Shown here piece by piece: positions 1 to 64,000 of a stretch of DNA of 64,000 nucleotides. The DNA is taken from NCBI RefSeq assembly GCF_000147715.2, contig NC_017934.1, positions 2,542,001 through 2,606,000 on the forward strand, given 5' to 3'. Under the pieces are notes generated by a model. The model saw only the letters and a program-made list of their open reading frames with translations. It had not been told where the DNA came from and did no database searches. Numbering within the stretch: the stretch's first letter is position 1; every line of letters starts with the position of its first letter. The stretch is from Mesotoga prima MesG1.Ag.4.2. GTDB lineage: Bacteria > Thermotogota > Thermotogae > Petrotogales > Kosmotogaceae. The translations under genes and the position numbers were made by a program.

Positions 1-30
1 TGATGATTGAGCTGTTGGATTTCGCTACCC

Positions 31-190
31 CAAACTTGATTCGGGATCCGAGCTTCTGAGGAACCGTGGTTGGGGTTAGCGGGTAAGGGGTCGGAAAGAG
101 CAAAAGAACTGATACTTCGTTGAACGGTTCTCAGTTGATCGATAAGAAGAATCGAGATTCTGAATCAAGTTCAGATGAAGGATTGTGATG
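31..190. repeat. Diverged copy of the 212-bp intergenic repeat
   Basis: This stretch follows the order of the tandem unit seen at 44.8-47.7 kb: an imperfect palindrome around the 'cttgattcggga' core, then 'gtggttggggttagcgggt', then 'agagcaaaa', then 'gattctgaatcaagttcagatga'. It is much more diverged than the tandem copies. No coding potential is seen from 1 to 250. Confidence 0.7.
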
Positions 191-253
191 TCTTCTTGAT
201 TGATAGACGCCGTCATCAAAGAAGTGATTTCTCGAGGTAGAGTAATCTTTTGT

Positions 254-294
254 AAAAAGCACCGGCAAAGATTTCCACCTTTGCCGGTGTTTTT
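254..294. terminator. Bidirectional rho-independent terminator
   Basis: A perfect 11-bp stem (260-270 with 279-289, caccggcaaag/ctttgccggtg) and an 8-nt loop are flanked by an A-run on the left and a T-run on the right, so it can end transcripts on either strand. On the minus strand it follows the stop codon of the 319-5226 gene by about 25 bp and is its natural terminator. Confidence 0.88.
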
Positions 295-318
295 GCGCGT
301 CTTGCTCTGATAGCCGAT

Positions 319-3300
319 TCAGTTTCCGCAGTATCTTAACGTTTCCATTATTCTTTCCAGTACAGGCTCGTACTGAGTCCAGAAGCCTGTCTTCGCAGCA
401 AAACCGACTGAAAGACAGTATCCATCGTTTCCCGGTTCGTAGACGTGAGAGTAGATAGATCTCTCAACATTCCATTGCGCAGCCGTAAGCTCTATCCATA
501 TTCCCGGCTCCCCGGCGATTAGCCTTTCGAATTCTTCGACAACTTCCATGTTGAGTCTTGTTTCCTCTTCTTCTTTTTCGAGGAACTCCGGTTTCACTTT
601 AGCGATGACGAAGAAGATGTTCTCTGAGCCGGGTTCAGCATCAAACCATCTGCTTACCGGCTTCGAATTCTCATCGCCCTCCAGTTCGAGTCTGTACCCC
701 TCCGAATCATCGAACCAGGAAGAAGGTACTTCATAGCACAGTCCGTCCGAAGAGACTTCTATCCATTCCGCAACAACGGTCTCTTGAACTACCTCTTGAG
801 CATTCTCAGAGGGCACTTCCTCACTTTCGGACTCATTCATGAGCTCTTCCTTTCCTATCCATGGATCGAATGATACATTGTCGCTAACGGGATTTCCTGT
901 TCCCCGGTTGTTCAGAGAAGGATGATGCGGCCCCGATATATCGCCCCACCAGCAATCGACGGCGACGGCTTCAACCGGGCTATCGTTTCTAATACCATAA
1001 ACGACGTTTCCCTCGAAGACGCAATCAACAAATTCCAGAGGAACTGTCTGCTGAGATGAGATACCCACTCCTGTCGAGTTTTCCAGGAATGATAAGCCGG
1101 AGACTTCCAGATGGCCCGAACTACTGCTTACCAGAAGACCATCACCGGCAATTCGAGAGATCACTGAATTTCTTAAGATTAGAGATCCTGAACCTGTCTT
1201 GAAGACACCTGCCTTGTCTCCGTAGCCTGCATACATTATTCTGGCCCATTCGAGTTCTGCGCTGCCCTCTTCCTGTATGTAGATCGACCTCCACCAACCG
1301 GGTTCAGGAAGCGAGGCATCACCATCATGATTTGCGTCTCCTCCCGTAGAATCGTCGCGCCAGTCGGTAAGTGTTATCGGTGCCTGTTCAGTTCCTAACA
1401 TCTTAAGACTTCCCGAAATCCTTAGTCCCCTATTGGCGGCAAACTTTAGGACCGTTCCGGGTCTTATCTCGAGAACTGCCCCTTTTGTGAGAGTCAGTTC
1501 TCCAGAGATGTAGAATGAATAATCACTACTCAAGCCGAAAACAACATTACTGTTTATCTCGCCTCCATCTACGTACACATCGGTACCGTTTTCTTCAAAT
1601 GCGGCGAGAGTGTCATCGAAAGAAACGTTTGTAGCCAATCGAACTGCAGCGCCATTTCTAAGGAACACGTTGTTTGACAGCTCCAGATAGGAGTATCCCG
1701 AAAGAAGCTTGAGTGCTTCTCCAGAAACATCATGGATATTGGAGTTGGTCAGTGTGAATGATCCCGAACCGGCTCTGACAATACCATTCTGCGAATAGCC
1801 GATATCGACGAAGTCCAATTCAGCCGATCCGGATTCTCTAATATTTATAGAGTTCCACCAGCCCTTGACCGGCAAGGTTGCATCTGCATCTCTATTTGAG
1901 TCGCCGCCTGCGGAATCATCACGATAATCAGTGAAGAAGACGGGTTCTTCTCCAGTTCCAAGCGCGATGAGCTCCCCATCGACAGTGATCAGAGAGTTTT
2001 GAGCCATCTTAACTACAGTTCCCGGCTTGATCTCAAGTCTCGCTCCCACTGAGATTGAGGTGCTGCCGCTGAGAAGTAAGGAGAGGTGCTTAGGGACTCT
2101 CCAGACAACACTACCGCTAATAGTTGCCGCTTCTACATAAATGTCTTTGTTGTTTTCAGAGAAGTAGGTTTCGTCATCTAAAATCAGAGAAGCGTTTGCG
2201 ACTGTCCTTACACCAGTATCATTGGATAGGAAGACGGATTCTTCTACCGAAACCCCGTCCGTCCTGCAGTTCAATCCGGCTTCGGAGTTTTCAGAGAAAG
2301 TCGATCTGCCGATCTTCACTCCTCCGGCAGCATTATCTGCTCTGAAGCCATCCCCTGCAACCTTCTCAATTACCGTATCTGTCATCGAAACCGCGCCAGT
2401 ACTGCTCTTTAGAACCCCAGATCGATCACCGTATCCGGCGAATCGAATCACACAATGTTCGAAAGTCGCCGTGCCGTCAGTCATAATACCTATCGATCTC
2501 CACCAGCCAGGAGCGGGGGTAGTTTCTCCACCATCTCTGTTCGCGTCTCCACCAACAAGATCATCCCTCAAGTCGGTGAAGTAGATTGGCAAATCCGCTT
2601 CTCCCAATGCCTGGAGACTTCCGTAAACAAGGATTCTGTTGTTCTGTCTGAATTTGATCACAGTTCCCGGAAGAATACTTAGCGAGGCACCGGCCGAGAT
2701 GCTCACATCGCCTGTTATTACCATGGAGTAATCGCCATCCGATCCCCACGAAACTGTACCGGTTATGGCGCCACCGTCCAATTGAATATCAGTGGAGTTG
2801 CCTTCGAACCTTGTTGTTACATCGGCAAATGAAGCGTTTATGCCCAACCTGACTCCAATTGTGTTGTAAGAATACTCGTTCTGAAAGTGCTCAAAGGACG
2901 AATAACCCGAAGATAGGCGTAGACCATCTCCAGAAGTGTGCGACAGAACAGAATTCGATATTCTTAGAGAGCCTGCACCGCTCTTCAATATCGCAGCCCC
3001 GTCGGAACGACCGGCATATGCAATTGTGCACCAGTCGAAAATGGCCTTACCTTCATTACGTATGTTGATAGACCTCCACCAGCCCGCTTCTGGCAAAGAA
3101 CCATCACCCGACAACGCCCCTCCAACCGAGTTGTCACGAGTCTCAGTGAAAAAGATCGGGTTATCCTCGGTTCCGCTCGCCATTAGTTCTCCATCTACTG
3201 CAAGGAATGCGTTCTGAGCTATCTTGATTACGCTGCCAGGCCTAATGGTAAGGCTTGCCCCCGATGCAACCGAAACACTGCCGTTCATCAATATGGATAT

Positions 3301-5226
3301 ATTACTGGGTGCCCCCCACGTTACTCTGCCTGAAATTGCGGCAGGATCGATCTGTATTGCAATATCGTTCCCATCAAAATAGGTCTGTTCATCAACCTCG
3401 ACCGAACAGCCCGCCGGGAGTCTTATCCCAATTCCGTTGGAAGATATGGTCAGCGCCTCAATGTGGACGCCGTCGGTTTTGTAGTACAGTCCAGCACCGG
3501 TATTATAAGATAGTGTCGAATACTTCACTTCCGCACTTCCTGCGGAATTGTCAATCCTCAATCCGTCACCGGTAACGTCGTGAATCGTGCTGTTGAGAAT
3601 AGAAAAGGTGCCAGTGCTGCTCTTTATCACTCCTGCCATGTCACTTACTCCAAGATACCCGATTGTACAATGCTCAAAGTTCGCGGTACCTTCTGTAAGC
3701 AGGCTTATGCTGCGCCACCAGCCGCTTGCAGGAACGGTGGCTTCGCCGTCTCTGTTTGCGTCCCCTCCGACAAGATCATTTCGAAAGTCTGTGAAGTATA
3801 TGGGGGCGCTTTCTTGACCGGCTGCCTCAAGATGACCGTAGACGAGGATTCTGTTGTTCTGCCTAAGCTTGATTACAGTTCCGGGCATGACTTTCAGTGA
3901 AGCTCCCGCAGCGACAACTACGTCGCCGCCCGTTACCATTGAATACTCGCTGCTTGCACCCCATACCACACTGGAGCTAATCGTCCCGCCGTCAAGATGA
4001 ACATCGAGATCGTTACTTTCAAAACGGGAAGTGAAATCAGAGAAAGATGAATTTATTCCCAATCGAATACCAACCGAGTTATACCCGAAATAGTTGTCCG
4101 AAGATTCAAATAGAGAGTAGCCTGCAGCTACCCTAAGCCCGTCCCCGGAACTTCTTACAATCGCTGAATTGGATATCCTGATAGAACCCGTTCCGCTCTT
4201 GAGCAGAGTTGCACCATCCGATCTACCTCCGTAGGCCAGAGTACACCATTCAAGAACGGCCGAGCCTTCATTCTGGATGTTGATAGATCTCCACCATCCC
4301 TCTTCAGCGATCGTCTCACTGCTATCTCTATTAGCATCCCCTCCGACCGTATCATCGCGCAAATCGGTGAAGTAGATCTGCTGATCTTCTTCTCCTCTTG
4401 CCTGAAGTTGACCGTAAACCAAAAACCTGTTGTTTTGTCTCAGTTTGACCACCGTTCCCGGAGCTATTTCTAGCGATGCTCCTGCGTTTACAGAGACATC
4501 TCCGGTAACCGTCATGGAGTAGTCACCACTGGCTCCCCATTTCACAATCCCTGTGATCGCTCCGCCGTCAAGATGGATGTCCACCTGGTTCAAAATAAAG
4601 GTCGAACTCTGATCAGAGTAAGATGCGTTTATTCCGACCCTAACCCCGTTTGTGTTATACATGAAGGTATTGTTGATACTCTCAAAGGAGGAGTACCCTG
4701 CCGAAATCCGAAGGCCATCTCCCATAACCCTTCTAACAACGGAATTGACGAGTCTCAGAGAACCCGATCCCGCTTTAAGAACGCCGGCCCCCGTTGACGC
4801 TCCTGCAAAGGAGACTTCGCACCACTCAAGAAATGCCGAACCTTCTCCCTGAATGTTGATCGATCTCCACCAACCTGGTACCTGAGCAGTACCTGTGAAA
4901 ACAATCGGGTTTTCCTCGTTGCCAACGGCCCTCAGCGTACCGTTAACGATGAAATCCTGATTCTGAACTATGAGGACTTCCACGCCGGGCTCTATTGTGA
5001 GGATCACATTTGGAGAAATCGTTATTGTCGCCCTAACCAGGTACGGGCTACGATCGATTGTCCAGACCGTGTCCTCGGCTATAGTCCCGGAAACCTCTGT
5101 GGGAGGTTTGTAATTGTCAACAGGTGTTTCAATGTTCTCTGAAAAAAGTAATCCAAAAGGGATTAGAAGCATTATCAGCAGCCAAGATCTAACGGACCCT
5201 AAAATGTGCACCAAGACTCGCTTCAT
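319..5226 (-). CDS. Large secreted right-handed beta-helix repeat protein
   Basis: About 1635 residues. The ATG at 5226 is chosen because GGAGGTG lies 7 nt upstream and the next residues form a signal peptide or membrane anchor (MKRVLVHILG..., then LLIMLLIPFGLLF). The body holds seven copies of a long module. Each has a WW pair in a 'GWWRSI' motif, usually after a 'DDSVGGDANRDG'-like acidic stretch, then 'GSGSLRISNSVI' and 'SGDGLRI' strands, then 'ASLEIRPGTVIKLRQNN'. These short parallel strands and Asn/Gly-rich turns are typical of pectate-lyase-like beta-helices. The last rung ends with the 'DCWWGDISGPHHP' motif common in such proteins. An acidic linker and a C-terminal domain of roughly 110 residues, which I cannot name, follow. 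A surface or extracellular polysaccharide-binding role is likely, but no catalytic site is evident. Monocistronic, ending at the hairpin at 254-294. Confidence 0.9.
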   Translation of the reverse strand: MKRVLVHILGSVRSWLLIMLLIPFGLLFSENIETPVDNYKPPTEVSGTIAEDTVWTIDRSPYLVRATITISPNVILTIEPGVEVLIVQNQDFIVNGTLRAVGNEENPIVFTGTAQVPGWWRSINIQGEGSAFLEWCEVSFAGASTGAGVLKAGSGSLRLVNSVVRRVMGDGLRISAGYSSFESINNTFMYNTNGVRVGINASYSDQSSTFILNQVDIHLDGGAITGIVKWGASGDYSMTVTGDVSVNAGASLEIAPGTVVKLRQNNRFLVYGQLQARGEEDQQIYFTDLRDDTVGGDANRDSSETIAEEGWWRSINIQNEGSAVLEWCTLAYGGRSDGATLLKSGTGSIRISNSAIVRSSGDGLRVAAGYSLFESSDNYFGYNSVGIRLGINSSFSDFTSRFESNDLDVHLDGGTISSSVVWGASSEYSMVTGGDVVVAAGASLKVMPGTVIKLRQNNRILVYGHLEAAGQESAPIYFTDFRNDLVGGDANRDGEATVPASGWWRSISLLTEGTANFEHCTIGYLGVSDMAGVIKSSTGTFSILNSTIHDVTGDGLRIDNSAGSAEVKYSTLSYNTGAGLYYKTDGVHIEALTISSNGIGIRLPAGCSVEVDEQTYFDGNDIAIQIDPAAISGRVTWGAPSNISILMNGSVSVASGASLTIRPGSVIKIAQNAFLAVDGELMASGTEDNPIFFTETRDNSVGGALSGDGSLPEAGWWRSINIRNEGKAIFDWCTIAYAGRSDGAAILKSGAGSLRISNSVLSHTSGDGLRLSSGYSSFEHFQNEYSYNTIGVRLGINASFADVTTRFEGNSTDIQLDGGAITGTVSWGSDGDYSMVITGDVSISAGASLSILPGTVIKFRQNNRILVYGSLQALGEADLPIYFTDLRDDLVGGDANRDGGETTPAPGWWRSIGIMTDGTATFEHCVIRFAGYGDRSGVLKSSTGAVSMTDTVIEKVAGDGFRADNAAGGVKIGRSTFSENSEAGLNCRTDGVSVEESVFLSNDTGVRTVANASLILDDETYFSENNKDIYVEAATISGSVVWRVPKHLSLLLSGSTSISVGARLEIKPGTVVKMAQNSLITVDGELIALGTGEEPVFFTDYRDDSAGGDSNRDADATLPVKGWWNSINIRESGSAELDFVDIGYSQNGIVRAGSGSFTLTNSNIHDVSGEALKLLSGYSYLELSNNVFLRNGAAVRLATNVSFDDTLAAFEENGTDVYVDGGEINSNVVFGLSSDYSFYISGELTLTKGAVLEIRPGTVLKFAANRGLRISGSLKMLGTEQAPITLTDWRDDSTGGDANHDGDASLPEPGWWRSIYIQEEGSAELEWARIMYAGYGDKAGVFKTGSGSLILRNSVISRIAGDGLLVSSSSGHLEVSGLSFLENSTGVGISSQQTVPLEFVDCVFEGNVVYGIRNDSPVEAVAVDCWWGDISGPHHPSLNNRGTGNPVSDNVSFDPWIGKEELMNESESEEVPSENAQEVVQETVVAEWIEVSSDGLCYEVPSSWFDDSEGYRLELEGDENSKPVSRWFDAEPGSENIFFVIAKVKPEFLEKEEEETRLNMEVVEEFERLIAGEPGIWIELTAAQWNVERSIYSHVYEPGNDGYCLSVGFAAKTGFWTQYEPVLERIMETLRYCGN

Positions 5227-5309
5227 GCGGCACCTCCGAGATGTCCCTGGCTCTGTAGAGCTTTGATCGGAGAGCAACTGTATTCCTGCCAAAGCCATCG
5301 TATGAACAG

Positions 5310-5315
5310 ATTATA
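5310..5315 (-). promoter_or_regulatory. Putative -10 element for the beta-helix gene
   Basis: On the minus strand TATAAT lies about 85 nt upstream of the start at 5226. I do not see a convincing -35 box at 16-18 bp, so the call rests on the -10 alone. Confidence 0.35.
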
Positions 5316-5603
5316 CATTCGTCTCGAAGCAATACCTTGCAGAAGTGAACAGATAAAACAACGCATGAAAGAAACTACAGAAGAAACTTTTGCTGATAGC
5401 AAATGAAGCCAGACCCTCTGACTCAATCTCATTGCCACGCTCTTCTCCGCAAACTCGTTTACAGGCAAATCGTAGACCTAACGCGAAGCAATACTGATTC
5501 CGAAGAACCTGTGAATTCGAAAGTATCGCAGTTCTACAGAAAGAATGCTTCTGTAGACATCCTCAATGCTCAGTACTGCCGCAAACTGAGAAGCTGACGT
5601 TAA
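5316..5603. other. Intergenic stretch without a recognised gene
   Basis: This lies between the two leftward surface-protein genes. Short open frames occur but none has a ribosome binding site or recognisable product. Reading in frame past the stop of the upstream gene (5604) does not restore the missing papain-type Asn strand, so the 1021-residue protein really ends there. Confidence 0.5.
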
Positions 5604-8600
5604 TCAAAGAGAGCCGTTGAAATTGTCGTCGTAACCAACTATTGTGTTTGCGTGATTAGTATCGGGATAAATGTAAGTTGATGTGTTCCAGACGTCTTTC
5701 TCTGTAAGGTTCTTGTACTGATTGGCGTCTATTGAAACAGATACTAGATAACCCGCGGCGAGATAGGACTTGATAGTCAGTATGTCCTGATCCGTCCTTA
5801 CTGTCAAGTAGCTAATTACATTCATACCGTTCCTGTATCTTGGAGCTTCTCTCCATGCAGATTCGGAAGGCCACGAAGTGTGATCGCTCGTATCGTAAGG
5901 CATCTTTTCCCAGCTGCTGACTCCAACTCTCGACAACAGCTTCTGAGCATCAAGGTAAGATGAACCGCCGTCCTCACCATCATTAATCTGATGATAGATA
6001 AAGTCAGGACTGAATATCCTGTTCTGATACGAAGGAGTAGGTTCTCCGCCGTTTGTCCAGCTTGCGCCGCTGAGATCCCAGCCTCTATCCCTGGCTTCAT
6101 AGAAAGTGGAAGTATAATACCCATTTGAAAAGGCTACGCACGAGCCTTCGCCGCCCTGATCTCCTACGGGAGGAAAATACATCGAAACGGAATGGTCTAA
6201 AGTCGATGGTAAGCTTCCCTGGACTGAGAAGCCATCCATCAAATGCCAGGTCCTGGCGATTTCATCCCAATCGTCTTCTGAAGGAGGACGCAAACCAGTA
6301 CCGTGTCCGTCAATAATCTCGTTGTAGTTTCTCCCTTCTTCGAGGACCCCTAGGTCTGCTTTCAGAAGTTCGAGCATTTCCGTTGACAATCCTTGCCTTA
6401 TGCTTGAAAGGTAATACGAAGAGCCCTGTGCTGCAACAACATTATGAATCTGCACGTTCACGAATGAGTTATTTACGGTGTTCTTTGGTGTCTCGGTCGA
6501 AGTGTATATCGCCACAGGAGTTCCAGATTGATAATTGTCGAATACTTCCACGGAAAAGAACTCTATACTTCCCGTTGTGAAGTCACTGAAGGAATCAAAT
6601 ACCTTCAGGAACAATGTCTCATCTTCAAAGGGTAGGAGCTCGGTGATATCCAGCACCATCTTGTTGTCCGGGAAAGGATGCTGCCCTCCTCTATAGCTAT
6701 AGTCATCGAATCTCTTTTCTCTTATGGGAGAAGAAGGGTTGCCGATCCCAACCGTTATCTCGCAATCATCTCTTATTCCATGAGAAATCTCGAATACTGC
6801 AATTGCTCTCGGTTCGTAGTCCTCTCTTGGGTCTATAGTGAAGCAGCGGACCTGGTTTTCCTTCATTGCTTCGTATGTAATGTACAGGAAGCCGTCAGGA
6901 ACGTTTTCCCAGCCACCTACTCCCCATGAATTAACGACCTTGAAGGCCCCCATCTCCTGCGGCGGAATACTGTATGTAAAACTCCAAAGAGCCTCTTCGG
7001 AATACGCTCCCCTATCGTCACGTCCTCTGACTCTGAATGAGTGGCTTCCCTCTGAGTAACCACTCCACGTATAGTTCGTCCCGAGTCCAAAATCGACCCA
7101 ATCACCGTTGTCTTTCCTGTATTCATACTTTGCTATCGTGCCATCTGAGTCGCTGCCTGTCCATGAAAACGAGTTGCTTGACACGTATATATCGCCTTCA
7201 AGACCGCCAGTCTTTGTAATCACCGGGGGCTGATTCGCATAGCTGTAAGTGAATGACCAGATAACTATCTGCGAATACGCGCCTCCATCATCCAGAGCGC
7301 GAACCTCGAAGACATGATTTCCTTCTGAGTATCCCCTCCACGTATAACTCAAGTCAGTACCTACACTTATCCAGTCACCGCGGTCCTTTCTGTATTCATA
7401 CCGTTCTATCGATCCATCGGAATCGCTTCCCGTCCAGGTGAATGTATTGAGGTACCTGGTAGTATCGCCTTCAATTCCACCGGTCTTTGTTACTGTAGGA
7501 GCATTATTGTGCGGTACATATTCGAAATTCCAGACAAGAGTTGGAGAATACAATCCTTCGTCGTCTCTAGCCCTAACCTCAAAAGAGTGATTCCCGATAG
7601 AGTAATCGCCCCAGACGTATTCGTTTTCCATTCCATTGACGATCCAGGCCCCAGTATCTTTTCTGTATTCGTATTCAACTATTGTTCCATCGGGATCATT
7701 GCCCGACCAGGAAAAGGCGTTTGTGGCGTTATCTGTCTCTCCTTCAAGACCACCGGTCTTTGTCACTGCTGGTGGCACATTGGGAGGGTCGTAGTTGAAC
7801 GACCACACGATTGTCTCCGAATAGGCCCCTTCATTGTCGAGAGCCCTTACTTCAAATGTATGCTCGCCTTCGGAATAACCGTTCCATGTGTATTCATCGG
7901 AAAGCTCTGTATCGATCCACTCTCCCGAGTCTTTTCTCAGTTCGAATCGCACTATTTCACCATCTGGATCGTTTCCGTTCCACGAGAAAGTGTTACTCGA
8001 CTCTTCCGTTTCTCTTTCGACTCCTCCGGTCTTTGTTACTACTGGGGGCACGTTGGGAGGGTCGTAATTGAAGATCCAGATAGTAATTTCCGAATAGGCC
8101 CCTTCATTGTCGAGCGCCCTCACTTCAAACGTGTGTTCGCCTTCGGAATAACCGTTCCATGTGTATTCATCGGAAAGCTCTGTATCGATCCACTCTCCCG
8201 AGTCTTTTCTCAGTTCGAATCGCACTATTTCACCATCTGGATCGTTTCCGTTCCACGAGAAAGTGTTACTCGACTCTTCCGTTTCTCCTTCAACTCCTCC
8301 GGTCTTTGTCACTGCTGGAGGCACGTTGGGAGGGTCGTAGTTGAACGACCACACGATTGTCTCCGAATAGGCCCCTTCATTGTCGAGAGCCCTTACTTCA
8401 AATGTGTGTTCGCCTTCAGAGTATTCGCTCCAGGTATACACGGTTTCGTTTCCGTTGCTCTCCCAGTCAGCGGAGTCCTTTCTATACTCATATCTGATAA
8501 TTGAACCGTCGGTGTCACTTCCCGACCATAGGAATGTACAGCTGCTTGTTGTCACTTTGCCGTTAGCTCCATCGAGCTTTACAACTTCTGGCGATTTGTT

Positions 8601-8669
8601 CATGGCCGGGCATCCGAGCAGCAGGAAAATCAAGGACAAAGACAGAACGAATAGGATATATTTCTTCAA
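5604..8669 (-). CDS. Lipoprotein with six Ig-like modules and a permuted papain-like (C1) domain
   Basis: 1021 residues from a TTG at 8669, with a GGGGGAGAG ribosome binding site just upstream. The signal peptide ends in the lipobox LLGC (Cys20). Six Ig/PKD-like modules of about 91 residues follow, each with 'PPxVTKTGG', 'WSGSDxDG', 'YEYRKD' and 'SEGxHxFEVRALDxEGAYS' strands. Then comes 'GAFKVVNSWG' (Asn580), which is the Asn strand of papain-like peptidases, and a jelly-roll-like region to about residue 760. The Cys motif 'GDQGGEGSCVAFS' (Cys844) and the His motif 'NHANTIVGYDDN' (His1006) come last. The protein stops 15 residues after that His. Family order is Cys-His-Asn, while here it is Asn-Cys-His. 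All three residues are present, so activity is possible. Modules 2 and 3 are nearly identical at DNA level. Confidence 0.88.
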   Translation of the reverse strand: MKKYILFVLSLSLIFLLLGCPAMNKSPEVVKLDGANGKVTTSSCTFLWSGSDTDGSIIRYEYRKDSADWESNGNETVYTWSEYSEGEHTFEVRALDNEGAYSETIVWSFNYDPPNVPPAVTKTGGVEGETEESSNTFSWNGNDPDGEIVRFELRKDSGEWIDTELSDEYTWNGYSEGEHTFEVRALDNEGAYSEITIWIFNYDPPNVPPVVTKTGGVERETEESSNTFSWNGNDPDGEIVRFELRKDSGEWIDTELSDEYTWNGYSEGEHTFEVRALDNEGAYSETIVWSFNYDPPNVPPAVTKTGGLEGETDNATNAFSWSGNDPDGTIVEYEYRKDTGAWIVNGMENEYVWGDYSIGNHSFEVRARDDEGLYSPTLVWNFEYVPHNNAPTVTKTGGIEGDTTRYLNTFTWTGSDSDGSIERYEYRKDRGDWISVGTDLSYTWRGYSEGNHVFEVRALDDGGAYSQIVIWSFTYSYANQPPVITKTGGLEGDIYVSSNSFSWTGSDSDGTIAKYEYRKDNGDWVDFGLGTNYTWSGYSEGSHSFRVRGRDDRGAYSEEALWSFTYSIPPQEMGAFKVVNSWGVGGWENVPDGFLYITYEAMKENQVRCFTIDPREDYEPRAIAVFEISHGIRDDCEITVGIGNPSSPIREKRFDDYSYRGGQHPFPDNKMVLDITELLPFEDETLFLKVFDSFSDFTTGSIEFFSVEVFDNYQSGTPVAIYTSTETPKNTVNNSFVNVQIHNVVAAQGSSYYLSSIRQGLSTEMLELLKADLGVLEEGRNYNEIIDGHGTGLRPPSEDDWDEIARTWHLMDGFSVQGSLPSTLDHSVSMYFPPVGDQGGEGSCVAFSNGYYTSTFYEARDRGWDLSGASWTNGGEPTPSYQNRIFSPDFIYHQINDGEDGGSSYLDAQKLLSRVGVSSWEKMPYDTSDHTSWPSESAWREAPRYRNGMNVISYLTVRTDQDILTIKSYLAAGYLVSVSIDANQYKNLTEKDVWNTSTYIYPDTNHANTIVGYDDNFNGSL

Positions 8670-8875
8670 GTTGCTCTCCCCCTATTAAATGCTCCAAACA
8701 GAGCTGGCTAAATAACAAGTCTGCACATTCAAGAAACAGGTGAGGTCAATCCAATCGTTAACTACATACATGACAGATGGATTTCAAAAGAACCGTCAGA
8801 ACGACTTCATATGAGTAGTTTATCATCTGAAGCATTCAAAGGGTCTTCTCGAAATGTCATTTCCGCTACCGGTAG

Positions 8876-9731
8876 TTATCTGCCGGCGTTCTTGACGAAG
8901 GAATTATCGAGTAGTTCCCTGAAAGCAAGTTCAAGCTCCTCATTTTTGTTTATAACTATGAGGCCTTCCCATGCTATGGGCTCTTTCAAAGGTTTTCCCG
9001 AAAACAGAAGAAATCTCATTCCCTTCTGCCGGCTTTGGCCCAGAACAGCTCACCCTCACCGAAGAAAAACCGCGTTTTCGTTGGCTTCAGATTGGCCAGG
9101 ATCAAAACTCCCACTACCTTGAAGAATGTATATGAAAAGAGTGGTGCGACTCTCAGACTCGTATAACCATTCCTTCCCTGCATCGACCCACACGTCAAGA
9201 TATGTGGCTTTCACGTACCTGCCTTCAAAAGCTCCTGCCGATTCCTTTTAAGACCCGCCTATTACTCGTATTCTTACGCATTCTTCAGTTACAATCGAAC
9301 GTTTTCACTTCTTATATCACCGTATCTCGGGTCAGTCATCTTATCCTTTGCCGGAAGATTCAACCACAACTGAACCCCAAGCATCCTCTCAGCTGACTCA
9401 GGCATCTCCTGATGGATAATTCCCGAACCCGCGGTCATCCACTGACAGTCAACATCTAGTATCTCTCCTTTGTTACCATGGCTGTCACCGTGTTCGATAA
9501 TCTCGCTAATAAGTTAAGTTACGGTCTCGATACCCCCTGTGAAGATGCCAAGGGAAGCCCTTGACATAATCCTCCGGATCAGTGGAATCAAAGGCGTCAA
9601 GCAATAGAAAGGGGTCGAAATCCTCAACGTCTCTATGACCCAAAACCCTAACGAGTTTTACTCCGGCCCTATCAACAGAGGCACACCTCTGTCAAGATCT
9701 TGCTGATTTTCCGTACTCTGCTCACTGTCAT
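8876..9731 (-). pseudogene. Decayed pirin-family gene
   Basis: In changing frames on the minus strand I can read, in the right order, most of a pirin (cupin-fold, metal-binding quercetinase-like protein). From an ATG at 9731 come 'AGVKLVRVLGHRDVEDFDPF', 'LLDAFDSTDPEDYVKGFPWH', 'EHGDSHGNKGEILDVDCQWM', 'TAGSGIIHQEMPESAERMLG', 'VQLWLNLPAKDKMTDPRYGD', 'RYVKATYLDVWVDAGKEW', and finally 'PIAWEGLIVINKNEELELAF' to a TAA at 8876-8878. Several frameshifts and in-frame stops separate these blocks, so no functional product is expected. The family motifs are established knowledge. The block boundaries are approximate. Confidence 0.82.
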
Positions 9732-10227
9732 TTTCCTCTTAGCTCCGCGACGGATTTTCATACATCAATACTCAGAAGCCTATCGCAAAAATGGTATCTG
9801 AAGATCCCCAGTCTTGAATGACTCCCATCTGAACCCCATGATCTATTATCCTAGATAAGCCTGCAAGAATATCCTTGTTTATCAGATCAAAGACAATAGG
9901 AAGACCGGACCTTATCTGGTCCGGCTTTAAGGGATGGGGTGAGAAAGGTAATGAAGGTTTCCTCTGTCAGTTCTGCTGCGCCTGGTAATTAGTTGTCGCT
10001 AATTGTACTTCTATGTTTCATACTCGCCTTAGAGTTCTTCAGTTCATCTTCAAACAGATTATAAGAAAGGATTTTGGGAGTATTGTCGCAGAAGTATGGG
10101 AAAAGATGAGAGATAACCTGAAGTTGTTTTGTTTTCTCGGCAAACCTTATTGAAATAGCATAGATTGCACAGAAAGGAAAGATTAGAAATTCGCATATCA
10201 CCGCGTAGATAGTGATTAGATCCCCTT
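9732..10227. other. Intergenic region with a short hairpin and possible gene debris
   Basis: A hairpin with a 7-bp stem (9905-9911 with 9918-9924, ccggacc/ggtccgg) lies here but lacks a clean T-run. On the minus strand about 9780-9890 reads as an open peptide ending 'DWGSSDTIFAIGF' and a stop, possibly the end of a lost gene that I cannot name. Nothing else convincing is seen. Confidence 0.4.
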
Positions 10228-10251
10228 AATGCATCATAAATAAATCTACTC
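10228..10251 (-). repeat. Solo IS-end-like repeat (inverted relative to 14787 and 14822)
   Basis: On the minus strand this 24-mer is GAGTAGATTTATTTATGATG followed by CATT. It differs at only a few positions from the two direct copies next to the transposase remnant at 14787-14810 and 14822-14845. It lies 60 bp upstream of the HD-GYP gene with no transposase beside it. Confidence 0.7.
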
Positions 10252-10311
10252 AAAGAGATCCCTTTGCATTCGTTAATTGTTTTTTCCGGCACGGTTGAGT
10301 AAGATTTTAAT

Positions 10312-12009
10312 ATGAAGAATCCAGCGCTCAAAGTTGCGTTACTATACGTTGTATTTGGTGTTATATGGATCTTGTTTTCTGATATGATCGTCGATTTGAT
10401 GTTTGTCGAAAAAGATCTTGTTGCTCATGCTCAAACCTACAAGGGCTGGGCCTTTGTTATCTTCAGTGGGATTCTCTTCTACTTTCTCATTTACCGTGAG
10501 TTCAGCGAGAAAAACAAGACTCAACTCGAACTCGTTAAGCAGAAAGACCTTTCCGACGCAGTCCTCGACACGGTGGGCGTTTTTGTTGCAGTATTAGATA
10601 GCGAAGGGGTCATTGTCTTCACAAATGAGACTTTTGAGGAGATTCTTTCACTCAAATCGGAGGATATAATTGGAAAGAACTGCTCCGAAGTCTTCGCATC
10701 CCCTGATCTTGCAAACTGGATCGAGAACACCGCAAGCAAGACACTGGATAGAGAGATAGAGAACTTCTATGAGGCCGATTTAGAAACCTCGTCGACTACT
10801 CTACACATCCGATGGGCATTGAGCAATCTTACAAGCTGGAGAGGGGAACATGATTACTTCGTTTTGACAGGTGTAGATATAACTCAACTGGTAGAATCAG
10901 AAAGAAGCGCAACGCATAGATTGGCAAATATTCGCGCACTGCACGAAATAGATATGGCCGTCAGCTATCACCTCGAACTTGAAAAGATGCTGGATGTCTT
11001 TCTCGAAAGATTGATCTCGAGGCTTGGCGTAGATGGCGCCGATGTCTTCTTAATTGACGAAGAAAGAAGTGTTCTGAGATTCGCTCATGGAAAGGGAATA
11101 GTCACTGGAGAAATGGACTTCAGAGAGCTTCCAATGGAAGGAACTATACCTAGTTCGGTTGCTTCGTCGGGAAAGCCTTACTCCGGTCCGTTGGACACCT
11201 CTAGCAATCCCGAATGCCCGAGGCTCAAGAACCTGATAGATATGAAAGTGAAGGACTATCATGCCGTACCCCTTGAAACGAGAGGAAAAATTCTGGGAGT
11301 CCTTGAAACATTCGACATGATGCAAATTCACAGAGACAGTGAATGGAATGATTTTCTGCAGATGCTTGCGGCACAAGCTTCACTAGCGATAGATGTTGCT
11401 CTGATGATAGATAATTTGAAAGACAGCAACAGGAAGATCGCAGAAGCTTACGATCAGACTTTGGAAGTTCTTGTAGGAACACTGGAAATGAGAGACATGA
11501 ACACCAAGAAACACTCAAGGAGAGTAGCCGATCTTACAGTTTGGCTTGCCGAGAAAATGGGGGCATCGGAAGAAGAAATAGAAAACATGTACAGAGGCGC
11601 CCTGCTGCACGACATTGGGAAGATTTCTATTCCGGACAGCGTGTTACTGAAGGAAGGACCTCTATCTGAAGACGAATGGAAGGTAATGAAAACTCATCCG
11701 ACAACGGCGTATGAAGTGTTGTCCCAAGTCGAGTACCTTAGACCTTCGCTGGATATTCCTTACTGTCACCACGAGCGTTGGGACGGAAGCGGATATCCCC
11801 GCGGACTTAAAGGAGAAGAGATTCCTCTGGCTGCAAGGATATTTGCCGTTGTAGACGTTTATGACGCTCTGACTTCAGATAGGCCGTATAGAAAAGCCTG
11901 GAGCAAAGAGAAAACCGTAGAGTACCTTCTAGAGAACTCCGGAAAGCTATTCGATCCAGCCGTGATAGAAAAGTTTCTTGAGATATTGAGAGTCAGTTCA
12001 CCATCATAA
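10312..12009 (+). CDS. Membrane PAS-GAF-HD-GYP protein, probable c-di-GMP phosphodiesterase
   Basis: 565 residues. Two N-terminal membrane segments (about 7-27 and 45-62) are followed by a PAS domain (about 85-200), a GAF domain (about 215-360) and a C-terminal HD-GYP domain (about 375-560). The HD-GYP signature is complete: 'HSRRVADL', 'LLHDIGKISIPD', 'HHERWDGSGYPRGLKGEEIP' and 'ARIFAVVDVYDALTSDRPYR'. Family knowledge says such domains hydrolyse c-di-GMP using a bi- or trinuclear metal centre. The PAS and GAF domains suggest that a small ligand or redox signal controls it. The start is the ATG at 10312, although the upstream Shine-Dalgarno (GAGTAAGA) is weak. It stands alone and converges with the InlB-repeat gene. 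No GGDEF partner is in the window. Confidence 0.93.
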   Translation: MKNPALKVALLYVVFGVIWILFSDMIVDLMFVEKDLVAHAQTYKGWAFVIFSGILFYFLIYREFSEKNKTQLELVKQKDLSDAVLDTVGVFVAVLDSEGVIVFTNETFEEILSLKSEDIIGKNCSEVFASPDLANWIENTASKTLDREIENFYEADLETSSTTLHIRWALSNLTSWRGEHDYFVLTGVDITQLVESERSATHRLANIRALHEIDMAVSYHLELEKMLDVFLERLISRLGVDGADVFLIDEERSVLRFAHGKGIVTGEMDFRELPMEGTIPSSVASSGKPYSGPLDTSSNPECPRLKNLIDMKVKDYHAVPLETRGKILGVLETFDMMQIHRDSEWNDFLQMLAAQASLAIDVALMIDNLKDSNRKIAEAYDQTLEVLVGTLEMRDMNTKKHSRRVADLTVWLAEKMGASEEEIENMYRGALLHDIGKISIPDSVLLKEGPLSEDEWKVMKTHPTTAYEVLSQVEYLRPSLDIPYCHHERWDGSGYPRGLKGEEIPLAARIFAVVDVYDALTSDRPYRKAWSKEKTVEYLLENSGKLFDPAVIEKFLEILRVSSPS

Positions 12010-12032
12010 GTCGACGCAAAAACAATTATTCA

Positions 12033-13523
12033 TCATTTCTCGCATGAGCCTCCGCAATTACATCTGAGAACTGCTTGCGCAATAGTATCCCATTCAAGCG
12101 TTATAGTTATTTCCGGGACCTCATAGGTCGTTCCATCAACGAGCCATTCTTCAAAATGATATCCGGAATCAGGCGTCGCGCTTAGATCAACTGAGGATCC
12201 TTTATCGTAAACGTAGGTTCCTTCGGGAGGACTGACGGTCCCTCTTCCATATTTGTAGATCTCAAGAGTTACTTTCTCTGCTTTTTGCACAAACTCTGCC
12301 GAGACTGATTTGTCACGGTCCATGATAATCGAAGTAGTTTCGCTATCTGAATAAAAAGTACCGTCAAGGTACCAGGCCTCGAACTCCCATCCGTCTGCGG
12401 GAGTAGCCGAAAGGGGCACGGAGGTTCCCTCTATGTATGTGTGATCTCCGACCGGAGGACTGACCGAACCCTGACCGATTGGCTCAACCATTGTCAGGGT
12501 GAAAACTGTTGGCGGTTCTTCAACAAAAAACGCCTTAGCTGTCTTGCTGGCATTCATGGTGATCGTTATCTGCGAATTGTATGAGAAGAGAGCTCCATCT
12601 ATCTGCCAGAAATCAAAGTCCCAGCCGTTGGAAGGTGTAGCCACAAGGGTAACAACTGAACCCTCTTTATATATACTTATACCGACCGCAGGTTCGACAT
12701 TTCCGCTTCCGGAGGGCTCAAGCATTGTAAGCGTGTGTGTCTTACGGACAAAGACTGCCTTAACATTTCTATCGGTGTTCATTGTGAGTTCGGCTTCATG
12801 TTCAGAGGAATAGACTGCATCTTCAACAAGCCAGTGTTCAAAGAGCCACCCTTCTGCCGGTGTCGCTTGAAGTGTTAAAGACTTTCCTGCATCATACTTG
12901 TGATCTCCGACAGTCGGAGCAACCGCTCCCTGACCAATTGGTTCGTGCATAGACAGAGTGACCGAAGCCACAGGCTCCTCGTTAAAGAACGCCTCTACTA
13001 TCTTATCTGCGTCCATAGACAATTCCGTCTCTTCTTCACTCGAATAGAAAACGCCGTCAACCTGCCATCGGTCGAATTCCCAGCCTTCTGTCGGAGTAGC
13101 TGAAAGACCGACCAGGGTAGAATAATCAAACTGATACTCTCCCGGTACCGGTGAAATACTTCCCTCTCCTTCTTCATCTTCCATAGTTAAGGTAACCGGT
13201 TGTCTCGAGAAAAAAGCTTTGATTGTCTTTTCGGAATCCATTTCCAGTTTCGTCTCTTTCTCATTTGAATAGAATTCCTCATCTACTTCCCATCGGTCGA
13301 AGTCCCACCCATCATCGGGCATGGCCTGAATATCTACAGACGTGTTGATCAAGTATTTATGATTCCCGGGAAGGGGCTGAACCTCGCCTCCCTCATCTGG
13401 CTCGAGCATAGTTAGAGTTACGGTCTTGAAGATACACTCAGTAGATAGGAAGATAAAAGAAATTGCTGCAACGAAGATCATAAGTTTCCGAAACCTGAGT
13501 TTTCTATTCCTGTAGGTTCTCAA
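12033..13523 (-). CDS. Secreted InlB B-repeat-type protein with six repeats
   Basis: 496 residues from a TTG at 13523 preceded by GGAGG at 7 nt. Upstream in-frame ATGs lack a ribosome binding site and would bury the signal peptide. The N-terminus has basic residues and a hydrophobic stretch (LMIFVAAISFIFLSTEC). The Cys could be a lipidation site, but Glu at -1 is not a standard lipobox. Six modules of about 75 residues follow, each 'VTLTMxEPxGxGxVxPxxGxxxY', 'LSATPxxGWEFDxW', 'DGxFYS' and 'TxxMDxDKxVxAxF'. This is the divergent InlB B-repeat/Flg_new_2 fold of surface proteins. The C-terminus is Cys-rich (CNCGGSCEK). Likely displayed on the cell surface, with binding partner unknown. Confidence 0.88.
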   Translation of the reverse strand: MRTYRNRKLRFRKLMIFVAAISFIFLSTECIFKTVTLTMLEPDEGGEVQPLPGNHKYLINTSVDIQAMPDDGWDFDRWEVDEEFYSNEKETKLEMDSEKTIKAFFSRQPVTLTMEDEEGEGSISPVPGEYQFDYSTLVGLSATPTEGWEFDRWQVDGVFYSSEEETELSMDADKIVEAFFNEEPVASVTLSMHEPIGQGAVAPTVGDHKYDAGKSLTLQATPAEGWLFEHWLVEDAVYSSEHEAELTMNTDRNVKAVFVRKTHTLTMLEPSGSGNVEPAVGISIYKEGSVVTLVATPSNGWDFDFWQIDGALFSYNSQITITMNASKTAKAFFVEEPPTVFTLTMVEPIGQGSVSPPVGDHTYIEGTSVPLSATPADGWEFEAWYLDGTFYSDSETTSIIMDRDKSVSAEFVQKAEKVTLEIYKYGRGTVSPPEGTYVYDKGSSVDLSATPDSGYHFEEWLVDGTTYEVPEITITLEWDTIAQAVLRCNCGGSCEK

Positions 13524-13738
13524 AGAAAAACCTCCGAAATACATATTTATGTTGCTCGGTTCATGGTCTTCTCTCAAACGTATTATATTCCCGAGCATTT
13601 GTGAAAAAATCATTATCAACAGTCATTCAGTCATTGGTTGCCCTTATCCATTAGTGGTTGCAATCCAATCTGTTCATAAATGCTCACGGGAAAGAGAAGA
13701 ACGTCAGCGTCCACGCATGCTTTTGTAGAAGTCTTATA

Positions 13739-14792
13739 ATGAAGGCAATCACAAGATATTTTAAGTTGAGAAGAAAGATAGGAGTTGATGCTCAGTTCTT
13801 TGTGGAATCTACCTCGGAAGAGAGAACCGATGTGCGTTTAGTTAGACTTTCATCCATTTTTTTTGATGAAGCAAGCCTCTTACAAAACTCTCTAATAGAT
13901 CACTGCAGATATCTGATACTATGGAGGCTCGAACGAAGAATTATTGGCAATCAAGATTGTAGTAGGTGCGTTTGCTCGAACTCAGAACGGATTGGAAAAC
14001 TGAGACCTCCAAAAGACTCGGGACGATCAATTTGTTGCGCCGGAGCGATTATCAAATCCACCAAGAGAAAGGATCGTCAGTCTATCCAGCTATTATTTCA
14101 GGTTAATGATTGATTCTGATAGGGGTAATAGCTCGGGAAAATTCTGTTATAGCCTGAATATGGTGGATGTTGCCAGTGGTTGGAGTATCGTTGCACCGAT
14201 AAGGAACAAGGCTCAAAGATGGACTCTCGAAGCTATAATTGCATTGAGAGAGTTACTTCCTTTTCCTCTTTTGGGAATTCATTCCGACAATGGCTCGGAG
14301 TTCATTAACGCTCATTTGTATAAGTATTGTTTGGATGAAAGATTGGTCTTTACCAGAAGCCGGAGTTACAACAAGAACGACAATCCTCATGTGGAACAAA
14401 AGAACTGGTCTTTGGTCAGAAGGGCCGTTGGCTATTACAGATATGACACTTTGGAGGAACTGAGTATCTTGAATGAGCTATATGAAAGCTTGAATCTCTA
14501 CAACAACCATTTCCAGCCTACTCAAAAGATGATTGAAAAGACCAGAGATGGTACAAGGATAGTGAAGAAATACGACAAGTTCGCTACTCCTTATGAAAGA
14601 GTGCTTAACTCTCCCTGGATTGACTGTACAAAAAAAGATGAGCTTCGTAAGGTTCACGAAGCCCTAGATTTATACAAACTCAAGAGTAATATAGCACATT
14701 CTCAAGAATCACTGGTTGACATACAGATAATGAAGTCCAAATCTAACTCAAAGGGAGGTGTTCTTAATCTCCTTCATCTCGACTTCGAGTAG
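13739..14792 (+). pseudogene. Broken DDE (rve) transposase
   Basis: The 3' part is open from 14106 to 14792 (228 residues) and carries an integrase catalytic core: 'FCYSLNMVDVASGW', 'HSDNGSEFINAHLYKYC' and 'NDNPHVEQKNWSLVRRAVGY'. The DNG aspartate and the later Glu are present. The segment that should hold the first catalytic Asp is damaged ('MIDSDRGNSSGKF'). Upstream, 13739 starts 'MKAITRYFKLRRK', which resembles the N-terminus of such transposases, and a piece around 13905-13950 resembles the middle ('LILWRLERRIIG'), but large parts are missing and frames change. Two 24-bp repeats follow directly, the first overlapping the stop codon, as expected for the IS right end. Not functional. Confidence 0.8.
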
Positions 14793-14810
14793 ATTTTATT
14801 TTGATGCATT
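14787..14810 (+). repeat. IS right-end repeat, copy 1
   Basis: 24-mer GAGTAGATTTTATTTTGATG followed by CATT. Its TAG is the stop codon of the transposase remnant. A near-identical copy follows 35 bp downstream. Confidence 0.75.
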
Positions 14811-14821
14811 AACTCTCTCTT

Positions 14822-14845
14822 GAGTAGATTTAATTATGATGCATT
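14822..14845 (+). repeat. IS right-end repeat, copy 2
   Basis: 24-mer GAGTAGATTTAATTATGATG followed by CATT, ending four bases before the 3' end of the IclR gene. With copy 1 it forms a direct pair typical of multiple transposase-binding sites at an IS end. Confidence 0.72.
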
Positions 14846-14848
14846 GCC

Positions 14849-15604
14849 TCATTGCTGTAATCCATGCCCAAGTGCTGAAGAGATCCTTGACACAACCTTC
14901 TTGAGGAGATCGGAGTATTTCTTCATAACTTCCTCTTCCATCCGGAAGATAGGACCGGATATGCTTATCGACGCTACAACTACGCCCGATGAATCAAATA
15001 TTGGAGCTCCGACACATGCAATACCGTCTTCATTCTCCCCCTTATCGAAGGCCGTCCCTCTTGATCTTATCCTTTCCAGTTCTTCCCTGAGCTTGGCTTT
15101 GTCTGTTATTGTCTTCGAAGTCTGGGGAATAAGGTCAAGAGTGTCAATAAGTCCTTCGCGATCAGCCTCGGGAAGAAAGGCAAGTATCGCCTTTCCCACG
15201 GCGGTACAGTAGAGAGGCGCACGTTTTCCTATGTATAACTTGGTGTGGAGCGACTTAAAGCTTTCGAAGCCTTCAATCGAGACAACCTCCGTTCCGTCGA
15301 GTATGCCCATGTGTATCGTTTCTCCAGTCTGAAGGTGGAGTTTCTCCATTTCGGCAAAGGCCACATCCTTCAGTTTCATTGAAGAGAGATAAAGACTTCC
15401 TAGCTCAAAAAGCTTGATCCCTATTCTATATGTGGGTGTCTGGCTATCCTTTTTAAGAACATGTTCTTTGCAGAGGGCCTCCGCGATTCGATACACGGTT
15501 GCCTTGGGCAAACCGCTCTTTTTAGTCAGATCATCAAGACTCAGTCTCGATTCTTCAAGACTGAATGAACTGAGAATTTTGACGATCCTTTCAACACTCT
15601 GCAT
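14849..15604 (-). CDS. IclR-family transcriptional regulator
   Basis: 252 residues. The ATG at 15604 has GAGGGG 6 nt upstream, and homology begins there (MQSVERIVKILSSFS). The N-terminal winged helix-turn-helix (about 1-70, 'LSLDDLTKKSGLPKATVYRI') is followed by the IclR effector-binding domain ('GETIHMGILDGTEVVSIEGF', 'APLYCTAVGKAILAFLPEAD', 'GIACVGAPIFDSSGVVVASI'). It is the last gene of the leftward aldolase-TRAP cluster, 26 bp after dctM, so it probably controls that cluster in response to its substrate or breakdown product. Palindromes at 19485-19519 are candidate operators. Confidence 0.94.
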   Translation of the reverse strand: MQSVERIVKILSSFSLEESRLSLDDLTKKSGLPKATVYRIAEALCKEHVLKKDSQTPTYRIGIKLFELGSLYLSSMKLKDVAFAEMEKLHLQTGETIHMGILDGTEVVSIEGFESFKSLHTKLYIGKRAPLYCTAVGKAILAFLPEADREGLIDTLDLIPQTSKTITDKAKLREELERIRSRGTAFDKGENEDGIACVGAPIFDSSGVVVASISISGPIFRMEEEVMKKYSDLLKKVVSRISSALGHGLQQ

Positions 15605-15630
15605 ATAAACCCCTCGACTATGATCTGACC

Positions 15631-16926
15631 TTAATGCGCATACCCAAGCAATCTTGGAAGCCACAAAACGAAATCGGACCAGTAAGTAATTATTACAAGT
15701 CCCATAACTTCTATCGGTATCCAATATTTTAGCATCTCTTTGAAGACCTTTCCGACGGGAGTTTTGCTGATAGCACTAGTTATGAAACCGGTTTGTCCGT
15801 AAGGAGGCGTATCCAGCGCAAGCATAAGGTTGAAAGTGGTTACGATTCCGAAATGAACGGGGTCTATCCCTGCAGCCCTCACAAGTGGAAAGACGATCGG
15901 TATAATTACCAGCTGTATGACCGATACGTCGAAGAACATTCCAAGGATGAAGAAGAGAACATTAACACTCAAAAGAAGCACCCAGGCACTTGACAGAAGG
16001 CCCATATCCACGAATGCATTAGTGAGCAACAGCGGTATCTCTTCTCTTGCTAGGACATATTTCACAACAAAGGCGCCGGCAATCATGAAGCTTATTGCGC
16101 CAACGTTGTACACTGTCTTTAGCATTATCTTTCGTAGCTTCTTCAATCCAAGCGTGCGATAAATGAAGATGCTAACGAGAATTGAATATGCAGCCAGTAC
16201 CGCCGCCGATTCAGTCGGTGTGAATATGCCGCCATATATTCCAGCAAGCAAAATGACTGGGGCGAGCAAAGCCGGGAACGACCTAACGAAACTCCTGGCA
16301 ATTACCTTGAGTGGGTATCTCTGCCCTTTGGGATAGTTCCTTTTCTTTGAGAGGTACAAAGCCATACCGGCCTCGATAAAACCCAGAAAGAGCCCCGGAA
16401 CAATTCCCGCCAGAAATAGGTATCCGAGCGAAGTCCCTGTCAGCATAGCATAGATAACCATGGGGATACTGGGAGGGATCAGCGGCGAAATCGTTGCCGA
16501 AGCGCACGTTACCGCGCAGGAGAATGGACCGTCATAACCATCGTCCATCATCGCTTTTATCTCTATTGTTCCGAGACCTGAAACATCAGCTATTTCCGAT
16601 CCGCTCATTCCCGCAAAGATAATGCTGGCGCCAATGTTTGCGTACGCAAGTCCACCCCTTACACCTCCCAAGAGTTGCTTCAAAAAGCCAAAAAGCCTGT
16701 CAGTAATCTCAGTATCATTCATAACGTTCGCGGCAAATATGAACATGGGAACCGCAAGGAGAACGTCCTGGGCCCTCAGTTCGATTGCCATTATGTCTAG
16801 GAAGATTCCCAGATCCATTCCGGAAGTAATGAAGTAGGCAAAGCCCCCCATGATCATCCCAAAGGCTATCGGATACCCCAGAGCGAAGGTTGCACCAAAT
16901 ATAATAAAAAAGAGTATCAATCCCAT
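15631..16926 (-). CDS. dctM: TRAP transporter large permease (DctM)
   Basis: 431 residues with about 12 hydrophobic segments. The start ATG at 16926 has AAGGAGG 8 nt upstream. Family hallmarks include 'PMFIFAANVMNDTEITDRLF', 'GGLAYANIGASIIFAGMSGS' and 'CAVTCASATISPLIPPSIPM'. This subunit forms the ion-coupled translocation path of tripartite ATP-independent periplasmic transporters. It overlaps dctQ by 10 bp, which implies translational coupling. Substrate cannot be read from this subunit. Confidence 0.95.
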   Translation of the reverse strand: MGLILFFIIFGATFALGYPIAFGMIMGGFAYFITSGMDLGIFLDIMAIELRAQDVLLAVPMFIFAANVMNDTEITDRLFGFLKQLLGGVRGGLAYANIGASIIFAGMSGSEIADVSGLGTIEIKAMMDDGYDGPFSCAVTCASATISPLIPPSIPMVIYAMLTGTSLGYLFLAGIVPGLFLGFIEAGMALYLSKKRNYPKGQRYPLKVIARSFVRSFPALLAPVILLAGIYGGIFTPTESAAVLAAYSILVSIFIYRTLGLKKLRKIMLKTVYNVGAISFMIAGAFVVKYVLAREEIPLLLTNAFVDMGLLSSAWVLLLSVNVLFFILGMFFDVSVIQLVIIPIVFPLVRAAGIDPVHFGIVTTFNLMLALDTPPYGQTGFITSAISKTPVGKVFKEMLKYWIPIEVMGLVIITYWSDFVLWLPRLLGYAH

Positions 16927-17447
16927 GGTTCAACCTCCTTAGCAAATGTCTTCCCGGAAATGAGTTCCAGGAAGCTCTTCACTATCCAGATCACGTTGTG
17001 AATGAACGTCAATACCATGAAAATCGGAAAGCACATGAAGAGATATGTCCAGGGTATTCTGAGAACCTCTGATTTTATTATTTTGTAAAAGATCACATCG
17101 CCAAGCACTGGCCCCAGAGAGACCAGAAGGACTATGCAGAAGAAAAGGTCGAACACTATCTGGAGTATCAGCTGCACCTTCCTGGAAAACCTAAGGAAGA
17201 GAATATCGAACTTTATATGAGCATCGAACTTTCTTGCGTAAGGGGCGCCCAGGAATATCGTCCAGATGAAACTATATTGCGCTATCTCGAATAGCTCCGG
17301 GGAGGGACTGCTGAATACATACCTCAAAATCACCTGGAAGAAAATGCTGAGGAACAGAAGCCCGAGAAAAATAGTCCCGCCCCAAGATTCAATTAGATTC
17401 AGCAGAATTTGTAATGTCTTCAAAAGCGACAAGAATATCTTTTTCAT
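16917..17447 (-). CDS. dctQ: TRAP transporter small permease (DctQ)
   Basis: 176 residues with four membrane segments. The ATG at 17447 follows GGGGG at 5 nt. A TTG four codons earlier is also in frame but less likely. 'WGGTIFLGLLFLSIFFQVIL' and 'APYARKFDAHIKFDIL' fit the DctQ family, in which the Arg/Lys and H-x-x-x-D loop after the second helix is typical. It lies between dctP and dctM and is the membrane partner of both. Confidence 0.93.
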   Translation of the reverse strand: MKKIFLSLLKTLQILLNLIESWGGTIFLGLLFLSIFFQVILRYVFSSPSPELFEIAQYSFIWTIFLGAPYARKFDAHIKFDILFLRFSRKVQLILQIVFDLFFCIVLLVSLGPVLGDVIFYKIIKSEVLRIPWTYLFMCFPIFMVLTFIHNVIWIVKSFLELISGKTFAKEVEPWD

Positions 17448-17470
17448 GACAACCCCCAAAACGATACCCC

Positions 17471-17492
17471 GGACCGGTTGTCTTCCCGGTCC
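17471..17492 (-). other. Intercistronic hairpin between dctP and dctQ
   Basis: A perfect 7-bp stem (ggaccgg 17471-17477 with ccggtcc 17486-17492) is extended by three more pairs across one bulged base. There is no T-run, so it more likely protects or processes the dctP message than terminates it. Such hairpins often allow more binding protein than permease. Confidence 0.55.
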
Positions 17493-17512
17493 AGGGTAAC
17501 TAGCTCATCTTT

Positions 17513-18514
17513 CTAGTTCAGAGGATACGACTGGATCGTCTCATACATTCCTTCGCCCCAGGCTTTGTCAAACTTCTCATCTGAGTAGAAATCCCTCGCC
17601 AGATTCATAAAGGCTTCTTTGTCGGGCACGATTATCTCCATGTTGTATTCATCTACAAACTGCTTCAGAAGCTTTGATTCCTGCTCCAGAACAAGATAGT
17701 TCATGTAGTAGCGGGCAACTTCAAGCGCTTTAATAATGTAAGTCTTGTACTCGAAAGGCAGAGACTGCCAGAACTTCTCGTTAATCACAGGGTTGATCAT
17801 TCCTATAGAATGATCTGTTAGGATTATGTACTTCGTTACCTCAACAAACATTGCCGAGAGATCGGTGGGAAGCGGATTGTCTTGACCGTCGATAGTACCT
17901 AACTTGAGTGCTAGATATACTTCTCCGAAGCCCATTGGAGTAGGATTGCTTCCGATTGCGCGTCCCATGTCCATGAAGGCCTCGTTATTTGGCATTCTGA
18001 TCTTCATGCCTTTGAGATCTTCCGGCTTGTAAACGGGACCAGCCTTTTCGGTTGTGTTGAGCTGCCTCATACCGAGATACCATGTATCCAGAACCCTCAT
18101 TCCGGTGTTCGAGGCCAGTTCATCGAACCATCCCTTTACCATCGGGCTGTTCATGACGGAATACATGTGGTCAAGGCTCTTGAAAATGTAGGCTGCATTG
18201 AGCACTCCCATCTTAGGCATATTCCCAAGATCGGCGAACCACGATGGCGCTCCATCACCGGCCATCTCGAGGTCTCCCCTCATTACTGCCAGCAAAGATG
18301 TCTGCTGATCTCCGAGCTGACCTGAATGGAAGACCTTGACAACTATTTTGCCTCCACTTAGATTCTCGACAACTTCGGCAAACTTATTCATTGCAAGGAC
18401 CTGCGGTTGAGTCGGTGCAGCCACCGTATTGAAGCGAATTGTATAGGTCTCCTCAACGGCAAAGCAAACGAACACTGTGAGCAGAAGGAAAACTAAGATA
18501 AATGCCTTTTTCAT
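17513..18514 (-). CDS. dctP: TRAP transporter solute-binding protein (DctP)
   Basis: 333 residues. The ATG at 18514 has AAAGGGGG about 7 nt upstream. A cleavable signal peptide (MKKAFILVFLLLTVFVCFA) precedes the mature protein, which has 'AEVVENLSGGKIVVKVFHSG', 'DLKGMKIRMPNNEAFMDMGR' with the substrate-contacting Arg, 'PTPMGFGEVYLALKLGTIDG' and 'QDNPLPT'. These are standard for the DctP family of extracytoplasmic binders of organic and sugar acids. Second gene of the cluster, 35 bp after the aldolase-like gene. Confidence 0.95.
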   Translation of the reverse strand: MKKAFILVFLLLTVFVCFAVEETYTIRFNTVAAPTQPQVLAMNKFAEVVENLSGGKIVVKVFHSGQLGDQQTSLLAVMRGDLEMAGDGAPSWFADLGNMPKMGVLNAAYIFKSLDHMYSVMNSPMVKGWFDELASNTGMRVLDTWYLGMRQLNTTEKAGPVYKPEDLKGMKIRMPNNEAFMDMGRAIGSNPTPMGFGEVYLALKLGTIDGQDNPLPTDLSAMFVEVTKYIILTDHSIGMINPVINEKFWQSLPFEYKTYIIKALEVARYYMNYLVLEQESKLLKQFVDEYNMEIIVPDKEAFMNLARDFYSDEKFDKAWGEGMYETIQSYPLN

Positions 18515-18549
18515 CGCCAAACCCCCTTTCGGTTTTTTGTTCCTGAAAG

Positions 18550-19467
18550 TCAGGAGATTTTTCCAAACTTTCTGAGTGTATCTTTCAATACTGCCACTTC
18601 GTCTTCTTCGATTTCCATTAATGGTGGCCTTACACGTGCGACATCAAGTCCGGAGTGTAATGCAAAGGCCTTCTTCACCGCCGGCAATGGATTTACTAAA
18701 CGCCTGTTCCTTCCAAAGAATGCGCTGAACAGCGAATACAACTCTTTGAAACTGCCAGTTGCTTTCGTGGCGTCGCCTGAAAGGAATTCCTCGATCAGAT
18801 TTCTCATCATATCGCCGATAACGTGGGATCCTCCGCTTATCACACCAATTCCTCCCTGGCTCATGACAGAGAGAACCATCAGATCATCGCCGGAATAGAC
18901 AACTATCTTTCCCTCGGTTGCTTTCAAGAAGGCAGAGGTTTGCAGAGGATTTATTCCCGCTTCATCCTTGACCGCCACGATATTCTCAAATTCGGTGAGT
19001 TTTGCAAGGGTAGAAGGATCAATGTTAGAAGCAGTGAAAAGCGGGATATTATAGACCATTATGGGAAGATCCGTGTTCTTGCATATCTGAGAGAAGTGAT
19101 AATAAATTCCTTCCTGTGTAGGGTGACAGTAATAAGGCACAACAACCATAGCTGCATCATAACCGAGTCTCGCCGCTTCTTTTGTCAACTCAATTGTTTC
19201 GTGAGTGTTAGCAGTGCCCGTACCGGCTATAAGCGGCACCCTTTCTCCGACCTCTTGTTTGACCTCTGCGAAGAGTCTAACTTTCTCTTCAAAACTCATC
19301 GAATAGAATTCCCCATTTGTTCCGGCTATCACCAGAGAATCGCAATAGTTCTTACTGATCAAGTAACTGGCAATTCTTCTTGTCATTGGATAGTCAATGG
19401 AATAGTCAGCTGCAAATGCTGTGCTCATTGGTATGAGGATCCTTCCAAACTTGCCAACAACGTCCAT
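18550..19467 (-). CDS. DapA-family aldolase/lyase (dihydrodipicolinate synthase/NAL superfamily)
   Basis: 305 residues from an ATG at 19467 with AGGAGG 8 nt upstream. It has the family's (beta/alpha)8 features: 'AGTNGEFYSMSFEEKVRLF' (the GTxGE phosphate or carboxylate-binding loop), 'AMVVVPYYCHP', 'IMVYNIP' with the catalytic Tyr, and 'NIVAVKDEAG' with the Schiff-base Lys. Members cleave or form 2-keto acids, including N-acetylneuraminate, 2-keto-3-deoxy sugar acids and 4-hydroxy-2-oxoglutarate. The loop sequence does not match classic DapA (GTTGES), and it sits first in a TRAP operon, so a catabolic 2-keto-acid aldolase for the imported substrate is more likely than lysine synthesis. Exact substrate unknown. 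Confidence 0.88.
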   Translation of the reverse strand: MDVVGKFGRILIPMSTAFAADYSIDYPMTRRIASYLISKNYCDSLVIAGTNGEFYSMSFEEKVRLFAEVKQEVGERVPLIAGTGTANTHETIELTKEAARLGYDAAMVVVPYYCHPTQEGIYYHFSQICKNTDLPIMVYNIPLFTASNIDPSTLAKLTEFENIVAVKDEAGINPLQTSAFLKATEGKIVVYSGDDLMVLSVMSQGGIGVISGGSHVIGDMMRNLIEEFLSGDATKATGSFKELYSLFSAFFGRNRRLVNPLPAVKKAFALHSGLDVARVRPPLMEIEEDEVAVLKDTLRKFGKIS

Positions 19468-19484
19468 AAATACGCCTCCTAATA

Positions 19485-19499
19485 TTTCATTTAATGAAA
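19485..19499. promoter_or_regulatory. Palindromic operator candidate 1 (aldolase-TRAP-IclR cluster)
   Basis: TTTCATTTAATGAAA is a perfect 7+1+7 palindrome 18 bp upstream of the aldolase start, next to its ribosome binding site. IclR-family operators are often AT-rich palindromes of this size with TTTC/GAAA ends. Confidence 0.6.
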
Positions 19500-19504
19500 C
19501 GTGA

Positions 19505-19519
19505 TTTCTTTCAATGAAA
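19505..19519. promoter_or_regulatory. Palindromic operator candidate 2
   Basis: TTTCTTTCAATGAAA is an imperfect copy of the palindrome at 19485, with centres 20 bp apart, close to two helical turns. On the minus strand it lies just downstream of a possible -10 (TAAAAT), so binding here would block transcription of the cluster. Confidence 0.55.
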
Positions 19520-19974
19520 TTTTATTCCCTTGTGGGTCATTTTTCTAAACTCGTTGAGGTCTATTCTGGACTGACTAGAATCGCAGGCGATCGATTAATC
19601 CCAACATTTATCGAATTCCTCCGCAAAGGCAGTCTTTTGTGATTCTATTTTCGTCCGAATAGAGCTTTTTCAGCTTATCACGCTAATCACAGGAACTTTA
19701 TTTAAAGAAACGGGAATCGAAACACTGTTATTTTTCTCAGTGTCAGAAGTTGATTGAGCGAAATCTCTTTGCTCTAAATGAAGGACCTGCGTTTATTGGA
19801 AATTGATCGAAGTGATGGTTACGGATCTTACGAGAGTGAACAGGAAGTTTTCTTAATGAGAGTGAAAGTGAAGGAGAAATACGCTTCAAGGGTTGTCTCT
19901 TCAGGAAGAAGATCTTTCTTCGAGTTCGATGAATATTGGGGATCTCAACTTCTTTCAAATGATTTTGGAATCCG
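19520..19974. other. Upstream region of the aldolase-TRAP cluster, no gene
   Basis: It holds the presumed cluster promoter (minus-strand TAAAAT near 19525) and a weaker operator-like sequence near 19697-19710 (TTTATTTAAAGAAA). The open frames at 19740-20128 on the plus strand are shadows of the decayed gene to the right and match nothing I recognise. Confidence 0.45.
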
Positions 19975-20479
19975 TCATGAAGACTGCGAGAGAAATTTAT
20001 ATGGCAGAGATCGAGCTGCGTCTTTATCCAGCAGCCAGACTAATCTACCTTCCTCGGGAGAAATCTTTGAGACCGGCAGTTCGGAATCTTTGTCAAGAAA
20101 GACCTTCTTGACGATATCGGCCTTCTAGACTCCCGTGCCCAAAACGATGACATTCCTGGACTGATTCAGTGCTCGAAGACCGAGAGTAATCCTTTTTGAA
20201 GGCCTCTCGTCATAAGTTCCTTCAGTGGGAAGAACAAGGGAACGGACATCGCTAATTTCCTTCGACCCGGGAAAAAAACCCAGTGTGCCCATTCTCTCCA
20301 AACCCTAGTATGACAAGATCGAAACTTACGTCACACCCTCTGAAGTAATTTATCGGCTCGTTTCTATATTCGGAGACAGCCTCTTATTGAGAGAGTTCAC
20401 CTCTGATCCTGTGGATGTTTTCGTTGGGAATACAGATCTTTCTAAGCAAGAGTTCATTTGCTGCCGACATTCCCGAAAA
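19975..20479 (-). pseudogene. Remnant of 6-phosphogluconolactonase
   Basis: On the minus strand, with frame changes, I read 'SAANELLLRKICIPNENIHR', 'IRGELSQ', 'EYRNEPINYFRGCDVSFDLV', 'ILGFGENGHTGFF', then 'KRITLGLRALNQSRNVIVLG', and finally 'EEGRLVWLLDKDAARSLPYK' to a TGA at 19975-19977. This is the C-terminal two thirds of a Pgl/DevB-type lactonase (oxidative pentose phosphate pathway). The 'FDLVxLGxGENGHTxFF' block is diagnostic. The N-terminal ~100 residues are missing, and the break lies exactly where the transposase remnant begins. Confidence 0.75.
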
Positions 20480-21125
20480 TTATAACGAGGGTGATTTCAC
20501 CCCCAGCTTGACATAGATATCCTTCTGCTTTTTAGTGGCTTCTCCGATCAAGCGGCCATGTTCGGGAGACTCAAACCTTTCAATGGTGTCAAGTTCGTCA
20601 AGGAGATCTTGCAATGTCCAGTTCTCGAAGAGACCGGTGTCCTGCATCTTCTTCTTTATGTAGGAAAGATAAATCAAGGCGACAAACTCGACAAACAGCT
20701 TTCCATTCAGTGATAGTTCAGATGAAACCTGCATTCTACGGAAATTCAACCGGTCTTTTAGGTTCCCAAACCCCTTTTCCAGTATGTCTTTACTGCGATA
20801 GAGAGATAAGGCCTCGAAGGGATCGTTGACTTCATTGGAGAGCAGTGCGAAATAGCCATAGTTTCTTGCCGCTTCACGCATCGCCTCTTCATTCGGTGTG
20901 ATTTTCCTGGATTTACTGGAAACAGTAAAGTATTTGTCGTAGTCCTTCATGCGGTATTCTTCACGTGTGTTGTTTACCAGATCATTGTATAGTCTGCTCA
21001 GATAATCGTTCATCTCTGCCTGATCTTTGGCGGCCTTCTCGCCATTGTAGAAAAGATGAAGATATGCCCGTCTATTCGAGCTGAAAAGGAGATCACCAGA
21101 TTCTTCAATCCGTGCTAAAACAACT
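20480..21125 (-). pseudogene. 3' remnant of an IS1634/IS4-type transposase
   Basis: An open frame of 177 residues from 21013 to 20480 continues upstream without an ATG to about 21125, where stops appear. It has the C-terminal features of IS1634-like DDE transposases: 'NYGYFALLSNEVNDPFEALS', 'YRSKDILEKGFGNLKDRLNF' and 'SLNGKLFVEFVALIYLSYIK'. The N-terminal half, with the first catalytic Asp residues, is absent. Its 3' end abuts the truncated lactonase gene, so an insertion followed by deletion is the simplest history. Confidence 0.8.
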
Positions 21126-21285
21126 CAAAATGATCAATTAGAAATAACCTTGACAAAAAGCCCCAAAAAAGGATTCAACCTCGTCCCCCATATTGAATAT
21201 TGTTTTCAATTGCTTTGAGGAGCCTTATCACGAATGAGGAATAAGAACGTTAAACCATTTCACATTCCTTCCACTTACAGGTTCT

Positions 21286-21291
21286 TATAAT
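21286..21291 (+). promoter_or_regulatory. Putative -10 element
   Basis: TATAAT lies 30 bp upstream of the start codon at 21321. No good -35 box is seen at 16-18 bp. Confidence 0.4.
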
Positions 21292-21320
21292 AGTCTTAGT
21301 CTCAAATGGAGGTGACAGAA

Positions 21321-22043
21321 ATGAAGAAGATAGCAGTTCTCTCGATCCTAATGCTGATTTTAGGAGTAGTGGCCACAGCTTCTCCCGGTTTTAGAAATGA
21401 TATGGATGGGGAGATTTTGGAACTACGTCTGCAAATCCAGATTGCAAATGCAATAAATGCAGCCAACCTCTCTCCTGAACAGCTGGGTCAAGTGTACGAT
21501 CTCGCAAAATCCACCCGCGACGAACTCGAAGCTCTAAAGGAAAGAGTCACAAATACTCTTGAAGAAACTCTGGAAAAAGCAATCTCAGGCGAAGAAGCGA
21601 CTTTTCCAGAAATTGATTCAACCAGGACAAGAATGCAGTCGATAGTCGAGAATTATCTGAGCGGTCTGAAATCAGTTATCACGGTCGAACAGGCCGAGAA
21701 TCTTGCTGAATACTTCAGAGAAAGGCCATTAGCCAATCGTTCTGAAGTGCATGAGAAAAATGCACCCATTATAGGGAGAATCGAAGAAAGACTTCCGGAG
21801 ATTGAGGAACAGATGAGACAGCAGTTCAGAAATCTCCCTCCCGAAGCTCAGGAACGCCTCAAGAATCTCGATGTTGACGAAAGAACGAGAGTCATGAAAG
21901 AGAAGATGACCGACAGGCTCAATGCCAGCAGACCAGGTATAGTTGAGAGACCCGTGCAAAACAAATTCACTACTCAAAGACTCGCAATGGTACTTCTGTC
22001 TGACGAAGCGCTAGAAGTAATGGAGAAGATGCTCGGCCAGTAA
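21321..22043 (+). CDS. Secreted helical protein of unknown function
   Basis: 240 residues. The ATG at 21321 is preceded by GGAGGTG at 6 nt. A signal peptide (MKKIAVLSILMLILGVVATA) leads into a highly charged, almost wholly helical protein with coiled-coil propensity. The stretch 'LSPEQLGQVYDLAKSTRDEL' and the later 'EAQERLKNLD' and 'LSDEALEVMEKML' segments resemble the arrangement of Spy/CpxP-like periplasmic proteins, in which helices carrying LTxxQ-like motifs line a chaperone cradle. This is only a pattern similarity. It stands alone between an IS remnant and a terminator. Confidence 0.75.
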   Translation: MKKIAVLSILMLILGVVATASPGFRNDMDGEILELRLQIQIANAINAANLSPEQLGQVYDLAKSTRDELEALKERVTNTLEETLEKAISGEEATFPEIDSTRTRMQSIVENYLSGLKSVITVEQAENLAEYFRERPLANRSEVHEKNAPIIGRIEERLPEIEEQMRQQFRNLPPEAQERLKNLDVDERTRVMKEKMTDRLNASRPGIVERPVQNKFTTQRLAMVLLSDEALEVMEKMLGQ

Positions 22044-22069
22044 TAACTTTAACGAAGAAAGCTTTTCCG

Positions 22070-22104
22070 GCCGGGGACTGCGAATGTCTCCGGCTGTTCA
22101 TTTT
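22070..22104 (+). terminator. Terminator of the helical secreted protein
   Basis: A 9-bp stem (gccggggac 22070-22078 with gtctccggc 22086-22094, one G-T pair) with a 7-nt loop is followed by a T-rich tract, 27 bp after the stop codon. Confidence 0.6.
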
Positions 22105-22264
22105 GATAACCCTGGTGTTGAAGATAGCATTACTTTTAATCTTGACTACTTAGGGATTCCGATTTCTCGGAAAGAATTAATGCATCTGTATTTAGAAAAA
22201 TCGCGTATTCAAGAGAATCTTCATTTCTTCATAGAACCAGCAAGACAAACGGCATATGAAGCAA

Positions 22265-23257
22265 CTAAGTTTCTCTTATTACCAAAGATACGTTCAGTAC
22301 CTCTCTTTTCACTGACTTTCTTACTCCTCTGATCCTTTGATCCAACAACTTCACAGCCTCGAATCCTTCCATATCTTTGTCTATTCTGATGGATGTTAGT
22401 TTTGGAGAGAAAATAGAGGAAAAGATAATGTCATCGTATCCAATTACAGATATCTTTCTAAGCAACGACTCATCTATGCTCCTTAGAGCATTGATAGCTG
22501 CAAAGGCTCTAGTGTCATTGAAACAGAAGATACCATCGAAAGGAATTGACTCTGAAAAGATAGATCTCACTATCTTGAAAGTATTATCGTAATCCGTAAC
22601 ACGATCATTTATTACTTCATAGTACACTTTCTTATCCTCGGCAATCTTTACAAAACCCTTTTCCCTCTCACTGGAAGCAGAACCGGAATCTCTGGAATTG
22701 ATCATCAGAAGACGAGTTGCTCCACGAGATACCAAATACTCTCCAGCAAGCTCACCGCCATGGTAGTCGTCTGTAAAAACTTCATCTACATCAAGTTCTT
22801 TGTAATCTCTACCGATTACTACAACCGGGAATTGACGCTTGACTAGATCTTTAGCATAAGAGATCTCGGGATTGCTTGGGACAATTATTATCCCTCCAAC
22901 TCGATGCTCAAGAAGCATGTTTACTGCACTCCTAGCCTCTGCAGATCTCAATTTAGTGTTGATCAAAATCATTCTATAGTTGTACTTCGATATACCTTTC
23001 TCAATTCCCTGTAGTATCTCAGAAAAGAACGGATCGTACTCAGCCTCGAAGATAACTCCAATTGTCGTGCTTACATTATTTCGCATAAGCGTAGCTGTAG
23101 CGTTTCTTACATAGCCTAACTCCTCAATCTTCTTAAGCACTCTCCTTCTAGTCTCTTGCGAAACATCTGGATGCTTGTTGATTACCCTCGAAACTGTGGA
23201 AGTTGAAAGATTAAGGTCTTCAGCAATCATTTTAATGGTAGCGTAGTTCTTCTTCAA
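22265..23257 (-). CDS. LacI-family transcriptional regulator
   Basis: 330 residues from a TTG at 23257 (GAGGTG 5 nt upstream). The N-terminal HTH 'TIKMIAEDLNLSTSTVSRVI' and hinge 'NKHPDVSQETRRRVLKKIEE' are canonical. The rest is a periplasmic-binding-protein-like sugar sensor ('TIGVIFEAEYDPFFSEILQG', 'GGIIIVPSNPE', 'FPVVVIGRDYKELDVDEVFT', 'FDGIFCFNDTRAFAAINAL', 'SVIGYDD'). It is divergent from the sugar ABC/GH127 operon and is probably its repressor, with an arabinose-type sugar as inducer. Confidence 0.95.
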   Translation of the reverse strand: MKKNYATIKMIAEDLNLSTSTVSRVINKHPDVSQETRRRVLKKIEELGYVRNATATLMRNNVSTTIGVIFEAEYDPFFSEILQGIEKGISKYNYRMILINTKLRSAEARSAVNMLLEHRVGGIIIVPSNPEISYAKDLVKRQFPVVVIGRDYKELDVDEVFTDDYHGGELAGEYLVSRGATRLLMINSRDSGSASSEREKGFVKIAEDKKVYYEVINDRVTDYDNTFKIVRSIFSESIPFDGIFCFNDTRAFAAINALRSIDESLLRKISVIGYDDIIFSSIFSPKLTSIRIDKDMEGFEAVKLLDQRIRGVRKSVKREVLNVSLVIRET

Positions 23258-23394
23258 AGCATCACCTCATTACTGGACCAAGTAATATTATTCTATCAGA
23301 GTTTTTCGGTGTGGAAAGATCGCGCTAAAGCAAGAAACAGTGTAGTTATCGAGATAGACGGCGTCTCACTCGATGAGATTAGTTATGGCTGGTT

Positions 23395-23422
23395 TTGATT
23401 GAAACGAAAACTATGATAGAAT
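23395..23422 (+). promoter_or_regulatory. Promoter of the sugar ABC-GH127 operon
   Basis: TTGATT (23395-23400) and TAGAAT (23417-23422) are separated by 16 bp, about 85 nt before the start of the binding-protein gene. Confidence 0.6.
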
Positions 23423-23442
23423 CAGGGTGGTAACGCACCCGG

Positions 23443-23450
23443 GAACGTTC
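23443..23450. promoter_or_regulatory. Possible LacI operator core
   Basis: GAACGTTC is an 8-bp palindrome with a central CG, as usual in LacI-family operators, about 20 bp downstream of the -10 box. The flanks are only weakly symmetrical. Confidence 0.4.
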
Positions 23451-23508
23451 TCAAGTGATGGAATTTCGGACAGGACTACAACTGATAATCCAAGAAGGAG
23501 GTTTCATT

Positions 23509-24756
23509 ATGTCAAGAAGACTGTTGGTATTGATCCTGGTGGTGACTCTTGCTTTTTCTGGCATCCTAATGGCAAAAACGACACTCGTCATGTGGGACCA
23601 GCTCGCAGCAACGGAAGACATAGTCAAGATGTTCAACGAAAAAATGAAGGCAGAAGGAAAGGATATCGAAGTGAAGCTTGAGCTGATACCTTACGACCAA
23701 ATGGTTCCGAAGTTCATGGCGGCCCTCTCCGCTGGAATTGCTCCTGACCTCTACGGAATGGATCTTGTTCAGTTTCCTTTCTTTATTTCAATCGGCGCGT
23801 TCACTGATATTACGGAATGGGCCAAAGAACTACCTTTCTTTGATGAATTAACGAAAGGAATGCTAGAAATTGGCATGAAGGATGATAGGATATACGGATT
23901 GCCTTACCAGATTGACCTATCAACAATGCTTTGGAATAAGGGCCTTTTTGAAGAGGCAGGTTTGGATCCTGAACAGCCACCTCAAACGTGGTACGAACTT
24001 GTCGAAATGGGGCAGAAACTAACCGTTGACAAAGATGGAGACGGAATCATTGATCAGTGGGGATTCAACCTTGCAGGTGGCGGAGCTGGCGCTTATATGT
24101 TCTGGTTCATGCCCTTTGTCTGGGGTAACGGCGGAAGAATGTTTGATGATGAAGGAAACGTAGCGCTAGATTCTTATGAGACAGTTCAAGCTCTACAGTT
24201 CTGGGCGGATCTTGTTCATAAGCACAAGATTGCTCCTGTTTCATCTGTCCAGTATGGTTCTGGCGACAGGTACAATGCGTTCGTTTCAGGGAAACTCGCT
24301 ATGTTCCTCGGCGGCAACTTCAACATAACGTCTCTGCTACAAGATGCACCTGATATGGAATTTGGAGTAGCTATGATCCCTAAGAACAGAGGGGAATTCG
24401 CTTCTTTCGGTGGTGGAAGCCTTCTCGGAATAACCTCACAAAGCAAAAATGTTGAAGCGGCGAAAGAATTCATGGAATTTGCGTTCTCTGAAGAAGCCCA
24501 GGTCGGTGCCTTCGCTCCAAGTCTACAGCTAGTGGCGAGACCTAGCCTTTATGATAACGAATACTACAAGGACATCCCCCAGATGATGCGTTTCGCAGAT
24601 ATACTTGGCATAGCGCAAACTCCATACACTGTTAAGTACAATGAAATCTATGATCCAGTTGGTTATTACTTTGAGAGCGTCTTTCTAGGTCAGATGGATG
24701 CAGAAACAGCAGTAAGAGAATGCACAAAGGAAATAGAGAAGATACTTGCAGAATAA
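23509..24756 (+). CDS. Extracellular sugar-binding protein of an ABC importer (family 1)
   Basis: 415 residues. The ATG at 23509 has AAGGAGG 7 nt upstream. A signal peptide (MSRRLLVLILVVTLAFSGILMA) is followed by a family-1 solute-binding protein: 'LVMWDQLAATEDIVKMFNEK', 'APDLYGMDLVQFPFFISIGA', 'YGLPYQIDLSTMLWNKGLFE', 'GKLAMFLGGNFNI' and 'AAKEFMEFAFSEEAQ'. The signal peptide has no lipobox Cys. It delivers oligosaccharides to the two permeases downstream. The neighbouring GH127 enzyme suggests arabinofuranose-containing glycans. Confidence 0.94.
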   Translation: MSRRLLVLILVVTLAFSGILMAKTTLVMWDQLAATEDIVKMFNEKMKAEGKDIEVKLELIPYDQMVPKFMAALSAGIAPDLYGMDLVQFPFFISIGAFTDITEWAKELPFFDELTKGMLEIGMKDDRIYGLPYQIDLSTMLWNKGLFEEAGLDPEQPPQTWYELVEMGQKLTVDKDGDGIIDQWGFNLAGGGAGAYMFWFMPFVWGNGGRMFDDEGNVALDSYETVQALQFWADLVHKHKIAPVSSVQYGSGDRYNAFVSGKLAMFLGGNFNITSLLQDAPDMEFGVAMIPKNRGEFASFGGGSLLGITSQSKNVEAAKEFMEFAFSEEAQVGAFAPSLQLVARPSLYDNEYYKDIPQMMRFADILGIAQTPYTVKYNEIYDPVGYYFESVFLGQMDAETAVRECTKEIEKILAE

Positions 24757-24770
24757 ATATTTCTTCCCTC

Positions 24771-24803
24771 ATCGGGATGGCATTTTACCATCCCGATTTT
24801 TTT
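24771..24803 (+). terminator. Intra-operon terminator/attenuator hairpin
   Basis: A perfect 10-bp stem (24771-24780 with 24788-24797) and 7-nt loop are followed by seven Ts, between the binding-protein gene and the first permease. Partial termination here would give more binding protein than permease, a common arrangement in ABC importer operons. Confidence 0.85.
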
Positions 24804-24817
24804 AGGAGGAACCGCCA

Positions 24818-25693
24818 ATGAAACAGAAGACAAGGAAGGGATTATTTGGGTTCATATTCCTTCTTCCAGTTATTGTGATGATTAGCATATTTTTCATCTA
24901 TCCCTTGATTAAGGTAGTGTTGATGTCATTCCAAGAATGGAAGATAATGGGGGGATCGAGTTTTGTAGGTTTGTCAAACTACAAGAAGGCACTCGTAGAT
25001 GATGAGTTCTGGAAAACCCTTTGGAACACCGTAATCTACGCAATAATAGTTACCCCAATGATTTTTGTTCCTGCAGTTTTGCTGGCCAACGCTTTGAAAA
25101 AGACTTCACGTTCCACAAAAATTTTCAGAACGATTTTTTTCATACCATATGCGATTTCCTTTGTTGCTGCTAGTTATATTTGGCAATGGATTTACAACGA
25201 TTCCTATGGAATACTGAATTACATTTTAATATCTCTTAACTTGATAGGCCAACCAATAAACTGGCTTGGGCAGACATGGTTGTCAAGAGTTATGGTTTCC
25301 ATAATGGTTGCATGGAAGACTCTTGGATTCACTATGATAATTGTCATTGCAGGGTTGCAGGGTATTTCCCCCCAGATTTATGAAGCAGCCTCGATCGATG
25401 GGGCGGAGAAATCACAAGTCTTTAGGTACATAACGCTTCCTCTTCTTCGTCCTACACTGGTACTGGCTTTGATTCTTTCACTGGCTGGTTCCTTCAAAGC
25501 CTTCGATCACTTCTACATAATGACTAAGGGAGGCCCACTAAAAACTACAGAGACTATTGTAATGTACATAAACAAAATCGGATTCGAATTTTACGACATT
25601 GGATTTGGCTCGGCGGTGTCGGTAATATTCTTGGGAATCCTGCTTCTCATTAGTTATTTGCAGTTGAAGGCGGGAGGATTCCAGAATGAGTAA
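24818..25693 (+). CDS. Sugar ABC transporter permease (MalF type)
   Basis: 291 residues and six membrane segments. The ATG at 24818 follows AGGAGGA. The cytoplasmic EAA loop 'YEAASIDGAEKSQVFRYITL' followed by PLLRP is intact, and this loop docks the ATPase. 'VGLSNYKKALVDDEFWKTLW' is typical of MalF-type subunits. It overlaps the next permease gene by 8 bp. Confidence 0.95.
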   Translation: MKQKTRKGLFGFIFLLPVIVMISIFFIYPLIKVVLMSFQEWKIMGGSSFVGLSNYKKALVDDEFWKTLWNTVIYAIIVTPMIFVPAVLLANALKKTSRSTKIFRTIFFIPYAISFVAASYIWQWIYNDSYGILNYILISLNLIGQPINWLGQTWLSRVMVSIMVAWKTLGFTMIIVIAGLQGISPQIYEAASIDGAEKSQVFRYITLPLLRPTLVLALILSLAGSFKAFDHFYIMTKGGPLKTTETIVMYINKIGFEFYDIGFGSAVSVIFLGILLLISYLQLKAGGFQNE

Positions 25694-26507
25694 GAAACTC
25701 TTCATTACGTTAATCATAATCTCGATAATTTTCGTAATACCGATCTACTGGGCTGCGATAACTTCCTTTAAACCCTCGAGTGAAGTTTTGTCATATCCGC
25801 CCAGTTTAGTACCGAAACAACCAACCTTAGCCCAGTTTACGAAGCTCTTCACGGCCGGGGATTCCATATTCACAAGATATGTATTAAATACTTTCATCCT
25901 TTGTGGATTAAGTATAGGGATGGTTCTGATACTTAGTATAATGGGAGGTTATTCCTTAAGCAAGCTCGCTTTCAAAGGTAGCAATATCATCTTTGTGATA
26001 ATCCTGTCTATAATGATGGTCCCATATCAGTCTCTTCTGATTCCCTTGTATGATCTGATGAATGCGATGGGACTTCTAGATTCGTTGTTTGGTGTTTCGC
26101 TTATTTACACAACTTATTCCATGCCTTTCTGCATTTTTATGATGAAGAATTACTTCTCTTCATTGCCAAATACTCTTAGGGAAAGCGCCCTTATAGACGG
26201 GGCTTCAGAAATGCGAATACTCTTCAAGGTACATCTACCGCTTGCGCTCCCTGCAATTGCAACTGTAATAGTCTATGTATTCTTGATGACCTGGAACGAT
26301 TTTATACTCGCTCTAAACTTCACCAGCTCAAATGACGTTAGAAACATACAGGTTGGAATTACCTTATTCGCTACAACTAGATTTACGCGCGATTGGGGAC
26401 TTATAAACGCTGGCGCAACATTCAGCATCATACCCAGTATTCTTGTGTTCCTTCTCCTGCAGAAATACTATGTAGAAGGCATGACAGCAGGAACTAACAA
26501 AGAATAG
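25686..26507 (+). CDS. Sugar ABC transporter permease (MalG type)
   Basis: 273 residues and six membrane segments. The ATG at 25686 lies inside the end of the preceding gene with GGGAGGA upstream. The EAA loop reads 'RESALIDGASEMRILFKVHL' then PLALP. 'YWAAITSFKPSSEV' near the N-terminus and 'FLMTWNDFILAL' are family features. No ATPase gene follows, so the pair must use a shared MsmK/MsmX-type ATPase encoded elsewhere (inference). Confidence 0.95.
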   Translation: MSKKLFITLIIISIIFVIPIYWAAITSFKPSSEVLSYPPSLVPKQPTLAQFTKLFTAGDSIFTRYVLNTFILCGLSIGMVLILSIMGGYSLSKLAFKGSNIIFVIILSIMMVPYQSLLIPLYDLMNAMGLLDSLFGVSLIYTTYSMPFCIFMMKNYFSSLPNTLRESALIDGASEMRILFKVHLPLALPAIATVIVYVFLMTWNDFILALNFTSSNDVRNIQVGITLFATTRFTRDWGLINAGATFSIIPSILVFLLLQKYYVEGMTAGTNKE

Positions 26508-26539
26508 AAAAGCTTTATGAATACAAAGGAAGTGAAACA

Positions 26540-28483
26540 ATGATAGATGTGGAGCTTATGGAACTGCCTCTTGGTGAGATTCGACCTGCCGGGTGGCTGG
26601 AAAGACAACTCAAGATTCAGGCAAAAGGTTTGACAGGAAGACTGGAAGAGGTTTGGAAAGATGTGGGACCGGATAGCGGCTGGCTCGGGGGAAGCGGTGA
26701 AAACTGGGAAAGAGGACCATATTACTGTGATGGTCTCATTCCTCTGGCCTATCTACTAGAGGATGAAAAACTGAAGGGAAAGGCAGCAAAATGGATATCC
26801 TGGACTTTGGAAAGCCAGAACGAGGAGGGGTTCTTCGGGCCCAGGGATAATGATGATTGGTGGCCAAGAATGGTCATGCTCAAGGTTTTGAAGAACTACT
26901 TTGAATACACTAAGGATCAGCGTGTAGTTCATTTCATGACCAGGTATTTCATGTATCAACTGCAAAATATAGATTCCAGAGAGTTCGCAATTTGGGAAAA
27001 CACAAGAAGTGTGGAGAATATTTACGTGATACTCTGGCTCTATAGCATCACTGGAGAAGGGTTCCTGATAGATCTAGCCAAAAGGTTTTTTGAAAAGTCA
27101 ATGAACTGGTCCAATTATTTCGAAAACTTCAAGTACACAAAACCGACCGGAGAGTATCTGGACTGGGAGAAATTTATGAAAGCTACGGGCGGAAAGGGAC
27201 TCGAAGGGCTTTACGAATACGAGGAAAGAACGAACAGCACTACATATTCTAAGTTGTTTCAGGAAACTCATGTAGTAAATGTAGTTATGGGTGTTAAGTA
27301 TCCGGCTTTAAGGTACCTACTCTACGGAGAGAAGAATCAGCTAAAAATAGTCAAAGAAGGAATAAAAAAGCTCATTGATTACCACGGAACATCAAATGGA
27401 ATGGTAACAGGTGACGAACACTTAAATGGAAACGATCCATCGCGAGGAACTGAGTTATGTGCGGTGGTTGAGTATATGTTCTCACTCGAGATACTCTTTA
27501 GAGTTTTCAACGATACAGAGTTCGCGGATATTCTCGAGAAAATTGCATACAACGCATTGCCTGCAACAATTGATAAGGAGCTACTCACACACCAATACGA
27601 TCAACAAGTGAATCAGATTATGTGCAGTCACGCCAAACGCAATTGGTATAACAATCTAGATGACTCAAATCTCTTCGGACTTGAACCGAACTTTGGTTGC
27701 TGTACAGCGAACATGCATCAAGGGTGGCCAAAATTCGTTAAGAATCTATGTTACAAGAGTGATGACGGCGGACTGGTTTTCGGCGTTTATGGTCCTTGCA
27801 AGATAGAAACATCCGTAGCGGGGCAGACTATTTTGATAAGAGAAGTAACTGATTATCCTTTTGACGACAAAATCGAAATTCTTATTGATAATAATGCTGA
27901 TTTTGAAATACCACTTCACTTCAGGATTCCAGGATGGGCCACAAAAAGTGAAGTTACTCTCAATGGTTCAGCGTTTGATCCGGAAAACAATGAGGGTTAC
28001 CTAACCATAAAACGTTTATGGAACAGAGGTGATAGGGTCGAGTTGGTTTTCCGGTCTAGGGTTAGAACCTCTAAATGGTTCAAAAACTCACTTAGTGTCG
28101 AGAAAGGTCCTCTTCTTTTCGCTTTGAGACTAGATGAAAAGTGGAACACTACGAACAAAGACGGGGAGTTTCCTGAATATGAGGTTTATACAACCAGTCC
28201 ATGGAATTACGCCTTGAAAGTGGATCTTAAGAACCCAGAAAAGAGCTTTTCATTTATCAAGCGAACACAACAATTGTCTGAACAACCCTTTGATCAGAAT
28301 CTAGTTCCAGTCTTGATTGAAGCCGATGCAGCCAAGGTAGAGGAATGGTCGTGGGAAAGGAATTCGGCCGGGACTCTCCCAGAAAGCCCTGTAAGACCAG
28401 AGGGGCCGTTAGAGAAAGTATGTTTGATTCCTTACGGTGCGGCACGGTTGAGAATAGCTCAGTTTCCCTATTTTGAAGAATGA
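26540..28483 (+). CDS. GH127 (DUF1680) beta-L-arabinofuranosidase-like glycosidase
   Basis: 647 residues without a signal peptide, so cytoplasmic. The ATG at 26540 follows AAGGAAG. It has an (alpha/alpha)6 barrel and C-terminal beta-sandwich. Key motifs are 'RGTELCAVVEYMFSLE', with the Glu proposed as acid/base, 'QIMCSH', and 'FGLEPNFGCCTANMHQGWPK', whose Cys cluster forms the zinc site and supplies the Cys nucleophile in characterised GH127 enzymes. All are present. It would cleave imported oligosaccharides, releasing L-arabinofuranose. Related families (GH146, GH142-like) share the fold, so exact linkage is uncertain. Last gene of the LacI-controlled operon. Confidence 0.9.
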   Translation: MIDVELMELPLGEIRPAGWLERQLKIQAKGLTGRLEEVWKDVGPDSGWLGGSGENWERGPYYCDGLIPLAYLLEDEKLKGKAAKWISWTLESQNEEGFFGPRDNDDWWPRMVMLKVLKNYFEYTKDQRVVHFMTRYFMYQLQNIDSREFAIWENTRSVENIYVILWLYSITGEGFLIDLAKRFFEKSMNWSNYFENFKYTKPTGEYLDWEKFMKATGGKGLEGLYEYEERTNSTTYSKLFQETHVVNVVMGVKYPALRYLLYGEKNQLKIVKEGIKKLIDYHGTSNGMVTGDEHLNGNDPSRGTELCAVVEYMFSLEILFRVFNDTEFADILEKIAYNALPATIDKELLTHQYDQQVNQIMCSHAKRNWYNNLDDSNLFGLEPNFGCCTANMHQGWPKFVKNLCYKSDDGGLVFGVYGPCKIETSVAGQTILIREVTDYPFDDKIEILIDNNADFEIPLHFRIPGWATKSEVTLNGSAFDPENNEGYLTIKRLWNRGDRVELVFRSRVRTSKWFKNSLSVEKGPLLFALRLDEKWNTTNKDGEFPEYEVYTTSPWNYALKVDLKNPEKSFSFIKRTQQLSEQPFDQNLVPVLIEADAAKVEEWSWERNSAGTLPESPVRPEGPLEKVCLIPYGAARLRIAQFPYFEE

Positions 28484-28512
28484 ATAACTATATTTTAGAA
28501 GAGATTAAGTTG

Positions 28513-28557
28513 GGCCTCTTTTCAAGGCAATCTGTAGAGAGGAGGCCTCTGTTTTTT
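28513..28557 (+). terminator. Possible terminator after GH127
   Basis: ggcctc (28513-28518) can pair with gaggcc (28542-28547), and six Ts follow at 28552-28557. The stem is short and the loop long (23 nt), so the call is tentative. From here to 28697 I see no gene. Confidence 0.4.
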
Positions 28558-28697
28558 GAGAGTTCTGAAAAGGCGTCAACTGAAACACTGCTAATAGATA
28601 GCTCTTATAATTATCGATTACCACATACTTATGATAATTTTCACCGCATAATCAGTTTACCTGCACTTTCCGTTACCACTTCCCGTGTCAACGTTAT

Positions 28698-29546
28698 CTA
28701 TGTTAACTGATTTGAGTTTAGCTCAACATCATTTGCAGATCGATAGGAACCCAGGAGCTTGAAGTAGCTGCAGCGACTGCTTATTGCGTTGACAGCTTCT
28801 TCAACTCTCTTTTCCGATACACTTCCTTCGAAATCAACGAAGAAGAGATAGTGCCACATTTCCTTCGTAAATGGCCTTGATTCTATCTTTGTCAAGTTCA
28901 AATTGCGATCCGACAGTTCTCCTAGAACTTTGAACAAAGCTCCCGGCTTGTGCTCAGTGGTAAATATCATTGAAGTCTTGCACCTGCCCTCGCACTTTCT
29001 GGCTTCTCTTCCCATCAAGAAGAATCTCGTCGTGTTCGTATCAAGGTCCTCGAAACCCATTCTAAGGATTTCCAGTCCATATGTTTTGGCCGCCAATTCG
29101 CTGGCTATTGCAGCCGTAAATGGCATCTTTAAAGTGGCCAAGTCCCTTGCCGAGCCAGCAGTGTCATAATACTCTTTCGCCTCAAAACCCTCCTCTTCAA
29201 TATGCCTCATGCACTGTGACAAAGCCTGATGATGGGAGATCACGTATCTTATGTCCTCAATTTTTACCCCTTCTGGTGCCATCAGACAATGCTCAATTCT
29301 AAGCATGACTTCTGCATGAACAAATAGTTCGCTTTCTATGAGGGCATCATATGCTGGAATCACAGTGCCAGCCAGGGAGTTTTCGACCGGCAGCATTGCG
29401 CAGTCTACCTTTTCTTCGCTTACAAGTTTCAGCATCTCCCGAAAAGATCTGCATGGAATAGTCGTAGGTGATTCCCCAAACAATTTTCTTATAGCCTGTT
29501 CTGAATAAGCTCCGTGTTCACCCTGAAAAACGATACTCCTCTTCAA
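28698..29546 (-). CDS. pheA: Prephenate dehydratase
   Basis: About 282 residues from a TTG at 29546. An ATG ten codons upstream (29576) is also open, but the family starts at 'KRSIVFQGEHGAYSE' and GGGGAG precedes the TTG by 4 nt. The dehydratase domain (about 1-180) contains 'AMLPVENSLAGTVIPAYDAL' and the catalytic 'DTNTTRFFLMG' (TRF). The C-terminal ACT domain (about 195-270) has 'KPGALFKVLGELSDRNLNLT' and the 'ESRP' phenylalanine-binding motif. It converts prephenate to phenylpyruvate and is feedback-inhibited by Phe. This is a monofunctional form without chorismate mutase. It stands alone. Confidence 0.94.
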   Translation of the reverse strand: MKRSIVFQGEHGAYSEQAIRKLFGESPTTIPCRSFREMLKLVSEEKVDCAMLPVENSLAGTVIPAYDALIESELFVHAEVMLRIEHCLMAPEGVKIEDIRYVISHHQALSQCMRHIEEEGFEAKEYYDTAGSARDLATLKMPFTAAIASELAAKTYGLEILRMGFEDLDTNTTRFFLMGREARKCEGRCKTSMIFTTEHKPGALFKVLGELSDRNLNLTKIESRPFTKEMWHYLFFVDFEGSVSEKRVEEAVNAISSRCSYFKLLGSYRSANDVELNSNQLT

Positions 29547-29576
29547 AGAACTCCCCTGTTCATGAGGCAAATCCAC

Positions 29577-29930
29577 TGCCTGTATATATTCTGTTATTCA
29601 TGATCCTATCTTTTAAATGTGGATCGTGCTTATAGTAACTTCTGCGAAAGGTCACACAATCCGAAACAAGTAACACAATTATAGCTCTTCAATTGCGACG
29701 TTAAGATGAATTAGCCAGTACAAACTGGTCGCAACGCCTACAGGTCAGGAGTTAGGGGTGCTTCCTCAATTGTTTCCAACCGTGCATAGATCAAAAGGCA
29801 AATCGAAGAGACCATTGGAAGTCTTCGAACCTATCTCAGCAGCTAGCTTTGCTCTTGTTTGAAACTGGTCGAATTCAGGTGATAGTTCCCATAATCATAG
29901 GTAACCAGTTCCATCACCGACACTTTCGGT
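29577..29930. other. Intergenic region, possible gene debris
   Basis: No intact gene. On the minus strand about 29780-29930 gives short readable pieces ('MELVTYDYGNYHLNSTSFKQ', then 'GLFDLPFDLC') separated by stops. They may be the remains of a gene downstream of the TipA-like pseudogene. I cannot assign a family. Confidence 0.35.
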
Positions 29931-30675
29931 TCATCCTTCAGATTCCCTGTCTGCATACTCCTGCATCGCTTTTGAAAGAAACTCCGCTAACCCTTCACCA
30001 TACTTATCTGTGTTTGCTTTGAACCGATCATCCATTACACATCTGCTATCTAGAGCGGCAAAAGACTCAAAACTATAGTAATGTTCAAAGCTATCGTTAA
30101 AGACTCTATACATTCTGTCAATTGCTTCCTGGGCAAGATCTGAATCGGGATCTTTGATCCGAATTTCTGCCAGTCCTCTGAAAAGGTCATCCAGTATCCT
30201 CTCCATGTCCTTCCTCTCCCGATCGCTCTTCGAAGTGATGAAATCGTTACTCTTTTCGACTGTCTCATCACCCCAAAGCTGTTTCGCTTCTTCTTCATAG
30301 GGGTTGTAGGAGAAATCGAATCCTTTGAACTTTTCTCTCTGACTCATCGAATCTTCTCCTTTCAAAGTCTTGAGCGTCCTTTCCAGTGTGCTGAGCATAG
30401 CCTCAATTCTCTCTTTCTCCAGCATCAAGTGTTTCTTCTGAAGCTCGAAGGTCTTGACTCTATCGAACCTCGGGTTGCTTGGAAGCTTCTTGATCCTCTC
30501 CAAAGAGAAGCCACACTGTCTGAAGAAGAGAATCTGCTGAAGTTTGTCGAGATTTTCTTCTGAATACTCTCAGTATCCATTCTCTGCATTACACTGAGAT
30601 CTCAAGAGCCCGATTTCGTCATAACGATGAAGTGCCCTGAAGGCCCTAAAGCTCGGCAACCCGTTTTGCGTTCAA
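29931..30675 (-). pseudogene. Inactivated MerR-family TipA-like regulator
   Basis: The TipAS-like drug-binding part is open (29931-30503: 'FSLERIKKLPSNPRF', then a coiled coil, then 'EAKQLWGDETVEKSNDFITS'), but its first in-frame start would lie inside the DNA-binding domain. Upstream, the MerR helix-turn-helix is readable in two frames: 'LNAKRVAEL' from a TTG at 30675 (GGGAGGAG upstream), then after a frameshift 'FRAFRALHRYDEIGLLRSQC', 'NAENGY', a TGA at 30570-30572 where the family usually has Arg or Trp, and 'EYSEENLDKLQQILFFRQCG'. One frameshift plus one stop inactivate the HTH. Family function is transcription activation by DNA untwisting on binding thiopeptides or other drugs. The operator upstream is still perfect. 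Confidence 0.82.
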
Positions 30676-30697
30676 GAAATCTCCTCCCATAATCACA

Positions 30698-30728
30698 AGG
30701 ATATACTATTACGTTGCGTAATAGTCAA
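30698..30728 (-). promoter_or_regulatory. MerR-type promoter with 19-bp spacer and perfect dyad
   Basis: Minus strand: -35 TTGACT (30723-30728) and -10 TATCCT (30698-30703), separated by 19 bp. A perfect 8+3+8 dyad, CTATTACGTTGCGTAATAG (30706-30724), fills the spacer. A long spacer with the operator inside it is the hallmark of MerR-activated promoters. A 17-bp alternative using TATATC as -10 also exists. It directs the TipA-like pseudogene itself. Confidence 0.78.
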
Positions 30729-31095
30729 GCAAGTTGATGGTTACGCCGATTCAGGATTCCTTGAACGTCCAGAGTGACTCAAGGGGTTTATTATTACTCT
30801 TGTGCTGTACTGATGTAAGTAACTTCACTATATTGTCACTGAAGGTTTCCACGTGCTGTAATAGTATGTGAAGACCTGTTTAGAAATCAAAGAGATGGGT
30901 TTGTCGTGGGATTAGTAATTCTGATCCAAAAGAAAAGCAAACTCTTTCTTTCAATCGACAGTCAGACAAATACTAGTTGATATCTACAAGTATCTTTTGC
31001 TGAGGTTTGAACCCTTTTAACTGCTGAACATCCTAGGTTCAAAACTGGGGACCGAGAATAGTCAGCAAAGAGCGGTTGCGTGAGGAGATTGAGAA
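30729..31095. other. Intergenic region without recognised features
   Basis: AT-rich sequence upstream of the DUF1254 gene. I see no open frame with a ribosome binding site, no strong promoter and no hairpin worth reporting. Confidence 0.5.
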
Positions 31096-32499
31096 ATGGG
31101 CATGAAAAACTCTCTGGCATTAATATCTGCGATTCTGGTTTTCGCTGTCATTATTGGTGCAGAATCGACTTCGGTAACAAGCAACTACGAAGAAGCAAGG
31201 GAAGTCGCAAGACAAGCGTATATTTTCGCTTTTCCCATGCTTGAGAACTACAGAACTATGGTTCTCCAGGCAGTGATTCCAAATTCATTCAACGAGTTTG
31301 AACATCTTCAAGGATTACTGGGGCCGGAGTTCAGAGAAATAGCAAGACCAAACAACGATATGTTGTTCTCGGCTGCATGGCTTGATCTGAGGAACGAACC
31401 GGTAATAATAGAGATTCCAAGCATCTGTGAAAGATATTTCTCAGTCCAGTTCATCGACATGTACACACATAATTTCGCATACGCAGGAACGAGAACCACC
31501 GGTTGCAGGAAATTGACAGTAATGATCAGTGGCCCGTCCTGTTTCGTTGAGATTCCCAACGAAATTGATGAGGTGTTCACCAGTGAAGGGAATTTCGTCT
31601 TCTGCAAAGTAAGAATTTCCGTAAATCCTGAGTTAGAAGGTGATATCGATGCCGTCGCAAAGATTCAAGACAGCTTCAAAATCAGACCTTATGGAGCCTT
31701 CTGCGGTAGTCAAACTTCTTCAGCTGTCGAACCGATAGCCTTTCCGCCGTTCAGTCAGGAAAAAGCTGAATCGGCAGGCTTTATTTCGTATTTGAACTTC
31801 CTTCTTGGACAGCTTGAGATACATCCTTCTGAAAGGGCTCTTATTGAGCGTTTTAGTCTGATCGGCATAGGCCCAAACCTTCCATTTAGTGAGAACGACT
31901 TGCAACCTGAGATGATCATCGCGATTGAAAAGGGAATCGAAGATGCGATGAGGATCATATTCCGGCCGTCCGAGAAGATGGGAGTTACAAAGAACGGGTG
32001 GAATTTGACGAAACGGATATTCGGCAGTCGTCAGCAAATGCAGGGAAAATACGAAATCAGGGCGGCAGCAGCATATATGGGTCTGTATGGAAATGATCTC
32101 GAAGAGGCATATTACCCCACAAGTTACGTCGATGCCGACAATGAAGCATATGACGGCTCAAAGTACGATTACAGGATTCATTTCGAAAGCCATGAAATAC
32201 CTCCCACAGAACCCGGTGGGTTCTGGTCGATTACAGTGTACGGTGATGACGAGTTCATGGTTCCCAACCCGATAGACAGATATTCTATTGGTAATCGGTC
32301 GAGATTGTTATACAACGATGATGGATCTCTCGACATCTATATCCAGCATGATTCGCCCGGCATTGATCTCGAAAGCAACTGGCTCCCCGCCCCTGACGGA
32401 CCTTTTTCTTTGTCCTTGAGAATGTACCTGCCTTCACCTGGAGCTCTTGATCCTCTGTACTGCCCTCCAGGAGTGGAGAAAGGAAGACCGCGAGATTAG
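31096..32499 (+). CDS. Secreted DUF1254/DUF1214 protein
   Basis: 467 residues. The ATG at 31096 has GAGGAG about 8 nt upstream. A signal peptide (MKNSLALISAILVFAVIIGA) precedes the DUF1254 domain (about 30-160: 'ARQAYIFAFPMLENYRTMVL', 'ARPNNDMLFSAAWLDLRNEP', 'RYFSVQFIDMYTHNFAYAG') and the DUF1214 domain (about 340-455: 'GGFWSITVYGDDEFMVPNPI', 'YSIGNRSRLLYNDDGSLDIY', 'NWLPAPDGPFSLSLRMYLPS'). This two-domain family is widespread but has no settled biochemical role, so I give none. Monocistronic. It is mostly known from proteobacteria and actinobacteria, so acquisition by transfer is possible (inference). Confidence 0.92.
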   Translation: MGMKNSLALISAILVFAVIIGAESTSVTSNYEEAREVARQAYIFAFPMLENYRTMVLQAVIPNSFNEFEHLQGLLGPEFREIARPNNDMLFSAAWLDLRNEPVIIEIPSICERYFSVQFIDMYTHNFAYAGTRTTGCRKLTVMISGPSCFVEIPNEIDEVFTSEGNFVFCKVRISVNPELEGDIDAVAKIQDSFKIRPYGAFCGSQTSSAVEPIAFPPFSQEKAESAGFISYLNFLLGQLEIHPSERALIERFSLIGIGPNLPFSENDLQPEMIIAIEKGIEDAMRIIFRPSEKMGVTKNGWNLTKRIFGSRQQMQGKYEIRAAAAYMGLYGNDLEEAYYPTSYVDADNEAYDGSKYDYRIHFESHEIPPTEPGGFWSITVYGDDEFMVPNPIDRYSIGNRSRLLYNDDGSLDIYIQHDSPGIDLESNWLPAPDGPFSLSLRMYLPSPGALDPLYCPPGVEKGRPRD

Positions 32500-32772
32500 T
32501 CTGGTGTGTCTTAATTCGAACATCCTAATGATATAGAGAATTCGAATCTTCGAATAAGAGGCGAAATGTGGAGACCTGAAATGAAACAGATTACCTGGTT
32601 AACACCACGAAATCGTCTTCATTGGAATCCATTTCTTTGAAGATTAATCTTCTTGCAATAAAGTCCACTTAAAAAACTGTAAATCACATAGCGGAAGATT
32701 TTTGCGATCCTGAAATACAATAATCTCTGTCTATGCTATCATTGGACTGTTTAATGGTTTGAGGTGAACTTC

Positions 32773-35700
32773 TTGAATAGAATCGGACTTTGCATAGGCT
32801 CAAGCACTATTTCCTGGTATGATGGGCAAACACCCAGGCGACTCCTGCACGAAGGAAATCCACTGAAAGTACTCAAGAGCTTTCTTCCAGAGATTCTTGA
32901 AACAGGTTTGGTTGTAGCAACAGGAAAGAAGGGAAGAAAACTGTTGAATCTCCCCCAGATCCCCGAAGTTGAAGCTACTGAATTTGCCTACAAAGAACTG
33001 AAAAGCAAGTATGGAGATCATGAAGCGATTATGAGCGTGGGCGGGGAGAATTTTACCCTGTATAAGCTAAACGATAAGGGAAACATTACTGCCGTATTTA
33101 CAGGCAGCAAATGTGCTTCAGGAACTGGCGAGTTCTTTCTCCAGCAAATGAAGCGAATGGATATCGACCTTGATGATGCAAACGCCGTTGAAACAGACGA
33201 GATTTACGAGCTTTCATCAAGGTGCACCGTATTCTGCAAGAGCGACTGCACACATGCTCTCAATAAGGGAACACCAAAAGAATCGGTCCTCAACGGTCTT
33301 GGAAAGGTCATGTCTGACAAGATCGGCGAACTCATGCACAGAGCTGGAGTAAAAAAGATACTTCTGGTTGGTGGAGTAACAAAAAACCGGCTTATGCTGA
33401 ACCATCTGAAAGAAATCGCCGAAATTACCATACCGGATGAGGCTCTCTTCTTCGAGGCCTTCGGCGCTTATCTATATGCTAATACTCTCGAAGAAATCGA
33501 GATAGATGAAGAAAGTGTCTTCAAGGAAGGAGTAATGACTTTCCCAAAGAATGAACCTCTTTCGAAGTTTGTAAACATGGTTGATTTCAAGGATATGCCT
33601 TTCAAAACAGCTGAAAGCGGCGATTCTTGCATTCTCGGTGTGGATGTTGGCTCGACTACCACCAAGGCGGTTGTTATGAGAGCCAGAGACAATGCCATTC
33701 TAGCGAGTTCATATCTCAGGACTATGGGAGATCCTATAAAAGCTACTCGACAGTGCCTTGACGAAATCCGCAATTCATTGGATGTTCCCGTCGAGATAAT
33801 TGGTCTCGGGGTCACCGGTTCCGGAAGGAAGATAGTGGGTCTTTATTGCGAAACGAGTGCAGTCTACAATGAGATCATGGCTCACGCAAGGGCTGCCTCA
33901 TTCTTTGATAGAGAAGTCGACACGATATTTGAGATTGGCGGCCAAGATGCCAAATACACTTTCTTATCCAACGGCGTTGCCCTTGACTATGCAATGAACG
34001 AAGCCTGTTCTGCTGGTACAGGCTCGTTTCTCGAAGAATCCGCAAAGGAATCTCTGAACATAGATTACAGAGAGATTGGAGAGTATGCGCTTAAGGGTCA
34101 ATCTCCCCCAAACTTCAGTGATCAGTGCGCAGCCTTCATCAGCAGTGACATAAAGACTGCAATCAACGAGGGCATCTCCAGAGAAGATATCTGCGCCGGC
34201 CTAGTTTATTCTATCTGCCTGAACTACACAAACAGAGTAAAGGCCATGAGACCGGTTGGGAAAAAAGTCTTCATGCAGGGAGGTGTATGTCTCAATCATG
34301 CTGTCCCAGTGGCAATGGCGGCAGTTACTGGGAAGGAGATAATTGTTCCTCCTCATCCTGGACTCATGGGTGCATTTGGTGTATCACTCATGGTTAAGGA
34401 AAAGCTTCAAGCAGGCCAACTGGAAGAGGAGCGCTTCGAGCTAGGAGCCTTGATCTCAAAAGAAGTGCGCTATCTCAACACCTTCATTTGTAACGGTGGA
34501 GCAGAGAAATGCGACAGGAAGTGTCCAATCCGAATAATTGAAGTTGGAGGAAAGAAGTTTCCCTTCGGTGGTGCTTGCAACAAGTACGAAAACGTTCGTC
34601 TTAACCTTCCCATAAACAGAAACGAATACATATATACCACCGATAGGGAGAAGATAGTCTTTGAACTGCCGGAAGAAAAGGGCCTTGAGACTATAGGAAT
34701 CAGCAAGTCTCTCTCAATGAATACTCTCTTTCCCCTGTTCTCGAATTTCTTTAGCAGTCTCGGGTTCAGAATTGTCGTACCGGAAAAGTCCGACCCCAGG
34801 GGCTGGGACAGAAAGAAGTCCGAATTCTGTTTTCCAGTCGAACTGTCTCATGGTTATATTTATGATCTTCTGGAGAAGAATCCCGACTATTTCTTCATTC
34901 CAGCAGTCAAGGGCTTAGAGGTTGCGAACTCCGTTGAAAACTCGGTGTTCTGTCCATTTGTCCAGAGCGAACCGGACTGGTTAATGGGGAGTTTTGAGGA
35001 ACTCAAATCGAAAAGAATTTTGACAGATTTCTTCGACTTCTCGCGGGGCTTTGAGAAAGAGAAGGAGAAGTTCGTCTCGCTTGCGAAGTTACTGGGAAGG
35101 AATCGCAAAGAAGCTTTGACTGCCTTTTCCAATGGAGTAAGATCCTACGAAGACAGCGTAAGAAGGATAAAAGAAATCGGAGACAGATTTCTTGAGAACC
35201 TAGAGAAATCGGATTTCGGTGTCGTTATCTTCGGCCGAGCCTACAATGCCTTTTCCAGTGATGCCAATATGGGGATCCCAGAGAAACTCGCTTCACGTGG
35301 AATCCCGGTGGTAACTTTTGACGCTCTTCCTTATGAAAACGAAAAATCGTATGAGAAGATGTACTGGGCCTGGGGCGAGATGAACTTGAAAGCGGCCAGA
35401 TATGTAAGAAGCAATCCAAAGCTATTCGCACTTTACATAACTAACTTCAGCTGCGGGCCTGATTCGTTCTTGATCTCCTTCTTCAGAGACATTATGGGGA
35501 AAAAGCCATCTCTGATTCTGGAACTGGATAGTCATACGTCAGACGCCGGAGTGGAGACAAGGATAGAAGCCTTCGCCGATGTCGTCAGAAGCTCCCTCGA
35601 AAGAAAGACGAATTTGGGCGAGAACAATAGGGCGAAACGGCCAAAACTGTTGACGAACAATGGGACTTTCAGTATAGAACTGCAGGACGGAAGACACATA

Positions 35701-36981
35701 CCCATTACAGATCCTTCGGTCAAAGTAATCGTTCCCACCATGGGCGAGTTTGCGGCTCGGCTTATGGCGGCAGCATTCGAAAAAGTCGGTATAAACACTC
35801 ACGTTCTCCCCAGGCCAACCGAACTGGAGTTTCAACTGGGAAAATCCAACTCATTATCCAAGGAGTGTTTGCCTTTTCACCTGACTTTGGGAAGCCTTAT
35901 TCGTTACCTCGAGGAAAACAAGGACGACGAAAGCATACTTATGTACTTCATGCCCGATACTCGCGGACCTTGCCGATTTGGACAGTACAGCACTTACATA
36001 GATCTTTGGCTAGACAAGAACAACGCGAGCAATGTTCTCCTTTTCTCTCTCAATTCTGAAAACGGTTATGCGGGCATAGGACTCAAGGCGAAACTGAGAA
36101 TCTGGGCGAGCATGATTATCGCAGACGAATTCTGCAACGTTGAAAATGCCCTGCTTACACTGGCATCCGACAGAGATGAGGCAGTCAAAGCGACCAAAGA
36201 TGCCCGCAAAATCATACTTGAGAGTGTTAGACGAGACTCCTTTAGTGAGATGACCAAGAAACTGGAGGAGATTTGCGAGAGTATCTCTCACATTCCTCTA
36301 AAGAGTGATTTCGAAAGTGCACCGAAAGTCCTTCTCTCGGGAGAAATTTACGTCAGAAATGACGAATTCTCAAGAAAGTCTCTGGAGCTATTTTTTGCCG
36401 ACAACGGAATAATCATGCATGCCTCTCCAATTGAAGAATGGATATATTATCTCGACTACATTCTGCTGAAGAAATACGTTCCGACCGAACTCGGTCCACT
36501 CAAGAGGGGAACGAAACACGTTGAAATCCTTGTAAAACAGGCATTTGAAAAAAGAATCAAGAAGATTCTTGAGAAAAGTGGACTGTACAAATCACACTTT
36601 GTCGACATAGAATCCATGGTAAACACTTCGAAGGACTTTTTGAATCCGAAGCTTACCGGAGAGGCAATACTTACTCTTGGGGCCGTTTTGTTTGAATCGA
36701 TAGATACTTACGATGGCGTTATTTCTATAGGCCCATTTGGGTGTATGCCTACAAGGATTGCCGAAGCTGTTGCTGAAAGAGGTCTGGAACACCTGAGAGA
36801 AAACTCTAGCAAGCTCAAGAGGGAGATCTTCAAGATCGCTGGCAACATTCCGATTCTCTTCTTTGAGTCCGATGGAAACCCGTTCACTCCAACCGTTGAG
36901 AGCAGGCTTGAATCGTTTGTGGTGCAGGTGAAGAGAGTCAAATCACTTTCGATGGAACTGGAAAGCCAGGAATTCAAATAA
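32773..36981 (+). CDS. Giant acyl-CoA dehydratase activase-related protein (BadF/HgdC type)
   Basis: 1402 residues. A TTG at 32773 is preferred because GAGGTG lies 6 nt upstream. A GTG three codons earlier overlaps that site. Two tandem ASKHA ATPase domains come first: one at about 1-235 ('GSKCASGTGEFFLQQM', 'KILLVGGVTKNRLMLNHLKE') and one at about 280-550 ('LGVDVGSTTTKAVVM', 'CSAGTGSFLEESAKESL', 'KKVFMQGGVCLNHAVPVAMA'). Cys412 and Cys452 match the spacing of the [4Fe-4S] ligands of HgdC. A CoA-enzyme-activase-like region (DUF2229, about 560-900) and a C-terminal 2-hydroxyacyl-CoA-dehydratase-like region (about 970-1390) follow. Family knowledge: HgdC-type activators use ATP to send an electron to dehydratases. 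The role of this long version is unknown. No dehydratase subunits are adjacent. Confidence 0.9.
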   Translation: MNRIGLCIGSSTISWYDGQTPRRLLHEGNPLKVLKSFLPEILETGLVVATGKKGRKLLNLPQIPEVEATEFAYKELKSKYGDHEAIMSVGGENFTLYKLNDKGNITAVFTGSKCASGTGEFFLQQMKRMDIDLDDANAVETDEIYELSSRCTVFCKSDCTHALNKGTPKESVLNGLGKVMSDKIGELMHRAGVKKILLVGGVTKNRLMLNHLKEIAEITIPDEALFFEAFGAYLYANTLEEIEIDEESVFKEGVMTFPKNEPLSKFVNMVDFKDMPFKTAESGDSCILGVDVGSTTTKAVVMRARDNAILASSYLRTMGDPIKATRQCLDEIRNSLDVPVEIIGLGVTGSGRKIVGLYCETSAVYNEIMAHARAASFFDREVDTIFEIGGQDAKYTFLSNGVALDYAMNEACSAGTGSFLEESAKESLNIDYREIGEYALKGQSPPNFSDQCAAFISSDIKTAINEGISREDICAGLVYSICLNYTNRVKAMRPVGKKVFMQGGVCLNHAVPVAMAAVTGKEIIVPPHPGLMGAFGVSLMVKEKLQAGQLEEERFELGALISKEVRYLNTFICNGGAEKCDRKCPIRIIEVGGKKFPFGGACNKYENVRLNLPINRNEYIYTTDREKIVFELPEEKGLETIGISKSLSMNTLFPLFSNFFSSLGFRIVVPEKSDPRGWDRKKSEFCFPVELSHGYIYDLLEKNPDYFFIPAVKGLEVANSVENSVFCPFVQSEPDWLMGSFEELKSKRILTDFFDFSRGFEKEKEKFVSLAKLLGRNRKEALTAFSNGVRSYEDSVRRIKEIGDRFLENLEKSDFGVVIFGRAYNAFSSDANMGIPEKLASRGIPVVTFDALPYENEKSYEKMYWAWGEMNLKAARYVRSNPKLFALYITNFSCGPDSFLISFFRDIMGKKPSLILELDSHTSDAGVETRIEAFADVVRSSLERKTNLGENNRAKRPKLLTNNGTFSIELQDGRHIPITDPSVKVIVPTMGEFAARLMAAAFEKVGINTHVLPRPTELEFQLGKSNSLSKECLPFHLTLGSLIRYLEENKDDESILMYFMPDTRGPCRFGQYSTYIDLWLDKNNASNVLLFSLNSENGYAGIGLKAKLRIWASMIIADEFCNVENALLTLASDRDEAVKATKDARKIILESVRRDSFSEMTKKLEEICESISHIPLKSDFESAPKVLLSGEIYVRNDEFSRKSLELFFADNGIIMHASPIEEWIYYLDYILLKKYVPTELGPLKRGTKHVEILVKQAFEKRIKKILEKSGLYKSHFVDIESMVNTSKDFLNPKLTGEAILTLGAVLFESIDTYDGVISIGPFGCMPTRIAEAVAERGLEHLRENSSKLKREIFKIAGNIPILFFESDGNPFTPTVESRLESFVVQVKRVKSLSMELESQEFK

Positions 36982-37136
36982 CACTTAAGAGATCAGGAGT
37001 CGCATCGCGACATGAATGATCCATGATTCGAAAACCGAGTTTCCGGACGATAATTCCTCCAACGCATCAAGACTAAAGGTCACACAAAGTTGTCGTGTGA
37101 ATCAGATGAAACGGTTTTTTCTCTGAATTGAGTTGA

Positions 37137-38360
37137 TTAGCTTTGATATATCTCTAGCGATGATTCGGTTCCCATCTCCTTTTGGATTCTGTCTATAATG
37201 AACAAAATGTAAAGCAAGTACAGGAGCACCACCCCATTAGCCGCCAAAACCACGCCAATAACCAGTCCCGGCAAGAGATGAGAGATCAACATAGATAAAC
37301 CGAATGCAATCGCAAGAACGTTCAGAATCAGCTGAGAGACGTTCAACTTCACCAGTATCTTTGGAATCTTACCTTTCTGTTGATCGGTACTGCTCACCCG
37401 CCGTCCAAGGAACTTGCCAATTGAAATCGCTCCGCCTAGAATGTTTAGAACCCCAACAAGAACGGTCAGAGGATACACCAGAACCTCTGGAATGATGCAC
37501 GACACAGTTCCAAGGGCAGCGAATACAAAACCTATAAGGATTACAGGTAGCGACCTTGGAAAGACCCCTATCGGGGTGCTTCCCGAAGCAATCATCTGGA
37601 TCGCAAAAATCATCATCAGAAGGCCAAGCTGGGCACTTCCTGAGAACGGTAAGAGACCTAGATTTACCGGTATCAACAGGACGCCCAGAATAATCATAAA
37701 AACACTTGTAAATAGAATCATGGCCCTGTCGATGGGTAGTTCTACTTCTCCGTCTTTGCTCTTCTGTTCTTGCGGGTAAGTGCTGTATATCTTTCTCAAA
37801 ACAAACGAAAGATATACTACAGCGACTCCATAGATCAGAACAAGGATCGCCGTCATTTGAACACTTAACAGGCTCTGATTCCAAAGAAGTACTGATATGA
37901 GAATCGATGAAACATATGCCACCGTGCATCCGGCAATCAAGTGTTTGAAGATTCCACCATATTTGGACCAGGCTTTGAGCTTATCCTTCGAAAGGATCAT
38001 CTGAAGAAGCAATAGAGCTCCTCCCGGGCCAAAGAAAAGGAATAGCAGAAGCCTGGGAATATCATTGAAGGCATCTGGAATGAAACAGGTTATCGTTCCA
38101 ATTCCACCAACGATAAGCCCCGCCAACACGACAAACTTCGATCGTCTTAAGTCGCCAAATGGTGTTTTCCCCATTGAAATGATCTGCAGGGAGAACATGA
38201 CCAGCAGAAGTCCGTAAAGTCCATTCTCATAATAGGGAAGTCCTCCGGTAGCCACTGGAAAGAGCAGTATCCCCGTAATAAGAAGAATAAGCCCGGCTAT
38301 CATCAAGATTACTACTTCAAGAGACAGCTCCGATTCGCTAAACACTTTTGTCAAATTCAT
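37137..38360 (-). CDS. Polytopic membrane protein with internal duplication
   Basis: 407 residues from an ATG at 38360. A TTG at 38378 overlapping the upstream stop is an alternative, but neither has a strong ribosome binding site. About 12 hydrophobic segments fall into two homologous halves: 'LLLVMFSLQIISMGKTPFGD' with 'GGIGTITCFIPDAF' in the first, and 'LLMMIFAIQMIASGSTPIGV' with 'AALGTVSCIIPEVL' in the second. I do not recognise the family and propose no substrate. It is the third gene of a leftward unit with an SDR and an acetoacetate-decarboxylase-like protein, 14 bp after the SDR. Confidence 0.8.
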   Translation of the reverse strand: MNLTKVFSESELSLEVVILMIAGLILLITGILLFPVATGGLPYYENGLYGLLLVMFSLQIISMGKTPFGDLRRSKFVVLAGLIVGGIGTITCFIPDAFNDIPRLLLFLFFGPGGALLLLQMILSKDKLKAWSKYGGIFKHLIAGCTVAYVSSILISVLLWNQSLLSVQMTAILVLIYGVAVVYLSFVLRKIYSTYPQEQKSKDGEVELPIDRAMILFTSVFMIILGVLLIPVNLGLLPFSGSAQLGLLMMIFAIQMIASGSTPIGVFPRSLPVILIGFVFAALGTVSCIIPEVLVYPLTVLVGVLNILGGAISIGKFLGRRVSSTDQQKGKIPKILVKLNVSQLILNVLAIAFGLSMLISHLLPGLVIGVVLAANGVVLLYLLYILFIIDRIQKEMGTESSLEIYQS

Positions 38361-38374
38361 AGGCAGCCGCCCAA

Positions 38375-39181
38375 TCAATAGTAGTTACCTTTGGTTCTGT
38401 AGTTCTCCAGTCTCTCTGCAGCCAAATTCAGTGCAAACTCATCAAATTTCTCTCGATCTGTTCTATACATTTCGTCAAAATCGCGGTATTTCTGCGGGAA
38501 GACTATAAGCAGATCTCCTTTCTCCATCTTCTCGAATATGTAGCTCACCGCTTCTTCGACAGACACTGAATCTGGTGGAGGAGTAAGTCCTCTGAAGATA
38601 GCCGTTCTAACATTTCCCGGACATACAACACTGAATCTCAAGCCCTCATTTTGAAGCTCGTAATACAAGCTTTCAGTGATAGTCTTCACCGCACTCTTTG
38701 TACCTGCATAAAGCGCTTGATATGGAACTGGGACCAGTCCCGCTATAGAAGCTGTATTTACTATGTGACCAGATTTCTGCTCTCTCATAATTGGAATGGC
38801 TTGGTATGTTCCGTAGATCACTCCCCAGAGATTGATATCTATCAAATTCTTCCAGATCTCAAGAGTCACCATCTCGGTTGGAATCGTCATTCCTATTCCG
38901 GCATTGTTGAATACAAAGTCAAGATGTCCTTCGTACTTTCTTGCTGATTTGATGATCTTCTCTACCTGCTCTTCTTTTGTCACATCAGTAAGGAATGGTA
39001 CTGCTTCCCCTTCATACTTTGAATTAAGTCTTTCCGATTCTCTATCGAGATTCTCCTGACTTACATCTGCCATAAATACTGCCTTCGCGCCTCTAGAAAG
39101 CATTCCCTCGGCCAAACCGAGCCCAATTCCTGAAGCGGCCCCGGTAACAACAGCAACTTTCTTCTCAAAGTATCCGTTCAT
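38375..39181 (-). CDS. SDR-family oxidoreductase
   Basis: 268 residues from the ATG at 39181, right after AGGAGGAGGAAGAG. Classical short-chain dehydrogenase: NAD(P)-binding 'VTGAASGIGLGLAEGM', Asp in 'FMADVSQEN', 'FNNAGIG', catalytic Ser in 'NTASIAGLVPVPYQA', and the Tyr/Lys pair in 'YAGTKSAVK'. 'VVCPGNVRTAIF' follows. The Asp at the end of strand 2 favours NAD(H). It lies 19 bp after the decarboxylase-like gene, so the two probably act on related oxo-compounds, but the substrate is not evident. Confidence 0.93.
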   Translation of the reverse strand: MNGYFEKKVAVVTGAASGIGLGLAEGMLSRGAKAVFMADVSQENLDRESERLNSKYEGEAVPFLTDVTKEEQVEKIIKSARKYEGHLDFVFNNAGIGMTIPTEMVTLEIWKNLIDINLWGVIYGTYQAIPIMREQKSGHIVNTASIAGLVPVPYQALYAGTKSAVKTITESLYYELQNEGLRFSVVCPGNVRTAIFRGLTPPPDSVSVEEAVSYIFEKMEKGDLLIVFPQKYRDFDEMYRTDREKFDEFALNLAAERLENYRTKGNYY

Positions 39182-39200
39182 CTCTTCCTCCTCCTGTAAT

Positions 39201-40010
39201 TTATGGAAGTATCCTGGAATCGCCGACATTCAACCTGACAATTCCTTGGGCCATACTTGCCGATGTAACCCTTTTGATCGGCAAAGCTTCCAATGATCTT
39301 ATGATCCTTGTCTGCAAAGGATGTTGCTCATAAGAAAGGCCAGTCCACTCCACAGAGCCTGTACCAATCCACATTTTCTTCAACACCATCTCTTGAGGAT
39401 ACAGAGTAGCATGGCTCAGAGTAGCACCACCCTTTCCCAAATTAGGCAGATATCTCCACCCAAACAGATTGATCTTCGAATCCTTGTTTAGCTCCGACAG
39501 ATCCTCTTCACTTACCTCATCACCTCTCTGAAGATCGATTTTTAGGAAGGTGAACTGCTCGTAGCTGGCCGCCACAAACCAGTGATTCTCCAGATGACGC
39601 TCAGACGAAATGTCTGCGAACACCTTCGGCACTCCATCCTCTTCACGTCCCCCGATTATCGGGCAGGTCTTGTTTTCCCACACTACAAGCGCGTAGACTC
39701 CTTCAAGACCCTCTGAGTTTCCAACATACTTTACAGGTGTCGTCACCTGAATGAGCCTGTACTCTCCCCCAATCATCCAGTCCACATCCCGACAATTGGT
39801 ATACTGGACACTGACAACCGGCTCCTTAAGTTCGAAGTCCTCGGGAATGTAGCTTAATAGAGCATTTTCGTCTGTTTCATAGTCAACAGAGATAACTGTA
39901 TTATCACCGTAGACAACTCTAACCGGGTAGAATGGGGCCCCACCGAAATGCACCGGCATCTTGTAGATAAAGTCCGCGTTAAACACGAATTTCCCTTTTT
40001 TCCCAGACAC
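39201..40010 (-). CDS. Acetoacetate decarboxylase family protein
   Basis: 269 residues from a GTG at 40010 with GGAGGAAG upstream. In-frame ATGs a few codons earlier overlap that site. Family features: 'KMPVHFGGAP', 'SVDYETDENALLSYIPEDFE', and 'EEDGVPKVFADI', whose Lys corresponds to the Schiff-base lysine of acetoacetate decarboxylase. 'YVLVVWEN'-like strands and 'IGTGSVEWTGLS' complete the beta-cone fold. Many relatives are aldolase-dehydratases or act on other beta-keto or 2-oxo acids, so a literal acetone-forming role is not assured. First gene of a three-gene leftward unit. Confidence 0.85.
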   Translation of the reverse strand: MSGKKGKFVFNADFIYKMPVHFGGAPFYPVRVVYGDNTVISVDYETDENALLSYIPEDFELKEPVVSVQYTNCRDVDWMIGGEYRLIQVTTPVKYVGNSEGLEGVYALVVWENKTCPIIGGREEDGVPKVFADISSERHLENHWFVAASYEQFTFLKIDLQRGDEVSEEDLSELNKDSKINLFGWRYLPNLGKGGATLSHATLYPQEMVLKKMWIGTGSVEWTGLSYEQHPLQTRIIRSLEALPIKRVTSASMAQGIVRLNVGDSRILP

Positions 40011-40565
40011 TTCACTTCCTCCTCTCATCATTATGGATGATGGAACTCAATATCCTGCCGCACGCATATTCTTCTAGATCGACAAGATTCTCGAAATCAT
40101 CTCGGAGAATTTGCTCTATCATTGACCTTTAATGAATCTAAAACCGTCTGGCAATCGTCGAAAAACTGGTAGATGAAGTCAGGATGAATAGGGATTGTAT
40201 GGGAAGCCCGGCCTCTAATTCATGTTAATTAGATCACAATATCTAATGAACTTCCAAGCAAAAATGAATCCATCACAACATGAGCAATAAGCGTAATGTT
40301 CAAATAATATCAGCATAAATTATGTCGCTTCCACATGATATTGTCTCCGAGGCCTCTGCTTCATAGTTTCTTTTTAACTACACGGAATTGCTATATTTGA
40401 TCAGTAGTACTATCGTCTTTTCTCATAGAAAATCGCTGTTCAGCAGCGACTAAGATTCCCCTTTCAAAGCTTAATTCACTGTATAATTGGAGCAAATTCG
40501 CGCTCTTTGTAGATTCCGTAGTTAGCCCAAGAAAGAATGTGCTTTTTACACGGAGGGGATGGAGA
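40011..40565. other. Intergenic region between divergent genes
   Basis: It holds a TATAAT at 40482-40487 (plus strand), a probable -10 box for the small lipoprotein at 40566. A minus-strand micro-ORF starts at an ATG near 40122 ('MIEQILRDDFENLVDLEEYA', about 36 codons, ending near 40012); its reading was done by eye and it could be debris of a helical regulator. Nothing firm otherwise. Confidence 0.4.
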
Positions 40566-40940
40566 ATGAAGAAAAGCTTTTTGACCGCACTCTCGATATT
40601 GGCGATAATCTTCCTTGCATCTGGGTGTCTGTTCTTTGGACTTCCTAATTTGAATGGAAGCTGGGATGTTGTAATGACTTATTCTGGTGGAGCCTCGAAG
40701 ACAGCTACTTTTCATATCGAGCAGCACATAATCTATAACTACAGGGGAAAATTCTGTCTTGATTCAACCTGTAAAGAGCTTTTTGGGATGATCTCCAACG
40801 ATCATAAGGTAAATATCAACACCTGGACCTCTGAAAGCAAAATAGATTTCGCTGGAGTCGCTGAGAAAGGAACAATGTCGGGAACCTTCACTAGATTCGA
40901 ACCTTCAGCCGAAGGAACATGGGAGGCAACTAGGCGTTAG
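40566..40940 (+). CDS. Small lipoprotein
   Basis: 124 residues. The ATG at 40566 follows GGAGGGGATGGAGA. The signal peptide ends in the lipobox LASGC. The mature part ('NLNGSWDVVMTYSGGASKTA', 'TMSGTFTRFEPSAEGTWEAT') looks like a small beta-barrel resembling lipocalin-type proteins, with one Cys pair (CLDSTC). No family name can be supported. Likely anchored to the outer face of the cytoplasmic membrane or in the toga. Alone, with its own promoter. Confidence 0.8.
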   Translation: MKKSFLTALSILAIIFLASGCLFFGLPNLNGSWDVVMTYSGGASKTATFHIEQHIIYNYRGKFCLDSTCKELFGMISNDHKVNINTWTSESKIDFAGVAEKGTMSGTFTRFEPSAEGTWEATRR

Positions 40941-41159
40941 GCCGACATATTCGTAAAATCCGCAAGTGGGCAAGAGTTATCTTTCTAAAACTGCCTTAGA
41001 ATCGATATATTCATCTCACATATTGACCTCTGGAACCCAAGTCTCATCAAAACGGGTCGAGCACTCTGAGTTATCGCATAATACTCTGTGAGTTTTGACC
41101 AAAAAACCTTCAGACCAAATCTGTTATCATCTTCTTGAGTAACTTCACGGAGGCAAAAA

Positions 41160-41843
41160 ATGACAACAATATATCTCATGCGCCACGGCCAGAGTCAGGC
41201 AAATATAGAAAGGATATTCGCAAATGGCGATGAAGGATTTCCGCTTACAAAAGAGGGGATACGGCAGGCAGAAATGGCCGCACGCTATCTGCGTCTGAAA
41301 AATATATGCAGGATATATTCCTCACCTATATTGAGAGCAATGGAAACATCGAGTATAGTCTCTTCTGAATTGGAAATTGAGGTCAAGCCCATGGACGAAA
41401 TCAGGGAGTTTCACGTCGGTGAACTTGAGGGCAAGTTGATTGAAGGCGAAGCAGCGGGCTCATTCCTAAAGCTTGTCAGAGACTGGATCGGCGGCAAGGA
41501 AGACATGCGAATTCCCGAGGGTGAGAGTCACAGACAAGTGATCGGACGGTTCTGGAAAGCAATTAATACTATCATAGATGAATGTCCAGAGGGAGAGGTT
41601 CTGGCCGTGAGTCACGGAGGCTTTCTGTCAATGACACTTCCCTTCGTCTGCAGCGGGATCGACCCTAAGAGTTTCTTCTCAAGATCCGGTATCTCGATAA
41701 CCAACTGCGCCATTACCACGGTGAAGGCATGCAGATGTGGTGATTCGATTTCTCTGGAGCTTCTAGACTGGGCAAACACATCGCATATGGAACTGGATTT
41801 TGAAAAGGAACCGATAGAGAATATCTGGAACTCAGAAGATTGA
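41160..41843 (+). CDS. Histidine phosphatase family protein
   Basis: 227 residues from the ATG at 41160, preceded by GGAGG. The branch-1 histidine phosphatase signature 'YLMRHGQSQANIERIFANGD' carries the catalytic His and Arg, 'RIYSSPILRAMETS' the second Arg, and 'FHVGELEGKLIEG' the acid/base Glu. 'VLAVSHGGFLSMTL' has the second His. All catalytic residues are present. Substrates in this family range from phosphoglycerate to alpha-ribazole phosphate, so none is assigned. Followed 31 bp later by a flavodoxin-like gene. Confidence 0.93.
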   Translation: MTTIYLMRHGQSQANIERIFANGDEGFPLTKEGIRQAEMAARYLRLKNICRIYSSPILRAMETSSIVSSELEIEVKPMDEIREFHVGELEGKLIEGEAAGSFLKLVRDWIGGKEDMRIPEGESHRQVIGRFWKAINTIIDECPEGEVLAVSHGGFLSMTLPFVCSGIDPKSFFSRSGISITNCAITTVKACRCGDSISLELLDWANTSHMELDFEKEPIENIWNSED

Positions 41844-41874
41844 ATGAAAGATAATTTCGAAGGAGGCGACAGTA

Positions 41875-42300
41875 GTGAAGATTGGAATAATTGCCTATTC
41901 AAAGACCGGAAATACGCTGTACGTTGCCGAAAAACTAAGAGACAGGCTGATTTCTGCAGGAAAAGAAGCATCTGTGATAAGACTGAGATCGGAAACCCCC
42001 GATCTCGAAAGATACGAGGGCCTTATCTTTTGCTCTCCAGTTAATGGTGGAGCACCCGCTGATCCCATGAAGAGTTATCTTGCCAAAATGAAGTCCCTCC
42101 AGGGCAAAAAAGTTGCCCTTATGGCTACTGGTCTCTTTCCGGCCTCAATGGGAAGAAAACAGACATTAAAATACATGAAGAGCATCTGCAAAGACAAGGG
42201 CGCCGAAATAGTTGGACAGGGAAGCGTTGGCTGGTGGAGCTTCGGAAGAGAGAAGAAAATTGAGAAATTGGTTGAAGACCTTTCTTCTTTTTTTCTATGA
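41875..42300 (+). CDS. Flavodoxin-like protein
   Basis: 141 residues from a GTG at 41875, 9 nt after AGGAGG. The FMN phosphate loop 'YSKTGNTLYVAEKL' and 'LIFCSPVNGGAPADPMKSYL' belong to the flavodoxin/NADPH-dependent reductase fold. 'GSVGWWSFGREKKIEKLVED' ends the domain. A one-electron carrier or small quinone or flavin reductase role is plausible. Probably cotranscribed with the phosphatase upstream. Confidence 0.88.
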   Translation: MKIGIIAYSKTGNTLYVAEKLRDRLISAGKEASVIRLRSETPDLERYEGLIFCSPVNGGAPADPMKSYLAKMKSLQGKKVALMATGLFPASMGRKQTLKYMKSICKDKGAEIVGQGSVGWWSFGREKKIEKLVEDLSSFFL

Positions 42301-42436
42301 TAAATGCCGATCTTAGTGTGAGAACGAAAAGGAATCAAGATACTTTACATTTCAGCAAAAAAAGCCAGAAATCTCACTTGTGTAAACGGTATCTCCTGCT
42401 TCTTCTAACAAAGACGATTTTCTCAGGAAAATCCCA

Positions 42437-43255
42437 ATGTATAGACTATTCGCGACATTCATAATTGCTCTTCTCGCCGCTTCTTTAAGCGCTTCAATGC
42501 CGGAACATATTCTTGTCAACGGCGGAAGCTTTCTCATCTGAACCACATGGAGAGAGGAAGGCGTTGATTATGAGCCGGTTCGACAAATTCATTTGAATTA
42601 CGATTTCTACATCGGGAAGTTTGAAGTCACCTTCGAAGAATATGAGGCTTTCTGTGATGAAACGGGAAGAATCCTTCCCGACGACTCCGGTTGGGGAAAA
42701 GGCGCCAGACCAGTTATGAACGTGAGCTGGTGGGATGCGATAGCTTATTGCAACTGGTTTAGCAATAAGCAGGGGATACCCCTTGCCTACGATTCCGAGG
42801 GCAACCTGCTTGATGGAAGGGGCAAAAGAACAACCGATCCCTCCAAAGTAGAGGGTTTCAGGCTTCCGACTGATGCTGAATGGGAATTTGCGGCGAGAGG
42901 CGGTAACACGAGTGAAGGCTACACAAGATTGGTAGGAAACTCAGTTGACCTGGTAGCGTGGTACAAATCTAACTCAGAGAACTTGACCCATCCGGTAGGA
43001 ACCAAAGCTCCAAACGAACTGGGAATCTTCGATCTGTTGGGAAATGTTTGGGAATGGGTTAGCGATTATCACACAGACTACTCCTGTTCAGAAGAAGCGA
43101 ATCCATATGTTGACAGCTTCTCAGCTTACAGAGTTAAGAGAGGTGGCAGCTGGATAGACTGCCCCGTCGGTGTCAGTATCGATGTGAGATCTAAGGGTTT
43201 GCCAGATCACGCCATCACAAATCTCGGCTTCAGAATCTCTAGAACAGCATATTGA
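42437..43255 (+). pseudogene. Formylglycine-generating-enzyme-like (SUMF1/EgtB) gene interrupted by in-frame TGA
   Basis: An ATG at 42437 (AGGAAA upstream) begins a signal peptide (MYRLFATFIIALLAASLSAS) and 'MPEHILVNGGSFLI'. Codon 35 is TGA (42539-42541), and the same frame then continues without a break to 43255 ('TTWREEGVDYEPVRQIHLNY', 'DFYIGKFEVTFEEYEAFCDE', 'RPVMNVSWWDAIAYCNWFSN', 'GFRLPTDAEWEFAARGGNTS', 'NELGIFDLLGNVWEWVSDYH', 'GFRISR'). The family has Gly in 'GGSFxMGS' at the stop position, so one GGA-to-TGA change explains it. The rest looks healthy. The Cys pair of true formylglycine-generating enzymes is not evident, so the intact protein would be a sugar- or lectin-like SUMF1 relative. 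Confidence 0.82.
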
Positions 43256-43716
43256 TAAGTTGCAGAGCCACCTTAACGGAGATTATGAGAGCCGTCCAAC
43301 TTGTCGCGTTAAAGAGCAAGCAAATCACTTCTTTCCGCCAGTTTAAAATGGCCAGCGATCAGGTGTGTCTATGGTTTGACTTCGCTCAATCAACGGAAAG
43401 CGAATCTCAACCTTGCCCCCTCCAAAATACTTATGTCGTCTTTTTGGCCCAGTGTAAGCACAACAATAAGGACGGTTAAACAGTTAATGATAAACTGGCA
43501 CGGAAACAAGCTTCAAAAAAAACTTCTATCAGAAATTGCAGATGTTATTATTTTAGTGTTGAAGTTTATTGCCCTCTTTATCAGAAGAACAGTACTGACG
43601 AATTGGCTGGATTCCTTTCAACATCTACTAGTAGTAGCCTTGCCTAAAGAACTCGCGATGTTTTCTAAATGAGAATTGATCGTTTCTCTTGTGAAGCTGG
43701 TAAAAAGGAGGAAACT
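43256..43716. other. Intergenic region without a recognised gene
   Basis: Overlapping short frames exist (43252-43479, 43376-43672) but they have no ribosome binding site and no recognisable motif. No repeat of the 212-bp family is present here. Confidence 0.5.
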
Positions 43717-44769
43717 ATGAAGATGAAAAGACTGATCTGGGTTACGGGTCTTCTATTGGTTGCATTTGTTATTGGCGGCTGTATTCCCTTTCCCAAAGTG
43801 AAGAATTACCGCGCATGGGTAGTGGGGCAGACAGACTCAAACGGAATCGCAATGCTTTACTTCTCGGACGATTCCGGTGAAACGTGGACACGCCAGGCAA
43901 TGGACACCCTGCCTGAAGGTAAGAGTTTGGAGGACGTTCTTTCCGTAGACCAGAATAGAGTCTGGGCTTGCGGTTCAGACGGGTTATTGCTGAAAACGAC
44001 TAACGGCGGCTCCGACTGGGAGATAGTTGGAGTATCGGAAGTTGCCACTGATTCTTTTTTCTCTTTCCTTTCGATTTTTGAAGATAGAATTTGGGTAAGC
44101 GGTGACGAAGGACTTGTAATCTTCTCTGATGACTACGGTGGGAGCTGGACAGTATGCGACCTCCCCGAAATGGCTTCAGAGTATATTATTCAAGGAATCC
44201 ATGCAATAAACGAGGACGTGATTTATGCTGTTGGAAACAAATCAACTCCCAGAGCCGGCATAGTTCTGAAGAGCGAAGACGGCGGCCAGACCTGGGAAGA
44301 GATTGAACTGCCAAACAATTACAATGACAATGGATGGATAGGTGTAAAGGCCACAGATGAAAACCACATAGTTATCCACGGTGGCCAGGGCCATTATGTG
44401 GTAACCGCGAATGGTGGGAAACAATGGGTTACGGGAGGTCCTCTTTTCGCTAAAGACCTGAACTCTCTGGTAATGCTGGATAGTTCAACTTACTGGGCAG
44501 CCTGCGATTTCGATACGATAATCCTTACTGAAAACAGTGGAATAAGTTGGGAGGAGCAGCCTCCGGCAGGAACGAGCAATTCCTTTCTGTTAGGAATAGA
44601 TGCTCTCGACAGGAGTAACGCGTTGGTTGTCGGCTCATCGGCCGGATACCCACAATTCGGAAAGATACTGCGCACAAAAGACGGAGGAAAGAACTGGGAA
44701 GTAGTTCTTAGTGCAGAGGAATGTCCATTTACCTTGGCTCATGTTTCGATAGCCGAAAAGAGAATGTGA
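43717..44769 (+). CDS. Lipoprotein with YCF48/BNR-like beta-propeller repeats
   Basis: 350 residues. The ATG at 43717 follows AAAGGAGG. The lipobox is VIGGC. The body has repeated 'SDDSGETWTRQAM', 'KTTNGGSDWEIVG', 'SDDYGGSWTVCDL', 'SEDGGQTWEEIEL', 'TANGGKQWVTGG', 'TENSGISWEEQPP' and 'TKDGGKNWEVVLS' turns, which are BNR/Asp-box-like loops of a seven-bladed propeller as in YCF48/HCF136. The repeats are structural, and partner or ligand is unknown. Immediately downstream begins the tandem repeat region. Confidence 0.9.
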   Translation: MKMKRLIWVTGLLLVAFVIGGCIPFPKVKNYRAWVVGQTDSNGIAMLYFSDDSGETWTRQAMDTLPEGKSLEDVLSVDQNRVWACGSDGLLLKTTNGGSDWEIVGVSEVATDSFFSFLSIFEDRIWVSGDEGLVIFSDDYGGSWTVCDLPEMASEYIIQGIHAINEDVIYAVGNKSTPRAGIVLKSEDGGQTWEEIELPNNYNDNGWIGVKATDENHIVIHGGQGHYVVTANGGKQWVTGGPLFAKDLNSLVMLDSSTYWAACDFDTIILTENSGISWEEQPPAGTSNSFLLGIDALDRSNALVVGSSAGYPQFGKILRTKDGGKNWEVVLSAEECPFTLAHVSIAEKRM

Positions 44770-44812
44770 AAACCAAGATTAGTTCCAAGATGCAAGTTGT
44801 GAGTTGTAAGAC

Positions 44813-45214
44813 CGGCGTCGGGGGTTGGAAAATCAAGAGAAACTGGTTGACCGTTGAGCGGTTCTCCGTTCACCGAAAAAAACCCGTTCTTCGTTCTTGG
44901 TCAAAGTGAAAAAACGAGAGATTCTGAATCAAGTTCAGATGACGGTATGTGACATTTTCGTAATCGCCTAACACTGTCATCCCGAACTTGTTTCGGGATC
45001 TGGTGCTTTCCGTGGTTGGGGATAGCGGGTTGGGGGTTGGATAGAGCAAAGGGACTGGTTGGCCGTTGAATGGTTCTCCGTTCACCGAAAAAAACCCGTT
45101 CTTCGTTCTTGGTCAAAGTGAAAAAACGAGAGATTCTGAATCAAGTTCAGATGACGGTATGTGACATTTTCGTAATCGCCTAACACTGTCATCCCGAACT
45201 TGTTTCGGGATCTG
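44813..45214. repeat. 212-bp tandem repeat array, 5' part
   Basis: One partial and one full unit, in register with two more units after the intron. Each unit runs from 'gtgctttccgtggttgggga' through 'agcgggttgggggttggata', 'ccgttcttcgttcttggtca', 'gattctgaatcaagttcaga' and ends in an 8-bp palindrome ATCCCGAA-cttgt-TTCGGGAT plus CTG. GGGATCTG recurs at 44995 and 45207, exactly 212 bp apart. Frames that look open across this array are repeat translations, not genes. Confidence 0.92.
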
Positions 45215-45813
45215 GTGCGCCCGGCATGATACACAACTATAGGGTGAAAGACCCGAATGCGGGGAGTCAAAGAAGCATTAGCCAGAGGCAAGGGTGTCAC
45301 TGGTAACGGTGAATCTGAAGGAAGCCCGAGGCAAAGTCCGGAACTGAACGAAAGTGAACCAGGGATGGCCGTTACAGTAGGGTAACCCTGCCAGATAAGG
45401 GAAAGCCCTGACTCCAGCTGTAAAGGTTTGGATGGCAGGATTCGGATGAAAGTGGTGTATCTTACCCGGGGAAGTCCTCATGAGTCCGAAAGGGGTAACC
45501 GTTAGCAAGGAGGTGATCCAAGTTAACGGAAAGCTCAGGAGGATGGCAGACGAACCCGTAGTAGTGAAGAACCTCTCCGAAAGGGGAAGGGACCTTGGCT
45601 AAAAGCCAAGGGGGTGATGGGGAAGTCGAAAGGCTCCATCACTTGCGAAGGGGGGAAGGATCGAAGAAATGTGATCGGAAGACAGATAAGAGATTCAGCT
45701 TAGACAGTTAAAGACAAGGTACAGATTCCCGAAAGGGTAGAGAAGCCAGTCATTAGTTGTCGCAATAACATCTGAGACTACAACCGTTGGAAGAGAGCAT
45801 ACAGGAGAAAGAG

Positions 45814-47081
45814 ATGAAGTATTACAGTCTAATCGACAAAGTCTATTCGGAGAAGAACCTTTTAAAAGCCTATGGCAGGGTAGAATCCAACAGAGGAGCC
45901 CCCGGTATAGACGGAGTAACCGTAGAGATATTCGCAGAGAAACTTCCCGAAGAAATCGAGAGACTATCCGGAGAAATCAAGAGAGGCGAATACAAACCCA
46001 TGTCACTCAGGAGGGTAGAGATCCCGAAAGCCGACGGTAAAACGAGGCAATTGGGAATACCTGCAGTGAGAGACAGGGTTGTACAGCAATCTCTCAAGGA
46101 GGTACTCGAACCGATATTCGAGGAAGGATTCCATCCCTCCAGTTACGGTTACAGAAAGGGAAGAAATGCCTGGCAGGCAGTGGAGAAGGCGAAAGCCTTC
46201 GCATCCAAATACGGACTGTGTAATGTAGTGGAACTTGACCTCAGTGAATGTTTCGACACTCTGGATCATGAGAAGATAATAGACTCCGTAGCCGAGAGAG
46301 TGAGTGATGGAAAGATACTCAAACTCATACGGGCAATACTGAAGAGCGGAGTAATGGAAGATGGAGTCTGGAAGGCAACAGAGACTGGCAGTCCACAGGG
46401 AGGAGTAATAAGCCCGCTGCTGGCTAACATCTATCTGAACGAATTCGATCAGAAGATGAAAGCCAGAGGAATAAGGATAGTCAGATACGCAGACGACATA
46501 CTGATCTTCTCGAAAACCCAGGAAGAAGCCCGAGAGTTTCTGGCAATCGCGATAAACATACTGGAGATTGACATGAAGCTCAAGGTCAACAGAAACAAGA
46601 CGAGAATCACAACACTTGAAGATGGATTTCACTTTCTTGGCTTCGAAATAAAGGCGAGAGAGTGGGGATAGAGAAATCCAGATTGAAGAGATTCAAGGAA
46701 AAGGTCAGGAAACTTACAAGAAGGAATCAGAGCAGGCCGGTAAAGGAGATAGTGAAACAGCTCAATCCACTGTTGAGGGGATTCGCCAGCTATTTCAGGA
46801 TAGTGGATTTCCAATCCATTTTGAGGGGACTTCTGAGCTGGATAAGGAGAAGGCTAAGAGCCATCATACTACACCAGTGGAAGACCACCAAGAAACTGAA
46901 CAGAGTTCTCAGAAGGACCGGATGGAAAGAGAAAGTCAACATGAGAATGAACAAATGGCGATCTTCTCACTCAAAAGCAGCCAATTACGCCATCCCCAAC
47001 AGGTTCTTTGAAGAGATGAACCTAGTCGATATGACAAAATACCATCATCCCCTGTCGAAATTTCCGATACTTGATCCATGA
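45814..47081 (+). pseudogene. Group II intron reverse transcriptase/maturase, frameshifted
   Basis: The ATG at 45814 has GGAG 6 nt upstream. The RT domain is intact: 'RGAPGIDGVTVEIF', 'RQLGIPAVRDRVVQQSLKEV', 'SYGYRKGRNAWQAVEKAK', 'VVELDLSECFDTLDH', 'GSPQGGVISPLLANIYL' and the active-site 'RYADDILIF'. After 'FHFLGFEIKA' the frame changes at a GAGAGAG run (46657-46663). Frame 1 stops at 46671, and a second frame open from 46662 carries the maturase domain ('LTRRNQSRPVKEIVKQLN', 'PLLRGFASYF', 'IRRRLRAIILHQWK', 'GWKEKVNMRMNKW') to a stop at 47081. A 2-bp duplication in the dinucleotide run explains this. There is no endonuclease domain, as usual in class C. Confidence 0.88.
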
Positions 47082-47110
47082 GCCGTGTACGCGGCCCGTA
47101 CGCACGGTTC
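47080..47110 (+). ncRNA. Group II intron domain V
   Basis: GAGCCGTGTACGCGGCCCGT followed by ACGCACGGTTC folds into the short bulged hairpin with the AGC triad near its base that is the catalytic core of group II introns. It overlaps the ORF stop codon. Domain VI (47116-47149) follows with a GC-rich stem and an unpaired A near 'cctActcgat' as likely branch point. Confidence 0.88.
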
Positions 47111-47149
47111 TGTGAGAGGACGAGGGGCTCCGCCCCTCTCCTACTCGAT

Positions 47150-47655
47150 GTGCTTTCCGTGGTTGGGGATAGCGGGTTGGGGGTTGGATAGAGCAAAGGG
47201 ACTGGTTGGCCGTTGAATGGTTCTCCGTTCACCGAAAAAAACCCGTTCTTCGTTCTTGGTCAAAGTGAAAAAACGAGAGATTCTGAATCAAGTTCAGATG
47301 ACGGTATGTGACGTTTTCGTAATCGCCTAACACTGTCATCCCGAACTTGTTTCGGGATCTGGTGCTTTCCGTCGTTGGGGATAGCGGGTTGGGGGTTGGA
47401 TAGAGCAAAGGGACTGGTTGGCCGTTGAATGGTTCTCCGTTCGCCGAAAAAAACCCGTTCTTCGTTCTTGGTCAAAGTGAAAAAACGAGAGATTCTGAAT
47501 CAAGTTCAGAATTACAGTATGTGACGTTTTCGTAATCGCCTAACACTGTCATCCCGAATTTGTTTCGGGATCTGGTGCTTTCCGTGGTTGGGGATAGCGG
47601 GTTGGGGGTTGGATAGAGCAAAGGGACTGGTTGGCCGTTGAATGGTTCTTCGTGA
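47150..47655. repeat. 212-bp tandem repeat array, 3' part
   Basis: Two full units and the start of a third. Unit ends (GGGATCTG) fall at 47361 and 47574, 213 bp apart. The second unit has 'agaattacagt' in place of 'agatgacggt', and one palindrome arm has a single change. The third unit breaks off after 'ccgttgaatggttcttcg'. Confidence 0.92.
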
Positions 47656-48180
47656 GAGCCAATAGCAAATGCAAGATGGGCACTAGGGGGGACAGACACC
47701 GGAAAACCTGTCCCCACATTTCGGGTAATCTTCTCGGAGGAAGGAGGACCGTTGACGGACAACGTAGTCTTCGGCTTCAACGGTTTCTTTAAAGAGGCTC
47801 TTCTGCCCGCGAAACAGGCCTTGCGTCTTTGAGAGGGCTTCCTCTTCGGGCGAACCGCCGTTCGCCCCTACAGAATCACCTAAGATTGTCATCCCGTAGA
47901 GCCTGCCCTGAAGTGCTCCTGTTAAGGGTTCCTATACGGGATCTGGTTAATGATCTCGATAACGGACAACGATAATCAATCTCGTCCTCTCGGCAAGCAC
48001 AGTGAACTCTCGACAATGCTCTTTCTCGACTCGTCTTATTGAAGGATCGAGATGCTAAAACAATTTCAGATGACGGCATTTGTCGTTTTTTTACTCTAGG
48101 CAATTTGCAACGGCTCTTTCGAAGGACGGGTCCACGATCTTGGACGGTTAACGAAAAACGGTTCTTCACAGCGTTCAGCG
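47656..48180. repeat. Degenerate repeat region with further hairpins
   Basis: It includes a GGGCGAAC-cgcc-GTTCGCCC type hairpin near 47848-47869, and ATCCCGTA (47891-47898) that pairs with TACGGGAT (47935-47942) around a long inner segment ending in the same CTGG as the array palindromes. A 'gatgctaaaacaatttcaga' block near 48050 is a relic of the unit's 'gaatcaagttcagatgacgg' motif. No gene is seen. Confidence 0.7.
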
Positions 48181-48188
48181 GTATTTTC

Positions 48189-48352
48189 CCCGCAAAGCGG
48201 GCATTGCGAACGCCAATGCTTTCCGGCGCACTGCTTCTAATGTTTTATTCTTCGTCTCGCCAGCGAGCATCACTTCCCGACGAAGTCGGCCTCACTTCCC
48301 CGGACGCTTTTCCGGGCATCACTTCCTGGGATGCTCTTCCCAGCATCACTTC
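48189..48352. repeat. Modular array of different hairpins joined by a 9-nt linker
   Basis: Six stem-loops are each followed directly by a CATCACTTC-like nonamer. H1 48189-48201 (CCCGC/GCGGG, linker cattgcgaa), H2 48211-48228 (CGCC/GGCG, linker cactgcttc), H3 48256-48267 (CTCGC/GCGAG, catcacttc), H4 48277-48289 (CCGAC/GTCGG, cctcacttc), H5 48299-48316 (CCCGGA/TCCGGG, catcacttc), H6 48326-48343 (CTGGGA/TCCCAG, catcacttc). Arms differ in sequence but pair perfectly, and linkers are nearly constant. H3-H6 and their linkers abut with no spare bases. Function unknown. Confidence 0.85.
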
Positions 48353-48520
48353 TTGAAATGTTCTTGCCCAGCCTTGCGTCCCACCAAAACCAGCTTAACT
48401 TTAGGTCTTATCCAAGGATGGATTTGTGGTCTTGAACTACGAAACAAGGGTGTCTTTTTCTTCACCATGAGACATTGCACATTCCCGGCCCCCCACTTCA
48501 CGAATTTTTAACCAACACTA

Positions 48521-48538
48521 TATTATGACGTCATAATA
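48521..48538. promoter_or_regulatory. PadR operator candidate 1
   Basis: TATTATGACGTCATAATA is a perfect 18-bp palindrome 53 bp upstream of the padR-like start. PadR-family proteins bind such dyads and usually repress their own operon. Confidence 0.65.
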
Positions 48539-48543
48539 GTACT

Positions 48544-48554
48544 GTGTGATACAC
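48544..48554. promoter_or_regulatory. PadR operator candidate 2
   Basis: GTGTGATACAC is an 11-bp palindrome inside a longer imperfect dyad (ACTGTGTGATACACTGT), next to a possible -10 box TATACT at 48557-48562. Confidence 0.5.
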
Positions 48555-48590
48555 TGTATACTATTATCAACATAGTACAGAGGTGATGTT

Positions 48591-48914
48591 ATGGACATAG
48601 GAAAACTGGCAACGGAAATGAACAGGGGCTTCATTCAACTCTTAGTCATGGTTATGCTCGATGAACCAATGTACGGCTACGATATCGTTAAAACACTCGG
48701 AGAAAGGAACTTCTCAATCGACGAGAACACCCTGTACCCTCTTCTACGAAGACTTGAAGAAAGGGAGATTCTTTCTAGCGAGTGGAGAGTTGAGGAGAAC
48801 AAACCCAGGAAATACTATTTCGTATCGGAAACTGGACGACAGGTGAGAAAGGAATTGCTGAGAATTTGGAATGAGCAGGAACAACTTCTAAAAAGCTTCG
48901 TTGGGGAGGAATGA
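48591..48914 (+). CDS. PadR-family transcriptional regulator
   Basis: 107 residues from the ATG at 48591 with GAGGTGATG upstream. Winged-helix PadR domain: 'MLDEPMYGYDIVKTLGERNF', 'DENTLYPLLRRLEEREILSS', 'EWRVEENKPRKYYFVSETGR'. It overlaps the next gene (ATGA), so the two are translationally coupled. This PadR plus HAAS-membrane-protein pair is common in Gram-positive and related bacteria, the regulator controlling its own operon in response to envelope or drug stress. Confidence 0.95.
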   Translation: MDIGKLATEMNRGFIQLLVMVMLDEPMYGYDIVKTLGERNFSIDENTLYPLLRRLEEREILSSEWRVEENKPRKYYFVSETGRQVRKELLRIWNEQEQLLKSFVGEE

Positions 48915-49849
48915 AAATGGAAAGACTGAAAAAGTATCTTGACGATGTGCGAACGTTCTTACCGGGAACCAATCCAAAAAAAGTGGATGAGATTCTAAGA
49001 GAGATTGAAAGTCATGTACTGGAAAGAGCAGAGAGGGAACATGGAGAAATTAATGACACTGCAGTCGCGATGACGATCAAGGAATACGGTTCACCAGAAG
49101 AGGTTGCGGCAAGGTATTATGAAGGCGGTCCGATCATCGCCCCTCATCTGAAGAACTATCTCTTCATGTACACCGGAATTCTTTTCGCAATTCATCTTGG
49201 ACTTCATCTTATCGCTTTTGTTTTTGGCGAGAATGGCGCGATCTTTGATTTCAGGGGAACCGATCTGCTAAGCCTTCTCTCACAGCTTCCAGTGACTTTT
49301 ATATTTGACTTCGGACTTGTCAGCTTGATTCTTTACTTCGTGACGCAGGCAAAGGCTACTGCGAAGCTTCCCCACTTCACATATTTCATAAGAGCAGAAA
49401 AGACACCTTCAATGGGAAAGAGAATAGGAGCGCTAATAGGCTCTCTTGTTGGGGCCGGGATAACCTTTCTTGCTTTCACTTACGGACCATTCTATTTGGG
49501 CGGCGGAGAGCTAACGGAGATCGCGATAATCGCGTTGGATTCATTCAAGTTCGCGCTATTCCTTGCTTTTGGGCTGCTTGTCATAGATTCAGTATCCAAC
49601 TTAATCAACATATTCAATTACTCCCGGTTCAGCAAAATCGTATCGAACACTCTTGGCCTTGTCTTTCTCTTTCTGGCCGTTTCACCAGACTATAAACCAG
49701 ATATTGCATCCTATCTGAGTTTGAATCCCTCAAGTATAGATCATCCACTCCTTGTAGCGATTCTATTCTTGATGGCAATTGTAATAATTGTCGATCTGGT
49801 CTTTGAGACGATAAAGTTCTGGGTCAGCAGGATAGTACGAACAGACTGA
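48911..49849 (+). CDS. HAAS-domain membrane protein
   Basis: 312 residues. The ATG at 48911 overlaps the PadR stop. The N-terminal helical region (about 1-75: 'LKKYLDDVRTFLPG', 'VDEILREIESHVLERAEREH', 'YGSPEEVAARYYEG') is the HAAS/DUF1700-type domain that accompanies PadR regulators. Six or seven membrane segments follow. No transport motif is seen. It probably senses or responds to membrane state together with the PadR protein (family inference). Ends at a clear terminator. Confidence 0.88.
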   Translation: MKMERLKKYLDDVRTFLPGTNPKKVDEILREIESHVLERAEREHGEINDTAVAMTIKEYGSPEEVAARYYEGGPIIAPHLKNYLFMYTGILFAIHLGLHLIAFVFGENGAIFDFRGTDLLSLLSQLPVTFIFDFGLVSLILYFVTQAKATAKLPHFTYFIRAEKTPSMGKRIGALIGSLVGAGITFLAFTYGPFYLGGGELTEIAIIALDSFKFALFLAFGLLVIDSVSNLINIFNYSRFSKIVSNTLGLVFLFLAVSPDYKPDIASYLSLNPSSIDHPLLVAILFLMAIVIIVDLVFETIKFWVSRIVRTD

Positions 49850-49868
49850 TTAGACTCCTTTAGAAACT

Positions 49869-49895
49869 GGGAGGGGTGATACCTCTCCCTTTTTT
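49869..49895 (+). terminator. Terminator of the PadR operon
   Basis: An 8-bp stem with one G-T pair (49869-49876 with 49882-49889), a 5-nt loop and a run of six Ts, 20 bp after the stop. Confidence 0.85.
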
Positions 49896-50179
49896 CTACT
49901 GTTTTTAGAAACAAAACATACAGGCTATGAAGATTAGACGTTCACTCTTTCTAAGGCTTTCCCGTCACTGTCTTTCCAGTTCAGAATGAGGTTGTTTGGA
50001 TAAGTCCACTTGTGATATCAACGGACTTCTGTCCTGCGCTTTAAATATACTAACACCCTCTCCTTGATGATAAAATCATAATTGCGCTTCTAATCTATCG
50101 GGAAGTTCTTTAGCTGAAAAGATGTGAAGTTGCAGTTCAACTCTTTGATAAGTTGTTTTCCAAAACTAGGAGGGTCGAT
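49896..50179. other. Upstream region of the ABC permease, no gene
   Basis: AT-rich. A 'gataaaatcata' segment near 50068 could serve as a -10 region, but no clear -35 is visible. No other feature is seen. Confidence 0.4.
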
Positions 50180-51223
50180 GTGGCCACTTTCATTATCAGA
50201 AGGCTTATGTTCCTGCCGCTTGTCGCCTTTGTAGTCACGCTTGTCGTCTTTGCAGTCATCTGGTCTATGGGGCCTGATGTCCTTCTTAGAGCCTATATGA
50301 CGGGGAACGCCTCGAAATCACCAAACGCCGAGCAGAGGATAGTTGAAAAGTACGGGCTTGACAGGCCTGCAGTAGTTATGTACTTCAAGTGGTTCGGAAA
50401 CACTCTCAGAGGCGATATGGGTTACTCTCTTACTGCCGGCTCAAGAGTCTCTGAAGCGATCCTTGTAAGGCTTCCGGCAAGCCTCGAACTACTGATACTG
50501 GCCCTGATTCCCATAATACTCTTCGGTTCGAGACTTGGAATAAGGGCCGCAATGCATCCCGATGGATTTACGGATTCAGTATTCGGATTCCTTTCGATAA
50601 TCGGATGGGCAACTCCCGATTATGTAATGGCGCTCCTCATTCTAGTCGGCAGTTTCACAATATTCGGATGGCTTCCCATTGGCAACCTGACCACTTCTCT
50701 TATCAAAGACTGGAACACTTACAGCAACTCTTTGATAATCGACTCAATACTTAATCTACGTCTAGATATCCTGCTGGCTCAGCTAGTCAATCTAATCCAA
50801 CCTGTTTTGACTCTGTTCATTGTACATTCTGCTTATGTCTTTCAGATAAGCCGGGCAACTGCACTGGAAGTGAAGAAGAAAGACTTCATAAGGGCTGCTA
50901 GATCACGAGGTGTGAGCGAAAGGACCATCATGCTGACTCACGTAAGAAGGAATGCGCTTATTCCTGTAGTTACAGTGGGAGGAGAGCTCTTCGCTTCGCT
51001 TTTCGCAGGGCTCGCATTTGTTGAGACTATTTTTGCAAGGCCTGGCATCGGACGGCTGCTTACGGAAGCAGCAATAAGCTTTGAAGTTCTCACGCTCTCT
51101 GGCCTTGTTCTTCTTATTGCTGCCGTAATGCTGCTCGTGAATATTGTCGTTGATATTATTTACTCTTATTTAGATCCCAGAATTCTTCTCTGGGATAATG
51201 GCAAGAGCGAACGGGGAGAATGA
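50180..51223 (+). CDS. Orphan ABC transporter permease (OppB/DppB type)
   Basis: 347 residues from a GTG at 50180 with AGGAGGG 5 nt upstream. 'FIIRRLMFLPLVAFVVTLVV' starts the first membrane segment, 'IVEKYGLDRPAVVMYFKWFG' and 'GDMGYSLTAGSRVSEAILVR' are typical of OppB-type subunits, and the EAA loop reads 'RAARSRGVSERTIMLTHVRR' then NALIP. Such a permease normally works with an OppC partner, two ATPases and a binding protein, but none is adjacent. The periplasmic insert near 235-260 is longer than usual. Either it pairs with components elsewhere or it is a leftover of a lost operon. Confidence 0.88.
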   Translation: MATFIIRRLMFLPLVAFVVTLVVFAVIWSMGPDVLLRAYMTGNASKSPNAEQRIVEKYGLDRPAVVMYFKWFGNTLRGDMGYSLTAGSRVSEAILVRLPASLELLILALIPIILFGSRLGIRAAMHPDGFTDSVFGFLSIIGWATPDYVMALLILVGSFTIFGWLPIGNLTTSLIKDWNTYSNSLIIDSILNLRLDILLAQLVNLIQPVLTLFIVHSAYVFQISRATALEVKKKDFIRAARSRGVSERTIMLTHVRRNALIPVVTVGGELFASLFAGLAFVETIFARPGIGRLLTEAAISFEVLTLSGLVLLIAAVMLLVNIVVDIIYSYLDPRILLWDNGKSERGE

Positions 51224-51331
51224 TTGTATTAGAGCTTTATGTAGAATTCCCGAGCAGCGAAGCAAACAGTCTGAAAATCAGATTCTTTTCTTGCATAGTG
51301 GACGTACAATGAACTTTAGGGGGTGAGATCT

Positions 51332-51835
51332 ATGAAGAAAGTCTCTCTAGTCCTGTGTCTATTGCTCGCCGGGTCCTTATTACTTGGAAATCTTTCTTTA
51401 GGATTGATAAATGTCGCAGCCAAAACCGAATCCCTTTCAAATACTCCTCTTTCCGGCTTCGTAGGAGTAGATGTGCTAGGTATTGACCTGCGCTATGATG
51501 TAGGACTTTTGTACCTTGGAGCGGCGACTCCGTTTCTCATGTTCACTCTTTCGGAAGATACAGGAGTGAAGTCTTCATTAATAATTCCCGGAATTGCATG
51601 GTATGGTTACATTGGATTGAAACTCGATTTTGGTGTTTTCTATTTTAAGGGGGATATCGGTCACACATTTGCTTTCGGCGAACAGCTACAGCTGGGTTTT
51701 TCTCCTCTAAGACTTGGGTTTGGAATGAACTTCAGTCCCAGTTACTACATAGAGCTAAGCGTCGATACTGTTCTGCAGAAATTCAACGAGACGGTCGGGA
51801 AGATCTTTGACTTTAAGATAGGTTACAGATTCTAG
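51332..51835 (+). CDS. Small secreted beta-barrel-like protein
   Basis: 167 residues. The ATG at 51332 follows GGGGGTGAG. A signal peptide (MKKVSLVLCLLLAGSLLLGN) precedes alternating hydrophobic strands ('GVDVLGIDLRYDVGLLYLG', 'WYGYIGLKLDFGVFYFKGD', 'LRLGFGMNFSPSYYIELSVD') ending in a C-terminal aromatic (KIGYRF), the usual signature of outer-membrane barrels. In a Thermotogae-like cell it would sit in the toga. No family name. A similar short barrel-like protein is at 52411. Confidence 0.75.
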   Translation: MKKVSLVLCLLLAGSLLLGNLSLGLINVAAKTESLSNTPLSGFVGVDVLGIDLRYDVGLLYLGAATPFLMFTLSEDTGVKSSLIIPGIAWYGYIGLKLDFGVFYFKGDIGHTFAFGEQLQLGFSPLRLGFGMNFSPSYYIELSVDTVLQKFNETVGKIFDFKIGYRF

Positions 51836-51858
51836 AAGATCAAAAGAGGTGTTCAGAG

Positions 51859-52359
51859 ATGAAGAGATCTATTGCAACGGCCATTTTGGTAACTGTGCTG
51901 GCAGTCTCTTGTCTTTCCAGAAATCCAACGATTGAGGCTTACAGAAATCATTTCTACTCGATCAACTTCATGGATGTAGAAAACCTAAGTGTAAAACTTA
52001 CTACAGAAAAAATCGATATCTCGAGGAATGAGAAACGAATGCTCAAAGATGGCGATATTCTCGTCTACCTTACTGACGAAGACAGGCTTGGAAAGATGGT
52101 AATACTGGAGCTTGACAAGAATGAGAGCGGCATGCTCTTGTTTGATTTTGTCACGTATGATAAGAATGGAAAGGTCTTCACTGAAAAGAAAGATGTCAAA
52201 TTTCACTCCTCATATGTTTTTGATTTCGACAAAGGCATATTCCCTAAAGAGATAGAAGGGGTCAAACTGTGGTGGCACAGCACTGATGATATTGAAATGT
52301 ATCTTGTCCCATGGGCCCCTACTAAGCTCTTGAAGTATCCCAATGCTGAAATGAACTGA
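51859..52359 (+). CDS. Lipoprotein of unknown function
   Basis: 166 residues from the ATG at 51859 (AGAGGTG upstream). The signal peptide ends in the lipobox LAVSC (Cys18). The mature part is charged, with predicted strands and no motif I recognise. It starts 23 bp after the barrel-like gene and is probably cotranscribed with it. Confidence 0.78.
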   Translation: MKRSIATAILVTVLAVSCLSRNPTIEAYRNHFYSINFMDVENLSVKLTTEKIDISRNEKRMLKDGDILVYLTDEDRLGKMVILELDKNESGMLLFDFVTYDKNGKVFTEKKDVKFHSSYVFDFDKGIFPKEIEGVKLWWHSTDDIEMYLVPWAPTKLLKYPNAEMN

Positions 52360-52410
52360 CCAGCGGGACATTAGTTCGAGAAGACATTTCATAGTATCAG
52401 TAGATTCGTT

Positions 52411-52848
52411 CTAGAATTCAAGCTGAATGAGAAATGTCGGCACCAGCTTCATGGTAGCGTCAACAAAGAAGTCGCCAGGCAGGCTTATTGGAAGCCCCAG
52501 TTCTCCACCCACGAGAACTCTGCCGAAATCAGTCTTAAATCCATAACTAGCACCGGCACCGGCAAGCATTAGACATTCCATCTCTCCAAGATGAATCAAA
52601 CCCTCGACGCCACCGTGAACTCTCCATGAAGCAATGTCTTTGTAGAGGTAGAGACCGGGAACTAGTACGATCGAATCTGTAGCAAAGATCACTCCTGCCT
52701 TCACCTGAAATCCAAGAAGCCATGTATCAAAATTTACGGCCACAAAAGGCTCAAAATGGCCATGAATCTTCACTCCCACACTGAAATCTACACCGATCAT
52801 CGACACCGCAAGGATCAATACTAAGAACACACAAATCATCTTCGTCAA
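52411..52848 (-). CDS. Small secreted beta-barrel-like protein
   Basis: 145 residues from a TTG at 52848, 5 nt after GGAGGTGA. An ATG three codons later is also possible. The signal peptide (MICVFLVLILAVSMIGV) is followed by strands such as 'GVKIHGHFEPFVAVNFDTW', 'LVPGLYLYKDIASWRVHGG', 'AGAGASYGFKTDFGRVLVGG' and a C-terminal 'FLIQLEF'. It resembles the 51332 protein in length and style. Convergent with the lipoprotein gene. Confidence 0.75.
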   Translation of the reverse strand: MTKMICVFLVLILAVSMIGVDFSVGVKIHGHFEPFVAVNFDTWLLGFQVKAGVIFATDSIVLVPGLYLYKDIASWRVHGGVEGLIHLGEMECLMLAGAGASYGFKTDFGRVLVGGELGLPISLPGDFFVDATMKLVPTFLIQLEF

Positions 52849-53061
52849 TCCGATCACCTCCATAACAACCAATTCTACCTTAAGCTACGGAGATAATTTT
52901 CAGAGGTCGCTGAGTCAATATTCACCAATAGCGCTGAAAAGCGAGCATGTTCAAATTGGAGTGGTAGAATTGGCCTGAACCCCGGGAGCTTCGATAAGTT
53001 CACTTTTCAACAATGCAGAGGAATTGGGTTTCCGGTTTTTTTGATTCTCGAGGTGGTGCAA

Positions 53062-54534
53062 ATGTCGAAAATCGCAATTATAGGTAGTGGAATTGGGGGG
53101 CTTGCTGCAGGATGTTATGCCCGGATGAATGGTCTTGAATCGGTGATACTTGAAAAGGCCGATAAGCCGGGAGGACTTTGTACATCGTGGGACAAGGGTG
53201 ATTATATATTTGACGGCTGCATACGTCATCTTGCTGGGCTTAAGCCAGGCACCCCACTTAATAATATGTGGAAAGACATTGGAGCGATGCCTTCCGATAT
53301 CTACTTTCCCGAAGAACTGGTGAAGGCGGTTGACGAAAAGGGTAACGAACTGACAGTCTTCTACGATCTGGAAAAGCTTGAAGCCGAAATGAAGAGAATC
53401 TCACCAGAGGATTCTGAGCTTATAGAAGACTACATAAGGGCTATACGCAGGCTTTCCAACACTGACCTGATGGAGGTAGGCTTTTGGGGCTTCCGAGACT
53501 GGTTGAGGAATATCTCAGTATTGATTAAGAATAGAAAGGTTTCGAAATACTCCATGCTTTCATTCGCGCAGAGGTTCAAGAGTCCTGTTTTGAGAGAGTT
53601 CTTTCCTGTAATCCAGTACGGGTGGGCAAACATTCCACTAACTTTGAATCTAGGAGTGATGGCGGGATCGGTGGGAAAGAGATACGGACGATATCTCGGC
53701 GGTTCGGCCGAATTCATAAAGTCGGTGGCAGACAGATATTCTTCGCTTGGAGGCGAGATACTTTACAACTCCTCCGTGGAGAGAATCATAGAAGATAGTG
53801 GAAAGGCTGTCGGAGTGAGACTTGAAAATGGTACGGAGATCTCCGCCAATTATGTAATTTCAGACGCGTACGGTTATGACACTTTCATGAAAATGATAGA
53901 TGAACGGCACCTCACCGATCGGCTGCGCTCGATGTATTCGAAGCCGATTGACAGGATGATGATGGGTTTGCATGTATCTTTCGGTGTGAACATGGACCTT
54001 TCAGACAAACCGAACACCATTTCCTTCTTCCTTGACGAACCAATCGAAATTGCAGGCGACAACTGCTCTATAATCAACCTTCTTAACTACAGCTATGACA
54101 AGAAACTGGCACCGAAAGGAAAGACCAGTATTAAAGCGATGTATGATACCTACTATTCTTACTGGGAAGAGCTATCGAAGGATCAGAAGAAATATGAGGA
54201 AGAGAAGGCGATAATCGCCAGTCGAACAATCGAGGCCATTGAAAGATTCATTCCCGGTATCGGAGAAGCCGTCGAAGCGACCGATGTGGCAACACCTATT
54301 ACCACAGAGAGATTCACGTCAAACGCCCGGGGATACGGAAGTAAAGAGGATTTTCGATTGAGAGACACCCTCAAAGGATTTCTCAACAAACCGATGACGC
54401 TGAAAAGCCTCAAGAACTTCTTTGTGATAGGACACTCCATAGGTGGAACAAATCTCTACGGCTGTGCGGCAATGGGCAGGAATACTATCAGAAGGATCTG
54501 TAAGATGGAGCACAGGAATTTTGTCGCCTCCTGA
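53062..54534 (+). CDS. Phytoene-desaturase-like FAD oxidoreductase (COG1233)
   Basis: 490 residues. The ATG at 53062 follows GAGGTGGTG. The N-terminal dinucleotide fold 'KIAIIGSGIGGLAAGCYARM' with 'VILEKADKPGGLCTSW' and a C-terminal 'FFVIGHSIGGTNLYGCAAMG' define the CrtI/retinol-saturase-like flavoprotein family. Family reactions saturate or desaturate isoprenoid or polyunsaturated chains. No carotenoid genes are near, so the substrate is open. Monocistronic. Confidence 0.9.
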   Translation: MSKIAIIGSGIGGLAAGCYARMNGLESVILEKADKPGGLCTSWDKGDYIFDGCIRHLAGLKPGTPLNNMWKDIGAMPSDIYFPEELVKAVDEKGNELTVFYDLEKLEAEMKRISPEDSELIEDYIRAIRRLSNTDLMEVGFWGFRDWLRNISVLIKNRKVSKYSMLSFAQRFKSPVLREFFPVIQYGWANIPLTLNLGVMAGSVGKRYGRYLGGSAEFIKSVADRYSSLGGEILYNSSVERIIEDSGKAVGVRLENGTEISANYVISDAYGYDTFMKMIDERHLTDRLRSMYSKPIDRMMMGLHVSFGVNMDLSDKPNTISFFLDEPIEIAGDNCSIINLLNYSYDKKLAPKGKTSIKAMYDTYYSYWEELSKDQKKYEEEKAIIASRTIEAIERFIPGIGEAVEATDVATPITTERFTSNARGYGSKEDFRLRDTLKGFLNKPMTLKSLKNFFVIGHSIGGTNLYGCAAMGRNTIRRICKMEHRNFVAS

Positions 54535-54630
54535 GATTAAACTCCATTACCTAAAGCTTTTCATAAGAAATAAAACACCTTGATGTCCCTCAACCTCATA
54601 AGACACCGCTAAGAGATGAAAAAGTATGGA

Positions 54631-55512
54631 TCATGAATTGTCTTTGTGAACCTTTTGCTCTCTATGATCAAGCGAGAGCCTTAAATTGTCAGTCTTGAGC
54701 TCCTCGAACAGACGATCTGCAATATAGACAGATCTGTGTTTGCCGCCCGTGCAGCCAATAGCTATCTTCATGAAGTTTCTGCCGCTTCCGGCGAAACCTT
54801 CAATCGTCATCCTGCAGAGTTTCAAAACAGTCGAGAAGTAGGTTTCTATCTCAGGGTAGGTCTCCAGATAATCCTTAACTTTCTTGTCCATTCCTGTCAG
54901 TTCAATGAGATCCTCATAATAGTATGGGTTAGGAAGGAATCTCACATCGAAGATCAGGTTAGCATCGTGAGGAATCCCTTCACTGTACGAGAAACTCTCT
55001 ATCTCAACCCTCATCGGAGGCAGTTTGTAACCCTTCCCTCTGATAATAGAGACGATTGCCTCCTTCATTTCTTTCATATCCATTCTTGACGTATCTATCA
55101 CATGATCACAGTTCTTTTTGAATGGATCCATAATGCTTCTTTCCTTCTGAATTGCTTCTTCAAGACCTGTCTCTTCCTGCAGGGGATGGGCTCTACGGGT
55201 CTTCTGGTATCTGTAGTAAAGTACATCATCTTCTGCATCGAGGAATATTGAAACAATACCCAGTCCTTTTTGCTTCAGTGATTTTAGGCTTTGATTAACT
55301 CTTTCAATACCACCAAACTTCTTGGCCGTACGGATATCGATAACAACCGCACTCTTATCGATTTCTTGTGCACCGATAATGTTTACAAGTTCCTCGATTA
55401 TTGAAGGTGGAACATTGTCCATACAAAAGAACCCGAAATCTTCAAGTACATCGATTGCCGATGACTTTCCGGCTCCGGACATACCGGTTACAACAAATAT
55501 GTTTGAAGACAT
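54631..55512 (-). CDS. rapZ: RNase adapter / nucleotide-binding protein RapZ (YvcJ)
   Basis: 293 residues from the ATG at 55512. A GTG and an ATG 3-4 codons earlier are possible, but the GGGCGGTG site fits this ATG best. The Walker A 'VVTGMSGAGKSSAIDVLED', 'GFFCMDNVPPSIIEELV', 'VVIDIRTAKKFG', 'RTRRAHPLQEE'-like segment and C-terminal 'IAIGCTGGKHRSVYIADRL' cover the full RapZ family. In E. coli RapZ controls glmS mRNA through RNase E. In Gram-positives YvcJ is linked to cell wall metabolism. Which applies here is unknown. No yvcK or whiA follows, unlike the common cluster. Confidence 0.93.
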   Translation of the reverse strand: MSSNIFVVTGMSGAGKSSAIDVLEDFGFFCMDNVPPSIIEELVNIIGAQEIDKSAVVIDIRTAKKFGGIERVNQSLKSLKQKGLGIVSIFLDAEDDVLYYRYQKTRRAHPLQEETGLEEAIQKERSIMDPFKKNCDHVIDTSRMDMKEMKEAIVSIIRGKGYKLPPMRVEIESFSYSEGIPHDANLIFDVRFLPNPYYYEDLIELTGMDKKVKDYLETYPEIETYFSTVLKLCRMTIEGFAGSGRNFMKIAIGCTGGKHRSVYIADRLFEELKTDNLRLSLDHREQKVHKDNS

Positions 55513-55619
55513 TCGTAGCATCACCGCCCAAATGGCAAATACTAATGAAGAAAGAGATAATGTTTACATTAATCAAATTATACAATAATCTGGAAGAATT
55601 CTACTTTAGAGATCAATGT

Positions 55620-56790
55620 CGAAGGGGTTGTCTCTTGTGAAGACCGGGGGTGCGGGTAGCAGGTTGGGGGTTGGTCAGGAGCAAAAAAGAGATTGACCCA
55701 GTCCTCAAGAAGCAATTCAAAGCCATCTGATCAGAAACAACTTATTTCGTCATCCTGAAGCGCTCCTGTTCAGGATCTGGGCTTTTGGGAAACGTGATTG
55801 CAGCTTGCGGGTTGATTTGAAAAAGAGAAGAGTGAAACTGGTCTGCCGCTAAATGGTTCTCCGTTCGCCGAATAAAAAATTAGTTCTTCGTTCCGACGCT
55901 CCGCGTCCAAGTTCTTCGTTCTTCGTTAGAGCAATGAAGCAATACTATCCAGATTCCGACCAGGAGCTTTGTCGGAATGACGGAATCTAGCCTTTTCGCA
56001 ATAACCGTAAGTTGTCATCCCACTGAGCCTGCCCTGAAAATCTGCCCCAATGAGCCCCTCTTCGGTCATCCCGTGATGACTCTACACGGGATCTCTTTCT
56101 TCATCTTCAATAGCAAGCGCGGGGATTAACTGATTCTTGGATTCTGTACCATTATTCACGGAGATCCTGACCAAGAGCTTGTCAGGATGACCAAAAGTGC
56201 GAGTATCCTGCCCAGAAAACATGTTGTTCCATCCCGCAATATCTCCATGCCGTAATTCCGTAGAGCTTACCCTGAAGCCTGCCCCAATGAGTCTGCCCTG
56301 AAGCCTGCACCAAAACACTCCTGTTTGGGGTCTCTGTTCAGGGTCATCCCGAACTTGTTTCGGGATCTGGTTTTGATGCTCTCGACGGGGGACGGAGGAC
56401 CGTTGACGGACAACGTTGTCTTCACAGCGATCAGCGGCTCTCGGGATCGAGATGCTGAAACAAGTTCAGATGACGTGCTGTGGTGTTTTTGCTTTAGGGT
56501 CTTTAACCTGCAACTTGGAACTGATATTTTGCTCTTACAAACCCGCAAACACCAACCCCGAACCTCGTCATTTATTCTTGCAACTTGGAACAGATAACTT
56601 ACAACTGCTCTTCGAAGGACGGGTCCATGATCTGGGGGAAGGACCAAGAACGGCTCTTTGCAGCGATCAGCGGGTTCTTTCTCTTAAGCGTACAGCGGAT
56701 CTTTGGATCTAGATGCTGAAAAAAGTTCAGATGACGGAATCCATCATCGAAGAACCAAGAACCTGGACGCGTAGCGTCAGAACGAAGAAC
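55620..56790. repeat. Second repeat-rich intergenic region with covarying hairpins
   Basis: It contains diverged pieces of the 212-bp unit and a series of perfect 8-bp hairpins with different arms: ATCCTGAA/TTCAGGAT (55752-55776), ATTCCGAC/GTCGGAAT (55953-55978), ATCCCGTG/CACGGGAT (56068-56092), ATCCTGAC/GTCAGGAT (56164-56188), ATCCCGAA/TTCGGGAT (56346-56366). Several are followed by 'ctgg' or 'gacgg'. 'ttcttcgttctt' blocks recur. Frames open here are repeat translations. I find no gene in the 1.2 kb. Confidence 0.85.
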
Positions 56791-56843
56791 CGTTTTCTCA
56801 AATGACGGCTCTTATGCCCGACAGTGTGACTTGCTCTCTTAAC

Positions 56844-57353
56844 TCAGTCAAGCGTGAAATCGTGTCCGCAGTTCTTGCAGAAGCGATTCTCTTTCTTATT
56901 CAGCATGTAGCAAAGACTGCATTTCTTGTAACCTACAAGAGAAGCGCCGCAGTTCGAGCATTTGGTTGCATTGTCCTCATTCTCCGCACCGCATTCGGGA
57001 CATCTGGAATAACTCTTGCTCTTGGTCTTCTCAATTCTCGCTTCTCTGTCTGAGACAAATGTGTAGTCATAGGTCATATCTTCCTTAAGTTCTCGACCGC
57101 TAACCGGTTCCTGTTCACTTACGGGGCCGGAGAAGCTCTTTGTCTTCGCCATTGCAAGAAGCATTCTCCCCAGTGTCGTCGCAATGAAACCCAATACCAG
57201 AAACACAATCACGCCACCGAAGACCAGACTCAAGTAAGGAGCAAGAAAGAAACTGGCAAAACTGAATATTATCAAACCTATTCCAACAACATACACTATT
57301 CCACCGACAATTTTTATTATTGTTCTCACCGGATCACCAGAGCGGATATACAT
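56844..57353 (-). CDS. Membrane protein with C-terminal zinc ribbons
   Basis: 169 residues from an ATG at 57353 after GGACGGTGA. In-frame ATGs further upstream lack a site. Two or three membrane segments (about 10-70) are followed by a charged linker and two zinc-ribbon knuckle sets: 'CPECGAENEDNATKCSNCG' and 'CSLCYMLNKKENRFCKNCG'. All eight Cys ligands are present. The ribbons are likely cytoplasmic and protein-binding. Function unknown. Confidence 0.85.
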   Translation of the reverse strand: MYIRSGDPVRTIIKIVGGIVYVVGIGLIIFSFASFFLAPYLSLVFGGVIVFLVLGFIATTLGRMLLAMAKTKSFSGPVSEQEPVSGRELKEDMTYDYTFVSDREARIEKTKSKSYSRCPECGAENEDNATKCSNCGASLVGYKKCSLCYMLNKKENRFCKNCGHDFTLD

Positions 57354-57588
57354 TTTATCACCGTCCTTTGTATTCAATTTTACAATGCCTTTCATTACTT
57401 GCAAAACAGATCAATCTTAACCCCTTCTGTGAGCACCTGCGAAATTGTAGAATTGATTGACAGAAATCCGAAGGGAGAGAAATGATTTGGAAATTACTAC
57501 TGTTTTGTTGTTGTTGGCGCTTTTCTTTGGTTTGGTTTCGGTCCTTGTAATACTTTTCAAGATTTGAAGAAGCATTGTTCGGATACCA
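57354..57588. other. Intergenic region without recognised features
   Basis: Sequence between two leftward genes. No hairpin with a T-run, and no open frame with a ribosome binding site. Confidence 0.45.
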
Positions 57589-58092
57589 TTACAACGTCTG
57601 ATGCTTTTCTTTGGAAAAGGAGACAACACTGGCATTAGTTGCGCAGACAAGGTCAGTCGGTCTCAACCAGATCTGAAGACCTCGTTTGCCAGCACTCACG
57701 GATATCCTTTCTTCATTCAAAACTCCTTTATCAACGAGAATCTTGAAGCTCTTCTTCATCCCGAGAGGCGAAACTCCTCCCCTGACATATCCTGTAAGCG
57801 TCAGGAGACTTTCTGAAGGAACCGTCTCGATATTCCCGTCACCCGTGATCTCTGGAAGCTTCTTCATATCGATCTCTCTATGACCGCCGAGACAACAGAC
57901 AAAAACCCCGCTTCTGTCACCCTTCAAGACAATAGTTTTCACGGTTCGCGAAGGTGACAAGCCCAGCTTCGATGCAACATTCTCGGCACTCAGATCGTGT
58001 TCGTCGACTTCGTATTCTAGAATCTCATATTCAATCCCAAGCCCATCCAAGATTCTAGTGGCATTTGTCTTTAAAGGCTTTTTGCTTTTCAT
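57589..58092 (-). CDS. YbaK/EbsC-type aminoacyl-tRNA deacylase
   Basis: 167 residues from the ATG at 58092, with GGAG 7 nt upstream. An ATG four codons earlier overlaps that site. The YbaK fold is shown by 'TNATRILDGLGIEYEILEYE', 'VKTIVLKGDRSGVFVCCLGG' with the conserved Lys, 'YVRGGVSPLGMKKSFKILVD' and 'VSAGKRGLQIWLRPTDLV'. Family members hydrolyse mischarged Cys-tRNA(Pro) or related species. Located 16 nt before prfA's end on the same strand, so it follows the pilT-prfA unit and may share its transcript. Confidence 0.92.
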   Translation of the reverse strand: MKSKKPLKTNATRILDGLGIEYEILEYEVDEHDLSAENVASKLGLSPSRTVKTIVLKGDRSGVFVCCLGGHREIDMKKLPEITGDGNIETVPSESLLTLTGYVRGGVSPLGMKKSFKILVDKGVLNEERISVSAGKRGLQIWLRPTDLVCATNASVVSFSKEKHQTL

Positions 58093-58120
58093 TCGATTCT
58101 CCATTGGAACTGAAGTTGTT

Positions 58121-59203
58121 TTAACCGATCAGTTTCTTGTGAAGTAATTCCAGCCGCTTGTTTATATCTGCAGCGGAAAGTTCCGTCACGAGCTCGTCGA
58201 GATCTCCGTCCATCACATAAAGAAGTCTGTAGCTTGTAAAATTTATCCTGTGATCAGTTACCCTGTTTTGAGGGAAGTTGTAAGTTCTTATCTTTTCGCT
58301 TCGTTCACCGGTACCGATTTGCGTCCTTCTTGCCTCAGTAATCTCATTCTCTGCTTTAGAACTGTACATTTCATACAGCCTTGCACGTAGAATCTCGAGC
58401 GCTCTAGCTTTATTCTGATGCTGAGATCTCTCTTTCTGCACGGCAACTACTATCCCTGTAGGCTCATGGACTATCCTTACGGCGGAATCGGTCTTGTTTA
58501 CGTGCTGGCCTCCGGCGCCTGAAGAGCGATACGTGTCGATTCTGAGATCGGCAGGGTCGATTTTGACCTCTGTTTCGCTTACTTCTGGAAGCACCGCTAC
58601 CGTCGCAGTAGACGTGTGGATTCTTCCCCCCGATTCAGTCGTCGGCACTCTCTGGACTCTGTGGACTCCGCTTTCATACTTCAGTTTACTGAATACGCTT
58701 CTGCCTCTTATCTGAAAGATGACTTCCTTGAATCCACCGATATCCGTCTCATTTGAATCGATTATCTCCGATTTCCAGTTGTTTCGTTCTGCATATCTGG
58801 TGTACATTCGGAAGAGATCGGCAGCGAACAATGCAGCTTCTTCTCCACCTGTACCGGCCCTTATCTCAATAATAATATTCCTCTCATCTGCTAGATCGGG
58901 GACGAGAAGTCCCTTTAGATTAAGCTCCTTTCTTGCGATTCTGTTCTCGAGATCGGATATTGTATTCGCGATCACTTCCTGTTCGTTCTCTTCTGCGGTA
59001 GCCTTCATTTCATGCCATTCCTCAAGTTCGCCCTTCATCGAGTCTATTTCGCTATAAAGATTAATGATCTCAGAGAGCTCTGCATGTTTCTTCCCGTATT
59101 CCATAAGCTTGTCCGGGTCTGAAGCAACTTCGGGTTTTGAGAGTTCCTTCTCGACCTCCTTGAATCTCTCCCTGAAGACTTCCATTATCTTGCCTAAATC
59201 CAT
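58121..59203 (-). CDS. prfA: Peptide chain release factor 1
   Basis: 360 residues, the normal RF1 length. The ATG at 59203 overlaps the pilT stop (TAATG) with GGAGGG upstream, so translation is coupled. It contains the catalytic GGQ loop '[20 protein letters not shown]', '[20 protein letters not shown]', '[20 protein letters not shown]' and '[15 protein letters not shown]'. It ends translation at UAA and UAG. The usual partner prmC is not adjacent. Confidence 0.97.
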
Positions 59204-60252
59204 TAGAAGGCCCTCCTGAGCATTGCATTGGGGTCCCTTGCGTAATCCTGAAGCTGGTCCTTGTCGATTATTCCCTTTTTGAAAACATCCATCAACGCAT
59301 CATCAAAGGTGACCATTCCATACTTTATCCCGGCCTGCATCATAGATTCTATTTGGTGGAATTTCTGCTCCCTTATAAGATTTCGGATAGCCTGGTTCAC
59401 TACCATTATCTCGATAACCGCGATTCTTCCTTTACCGTCCCTCCTCCTGAGCAATCTTTGGTATATTACCGCCAGCAGAGTATTGGCAAGCTGCATAGCT
59501 ACCTGGTTCTGCTGATGAGGCGGAAAGACTCCCACTATTCTTTCGGGTGTGGTAGCGGCGGAATTTGTATGGATTGTCGAGAATACAAGATGGCCTGTCT
59601 CAGCAGCAGTCATGGCAAGTTCCATCGTTTCGCTATCTCTCATCTCTCCAACTAGAATGACATCGGGGTCCTGCCTCAATGCATATTTCAGTCCATTATA
59701 AAAAGATTTCGTATCCGATCCAAGTTCCCTCTGATGGATCAGGGCATTTTTTGGTTCGAAAACGTATTCTACTGGATCTTCTATGGTGATCAAATGAACA
59801 TGTCTCGTTCTGTTGATGTTTTCAAGCATTGCGGCAAGAGTAGTCGATTTTCCACTTCCGGTCGGTCCTGCAACAAGCACGAGGCCCTTATCTGGTTTAC
59901 AGAATTCCTTGAACAACGGCGGATAACCCAGATCTTCAAGAGTCTTGATTGTTTTCGGGATTAACCTCAGAGCGACTACGGGAAGCTTATTTGAATAGAA
60001 GTAGTTTCCTCTTACCCTTAAAGAGCTGAACCCAAAAGAAAAGTCAATCTCCTTACTTTCCGAATCCTGTAACTTAATCTCAGATATCTCTTGAAGTTCT
60101 GTCGTTATCTTCTTCATCATTATTTCGTCGGTCAACAGTTTGTCTTGAATCAACTCACCATCGACCCTGTATATGACGTTTTCACCTGAGGTTAAGTGTA
60201 TGTCGCTTGCATTCATCTGTTCACCTTTACTCAGAATTTCCTTTATCAGCAT
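59203..60252 (-). CDS. pilT: Type IV pilus retraction-type ATPase (PilT)
   Basis: 349 residues from the ATG at 60252, 8 nt after GGGAGG. N-terminal '[20 protein letters not shown]', Walker A '[20 protein letters not shown]', the Asp box '[10 protein letters not shown]', Walker B '[20 protein letters not shown]' and His box '[20 protein letters not shown]' are complete. PilT powers pilus retraction in twitching motility. No pilin or pilB gene is in the window. It overlaps prfA by one base. Confidence 0.95.
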
Positions 60253-60393
60253 CTAGCCACACCTCCCGGAACAGAGAAGATTTTAACACAATGCACTGTC
60301 CGATAACTATGGTAAGATCTATGATTCAAGGGGAAACAATAGTTCTCGTAAGTCAGTCCAATTACTCGGCCGACTAATTCGGGAGGGATTCGA

Positions 60394-61830
60394 GTGTTTT
60401 ACGAACTCTATCTGAGGTCATTCTGTGACGGCAATGGCGATGGAATTGGTGATTTTATCGGAGCCGAGCGGAAGCTCGACTATCTTGCAAATTTAGGTAT
60501 TGAAGGAATCTGGCTTTTGCCGATTCTTCATTCGCCATCTTACCATGGCTACAGTGTCATCGATTTCTTTAGTGTCAACCCAATCTATGGAACTCTTAAG
60601 GATTTGAGAAACTTTCTGGCATCAGCGCACAAACTAGATTTGAAGGTCATACTGGATCTTCCGATGAATCACACCTCTCCAAATCATGAATGGTTCTTGA
60701 AGGCCTTGAATGGAGAAAAACCATACAGAGACTGGTATCTCTTTCTGAAAGACGAACAGTGGCTGAAGGCTAGGAGACATTGGGACGGAGAGCAGGTATG
60801 GACAAACTACTCGGGACAGTGGGTCTACACATTGTTCGGACCTGGAAGTCCTGATCTCAACTATGAGTCTTCTTCCCTGTGGCAACAGATGAAGGAGGTC
60901 CTTACATTCTGGTTATCCGTAGGATTCGATGGATTCCGATTCGATGCTGCAAAGCACATTTTCGATTTTTCTCTTGAAAAAGGCATCTGCGAGTACCAGC
61001 ACAGCAGAAACATCGCTTTCTGGAAGGAGATGACGGCACACTGCAGATCGATTTCTCCAAATTCGATATTTGTGAGTGAAGTGTGGGACGATGCGCAAAT
61101 AGTAGACCTGTACTCCGCGATCTTTGGAATTGGATTCAATTTCCCCCTTGCCGAGGACCTGAAAACTTCCGTTGCGACAAGAGACCCAGAACTCCTAGTG
61201 AAGTCTTTGAGGACTGATCTCAATAGATCTTTCAGGTCGAAGCGTAGCTATGAGTCTGGAGTTTTCCTGACAAATCATGACATGAGTCGTCTCGTATCGG
61301 TTATGGACGGTGACGAGAAACTCTCTCTTCTGGCAATGTCGGTCTTGTTGTCTCTTCCCGGAGTGCCATTCTTCTATTATGGCGAAGAACTTGGAATGGA
61401 AGGGGTCTACAATACGTATTTCAACGAAGAGCAACTTGAACCCTTCCTGTGGTTCGAGAACGGCTACGGTCCAGGTCAAACCGAATGGAAAGCGCTCGGG
61501 AAGAATCATCCTCACAGCGGCAGGTCTCTGGAAGCACAAAAAGCTGTAGATGGGAGCTACTTCGAGAGATTCAGGGCTATACTTGAATTCAGGAAGAACA
61601 ACTCCTGGCTGAGGTTGGCAACTATGAGAGGCTTGAAACGAAGAGAAAACCTGGTAATCTTAAGAGTCGTTGGAGAAAGCCGGAGCGCGTACATTTATCA
61701 CAATCTCGGGAAAAGACGTGTCGCTTTAGAAGACGTTTCTAATCTTCAGATCATCAACGGCTCTTTGGGTAGGTATCGCGGCAAGAGATACCTTGGAGGT
61801 TTCTCGAGCGCAATCGAGGTGACTGAATGA
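60394..61830 (+). CDS. Cytoplasmic GH13 alpha-amylase family glycosidase
   Basis: 478 residues from a GTG at 60394 with GGAGGG upstream. No signal peptide. The GH13 barrel motifs are all there: 'GIEGIWLLPILHSPSYHGYS', 'VILDLPMNHTSPNHEWF' (region I), 'DGFRFDAAKHIF' with the nucleophile Asp (region II), 'IFVSEVWDD' with the acid/base Glu (region III) and 'FLTNHDMSR' (region IV). The layout resembles oligo-1,6-glucosidases and amylosucrase-like intracellular enzymes acting on maltodextrins. It is translationally coupled to a cation diffusion facilitator gene. Confidence 0.93.
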   Translation: MFYELYLRSFCDGNGDGIGDFIGAERKLDYLANLGIEGIWLLPILHSPSYHGYSVIDFFSVNPIYGTLKDLRNFLASAHKLDLKVILDLPMNHTSPNHEWFLKALNGEKPYRDWYLFLKDEQWLKARRHWDGEQVWTNYSGQWVYTLFGPGSPDLNYESSSLWQQMKEVLTFWLSVGFDGFRFDAAKHIFDFSLEKGICEYQHSRNIAFWKEMTAHCRSISPNSIFVSEVWDDAQIVDLYSAIFGIGFNFPLAEDLKTSVATRDPELLVKSLRTDLNRSFRSKRSYESGVFLTNHDMSRLVSVMDGDEKLSLLAMSVLLSLPGVPFFYYGEELGMEGVYNTYFNEEQLEPFLWFENGYGPGQTEWKALGKNHPHSGRSLEAQKAVDGSYFERFRAILEFRKNNSWLRLATMRGLKRRENLVILRVVGESRSAYIYHNLGKRRVALEDVSNLQIINGSLGRYRGKRYLGGFSSAIEVTE

Positions 61831-62786
61831 CCGAAGACAGAATGGTGCTTTCAAGAAGAGGCTCAATAATAGGGGTGACCGGAAATGCAGCGCTCGCGGT
61901 GCTGAAGGTTCTTACCGGTTTCTTCACCGGAAGTATGGCTATTTTGGCCGACGGAGTAGATTCGACTACGGATATTTTGACCTCGGTTATTACCTGGATC
62001 TCTACATCCGTATCAAACAAGCCGCCTGATGCGCAGCACCCGTACGGTCACGAAAGGGCAGACGCCGTTGCCTCAAAAATCGTATCCATGGTTATTTTCT
62101 TTGCCGGAGCACAACTGGCCGTTAGTTCCATTCAGAAGCTCTTCAGCGGTGGATCCTCTGTTGAGAATATCGCTCTGGTAATTGTGGTGGCAGCCATCTC
62201 CTCTGCTGCGAAGTATTTTCTATATCGTTATAAGCTGGGAATAGGAAAGAAGATTGATTCATCGGTCTTCATAGCCGATGCAACGAACATGAAACTGGAC
62301 ATCGTCATCTCGCTATCTGTACTGGGAGGCTCGATCTTCGTGGGAATTACTGGCCTGCAGATAGTGGATTCGATCGTAGGGTTGGCAGTATCTGCTCTGG
62401 TAATCAAGACCTCCATAGAGGTCTTTTGGGAGACCAATTACGAGCTGATGGACGGGCTCAAACCTGGAGACGACATTTACAAGGTAGTTTTCGATTCGAT
62501 AGAAAGGGTTCAGGGTGTTCAAAATCCTCATAAAGTCAGAGTGAGAAAAATGGGTTATAAGTACCTCGTAGATCTAGATATTGAAGTAGACCCGGATATG
62601 TCGGTAAAGAAGGCACATTCTCTTGCAAAAAAAGTCGAGGCCTCTATAAAAGAAGATCACAAAAATGTCTACGATGTCCATGTCCATGTAGAACCCTCTG
62701 GCAATGTCGAAGACGAGAACTTCGGGATCGACTCCTCTAAGGAATTTAATGAAAGCCTGAATAACAAAGACGAGAAATCGGAATAG
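61827..62786 (+). CDS. Cation diffusion facilitator family metal exporter
   Basis: 319 residues. The ATG at 61827 overlaps the GH13 stop (ATGA) with GAGGTG upstream. Six membrane segments and a C-terminal cytoplasmic domain (about 215-290, with 'HKVRVRKMGYKYLVDLDIEV' and 'YDVHVHVEP'). The first half of the transport site, Asp45-xxx-Asp49 in 'ADGVDSTTDI', matches FieF numbering, and 'HPYGHERAD' is intact. In the second half the usual His is Asn154 ('ATNMKLD', Asn154-xxx-Asp158), which could shift specificity, for example towards Mn or Fe rather than Zn (inference). Confidence 0.92.
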   Translation: MTEDRMVLSRRGSIIGVTGNAALAVLKVLTGFFTGSMAILADGVDSTTDILTSVITWISTSVSNKPPDAQHPYGHERADAVASKIVSMVIFFAGAQLAVSSIQKLFSGGSSVENIALVIVVAAISSAAKYFLYRYKLGIGKKIDSSVFIADATNMKLDIVISLSVLGGSIFVGITGLQIVDSIVGLAVSALVIKTSIEVFWETNYELMDGLKPGDDIYKVVFDSIERVQGVQNPHKVRVRKMGYKYLVDLDIEVDPDMSVKKAHSLAKKVEASIKEDHKNVYDVHVHVEPSGNVEDENFGIDSSKEFNESLNNKDEKSE

Positions 62787-62854
62787 GCCGCTATGAACAG
62801 AAACCTTTAACTCATCATTTTTAGAGAAATTCGTGATTGTAATCAAATCTGTAC

Positions 62855-62860
62855 TATAAT
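62855..62860 (+). promoter_or_regulatory. Putative -10 element of the rubrerythrin gene
   Basis: TATAAT 80 nt before the GTG start. The best -35 (GTGATT, 62833-62838, 16-bp spacer) is weak, so activation by a regulator is possible. Confidence 0.45.
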
Positions 62861-62939
62861 TGTTTTGAAAAAGCTCTTCGTCAGGTCATCAATCAACTAT
62901 CAATACTCGGTACCTCATCCAATATTCGGGGGTGAAATT

Positions 62940-63530
62940 GTGAATCTCAAAGGCTCAGAGACTGTTGAAAACCTTATGAAGGCATTTGCCGGTGAATCAC
63001 AGGCTAGAAACAGATACACTTTCTATGCATCTGTGGCGAAGAAAGAAGGCTTTGAACAGATATCGGCAATCTTCAAGGAAACCGCCGACAACGAGAAGGA
63101 ACATGCGGAAGTCTTTTTCAAACACATTATCGACGGTATGAAAGACGAATTACCCGTTATGGTACATGTCGACGCCGACTATCCAGTGGATCTACGAGGA
63201 ACAAAAGAAAACCTAAAGGCGGCCGCCGCTGGAGAAAATGAGGAATGGACCAAACTCTACCCAACTTTCGCCGATGTCGCAGAAAAGGAAGGCTTCTTGG
63301 ATGTCGCTAATAGCTTCAGACAAATAGCAAAAGTAGAGAGCAGACACGAGGCCCGTTATCTAAAACTACTGGAAAACGTCGAAACCGGTAAGGTATTCAA
63401 GAGAGAAGAAAAGGTTCTCTGGAAGTGTGGAAACTGCGGCTACATTCTCGAAGCTAAGGAAGCTCCGGAGCAGTGCCCGGCTTGTAAACACCCAAAGGCT
63501 TACTTCGAACTTTTCGTTGAGAACTACTAG
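62940..63530 (+). CDS. Rubrerythrin
   Basis: 196 residues from a GTG at 62940 preceded by GGGGGTGAAATT. The family begins at 'LKGSETVENLMKAFAGESQA'. The ferritin-like di-iron domain carries the Glu/His ligands in 'GESQARNRYTFYASVAKKEG', 'TADNEKEHAEVFF', 'AAAGENEEWTKLYPTFADVA' and 'VESRHEARYLKLLENV'. The C-terminal rubredoxin-like [Fe(SCys)4] domain has 'CGNCGYI' and 'CPACKHPKAYF'. It reduces hydrogen peroxide in anaerobes using reduced rubredoxin or similar donors. Single gene with its own terminator. Confidence 0.97.
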   Translation: MNLKGSETVENLMKAFAGESQARNRYTFYASVAKKEGFEQISAIFKETADNEKEHAEVFFKHIIDGMKDELPVMVHVDADYPVDLRGTKENLKAAAAGENEEWTKLYPTFADVAEKEGFLDVANSFRQIAKVESRHEARYLKLLENVETGKVFKREEKVLWKCGNCGYILEAKEAPEQCPACKHPKAYFELFVENY

Positions 63531-63551
63531 ATCTAAACCCTTAAGCTAGTG

Positions 63552-63576
63552 AGGTCCGGCAAAACCGGACCTTTTT
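63552..63576 (+). terminator. Terminator of the rubrerythrin gene
   Basis: A perfect 8-bp stem AGGTCCGG/CCGGACCT with a CAAAA loop and five Ts, 22 bp after the stop. Confidence 0.9.
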
Positions 63577-63579
63577 CAT

Positions 63580-64000
63580 CTAGTCATTGAGATTGGTTAA
63601 TGACAAGAACCCTTCCCGAAACACACTGAATTCACGGTCTTCAAGACTTTCTAGATCCGAGTTTTTCACGAGAAATTCAAGGAAGTTCAGTATGCTTTCA
63701 CAGGAAATATCGTTGTAGTTTCTTCCTTCAACTCCAACGTTACGACTTGAGAGAATCTCCTTTGTAAAGCTGTAGAGGGAATAAAGATCAAGCCTCTCCA
63801 GTTCAAGATAACGCGCAAGGTCTTCTAGCAGTCGTACCCATGTTTCAACAGGATTGAAGATACCAAAGTGATCCTGAAGAACCGGCATGAGCTGGCCGTA
63901 ATAGAAATGTTGAGTAGATTCGCTCTGCCACGGTTCAACTCCGAAGATCGCCCTGGCCTCCTCTTTCTTCTTCTTAGGAAGAGAAAACAGCGCACGCGCA
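63580..64000 (-). CDS. Unrecognised protein, 3' part (runs off the window)
   Basis: The frame is open from the stop at 63580 to the window edge, about 139 residues, so the start lies beyond 64000. An internal ATG at 63888 has no ribosome binding site. The visible part is helical and rich in charged and aromatic residues ('RALFSLPKKKKEEARAIFGV', 'STQHFYYGQLMPVLQDHFGI', 'VETWVRLLEDLARYLELERL', 'SCESILNFLEFLVKNSDLES'). I do not recognise the family. Confidence 0.7.
   Translation of the reverse strand, partial: ARALFSLPKKKKEEARAIFGVEPWQSESTQHFYYGQLMPVLQDHFGIFNPVETWVRLLEDLARYLELERLDLYSLYSFTKEILSSRNVGVEGRNYNDISCESILNFLEFLVKNSDLESLEDREFSVFREGFLSLTNLND

Follow-up and report, generated by a model that had tools for sequence, protein, structure and literature searches.

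Papain-like peptidases of family C1 (PF00112, MEROPS C1A) are defined by a set of Gln, Cys, His and Asn active-site residues and by the linear order Cys-His-Asn. Circular permutations are known elsewhere among papain-like proteins, namely in the YaeF/YiiX, LRAT and PPPDE families and in some deubiquitinases, and in the cases described, which belong to other branches of the superfamily, it is the Cys helix or different strands that have moved (PMC3142127, PMC10318531). In a 2023 survey of the papain-like superfamily, the cluster that contains C1 is described as keeping all core elements in canonical form and permutations are found in other clusters (PMC10318531); permutation goes unmentioned in a phylogenomic study of C1A published in that year, which leaves multidomain prokaryotic C1A proteins out of consideration (PMC10380794). 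Two solved structures are relevant as bacterial reference points: xylellain (PDB 3OIS), the nearest solved bacterial fold to the protein described here, and the surface-associated Cwp84 of Clostridioides difficile (PDB 4CI7), which consists of a propeptide, a C1A domain and a lectin-like sandwich, and in which the propeptide wraps around the sandwich (PMC4089489).

Here we analyse a 64,000-nucleotide stretch of the Mesotoga prima MesG1.Ag.4.2 chromosome (the window) that encodes a 1021-residue protein in which the catalytic motifs run Asn580, Cys844, His1006. We conclude that the protein very probably arose by circular permutation of a C1 peptidase together with its sandwich partner, giving an N-terminally lipid-anchored and probably surface-acting peptidase. 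The gene begins with a TTG codon preceded by a strong ribosome-binding site, and its product has a signal peptide that ends in a lipobox Cys at residue 20 (LLGC), as in bacterial lipoproteins (Table 1). A first-pass annotation of the locus had given the right coordinates for this gene, which lies on the minus strand, had reported the motif order with the right residue numbers and had correctly put the end of the protein (residue 1021) 15 residues after the His. Two adjacent copies of the stalk repeats (~7760-8360, minus strand) are near-identical in DNA, indicating a recent repeat duplication, and sister permuted genes differ in total length and hence probably in repeat number.

Table 1. Features of the permuted protease gene and its downstream neighbour (window coordinates).
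Feature	Position	Strand	Basis
Permuted papain-like lipoprotein gene, complete, 1021 aa	5604..8669	-	ORF; relatives across the whole permuted span
Ribosome-binding site GGGGGAGAG ahead of TTG start	8674..8682	-	Sequence
Signal peptide with lipobox LLGC, residues 1-20 (Cys20)	8610..8669	-	Sequence; lipobox in all permuted genes with visible N-terminus
Stalk of ~six Ig/Y_Y_Y-type repeats, residues 24-570	6960..8600	-	PF07495, E 9e-19
Asn strand GAFKVVNSWG, residues 574-583, with Asn580 (codon 6930-6932) and Trp582	6921..6950	-	Asn invariant
Beta-sandwich accessory domain, C2/PLAT-like, ~residues 611-746	6432..6839	-	Predicted strands; Foldseek neighbours; place after Asn in unpermuted relatives
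Pro-region-like segment LGVLEEGRNYNEIIDGHGTGLRPPSEDDW, ~residues 763-820	6210..6383	-	N-terminal in unpermuted relatives; in this protein, where the old ends meet
Cys motif QGGEGSCVAF, residues 838-847, with oxyanion Gln838 and nucleophile Cys844 (codon 6138-6140)	6129..6158	-	Invariant; PF00112 positions 2-177
His motif NHANTIVGYD, residues 1005-1014, with His1006 (codon 5652-5654)	5628..5657	-	New C-terminus 15 residues further on
Right-handed beta-helix surface protein, 1659 aa, long internal repeats	319..5298	-	PF13229; directly downstream of permuted protease

The most direct evidence for a permutation comes from relatives that carry the same blocks in ordinary order. A contig scan found 38 such proteins, homologous in both halves (best E values 1e-52 in the Asn-sandwich part and 3e-95 in the pro-Cys-His part, with up to ~50% identity in both halves for the closest), in Bathyarchaeota, Thermoplasmatota, Methanobacteriota, Neomarinimicrobiota, Bacteroidota, Cloacimonadota, a Lokiarchaeon and Verrucomicrobiota. 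In these multidomain C1 relatives (L063-L102) a signal peptide is followed by a conserved pro-region (LK..GVYEEG.NYN.II.GHGTGL.PPTEEEW), the Cys and His motifs, a loop of ~10-20 residues, the Asn strand and a beta-sandwich, whereas the permuted proteins run from the Asn strand through the sandwich and the pro-region to Cys and His, with the pro-region exactly at the joint and the new C-terminus within the former His-Asn loop. The junction is particularly clear when L065 (GYDDNFGPYTE...YGAFKVVNSWG) is set against the window protein, which reads GYDDNFNGSL-stop at one end and EMGAFKVVNSWG at the other; by homology, GAFKVVNSWG corresponds to the Asn strand that comes after His in the unpermuted relatives. 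As judged from this block order, one rotation of the chain accounts for every block. The comparison with homologues in the unpermuted order, which the first-pass annotation had proposed, thus bears out its reading of a circular permutation as opposed to a broken enzyme, a reading with which the purifying selection described below also agrees. Its "jelly-roll-like insert" fares less well: a beta-sandwich is indeed present, but the unpermuted relatives carry it right after the Asn strand, and it is therefore no insertion but an accessory domain usual in this protease lineage. Nor is a jelly roll borne out: outside the proteases, the closest Foldseek matches are sandwiches of C2/PLAT type (pancreatic lipase, E 7e-4), and the domain is better called C2/PLAT- or lectin-like.

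The two forms also differ in how they are attached. The catalytic head is N-terminal in the unpermuted relatives, which have no clear lipobox (L098 is a possible exception) and several of which end in a C-terminal anchor, either a transmembrane tail or a T9SS sorting tail; in the permuted proteins the head is C-terminal, and a lipobox is found in every gene whose N-terminus could be seen, so that the permuted form is anchored at the opposite end. A profile tally over the fetched ORFs gave 31 with the Asn part first and 66 with the Cys part first (these counts are redundant) and none with duplicated whole halves; the usual route to a permutation, by tandem duplication followed by loss at both ends, is therefore an assumption. 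No close unpermuted relative was found in the M. prima genome, whose own family C1 gene (C1:2120k, that is, on contig C1) has no match to the lineage profiles.

At least 21 distinct permuted genes are known to us: the window gene, its paralogue in the M. prima genome, and 19 elsewhere in Thermotogota, Spirochaetota and one Cloacimonadota metagenome-assembled genome (MAG). Of 103 Thermotogota genomes, 12 have matches across the whole permuted span, at 14 loci in total; the 462-residue span is 42-96% identical in the 11 other genomes, and all 14 proteins stop 8-15 residues after the His; the contig scan and follow-up searches added six Spirochaetota genes and one Cloacimonadota MAG contig, and over all 21 genes the natural stop lies 8-20 residues after the His. 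The gene on the Cloacimonadota contig (L056:3282-4631) has a Kosmotogales sequence as its nearest relative, and mis-binning or transfer is possible. The paralogue, which lies ~2.3 Mb away, matches the window protein across the permuted span at 61% identity and shares its motif order and abrupt C-terminus, but carries different N-terminal domains. In a tree of both halves, 15 of the 18 permuted rows form one well-supported group, and a single origin of all 18 is accepted (p-AU 0.461); the tree of the Asn part needs one change of order. The best tree of both halves, in which the Spirochaete branches are long, needs two, but with one clade not rejected we set several independent origins aside. 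Gln, Cys, His and Asn are present without exception in 21 of 21 permuted genes, in line with the first-pass claim that the catalytic residues are kept. Against the three closest relatives dN/dS is 0.056-0.102, low in both halves and lowest in the Cys-His half (0.047-0.077); the permuted gene is under purifying selection.

Profile scores tell the same story of a C1 peptidase in the wrong order. PF00112 is not reported for the full-length window protein, scores just above the curated cut-off on its native permuted region (21.4 versus 20.7 bits) and reaches 25.1-33.1 bits in permuted relatives in native order, with no match for the diverged member L023. When the halves of four proteins were rejoined in silico, scores rose from 21.4 to 32.2, 31.1 to 44.3, 25.1 to 38.0 and 33.1 to 48.0 bits, a gain of 11-15 bits, and the end of the match moved from profile position 177/178 to 204-206, through the Asn strand; with a shuffled Asn half the window protein scored 23.8-25.7 bits (versus 32.2) and L017 34.9-35.2 bits (versus 48.0). 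The order-dependent Pfam model thus scores only the Cys-His half of such proteins, which explains their poor annotation. Because the profile and the active-site residues (invariant in 21 permuted genes) agree with C1 while the order Asn580-Cys844-His1006, alike in all permuted genes, does not, the accurate name is a circularly permuted derivative of C1 and not a regular member. With papain the protein shares the Gln-Cys-His-Asn set and the fold over the equivalents of papain residues 1-170; it differs in its Asn-Cys-His order, in having a sandwich and a pro-region inside the permuted chain and in ending directly after the His strand. It shares with YaeF/YiiX, LRAT and PPPDE a circular permutation of the papain fold in which the catalytic residues are kept, but there the Cys helix has moved behind the His, whereas here Cys precedes His and the Asn strand has moved to the front; the Cys after His near the C-terminus that marks the permuted NlpC/P60-type (YaeF/YiiX, LRAT) and PPPDE proteins is not found (Cys844 lies before His1006), nor is any Pfam match to these families.

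AlphaFold predicts the permuted module with confidence (pLDDT 92.8, pTM 0.93), from an alignment that included fragments of unpermuted relatives, which added depth and carried no block order. An unpermuted relative is predicted equally well (pLDDT 92.2, pTM 0.92), and its secondary-structure elements are those of the permuted module, rotated in order. Residues 250-447 of the permuted model superpose on papain 1-170 (Z 13.2), ending just short of the papain Asn strand; the superposition is sequential, cannot align a displaced strand and bears neither way on the position of that strand. The match to xylellain has Z 16.6. In the unpermuted model the full papain domain is covered (Z ~21; Z 24.0 for xylellain). 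Cwp84, which is not permuted, resembles the unpermuted relatives in domain plan, but it is a distant structural match, with a Foldseek E of 3e-11 to the L069 model and a poor overall superposition (rmsd 13.9), so that the sandwich of the relatives is a candidate counterpart of the calcium-binding lectin-like domain that follows the protease domain in Cwp84-type enzymes.

The sequence comparison shows that the ancestral unit consisted of pro-region, Cys, His, Asn strand and sandwich, that a break in the His-Asn loop opened the chain, and that the old ends were joined, which gave the present order of Asn strand, sandwich, pro-region, Cys and His. If the propeptide wraps around the sandwich here as in Cwp84, the old ends would lie close together and the joint would be easy to form. 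Homology and the confident models suggest that, on folding, the Asn strand at the N-terminus lies back against the His strand at the C-terminus and so restores the Cys-His-Asn site, oxyanion Gln included. The convergence of Asn580, Cys844 and His1006 that the first-pass annotation had proposed as a check agrees with the confident model and with the papain superposition. The protein would be exported as a lipoprotein and held by its N-terminal lipid anchor, with the Ig-like stalk presenting the protease at its C-terminal tip; the order of these parts is read directly from the gene, and their exposure is a prediction. Because the pro-region is now internal, its cleavage on activation would be expected to yield a two-chain mature enzyme held together by the central sheet.

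How far could the data be explained otherwise? That the true gene is canonical, its apparent order being due to an assembly error or a chance NSWG motif, is vanishingly improbable: near-identical Ig-type repeats such as those in this gene can confuse assemblers, but the first-pass concern about an assembly error is ruled out by the paralogue at a distant locus and by 19 further genes in independent genomes with the same order, some on chromosome-sized contigs (G023, G434), and the Asn part is homologous over ~170 residues, far beyond a short motif. A hidden second Asn strand reached by programmed frameshifting was also rejected, as no NSWG-type motif lies within 900 bases downstream in any frame at 14 loci, the sole exception being one unrelated NAFG. 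That the permuted protein folds but has no catalytic activity and serves to bind at the cell surface is, we consider, very unlikely; catalysis has been lost in some papain-like proteins, but here the invariance of Gln, Cys, His and Asn in 21 genes from at least two phyla, and a dN/dS that is lowest precisely in the Cys-His half, argue for an enzyme.

A genuine permutation might also build its active site from two molecules, one chain lending its Asn strand to the His strand of a neighbour in a strand-swapped dimer or a surface chain; in our view this is very unlikely. The sequence data are equally compatible with pairing within and between molecules, and there is a flexible low-confidence link at residues 182-187 of the permuted model; against this, AlphaFold models the single chain with confidence along its whole length (pTM 0.93), and the propeptide of the (only distantly similar) Cwp84 wraps its lectin-like sandwich, so that the old ends would be near each other (PMC4089489). 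The window protein is most likely an active enzyme, anchored by an N-terminal lipid and bearing its catalytic head on the far, C-terminal end of an Ig-like stalk; its probable role is that of a cysteine peptidase at the cell surface.

The beta-helix gene adjoins the permuted protease in three genomes, and other Mesotoga copies of the protease lie near other beta-helix proteins; as a guess, the beta-helix neighbour might be a partner or substrate of the protease. Elsewhere in the window, a protein of six InlB B-repeats (PF18998) is encoded at 12036-13619 (minus strand), and the permuted paralogue (L002) has similar repeats in its stalk; stalk domains therefore appear to be swapped between proteins while the permuted head stays. 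Pirin-like stretches broken by frame changes mark a decayed pirin gene at ~8810-9640 (minus strand), and two sister genomes have intact pirin genes (PF02678) at this position (L146:3678-4562 and L147:11005-11895). An integrase-type transposase at 13655-14789 (plus strand) is split over two frames, probably as a broken insertion sequence. Identical matches ~86.5 kb apart in the same genome (C1:1792827-1793080 and C1:1879358-1879611) suggest that a region with Ig-type repeats was duplicated recently. An Rfam scan of window positions 1-20000 gave no match.

As the first-pass annotation had supposed, a C1 lipoprotein of this layout appears to be undescribed: we found no description of a permuted C1 enzyme in the literature, which, for a search of open-access papers, is weak evidence. 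The chances seem to us evenly balanced that these proteins are the first circularly permuted lineage inside C1, cut between the His and Asn strands, in which the head has moved from the N- to the C-terminus, the removable propeptide has become an internal linker and activation yields two chains, and that their living unpermuted relatives are close enough, at ~50% identity, to date and dissect the event. The family offers a clean natural permutation within the best-studied family of cysteine peptidases, and with both states at hand at ~50% identity the effects of permutation on folding, on inhibition by the propeptide and on activation can be tested directly.

Follow-up and report, generated by a model that had tools for sequence, protein, structure and literature searches.

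The short hairpins at positions 55752 to 56366 of the window (the whole 64,000-nucleotide stretch analysed, from the genome of Mesotoga prima MesG1.Ag.4.2) belong to a family that is already described, the CGTC-type REPs (repetitive extragenic palindromes) of Mesotoga. We think it probable that these REPs exist as pairs of a class A and a class B hairpin that are spread and lost by recombination between repeats, that their fold is read by a group IIC intron and that their original dispersal may have been the work of a transposase acting in trans and since lost. The rule that pairs A with B, the locking of copies to one strand and the placement of the intron are apparently new, and they extend known kinds of element rather than found a new one. 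The passages of Di Nocera et al. (2013; PMC3733652) drawn on here leave open both the mover of CGTC REPs and the reason for their heterodimers. In the genome of the window the obvious mover, a REP-associated tyrosine transposase (RAYT), was not found, the heterodimers obey a strict two-class rule at close range, and a natural experiment is provided by near-identical introns that in two genomes enter hairpins with different, compensated stems.

A sequence-only reading of this DNA had named six stems, and all of them were present with perfect 8-bp pairing when re-read in the window. The hairpins lie between genes and are built of a GTC tag that stays unpaired, a stem of 8 bp with AT at its start, a loop of 5, 9 or 10 nt and usually a CT tail. 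No ninth stem pair was seen beyond the 8 bp from AT (the AT being fixed by the search pattern). The flanks had been called conserved, and this holds once they are oriented, with the unpaired GTC 5' and CT 3' of the stem; the 'gacgg' that had been noted after some stems is the GTC tag seen from the opposite strand. Stems beginning ATCCC are here called class B and all other stems class A. Five tagged hairpins, each supported by sequence and by a covariance model, make up the array at 55752-56366: class A at 55749..55778 (+ strand; stem ATCCTGAA at 55752-55776, 9-nt loop), class A at 55951..55981 (− strand; stem ATTCCGAC at 55953-55978, 10-nt loop), class B at 56065..56094 (+ strand; stem ATCCCGTG at 56068-56092, 9-nt loop), class A at 56162..56191 (− strand; stem ATCCTGAC at 56164-56188, 9-nt loop) and class B at 56343..56368 (+ strand; stem ATCCCGAA at 56346-56366, 5-nt loop). 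The covariance model also finds a nested hairpin at 47888..47944 (+ strand), in which an imperfect inner stem lies within the loop of an outer class B stem, ATCCCGTA (47891-47942). Such nesting of a second palindrome inside the loop of the first recurs at L086:16247-16298 and L241:2749-2800. Class B hairpins with the stem ATCCCGAA lie on the + strand at 44976..45001 (stem from 44979), where one forms the core of the first 212-bp unit, at 45188..45213 (stem 45191-45211), the landing site of a group II intron that starts at 45215, and, within 212-bp units, at 47335..47360 (stem from 47338) and 47548..47573 (stem from 47551); all four were found by the covariance model. The sequence-only reading was therefore correct in making the hairpin both the core of a 212-bp tandem unit and the target of the intron. 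Class A partners of the type ATTCTGAA lie on the − strand at 44919..44943 (head-to-head in the 212-bp unit, one arm short by one base and missed by the covariance model) and at 47492..47512 (stem intact, tag changed). In total the window holds ten tagged 8-bp hairpins, one of them nested, and one with an altered tag.

The genome of the window (G000; 2,975,953 bases in two contigs, the chromosome having 2,974,229) contains 275 matches (127 + 148) to the pattern GTCATYC-N7-37-GRATCT, and the reversed pattern used as a control gave 2 (0 + 2). Among the 200 of these 275 that were listed, 163 had perfect stems; 183 were typed and 17 excluded as chance, nested or imperfect copies. Loops of the 183 typed hairpins, among the matches listed, were of 5 nt (n=79), 9 nt (n=77) or 10 nt (n=27). 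Of 115 left halves (GTCATYCYG) in 384 kb of this genome, read as 17 stretches, 85 had a perfect partner (8/8) no more than 90 nt away, a result that random arms gave in 1 of 1020 trials. A covariance model trained on 9-nt-loop copies (14 rows, 3 from the window) recovered 10 places in the window at E values of 3e-12 to 2.6e-6, the next two in rank, at E 0.48-0.57, being the same hairpins read in reverse. A loose scan of the window for any ATYC hairpin, with no tag demanded, gave 42 rows on both strands against 4-27 in 20 simulations, so that the specificity of the family comes from its tag. The 109 hairpin calls in 344 kb (chance calls included, and with GTC demanded by the scan) read TGTC in 57, CGTC in 24, GGTC in 20 and AGTC in 8, and their commonest tails were CTGG (36) and CTCG (24). 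Simple hairpins lay outside ORFs of at least 120 aa in 74 of 89 cases, though such ORFs make up 78% of the bases, and the ORFs of at least 150 aa that bear hairpins look to us like spurious frames in repeats. At the gathering threshold no Rfam family matched the hairpin in the window, where the intron alone was matched. Across 103 Thermotogota genomes high pattern counts, among the matches listed, were patchy (19-275 in Mesotoga, 105 in G019, 110 in G014, 75 in G015 and 426 in G085), and the genome of the window had the most hairpins of the ten Mesotoga genomes. About 0.6 Mb of its chromosome (C1, approximately 245-890 kb) is without a true family copy among the matches listed and is flanked on either side by dense regions. 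The 426 matches in G085, a 2.0-Mb genome, fall as exactly 213 on each strand, and three 20-kb stretches of it that were read contained no pattern match.

The identity of the family follows from Di Nocera et al. (2013; PMC3733652), who, in the passages used here, list CGTC-3 REPs for M. prima and mention unusual loops in two carriers, M. prima and K. olearia. By their description CGTC REPs have an unpaired tag at one end (CGTC, often TGTC or CCTC), stems from AT of 8 bp in families 1 and 2 and of 9 bp in families 3 and 4, loops of 4-5 nt with the M. prima exceptions stated, and tails that are mostly CCA; head-to-head dimers predominate, with heterodimers in CGTC-3, and protection from enzymatic clearance was proposed. 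The hairpins studied here agree with CGTC-3 in genus, GTC tag, AT stem start, extragenic position, predominance of heterodimers and the lack of an adjacent transposase. Against the identification stands that, going by the portions of that description available, CGTC-3 has 9-bp stems and CCA tails, which the copies here do not match, having 8 bp and CT(G/C). Those portions contain no mention of the A-B class rule, the strand lock or use by an intron. The Y-Z BIMEs of E. coli (PMC8266576, as far as excerpted) are alike in having two REP classes in opposite orientation and in tandem repetition, but nothing was found here of their GTAG tag, their bulged stems or their resident TnpA-REP. REPINs moved by RAYTs likewise have an inverted pair of short palindromes as their unit; here, by contrast, the two ends are of different classes and the genome has no RAYT.

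The sequence-only reading had held that compensatory changes make the fold the thing that matters. In a gapless alignment of 14 distinct copies with a single loop length of 9 nt, 100% of cells pair, the shuffled mean being 82.3%, and none of 500 shuffles equalled this; both sides change in 4 of the 8 pairs. With 5-nt loops, 16 distinct copies drawn from several genomes of the Thermotogota gave 96.9% and 79.8%, again with 0 of 500 shuffles equal and with both sides changed in 5 of 8 pairs, and no shuffle attained the observed covariation score. Covariation therefore stands above the shuffled background in both sets, bearing in mind that the retrieval pattern fixes the outermost two pairs, and the third and fourth in part, and that the outer AT pairs are uninformative. 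The stem type is also linked approximately one-to-one to the loop type: ATCCCGAA goes with CTTGT in 20 of 21 cases, ATCCCGGA with CTTGA in 9 of 9 and ATCCTGAA with GCGCTCCTG in 6 of 6. It follows that the copies in this genome fall into a limited number of subfamilies, and as stem and loop are inherited together within each, counts of covarying copies overstate the number of independent events. The fold claim thus survives in part: the covariation is real and a group IIC intron appears to read the fold (below), but most of the variation lies between a few subfamilies.

The arrangement of the two classes was strict at close range. With classes drawn up after inspection of paired hairpins, and the rule therefore fitted to seen pairs, opposite-facing hairpins within 60 bp were A-B in 20 of 20 cases in the genome of the window (17/17 head-to-head and 3/3 tail-to-tail; one of 228 hairpins, with an odd stem, left out), none of them with the same stem, and in 54 of 54 in the sister genome G023. 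Head-to-head pairs predominate in the former (17 against 3) and not in the latter (26 against 28). For neighbours within 400 bp in 122 kb of the sister genome the class differed in 74 of 74 opposite-facing and 0 of 28 same-facing pairs. In the genome of the window the rule loses strength with distance, and at 61-400 bp A-B was found in 35 of 49 opposite-facing pairs and the same class in 43 of 52 same-facing ones. Adjacent hairpins within 400 bp had a stem in common in 0 of 69 opposite-facing and 26 of 52 same-facing cases. The contrast extends further among the 183 typed hairpins (from the matches listed): neighbours on the same strand shared a stem in 32/70 cases within 500 bp, 29/55 at 0.5-2 kb and 73/165 at 2-10 kb, those on opposite strands in 0/72, 1/42 and 10/134, and the shuffled mean over all pairs was about 11%. 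In 57 multi-copy clusters of this genome 170 of 186 copies keep the cluster orientation, against a maximum of 149 in 500 shuffles. As close opposite-facing neighbours are always A and B, what repeats is a two-ended unit of one A and one B, and tandem amplification of such an oriented pair would give the strand lock. The 8 hairpins read in G019, which belongs to another genus, were all class A, and its 3 tail-to-tail pairs were all A-A with different stems, so the rule, with the classes defined in this way, is one for Mesotoga.

Six relatives were compared at the locus of the array, and G029 was compared with the genome of the window at 1195-1215 kb, among the matches listed. At the array G029 is without 138 bp (55685-55822), which hold the class A hairpin at 55749..55778, and without 321 bp (56022-56342), which hold the class B hairpin at 56065..56094 and the class A hairpin at 56162..56191, with 8-bp overlaps at the junctions; counterparts exist for the hairpins at 55951..55981 and 56343..56368. 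In G031, whose flanking gene is about 90% identical, the whole array is absent and the spacer is of 270 bp with no hairpin; by eye, no hairpin was seen in the 1461-bp spacer of G028. One site with closely matching flanks shows a swap of a whole hairpin, the genome of the window having ATCCCGTA-gtgatcctg-TACGGGAT and G029 having ATCCCGTG-atgcttttg-CACGGGAT, so that here a compensated difference is exchanged as an entire hairpin, stem plus loop. Near 1210 kb the same two genomes differ by 336 bp bounded by GCCCTGAA and by 37 bp bounded by TGTCA, and at one orthologous site a second hairpin is restricted to the loop of the first. The differences are mostly repeat-bounded, and no clean insertion of a hairpin or of a pair alone was found among the few comparable sites, so that any mobility of the hairpin by itself is hypothetical. 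The region at 1195001-1215000 of C1 (L086) is 87-99% identical to its G029 counterparts (L240-L242), other compared loci being about 75-80% identical among the matches listed, which suggests a recent exchange of this repeat-rich region.

The group IIC intron at 45215..47149 (+ strand; 1935 bases; Rfam RF02001 and RF00029; RVT_1 and GIIM domains) begins 3 nt past the stem of the hairpin at 45191-45211. Its reverse transcriptase (RT) has the GsI-IIC RT (6ar1, 224 bits) as best solved relative and shows the RVT_1 and GIIM domains only, with no endonuclease domain seen. In this copy the RT is broken into two frames of 294 and 139 aa (45787-47081); in other copies from this genome it is, over the part read, one uninterrupted frame of about 400 aa. 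Of the ten Mesotoga genomes only two have the intron, the genome of the window with six copies and the sister genome G023 with 19, and the copies of these two are 97-98% identical over the first 266 bases. In 22 of the 25 cases (6/6 and 16/19, respectively) the intron follows a short-loop hairpin at a distance of 3 nt (4 nt in one case). The target in the genome of the window is ATCCCGAA-cttgt, and in the sister genome it is ATGCCGGA, ATTCTGAG or a near variant with a loop of 5-6 nt, one stem mismatch being present in 4 of the 16 (L171, L173, L186 and L191). Of the three introns off a hairpin, two follow the intron's own 3' end and one (L175) has no hairpin. Upstream flanks of 60 nt are shared by L176 and L178, by L173, L186 and L191 and by L189 and L192, and counting by distinct flank (n=21) gives 19 at a hairpin, one without (L175) and one at the intron's own 3' end; with flanks shared and four targets mismatched, independent events are fewer than copies. 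Although only 79 of 183 typed hairpins in the genome of the window are short-loop among the matches listed, none of the copies with 9-10-nt loops was used by the intron. No T run follows the target hairpins. The introns read in G019 (L223-L231, L203 and L214) come after other short palindromes such as AACTCC-tgc-GGAGTT, and in genera belonging to a different family within the order most introns follow hairpins that resemble terminators and have a T run; target choice appears to follow whichever hairpin abounds in the host.

As the same intron enters short-loop hairpins with different stems, the folded hairpin is what it would read. This seems to be the strongest evidence that the fold is recognised, and it comes from placement, not experiment. 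In the parts of the literature source used here (PMC4424553) the known targets of class C introns are terminators and attC sites. Our intron is like those in its RT, nearest that of GsI-IIC and with no endonuclease domain seen, and in its insertion just past a hairpin, and it differs in that the target is a REP without a T run and with varied stem sequences. Tobes and Pareja (2006; PMC1525189) describe IS elements that likewise land on REPs, but these are DNA transposons; their table places a P. putida group II intron at REPs in only 2 of 9 cases, and apart from that report no use of REP hairpins as group IIC targets at a comparable rate was found in the literature searched. It is about an even chance that a IIC lineage has adopted the host REPs, reading fold, loop size and offset and not the stem, and that the REPs are obligate two-ended A-B elements with ends exchangeable within a class only. 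If so, REPs would join terminators and attC sites as a third class of natural IIC target and would carry a built-in test of REP fold recognition.

In the explanation we consider probable, A-B pairs would be gained and lost locally as modules of about 140-340 bp through repeat-repeat recombination, as a handful of orthologous-site differences suggest, and the same recombination would lock A and B to opposite strands and swap whole hairpins. Two identical copies in opposite orientation would make a long unstable palindrome, which may be why A-B pairing persists, as suggested in the cited portion of Di Nocera et al. (PMC3733652). The resident intron, judged by its placement, would insert 3-4 nt past short-loop copies by reading the folded hairpin, and the original dispersal may have been due to a single-strand-DNA transposase acting in trans that the genome no longer has.

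An alternative, which we regard as unlikely, is that the hairpins are the non-autonomous part of a REPIN-RAYT system and that this genome has merely lost the gene. The sequence-only reading had pointed to a RAYT; none was found, there being no Y1_Tnp match in the genome of the window and, at E values up to 1, nothing related to the Mesotoga RAYT. The same Pfam search did give matches in the sister species and in 5 of 14 genomes taken as controls. Five of the ten Mesotoga genomes carry RAYT-like genes (69.6 bits to NCBIfam REP_Tyr_transpos, below its cutoff of 80, and above the cutoff for Pfam Y1_Tnp), including four of the six richest in hairpins among the matches listed. Of 11 RAYT genes in Thermotogota, 6 have a CGTC hairpin (degenerate in one case) no further than 420 bp away, in four of them within the leader, but these four leaders are mutually similar, so one ancient insertion could explain their hairpins. 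The conserved CT past the stem resembles the CT cut by E. coli TnpA-REP (PMC8266576, in the part excerpted); the tag, however, is GTC and not GTAG, and the Mesotoga genome with most hairpins is one without the gene. Among RAYT relatives from other phyla (80 kept of 529 found in other genomes) only 2 had a CGTC hairpin within 600 bp, with 0.33 hairpins per 10 kb near and 0.22 far, whereas a AGGGACAG palindrome was near 47 of the 80 and far in 10. This enrichment, not seen for CGTC hairpins, indicates that the RAYT's own element is probably the AGGGACAG palindrome, though in species that carry a RAYT it may act on CGTC hairpins as a sideline. The early promise of the RAYT as mover came from sister-species genes near hairpins, and this candidate was rejected for its absence from the genome of the window and for the 78 of 80 relatives without a hairpin. 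Palindromes of the AGGGACAG type lie beside the gene in the Mesotoga RAYT family and in relatives of it from many phyla (L031-L041 and L088-L167), and this element may merit a description of its own; for L031 there was no usable close orthologue in the genus among the matches listed.

Template switching at imperfect palindromes is established. Neutral repair of this kind, with replication switching between arms so that one is corrected from the other and pairing is kept without selection on the fold, would account for perfect stems that change freely in sequence and for the high proportion of perfectly partnered left halves. We nevertheless hold it to be quite improbable as the explanation of the family, since stem types change jointly with the loop, the one clear orthologous swap replaced stem and loop together, and the use of differing stems by the intron points to a reader of the fold. 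New stem types could nonetheless arise by such repair. It is very improbable that the fold is kept for a role in RNA, as transcript terminator or stabiliser of mRNA 3' ends, for although the hairpins avoid divergent intergenic regions (4/65, against 26% of intergenic bases) and mostly follow genes, avoidance of promoters would by itself give the same placement, no T run follows the stem and the commonest tails are unlike those of an intrinsic terminator, and the close relative G031 is without the whole array.

Other repeats in the window include 27-bp tandem repeats at 48287-48372, in a repeat-rich spacer, and a 273-bp tandem repeat of 2.5 copies at 7738-8417, within a long ORF on the − strand (5604-8669).
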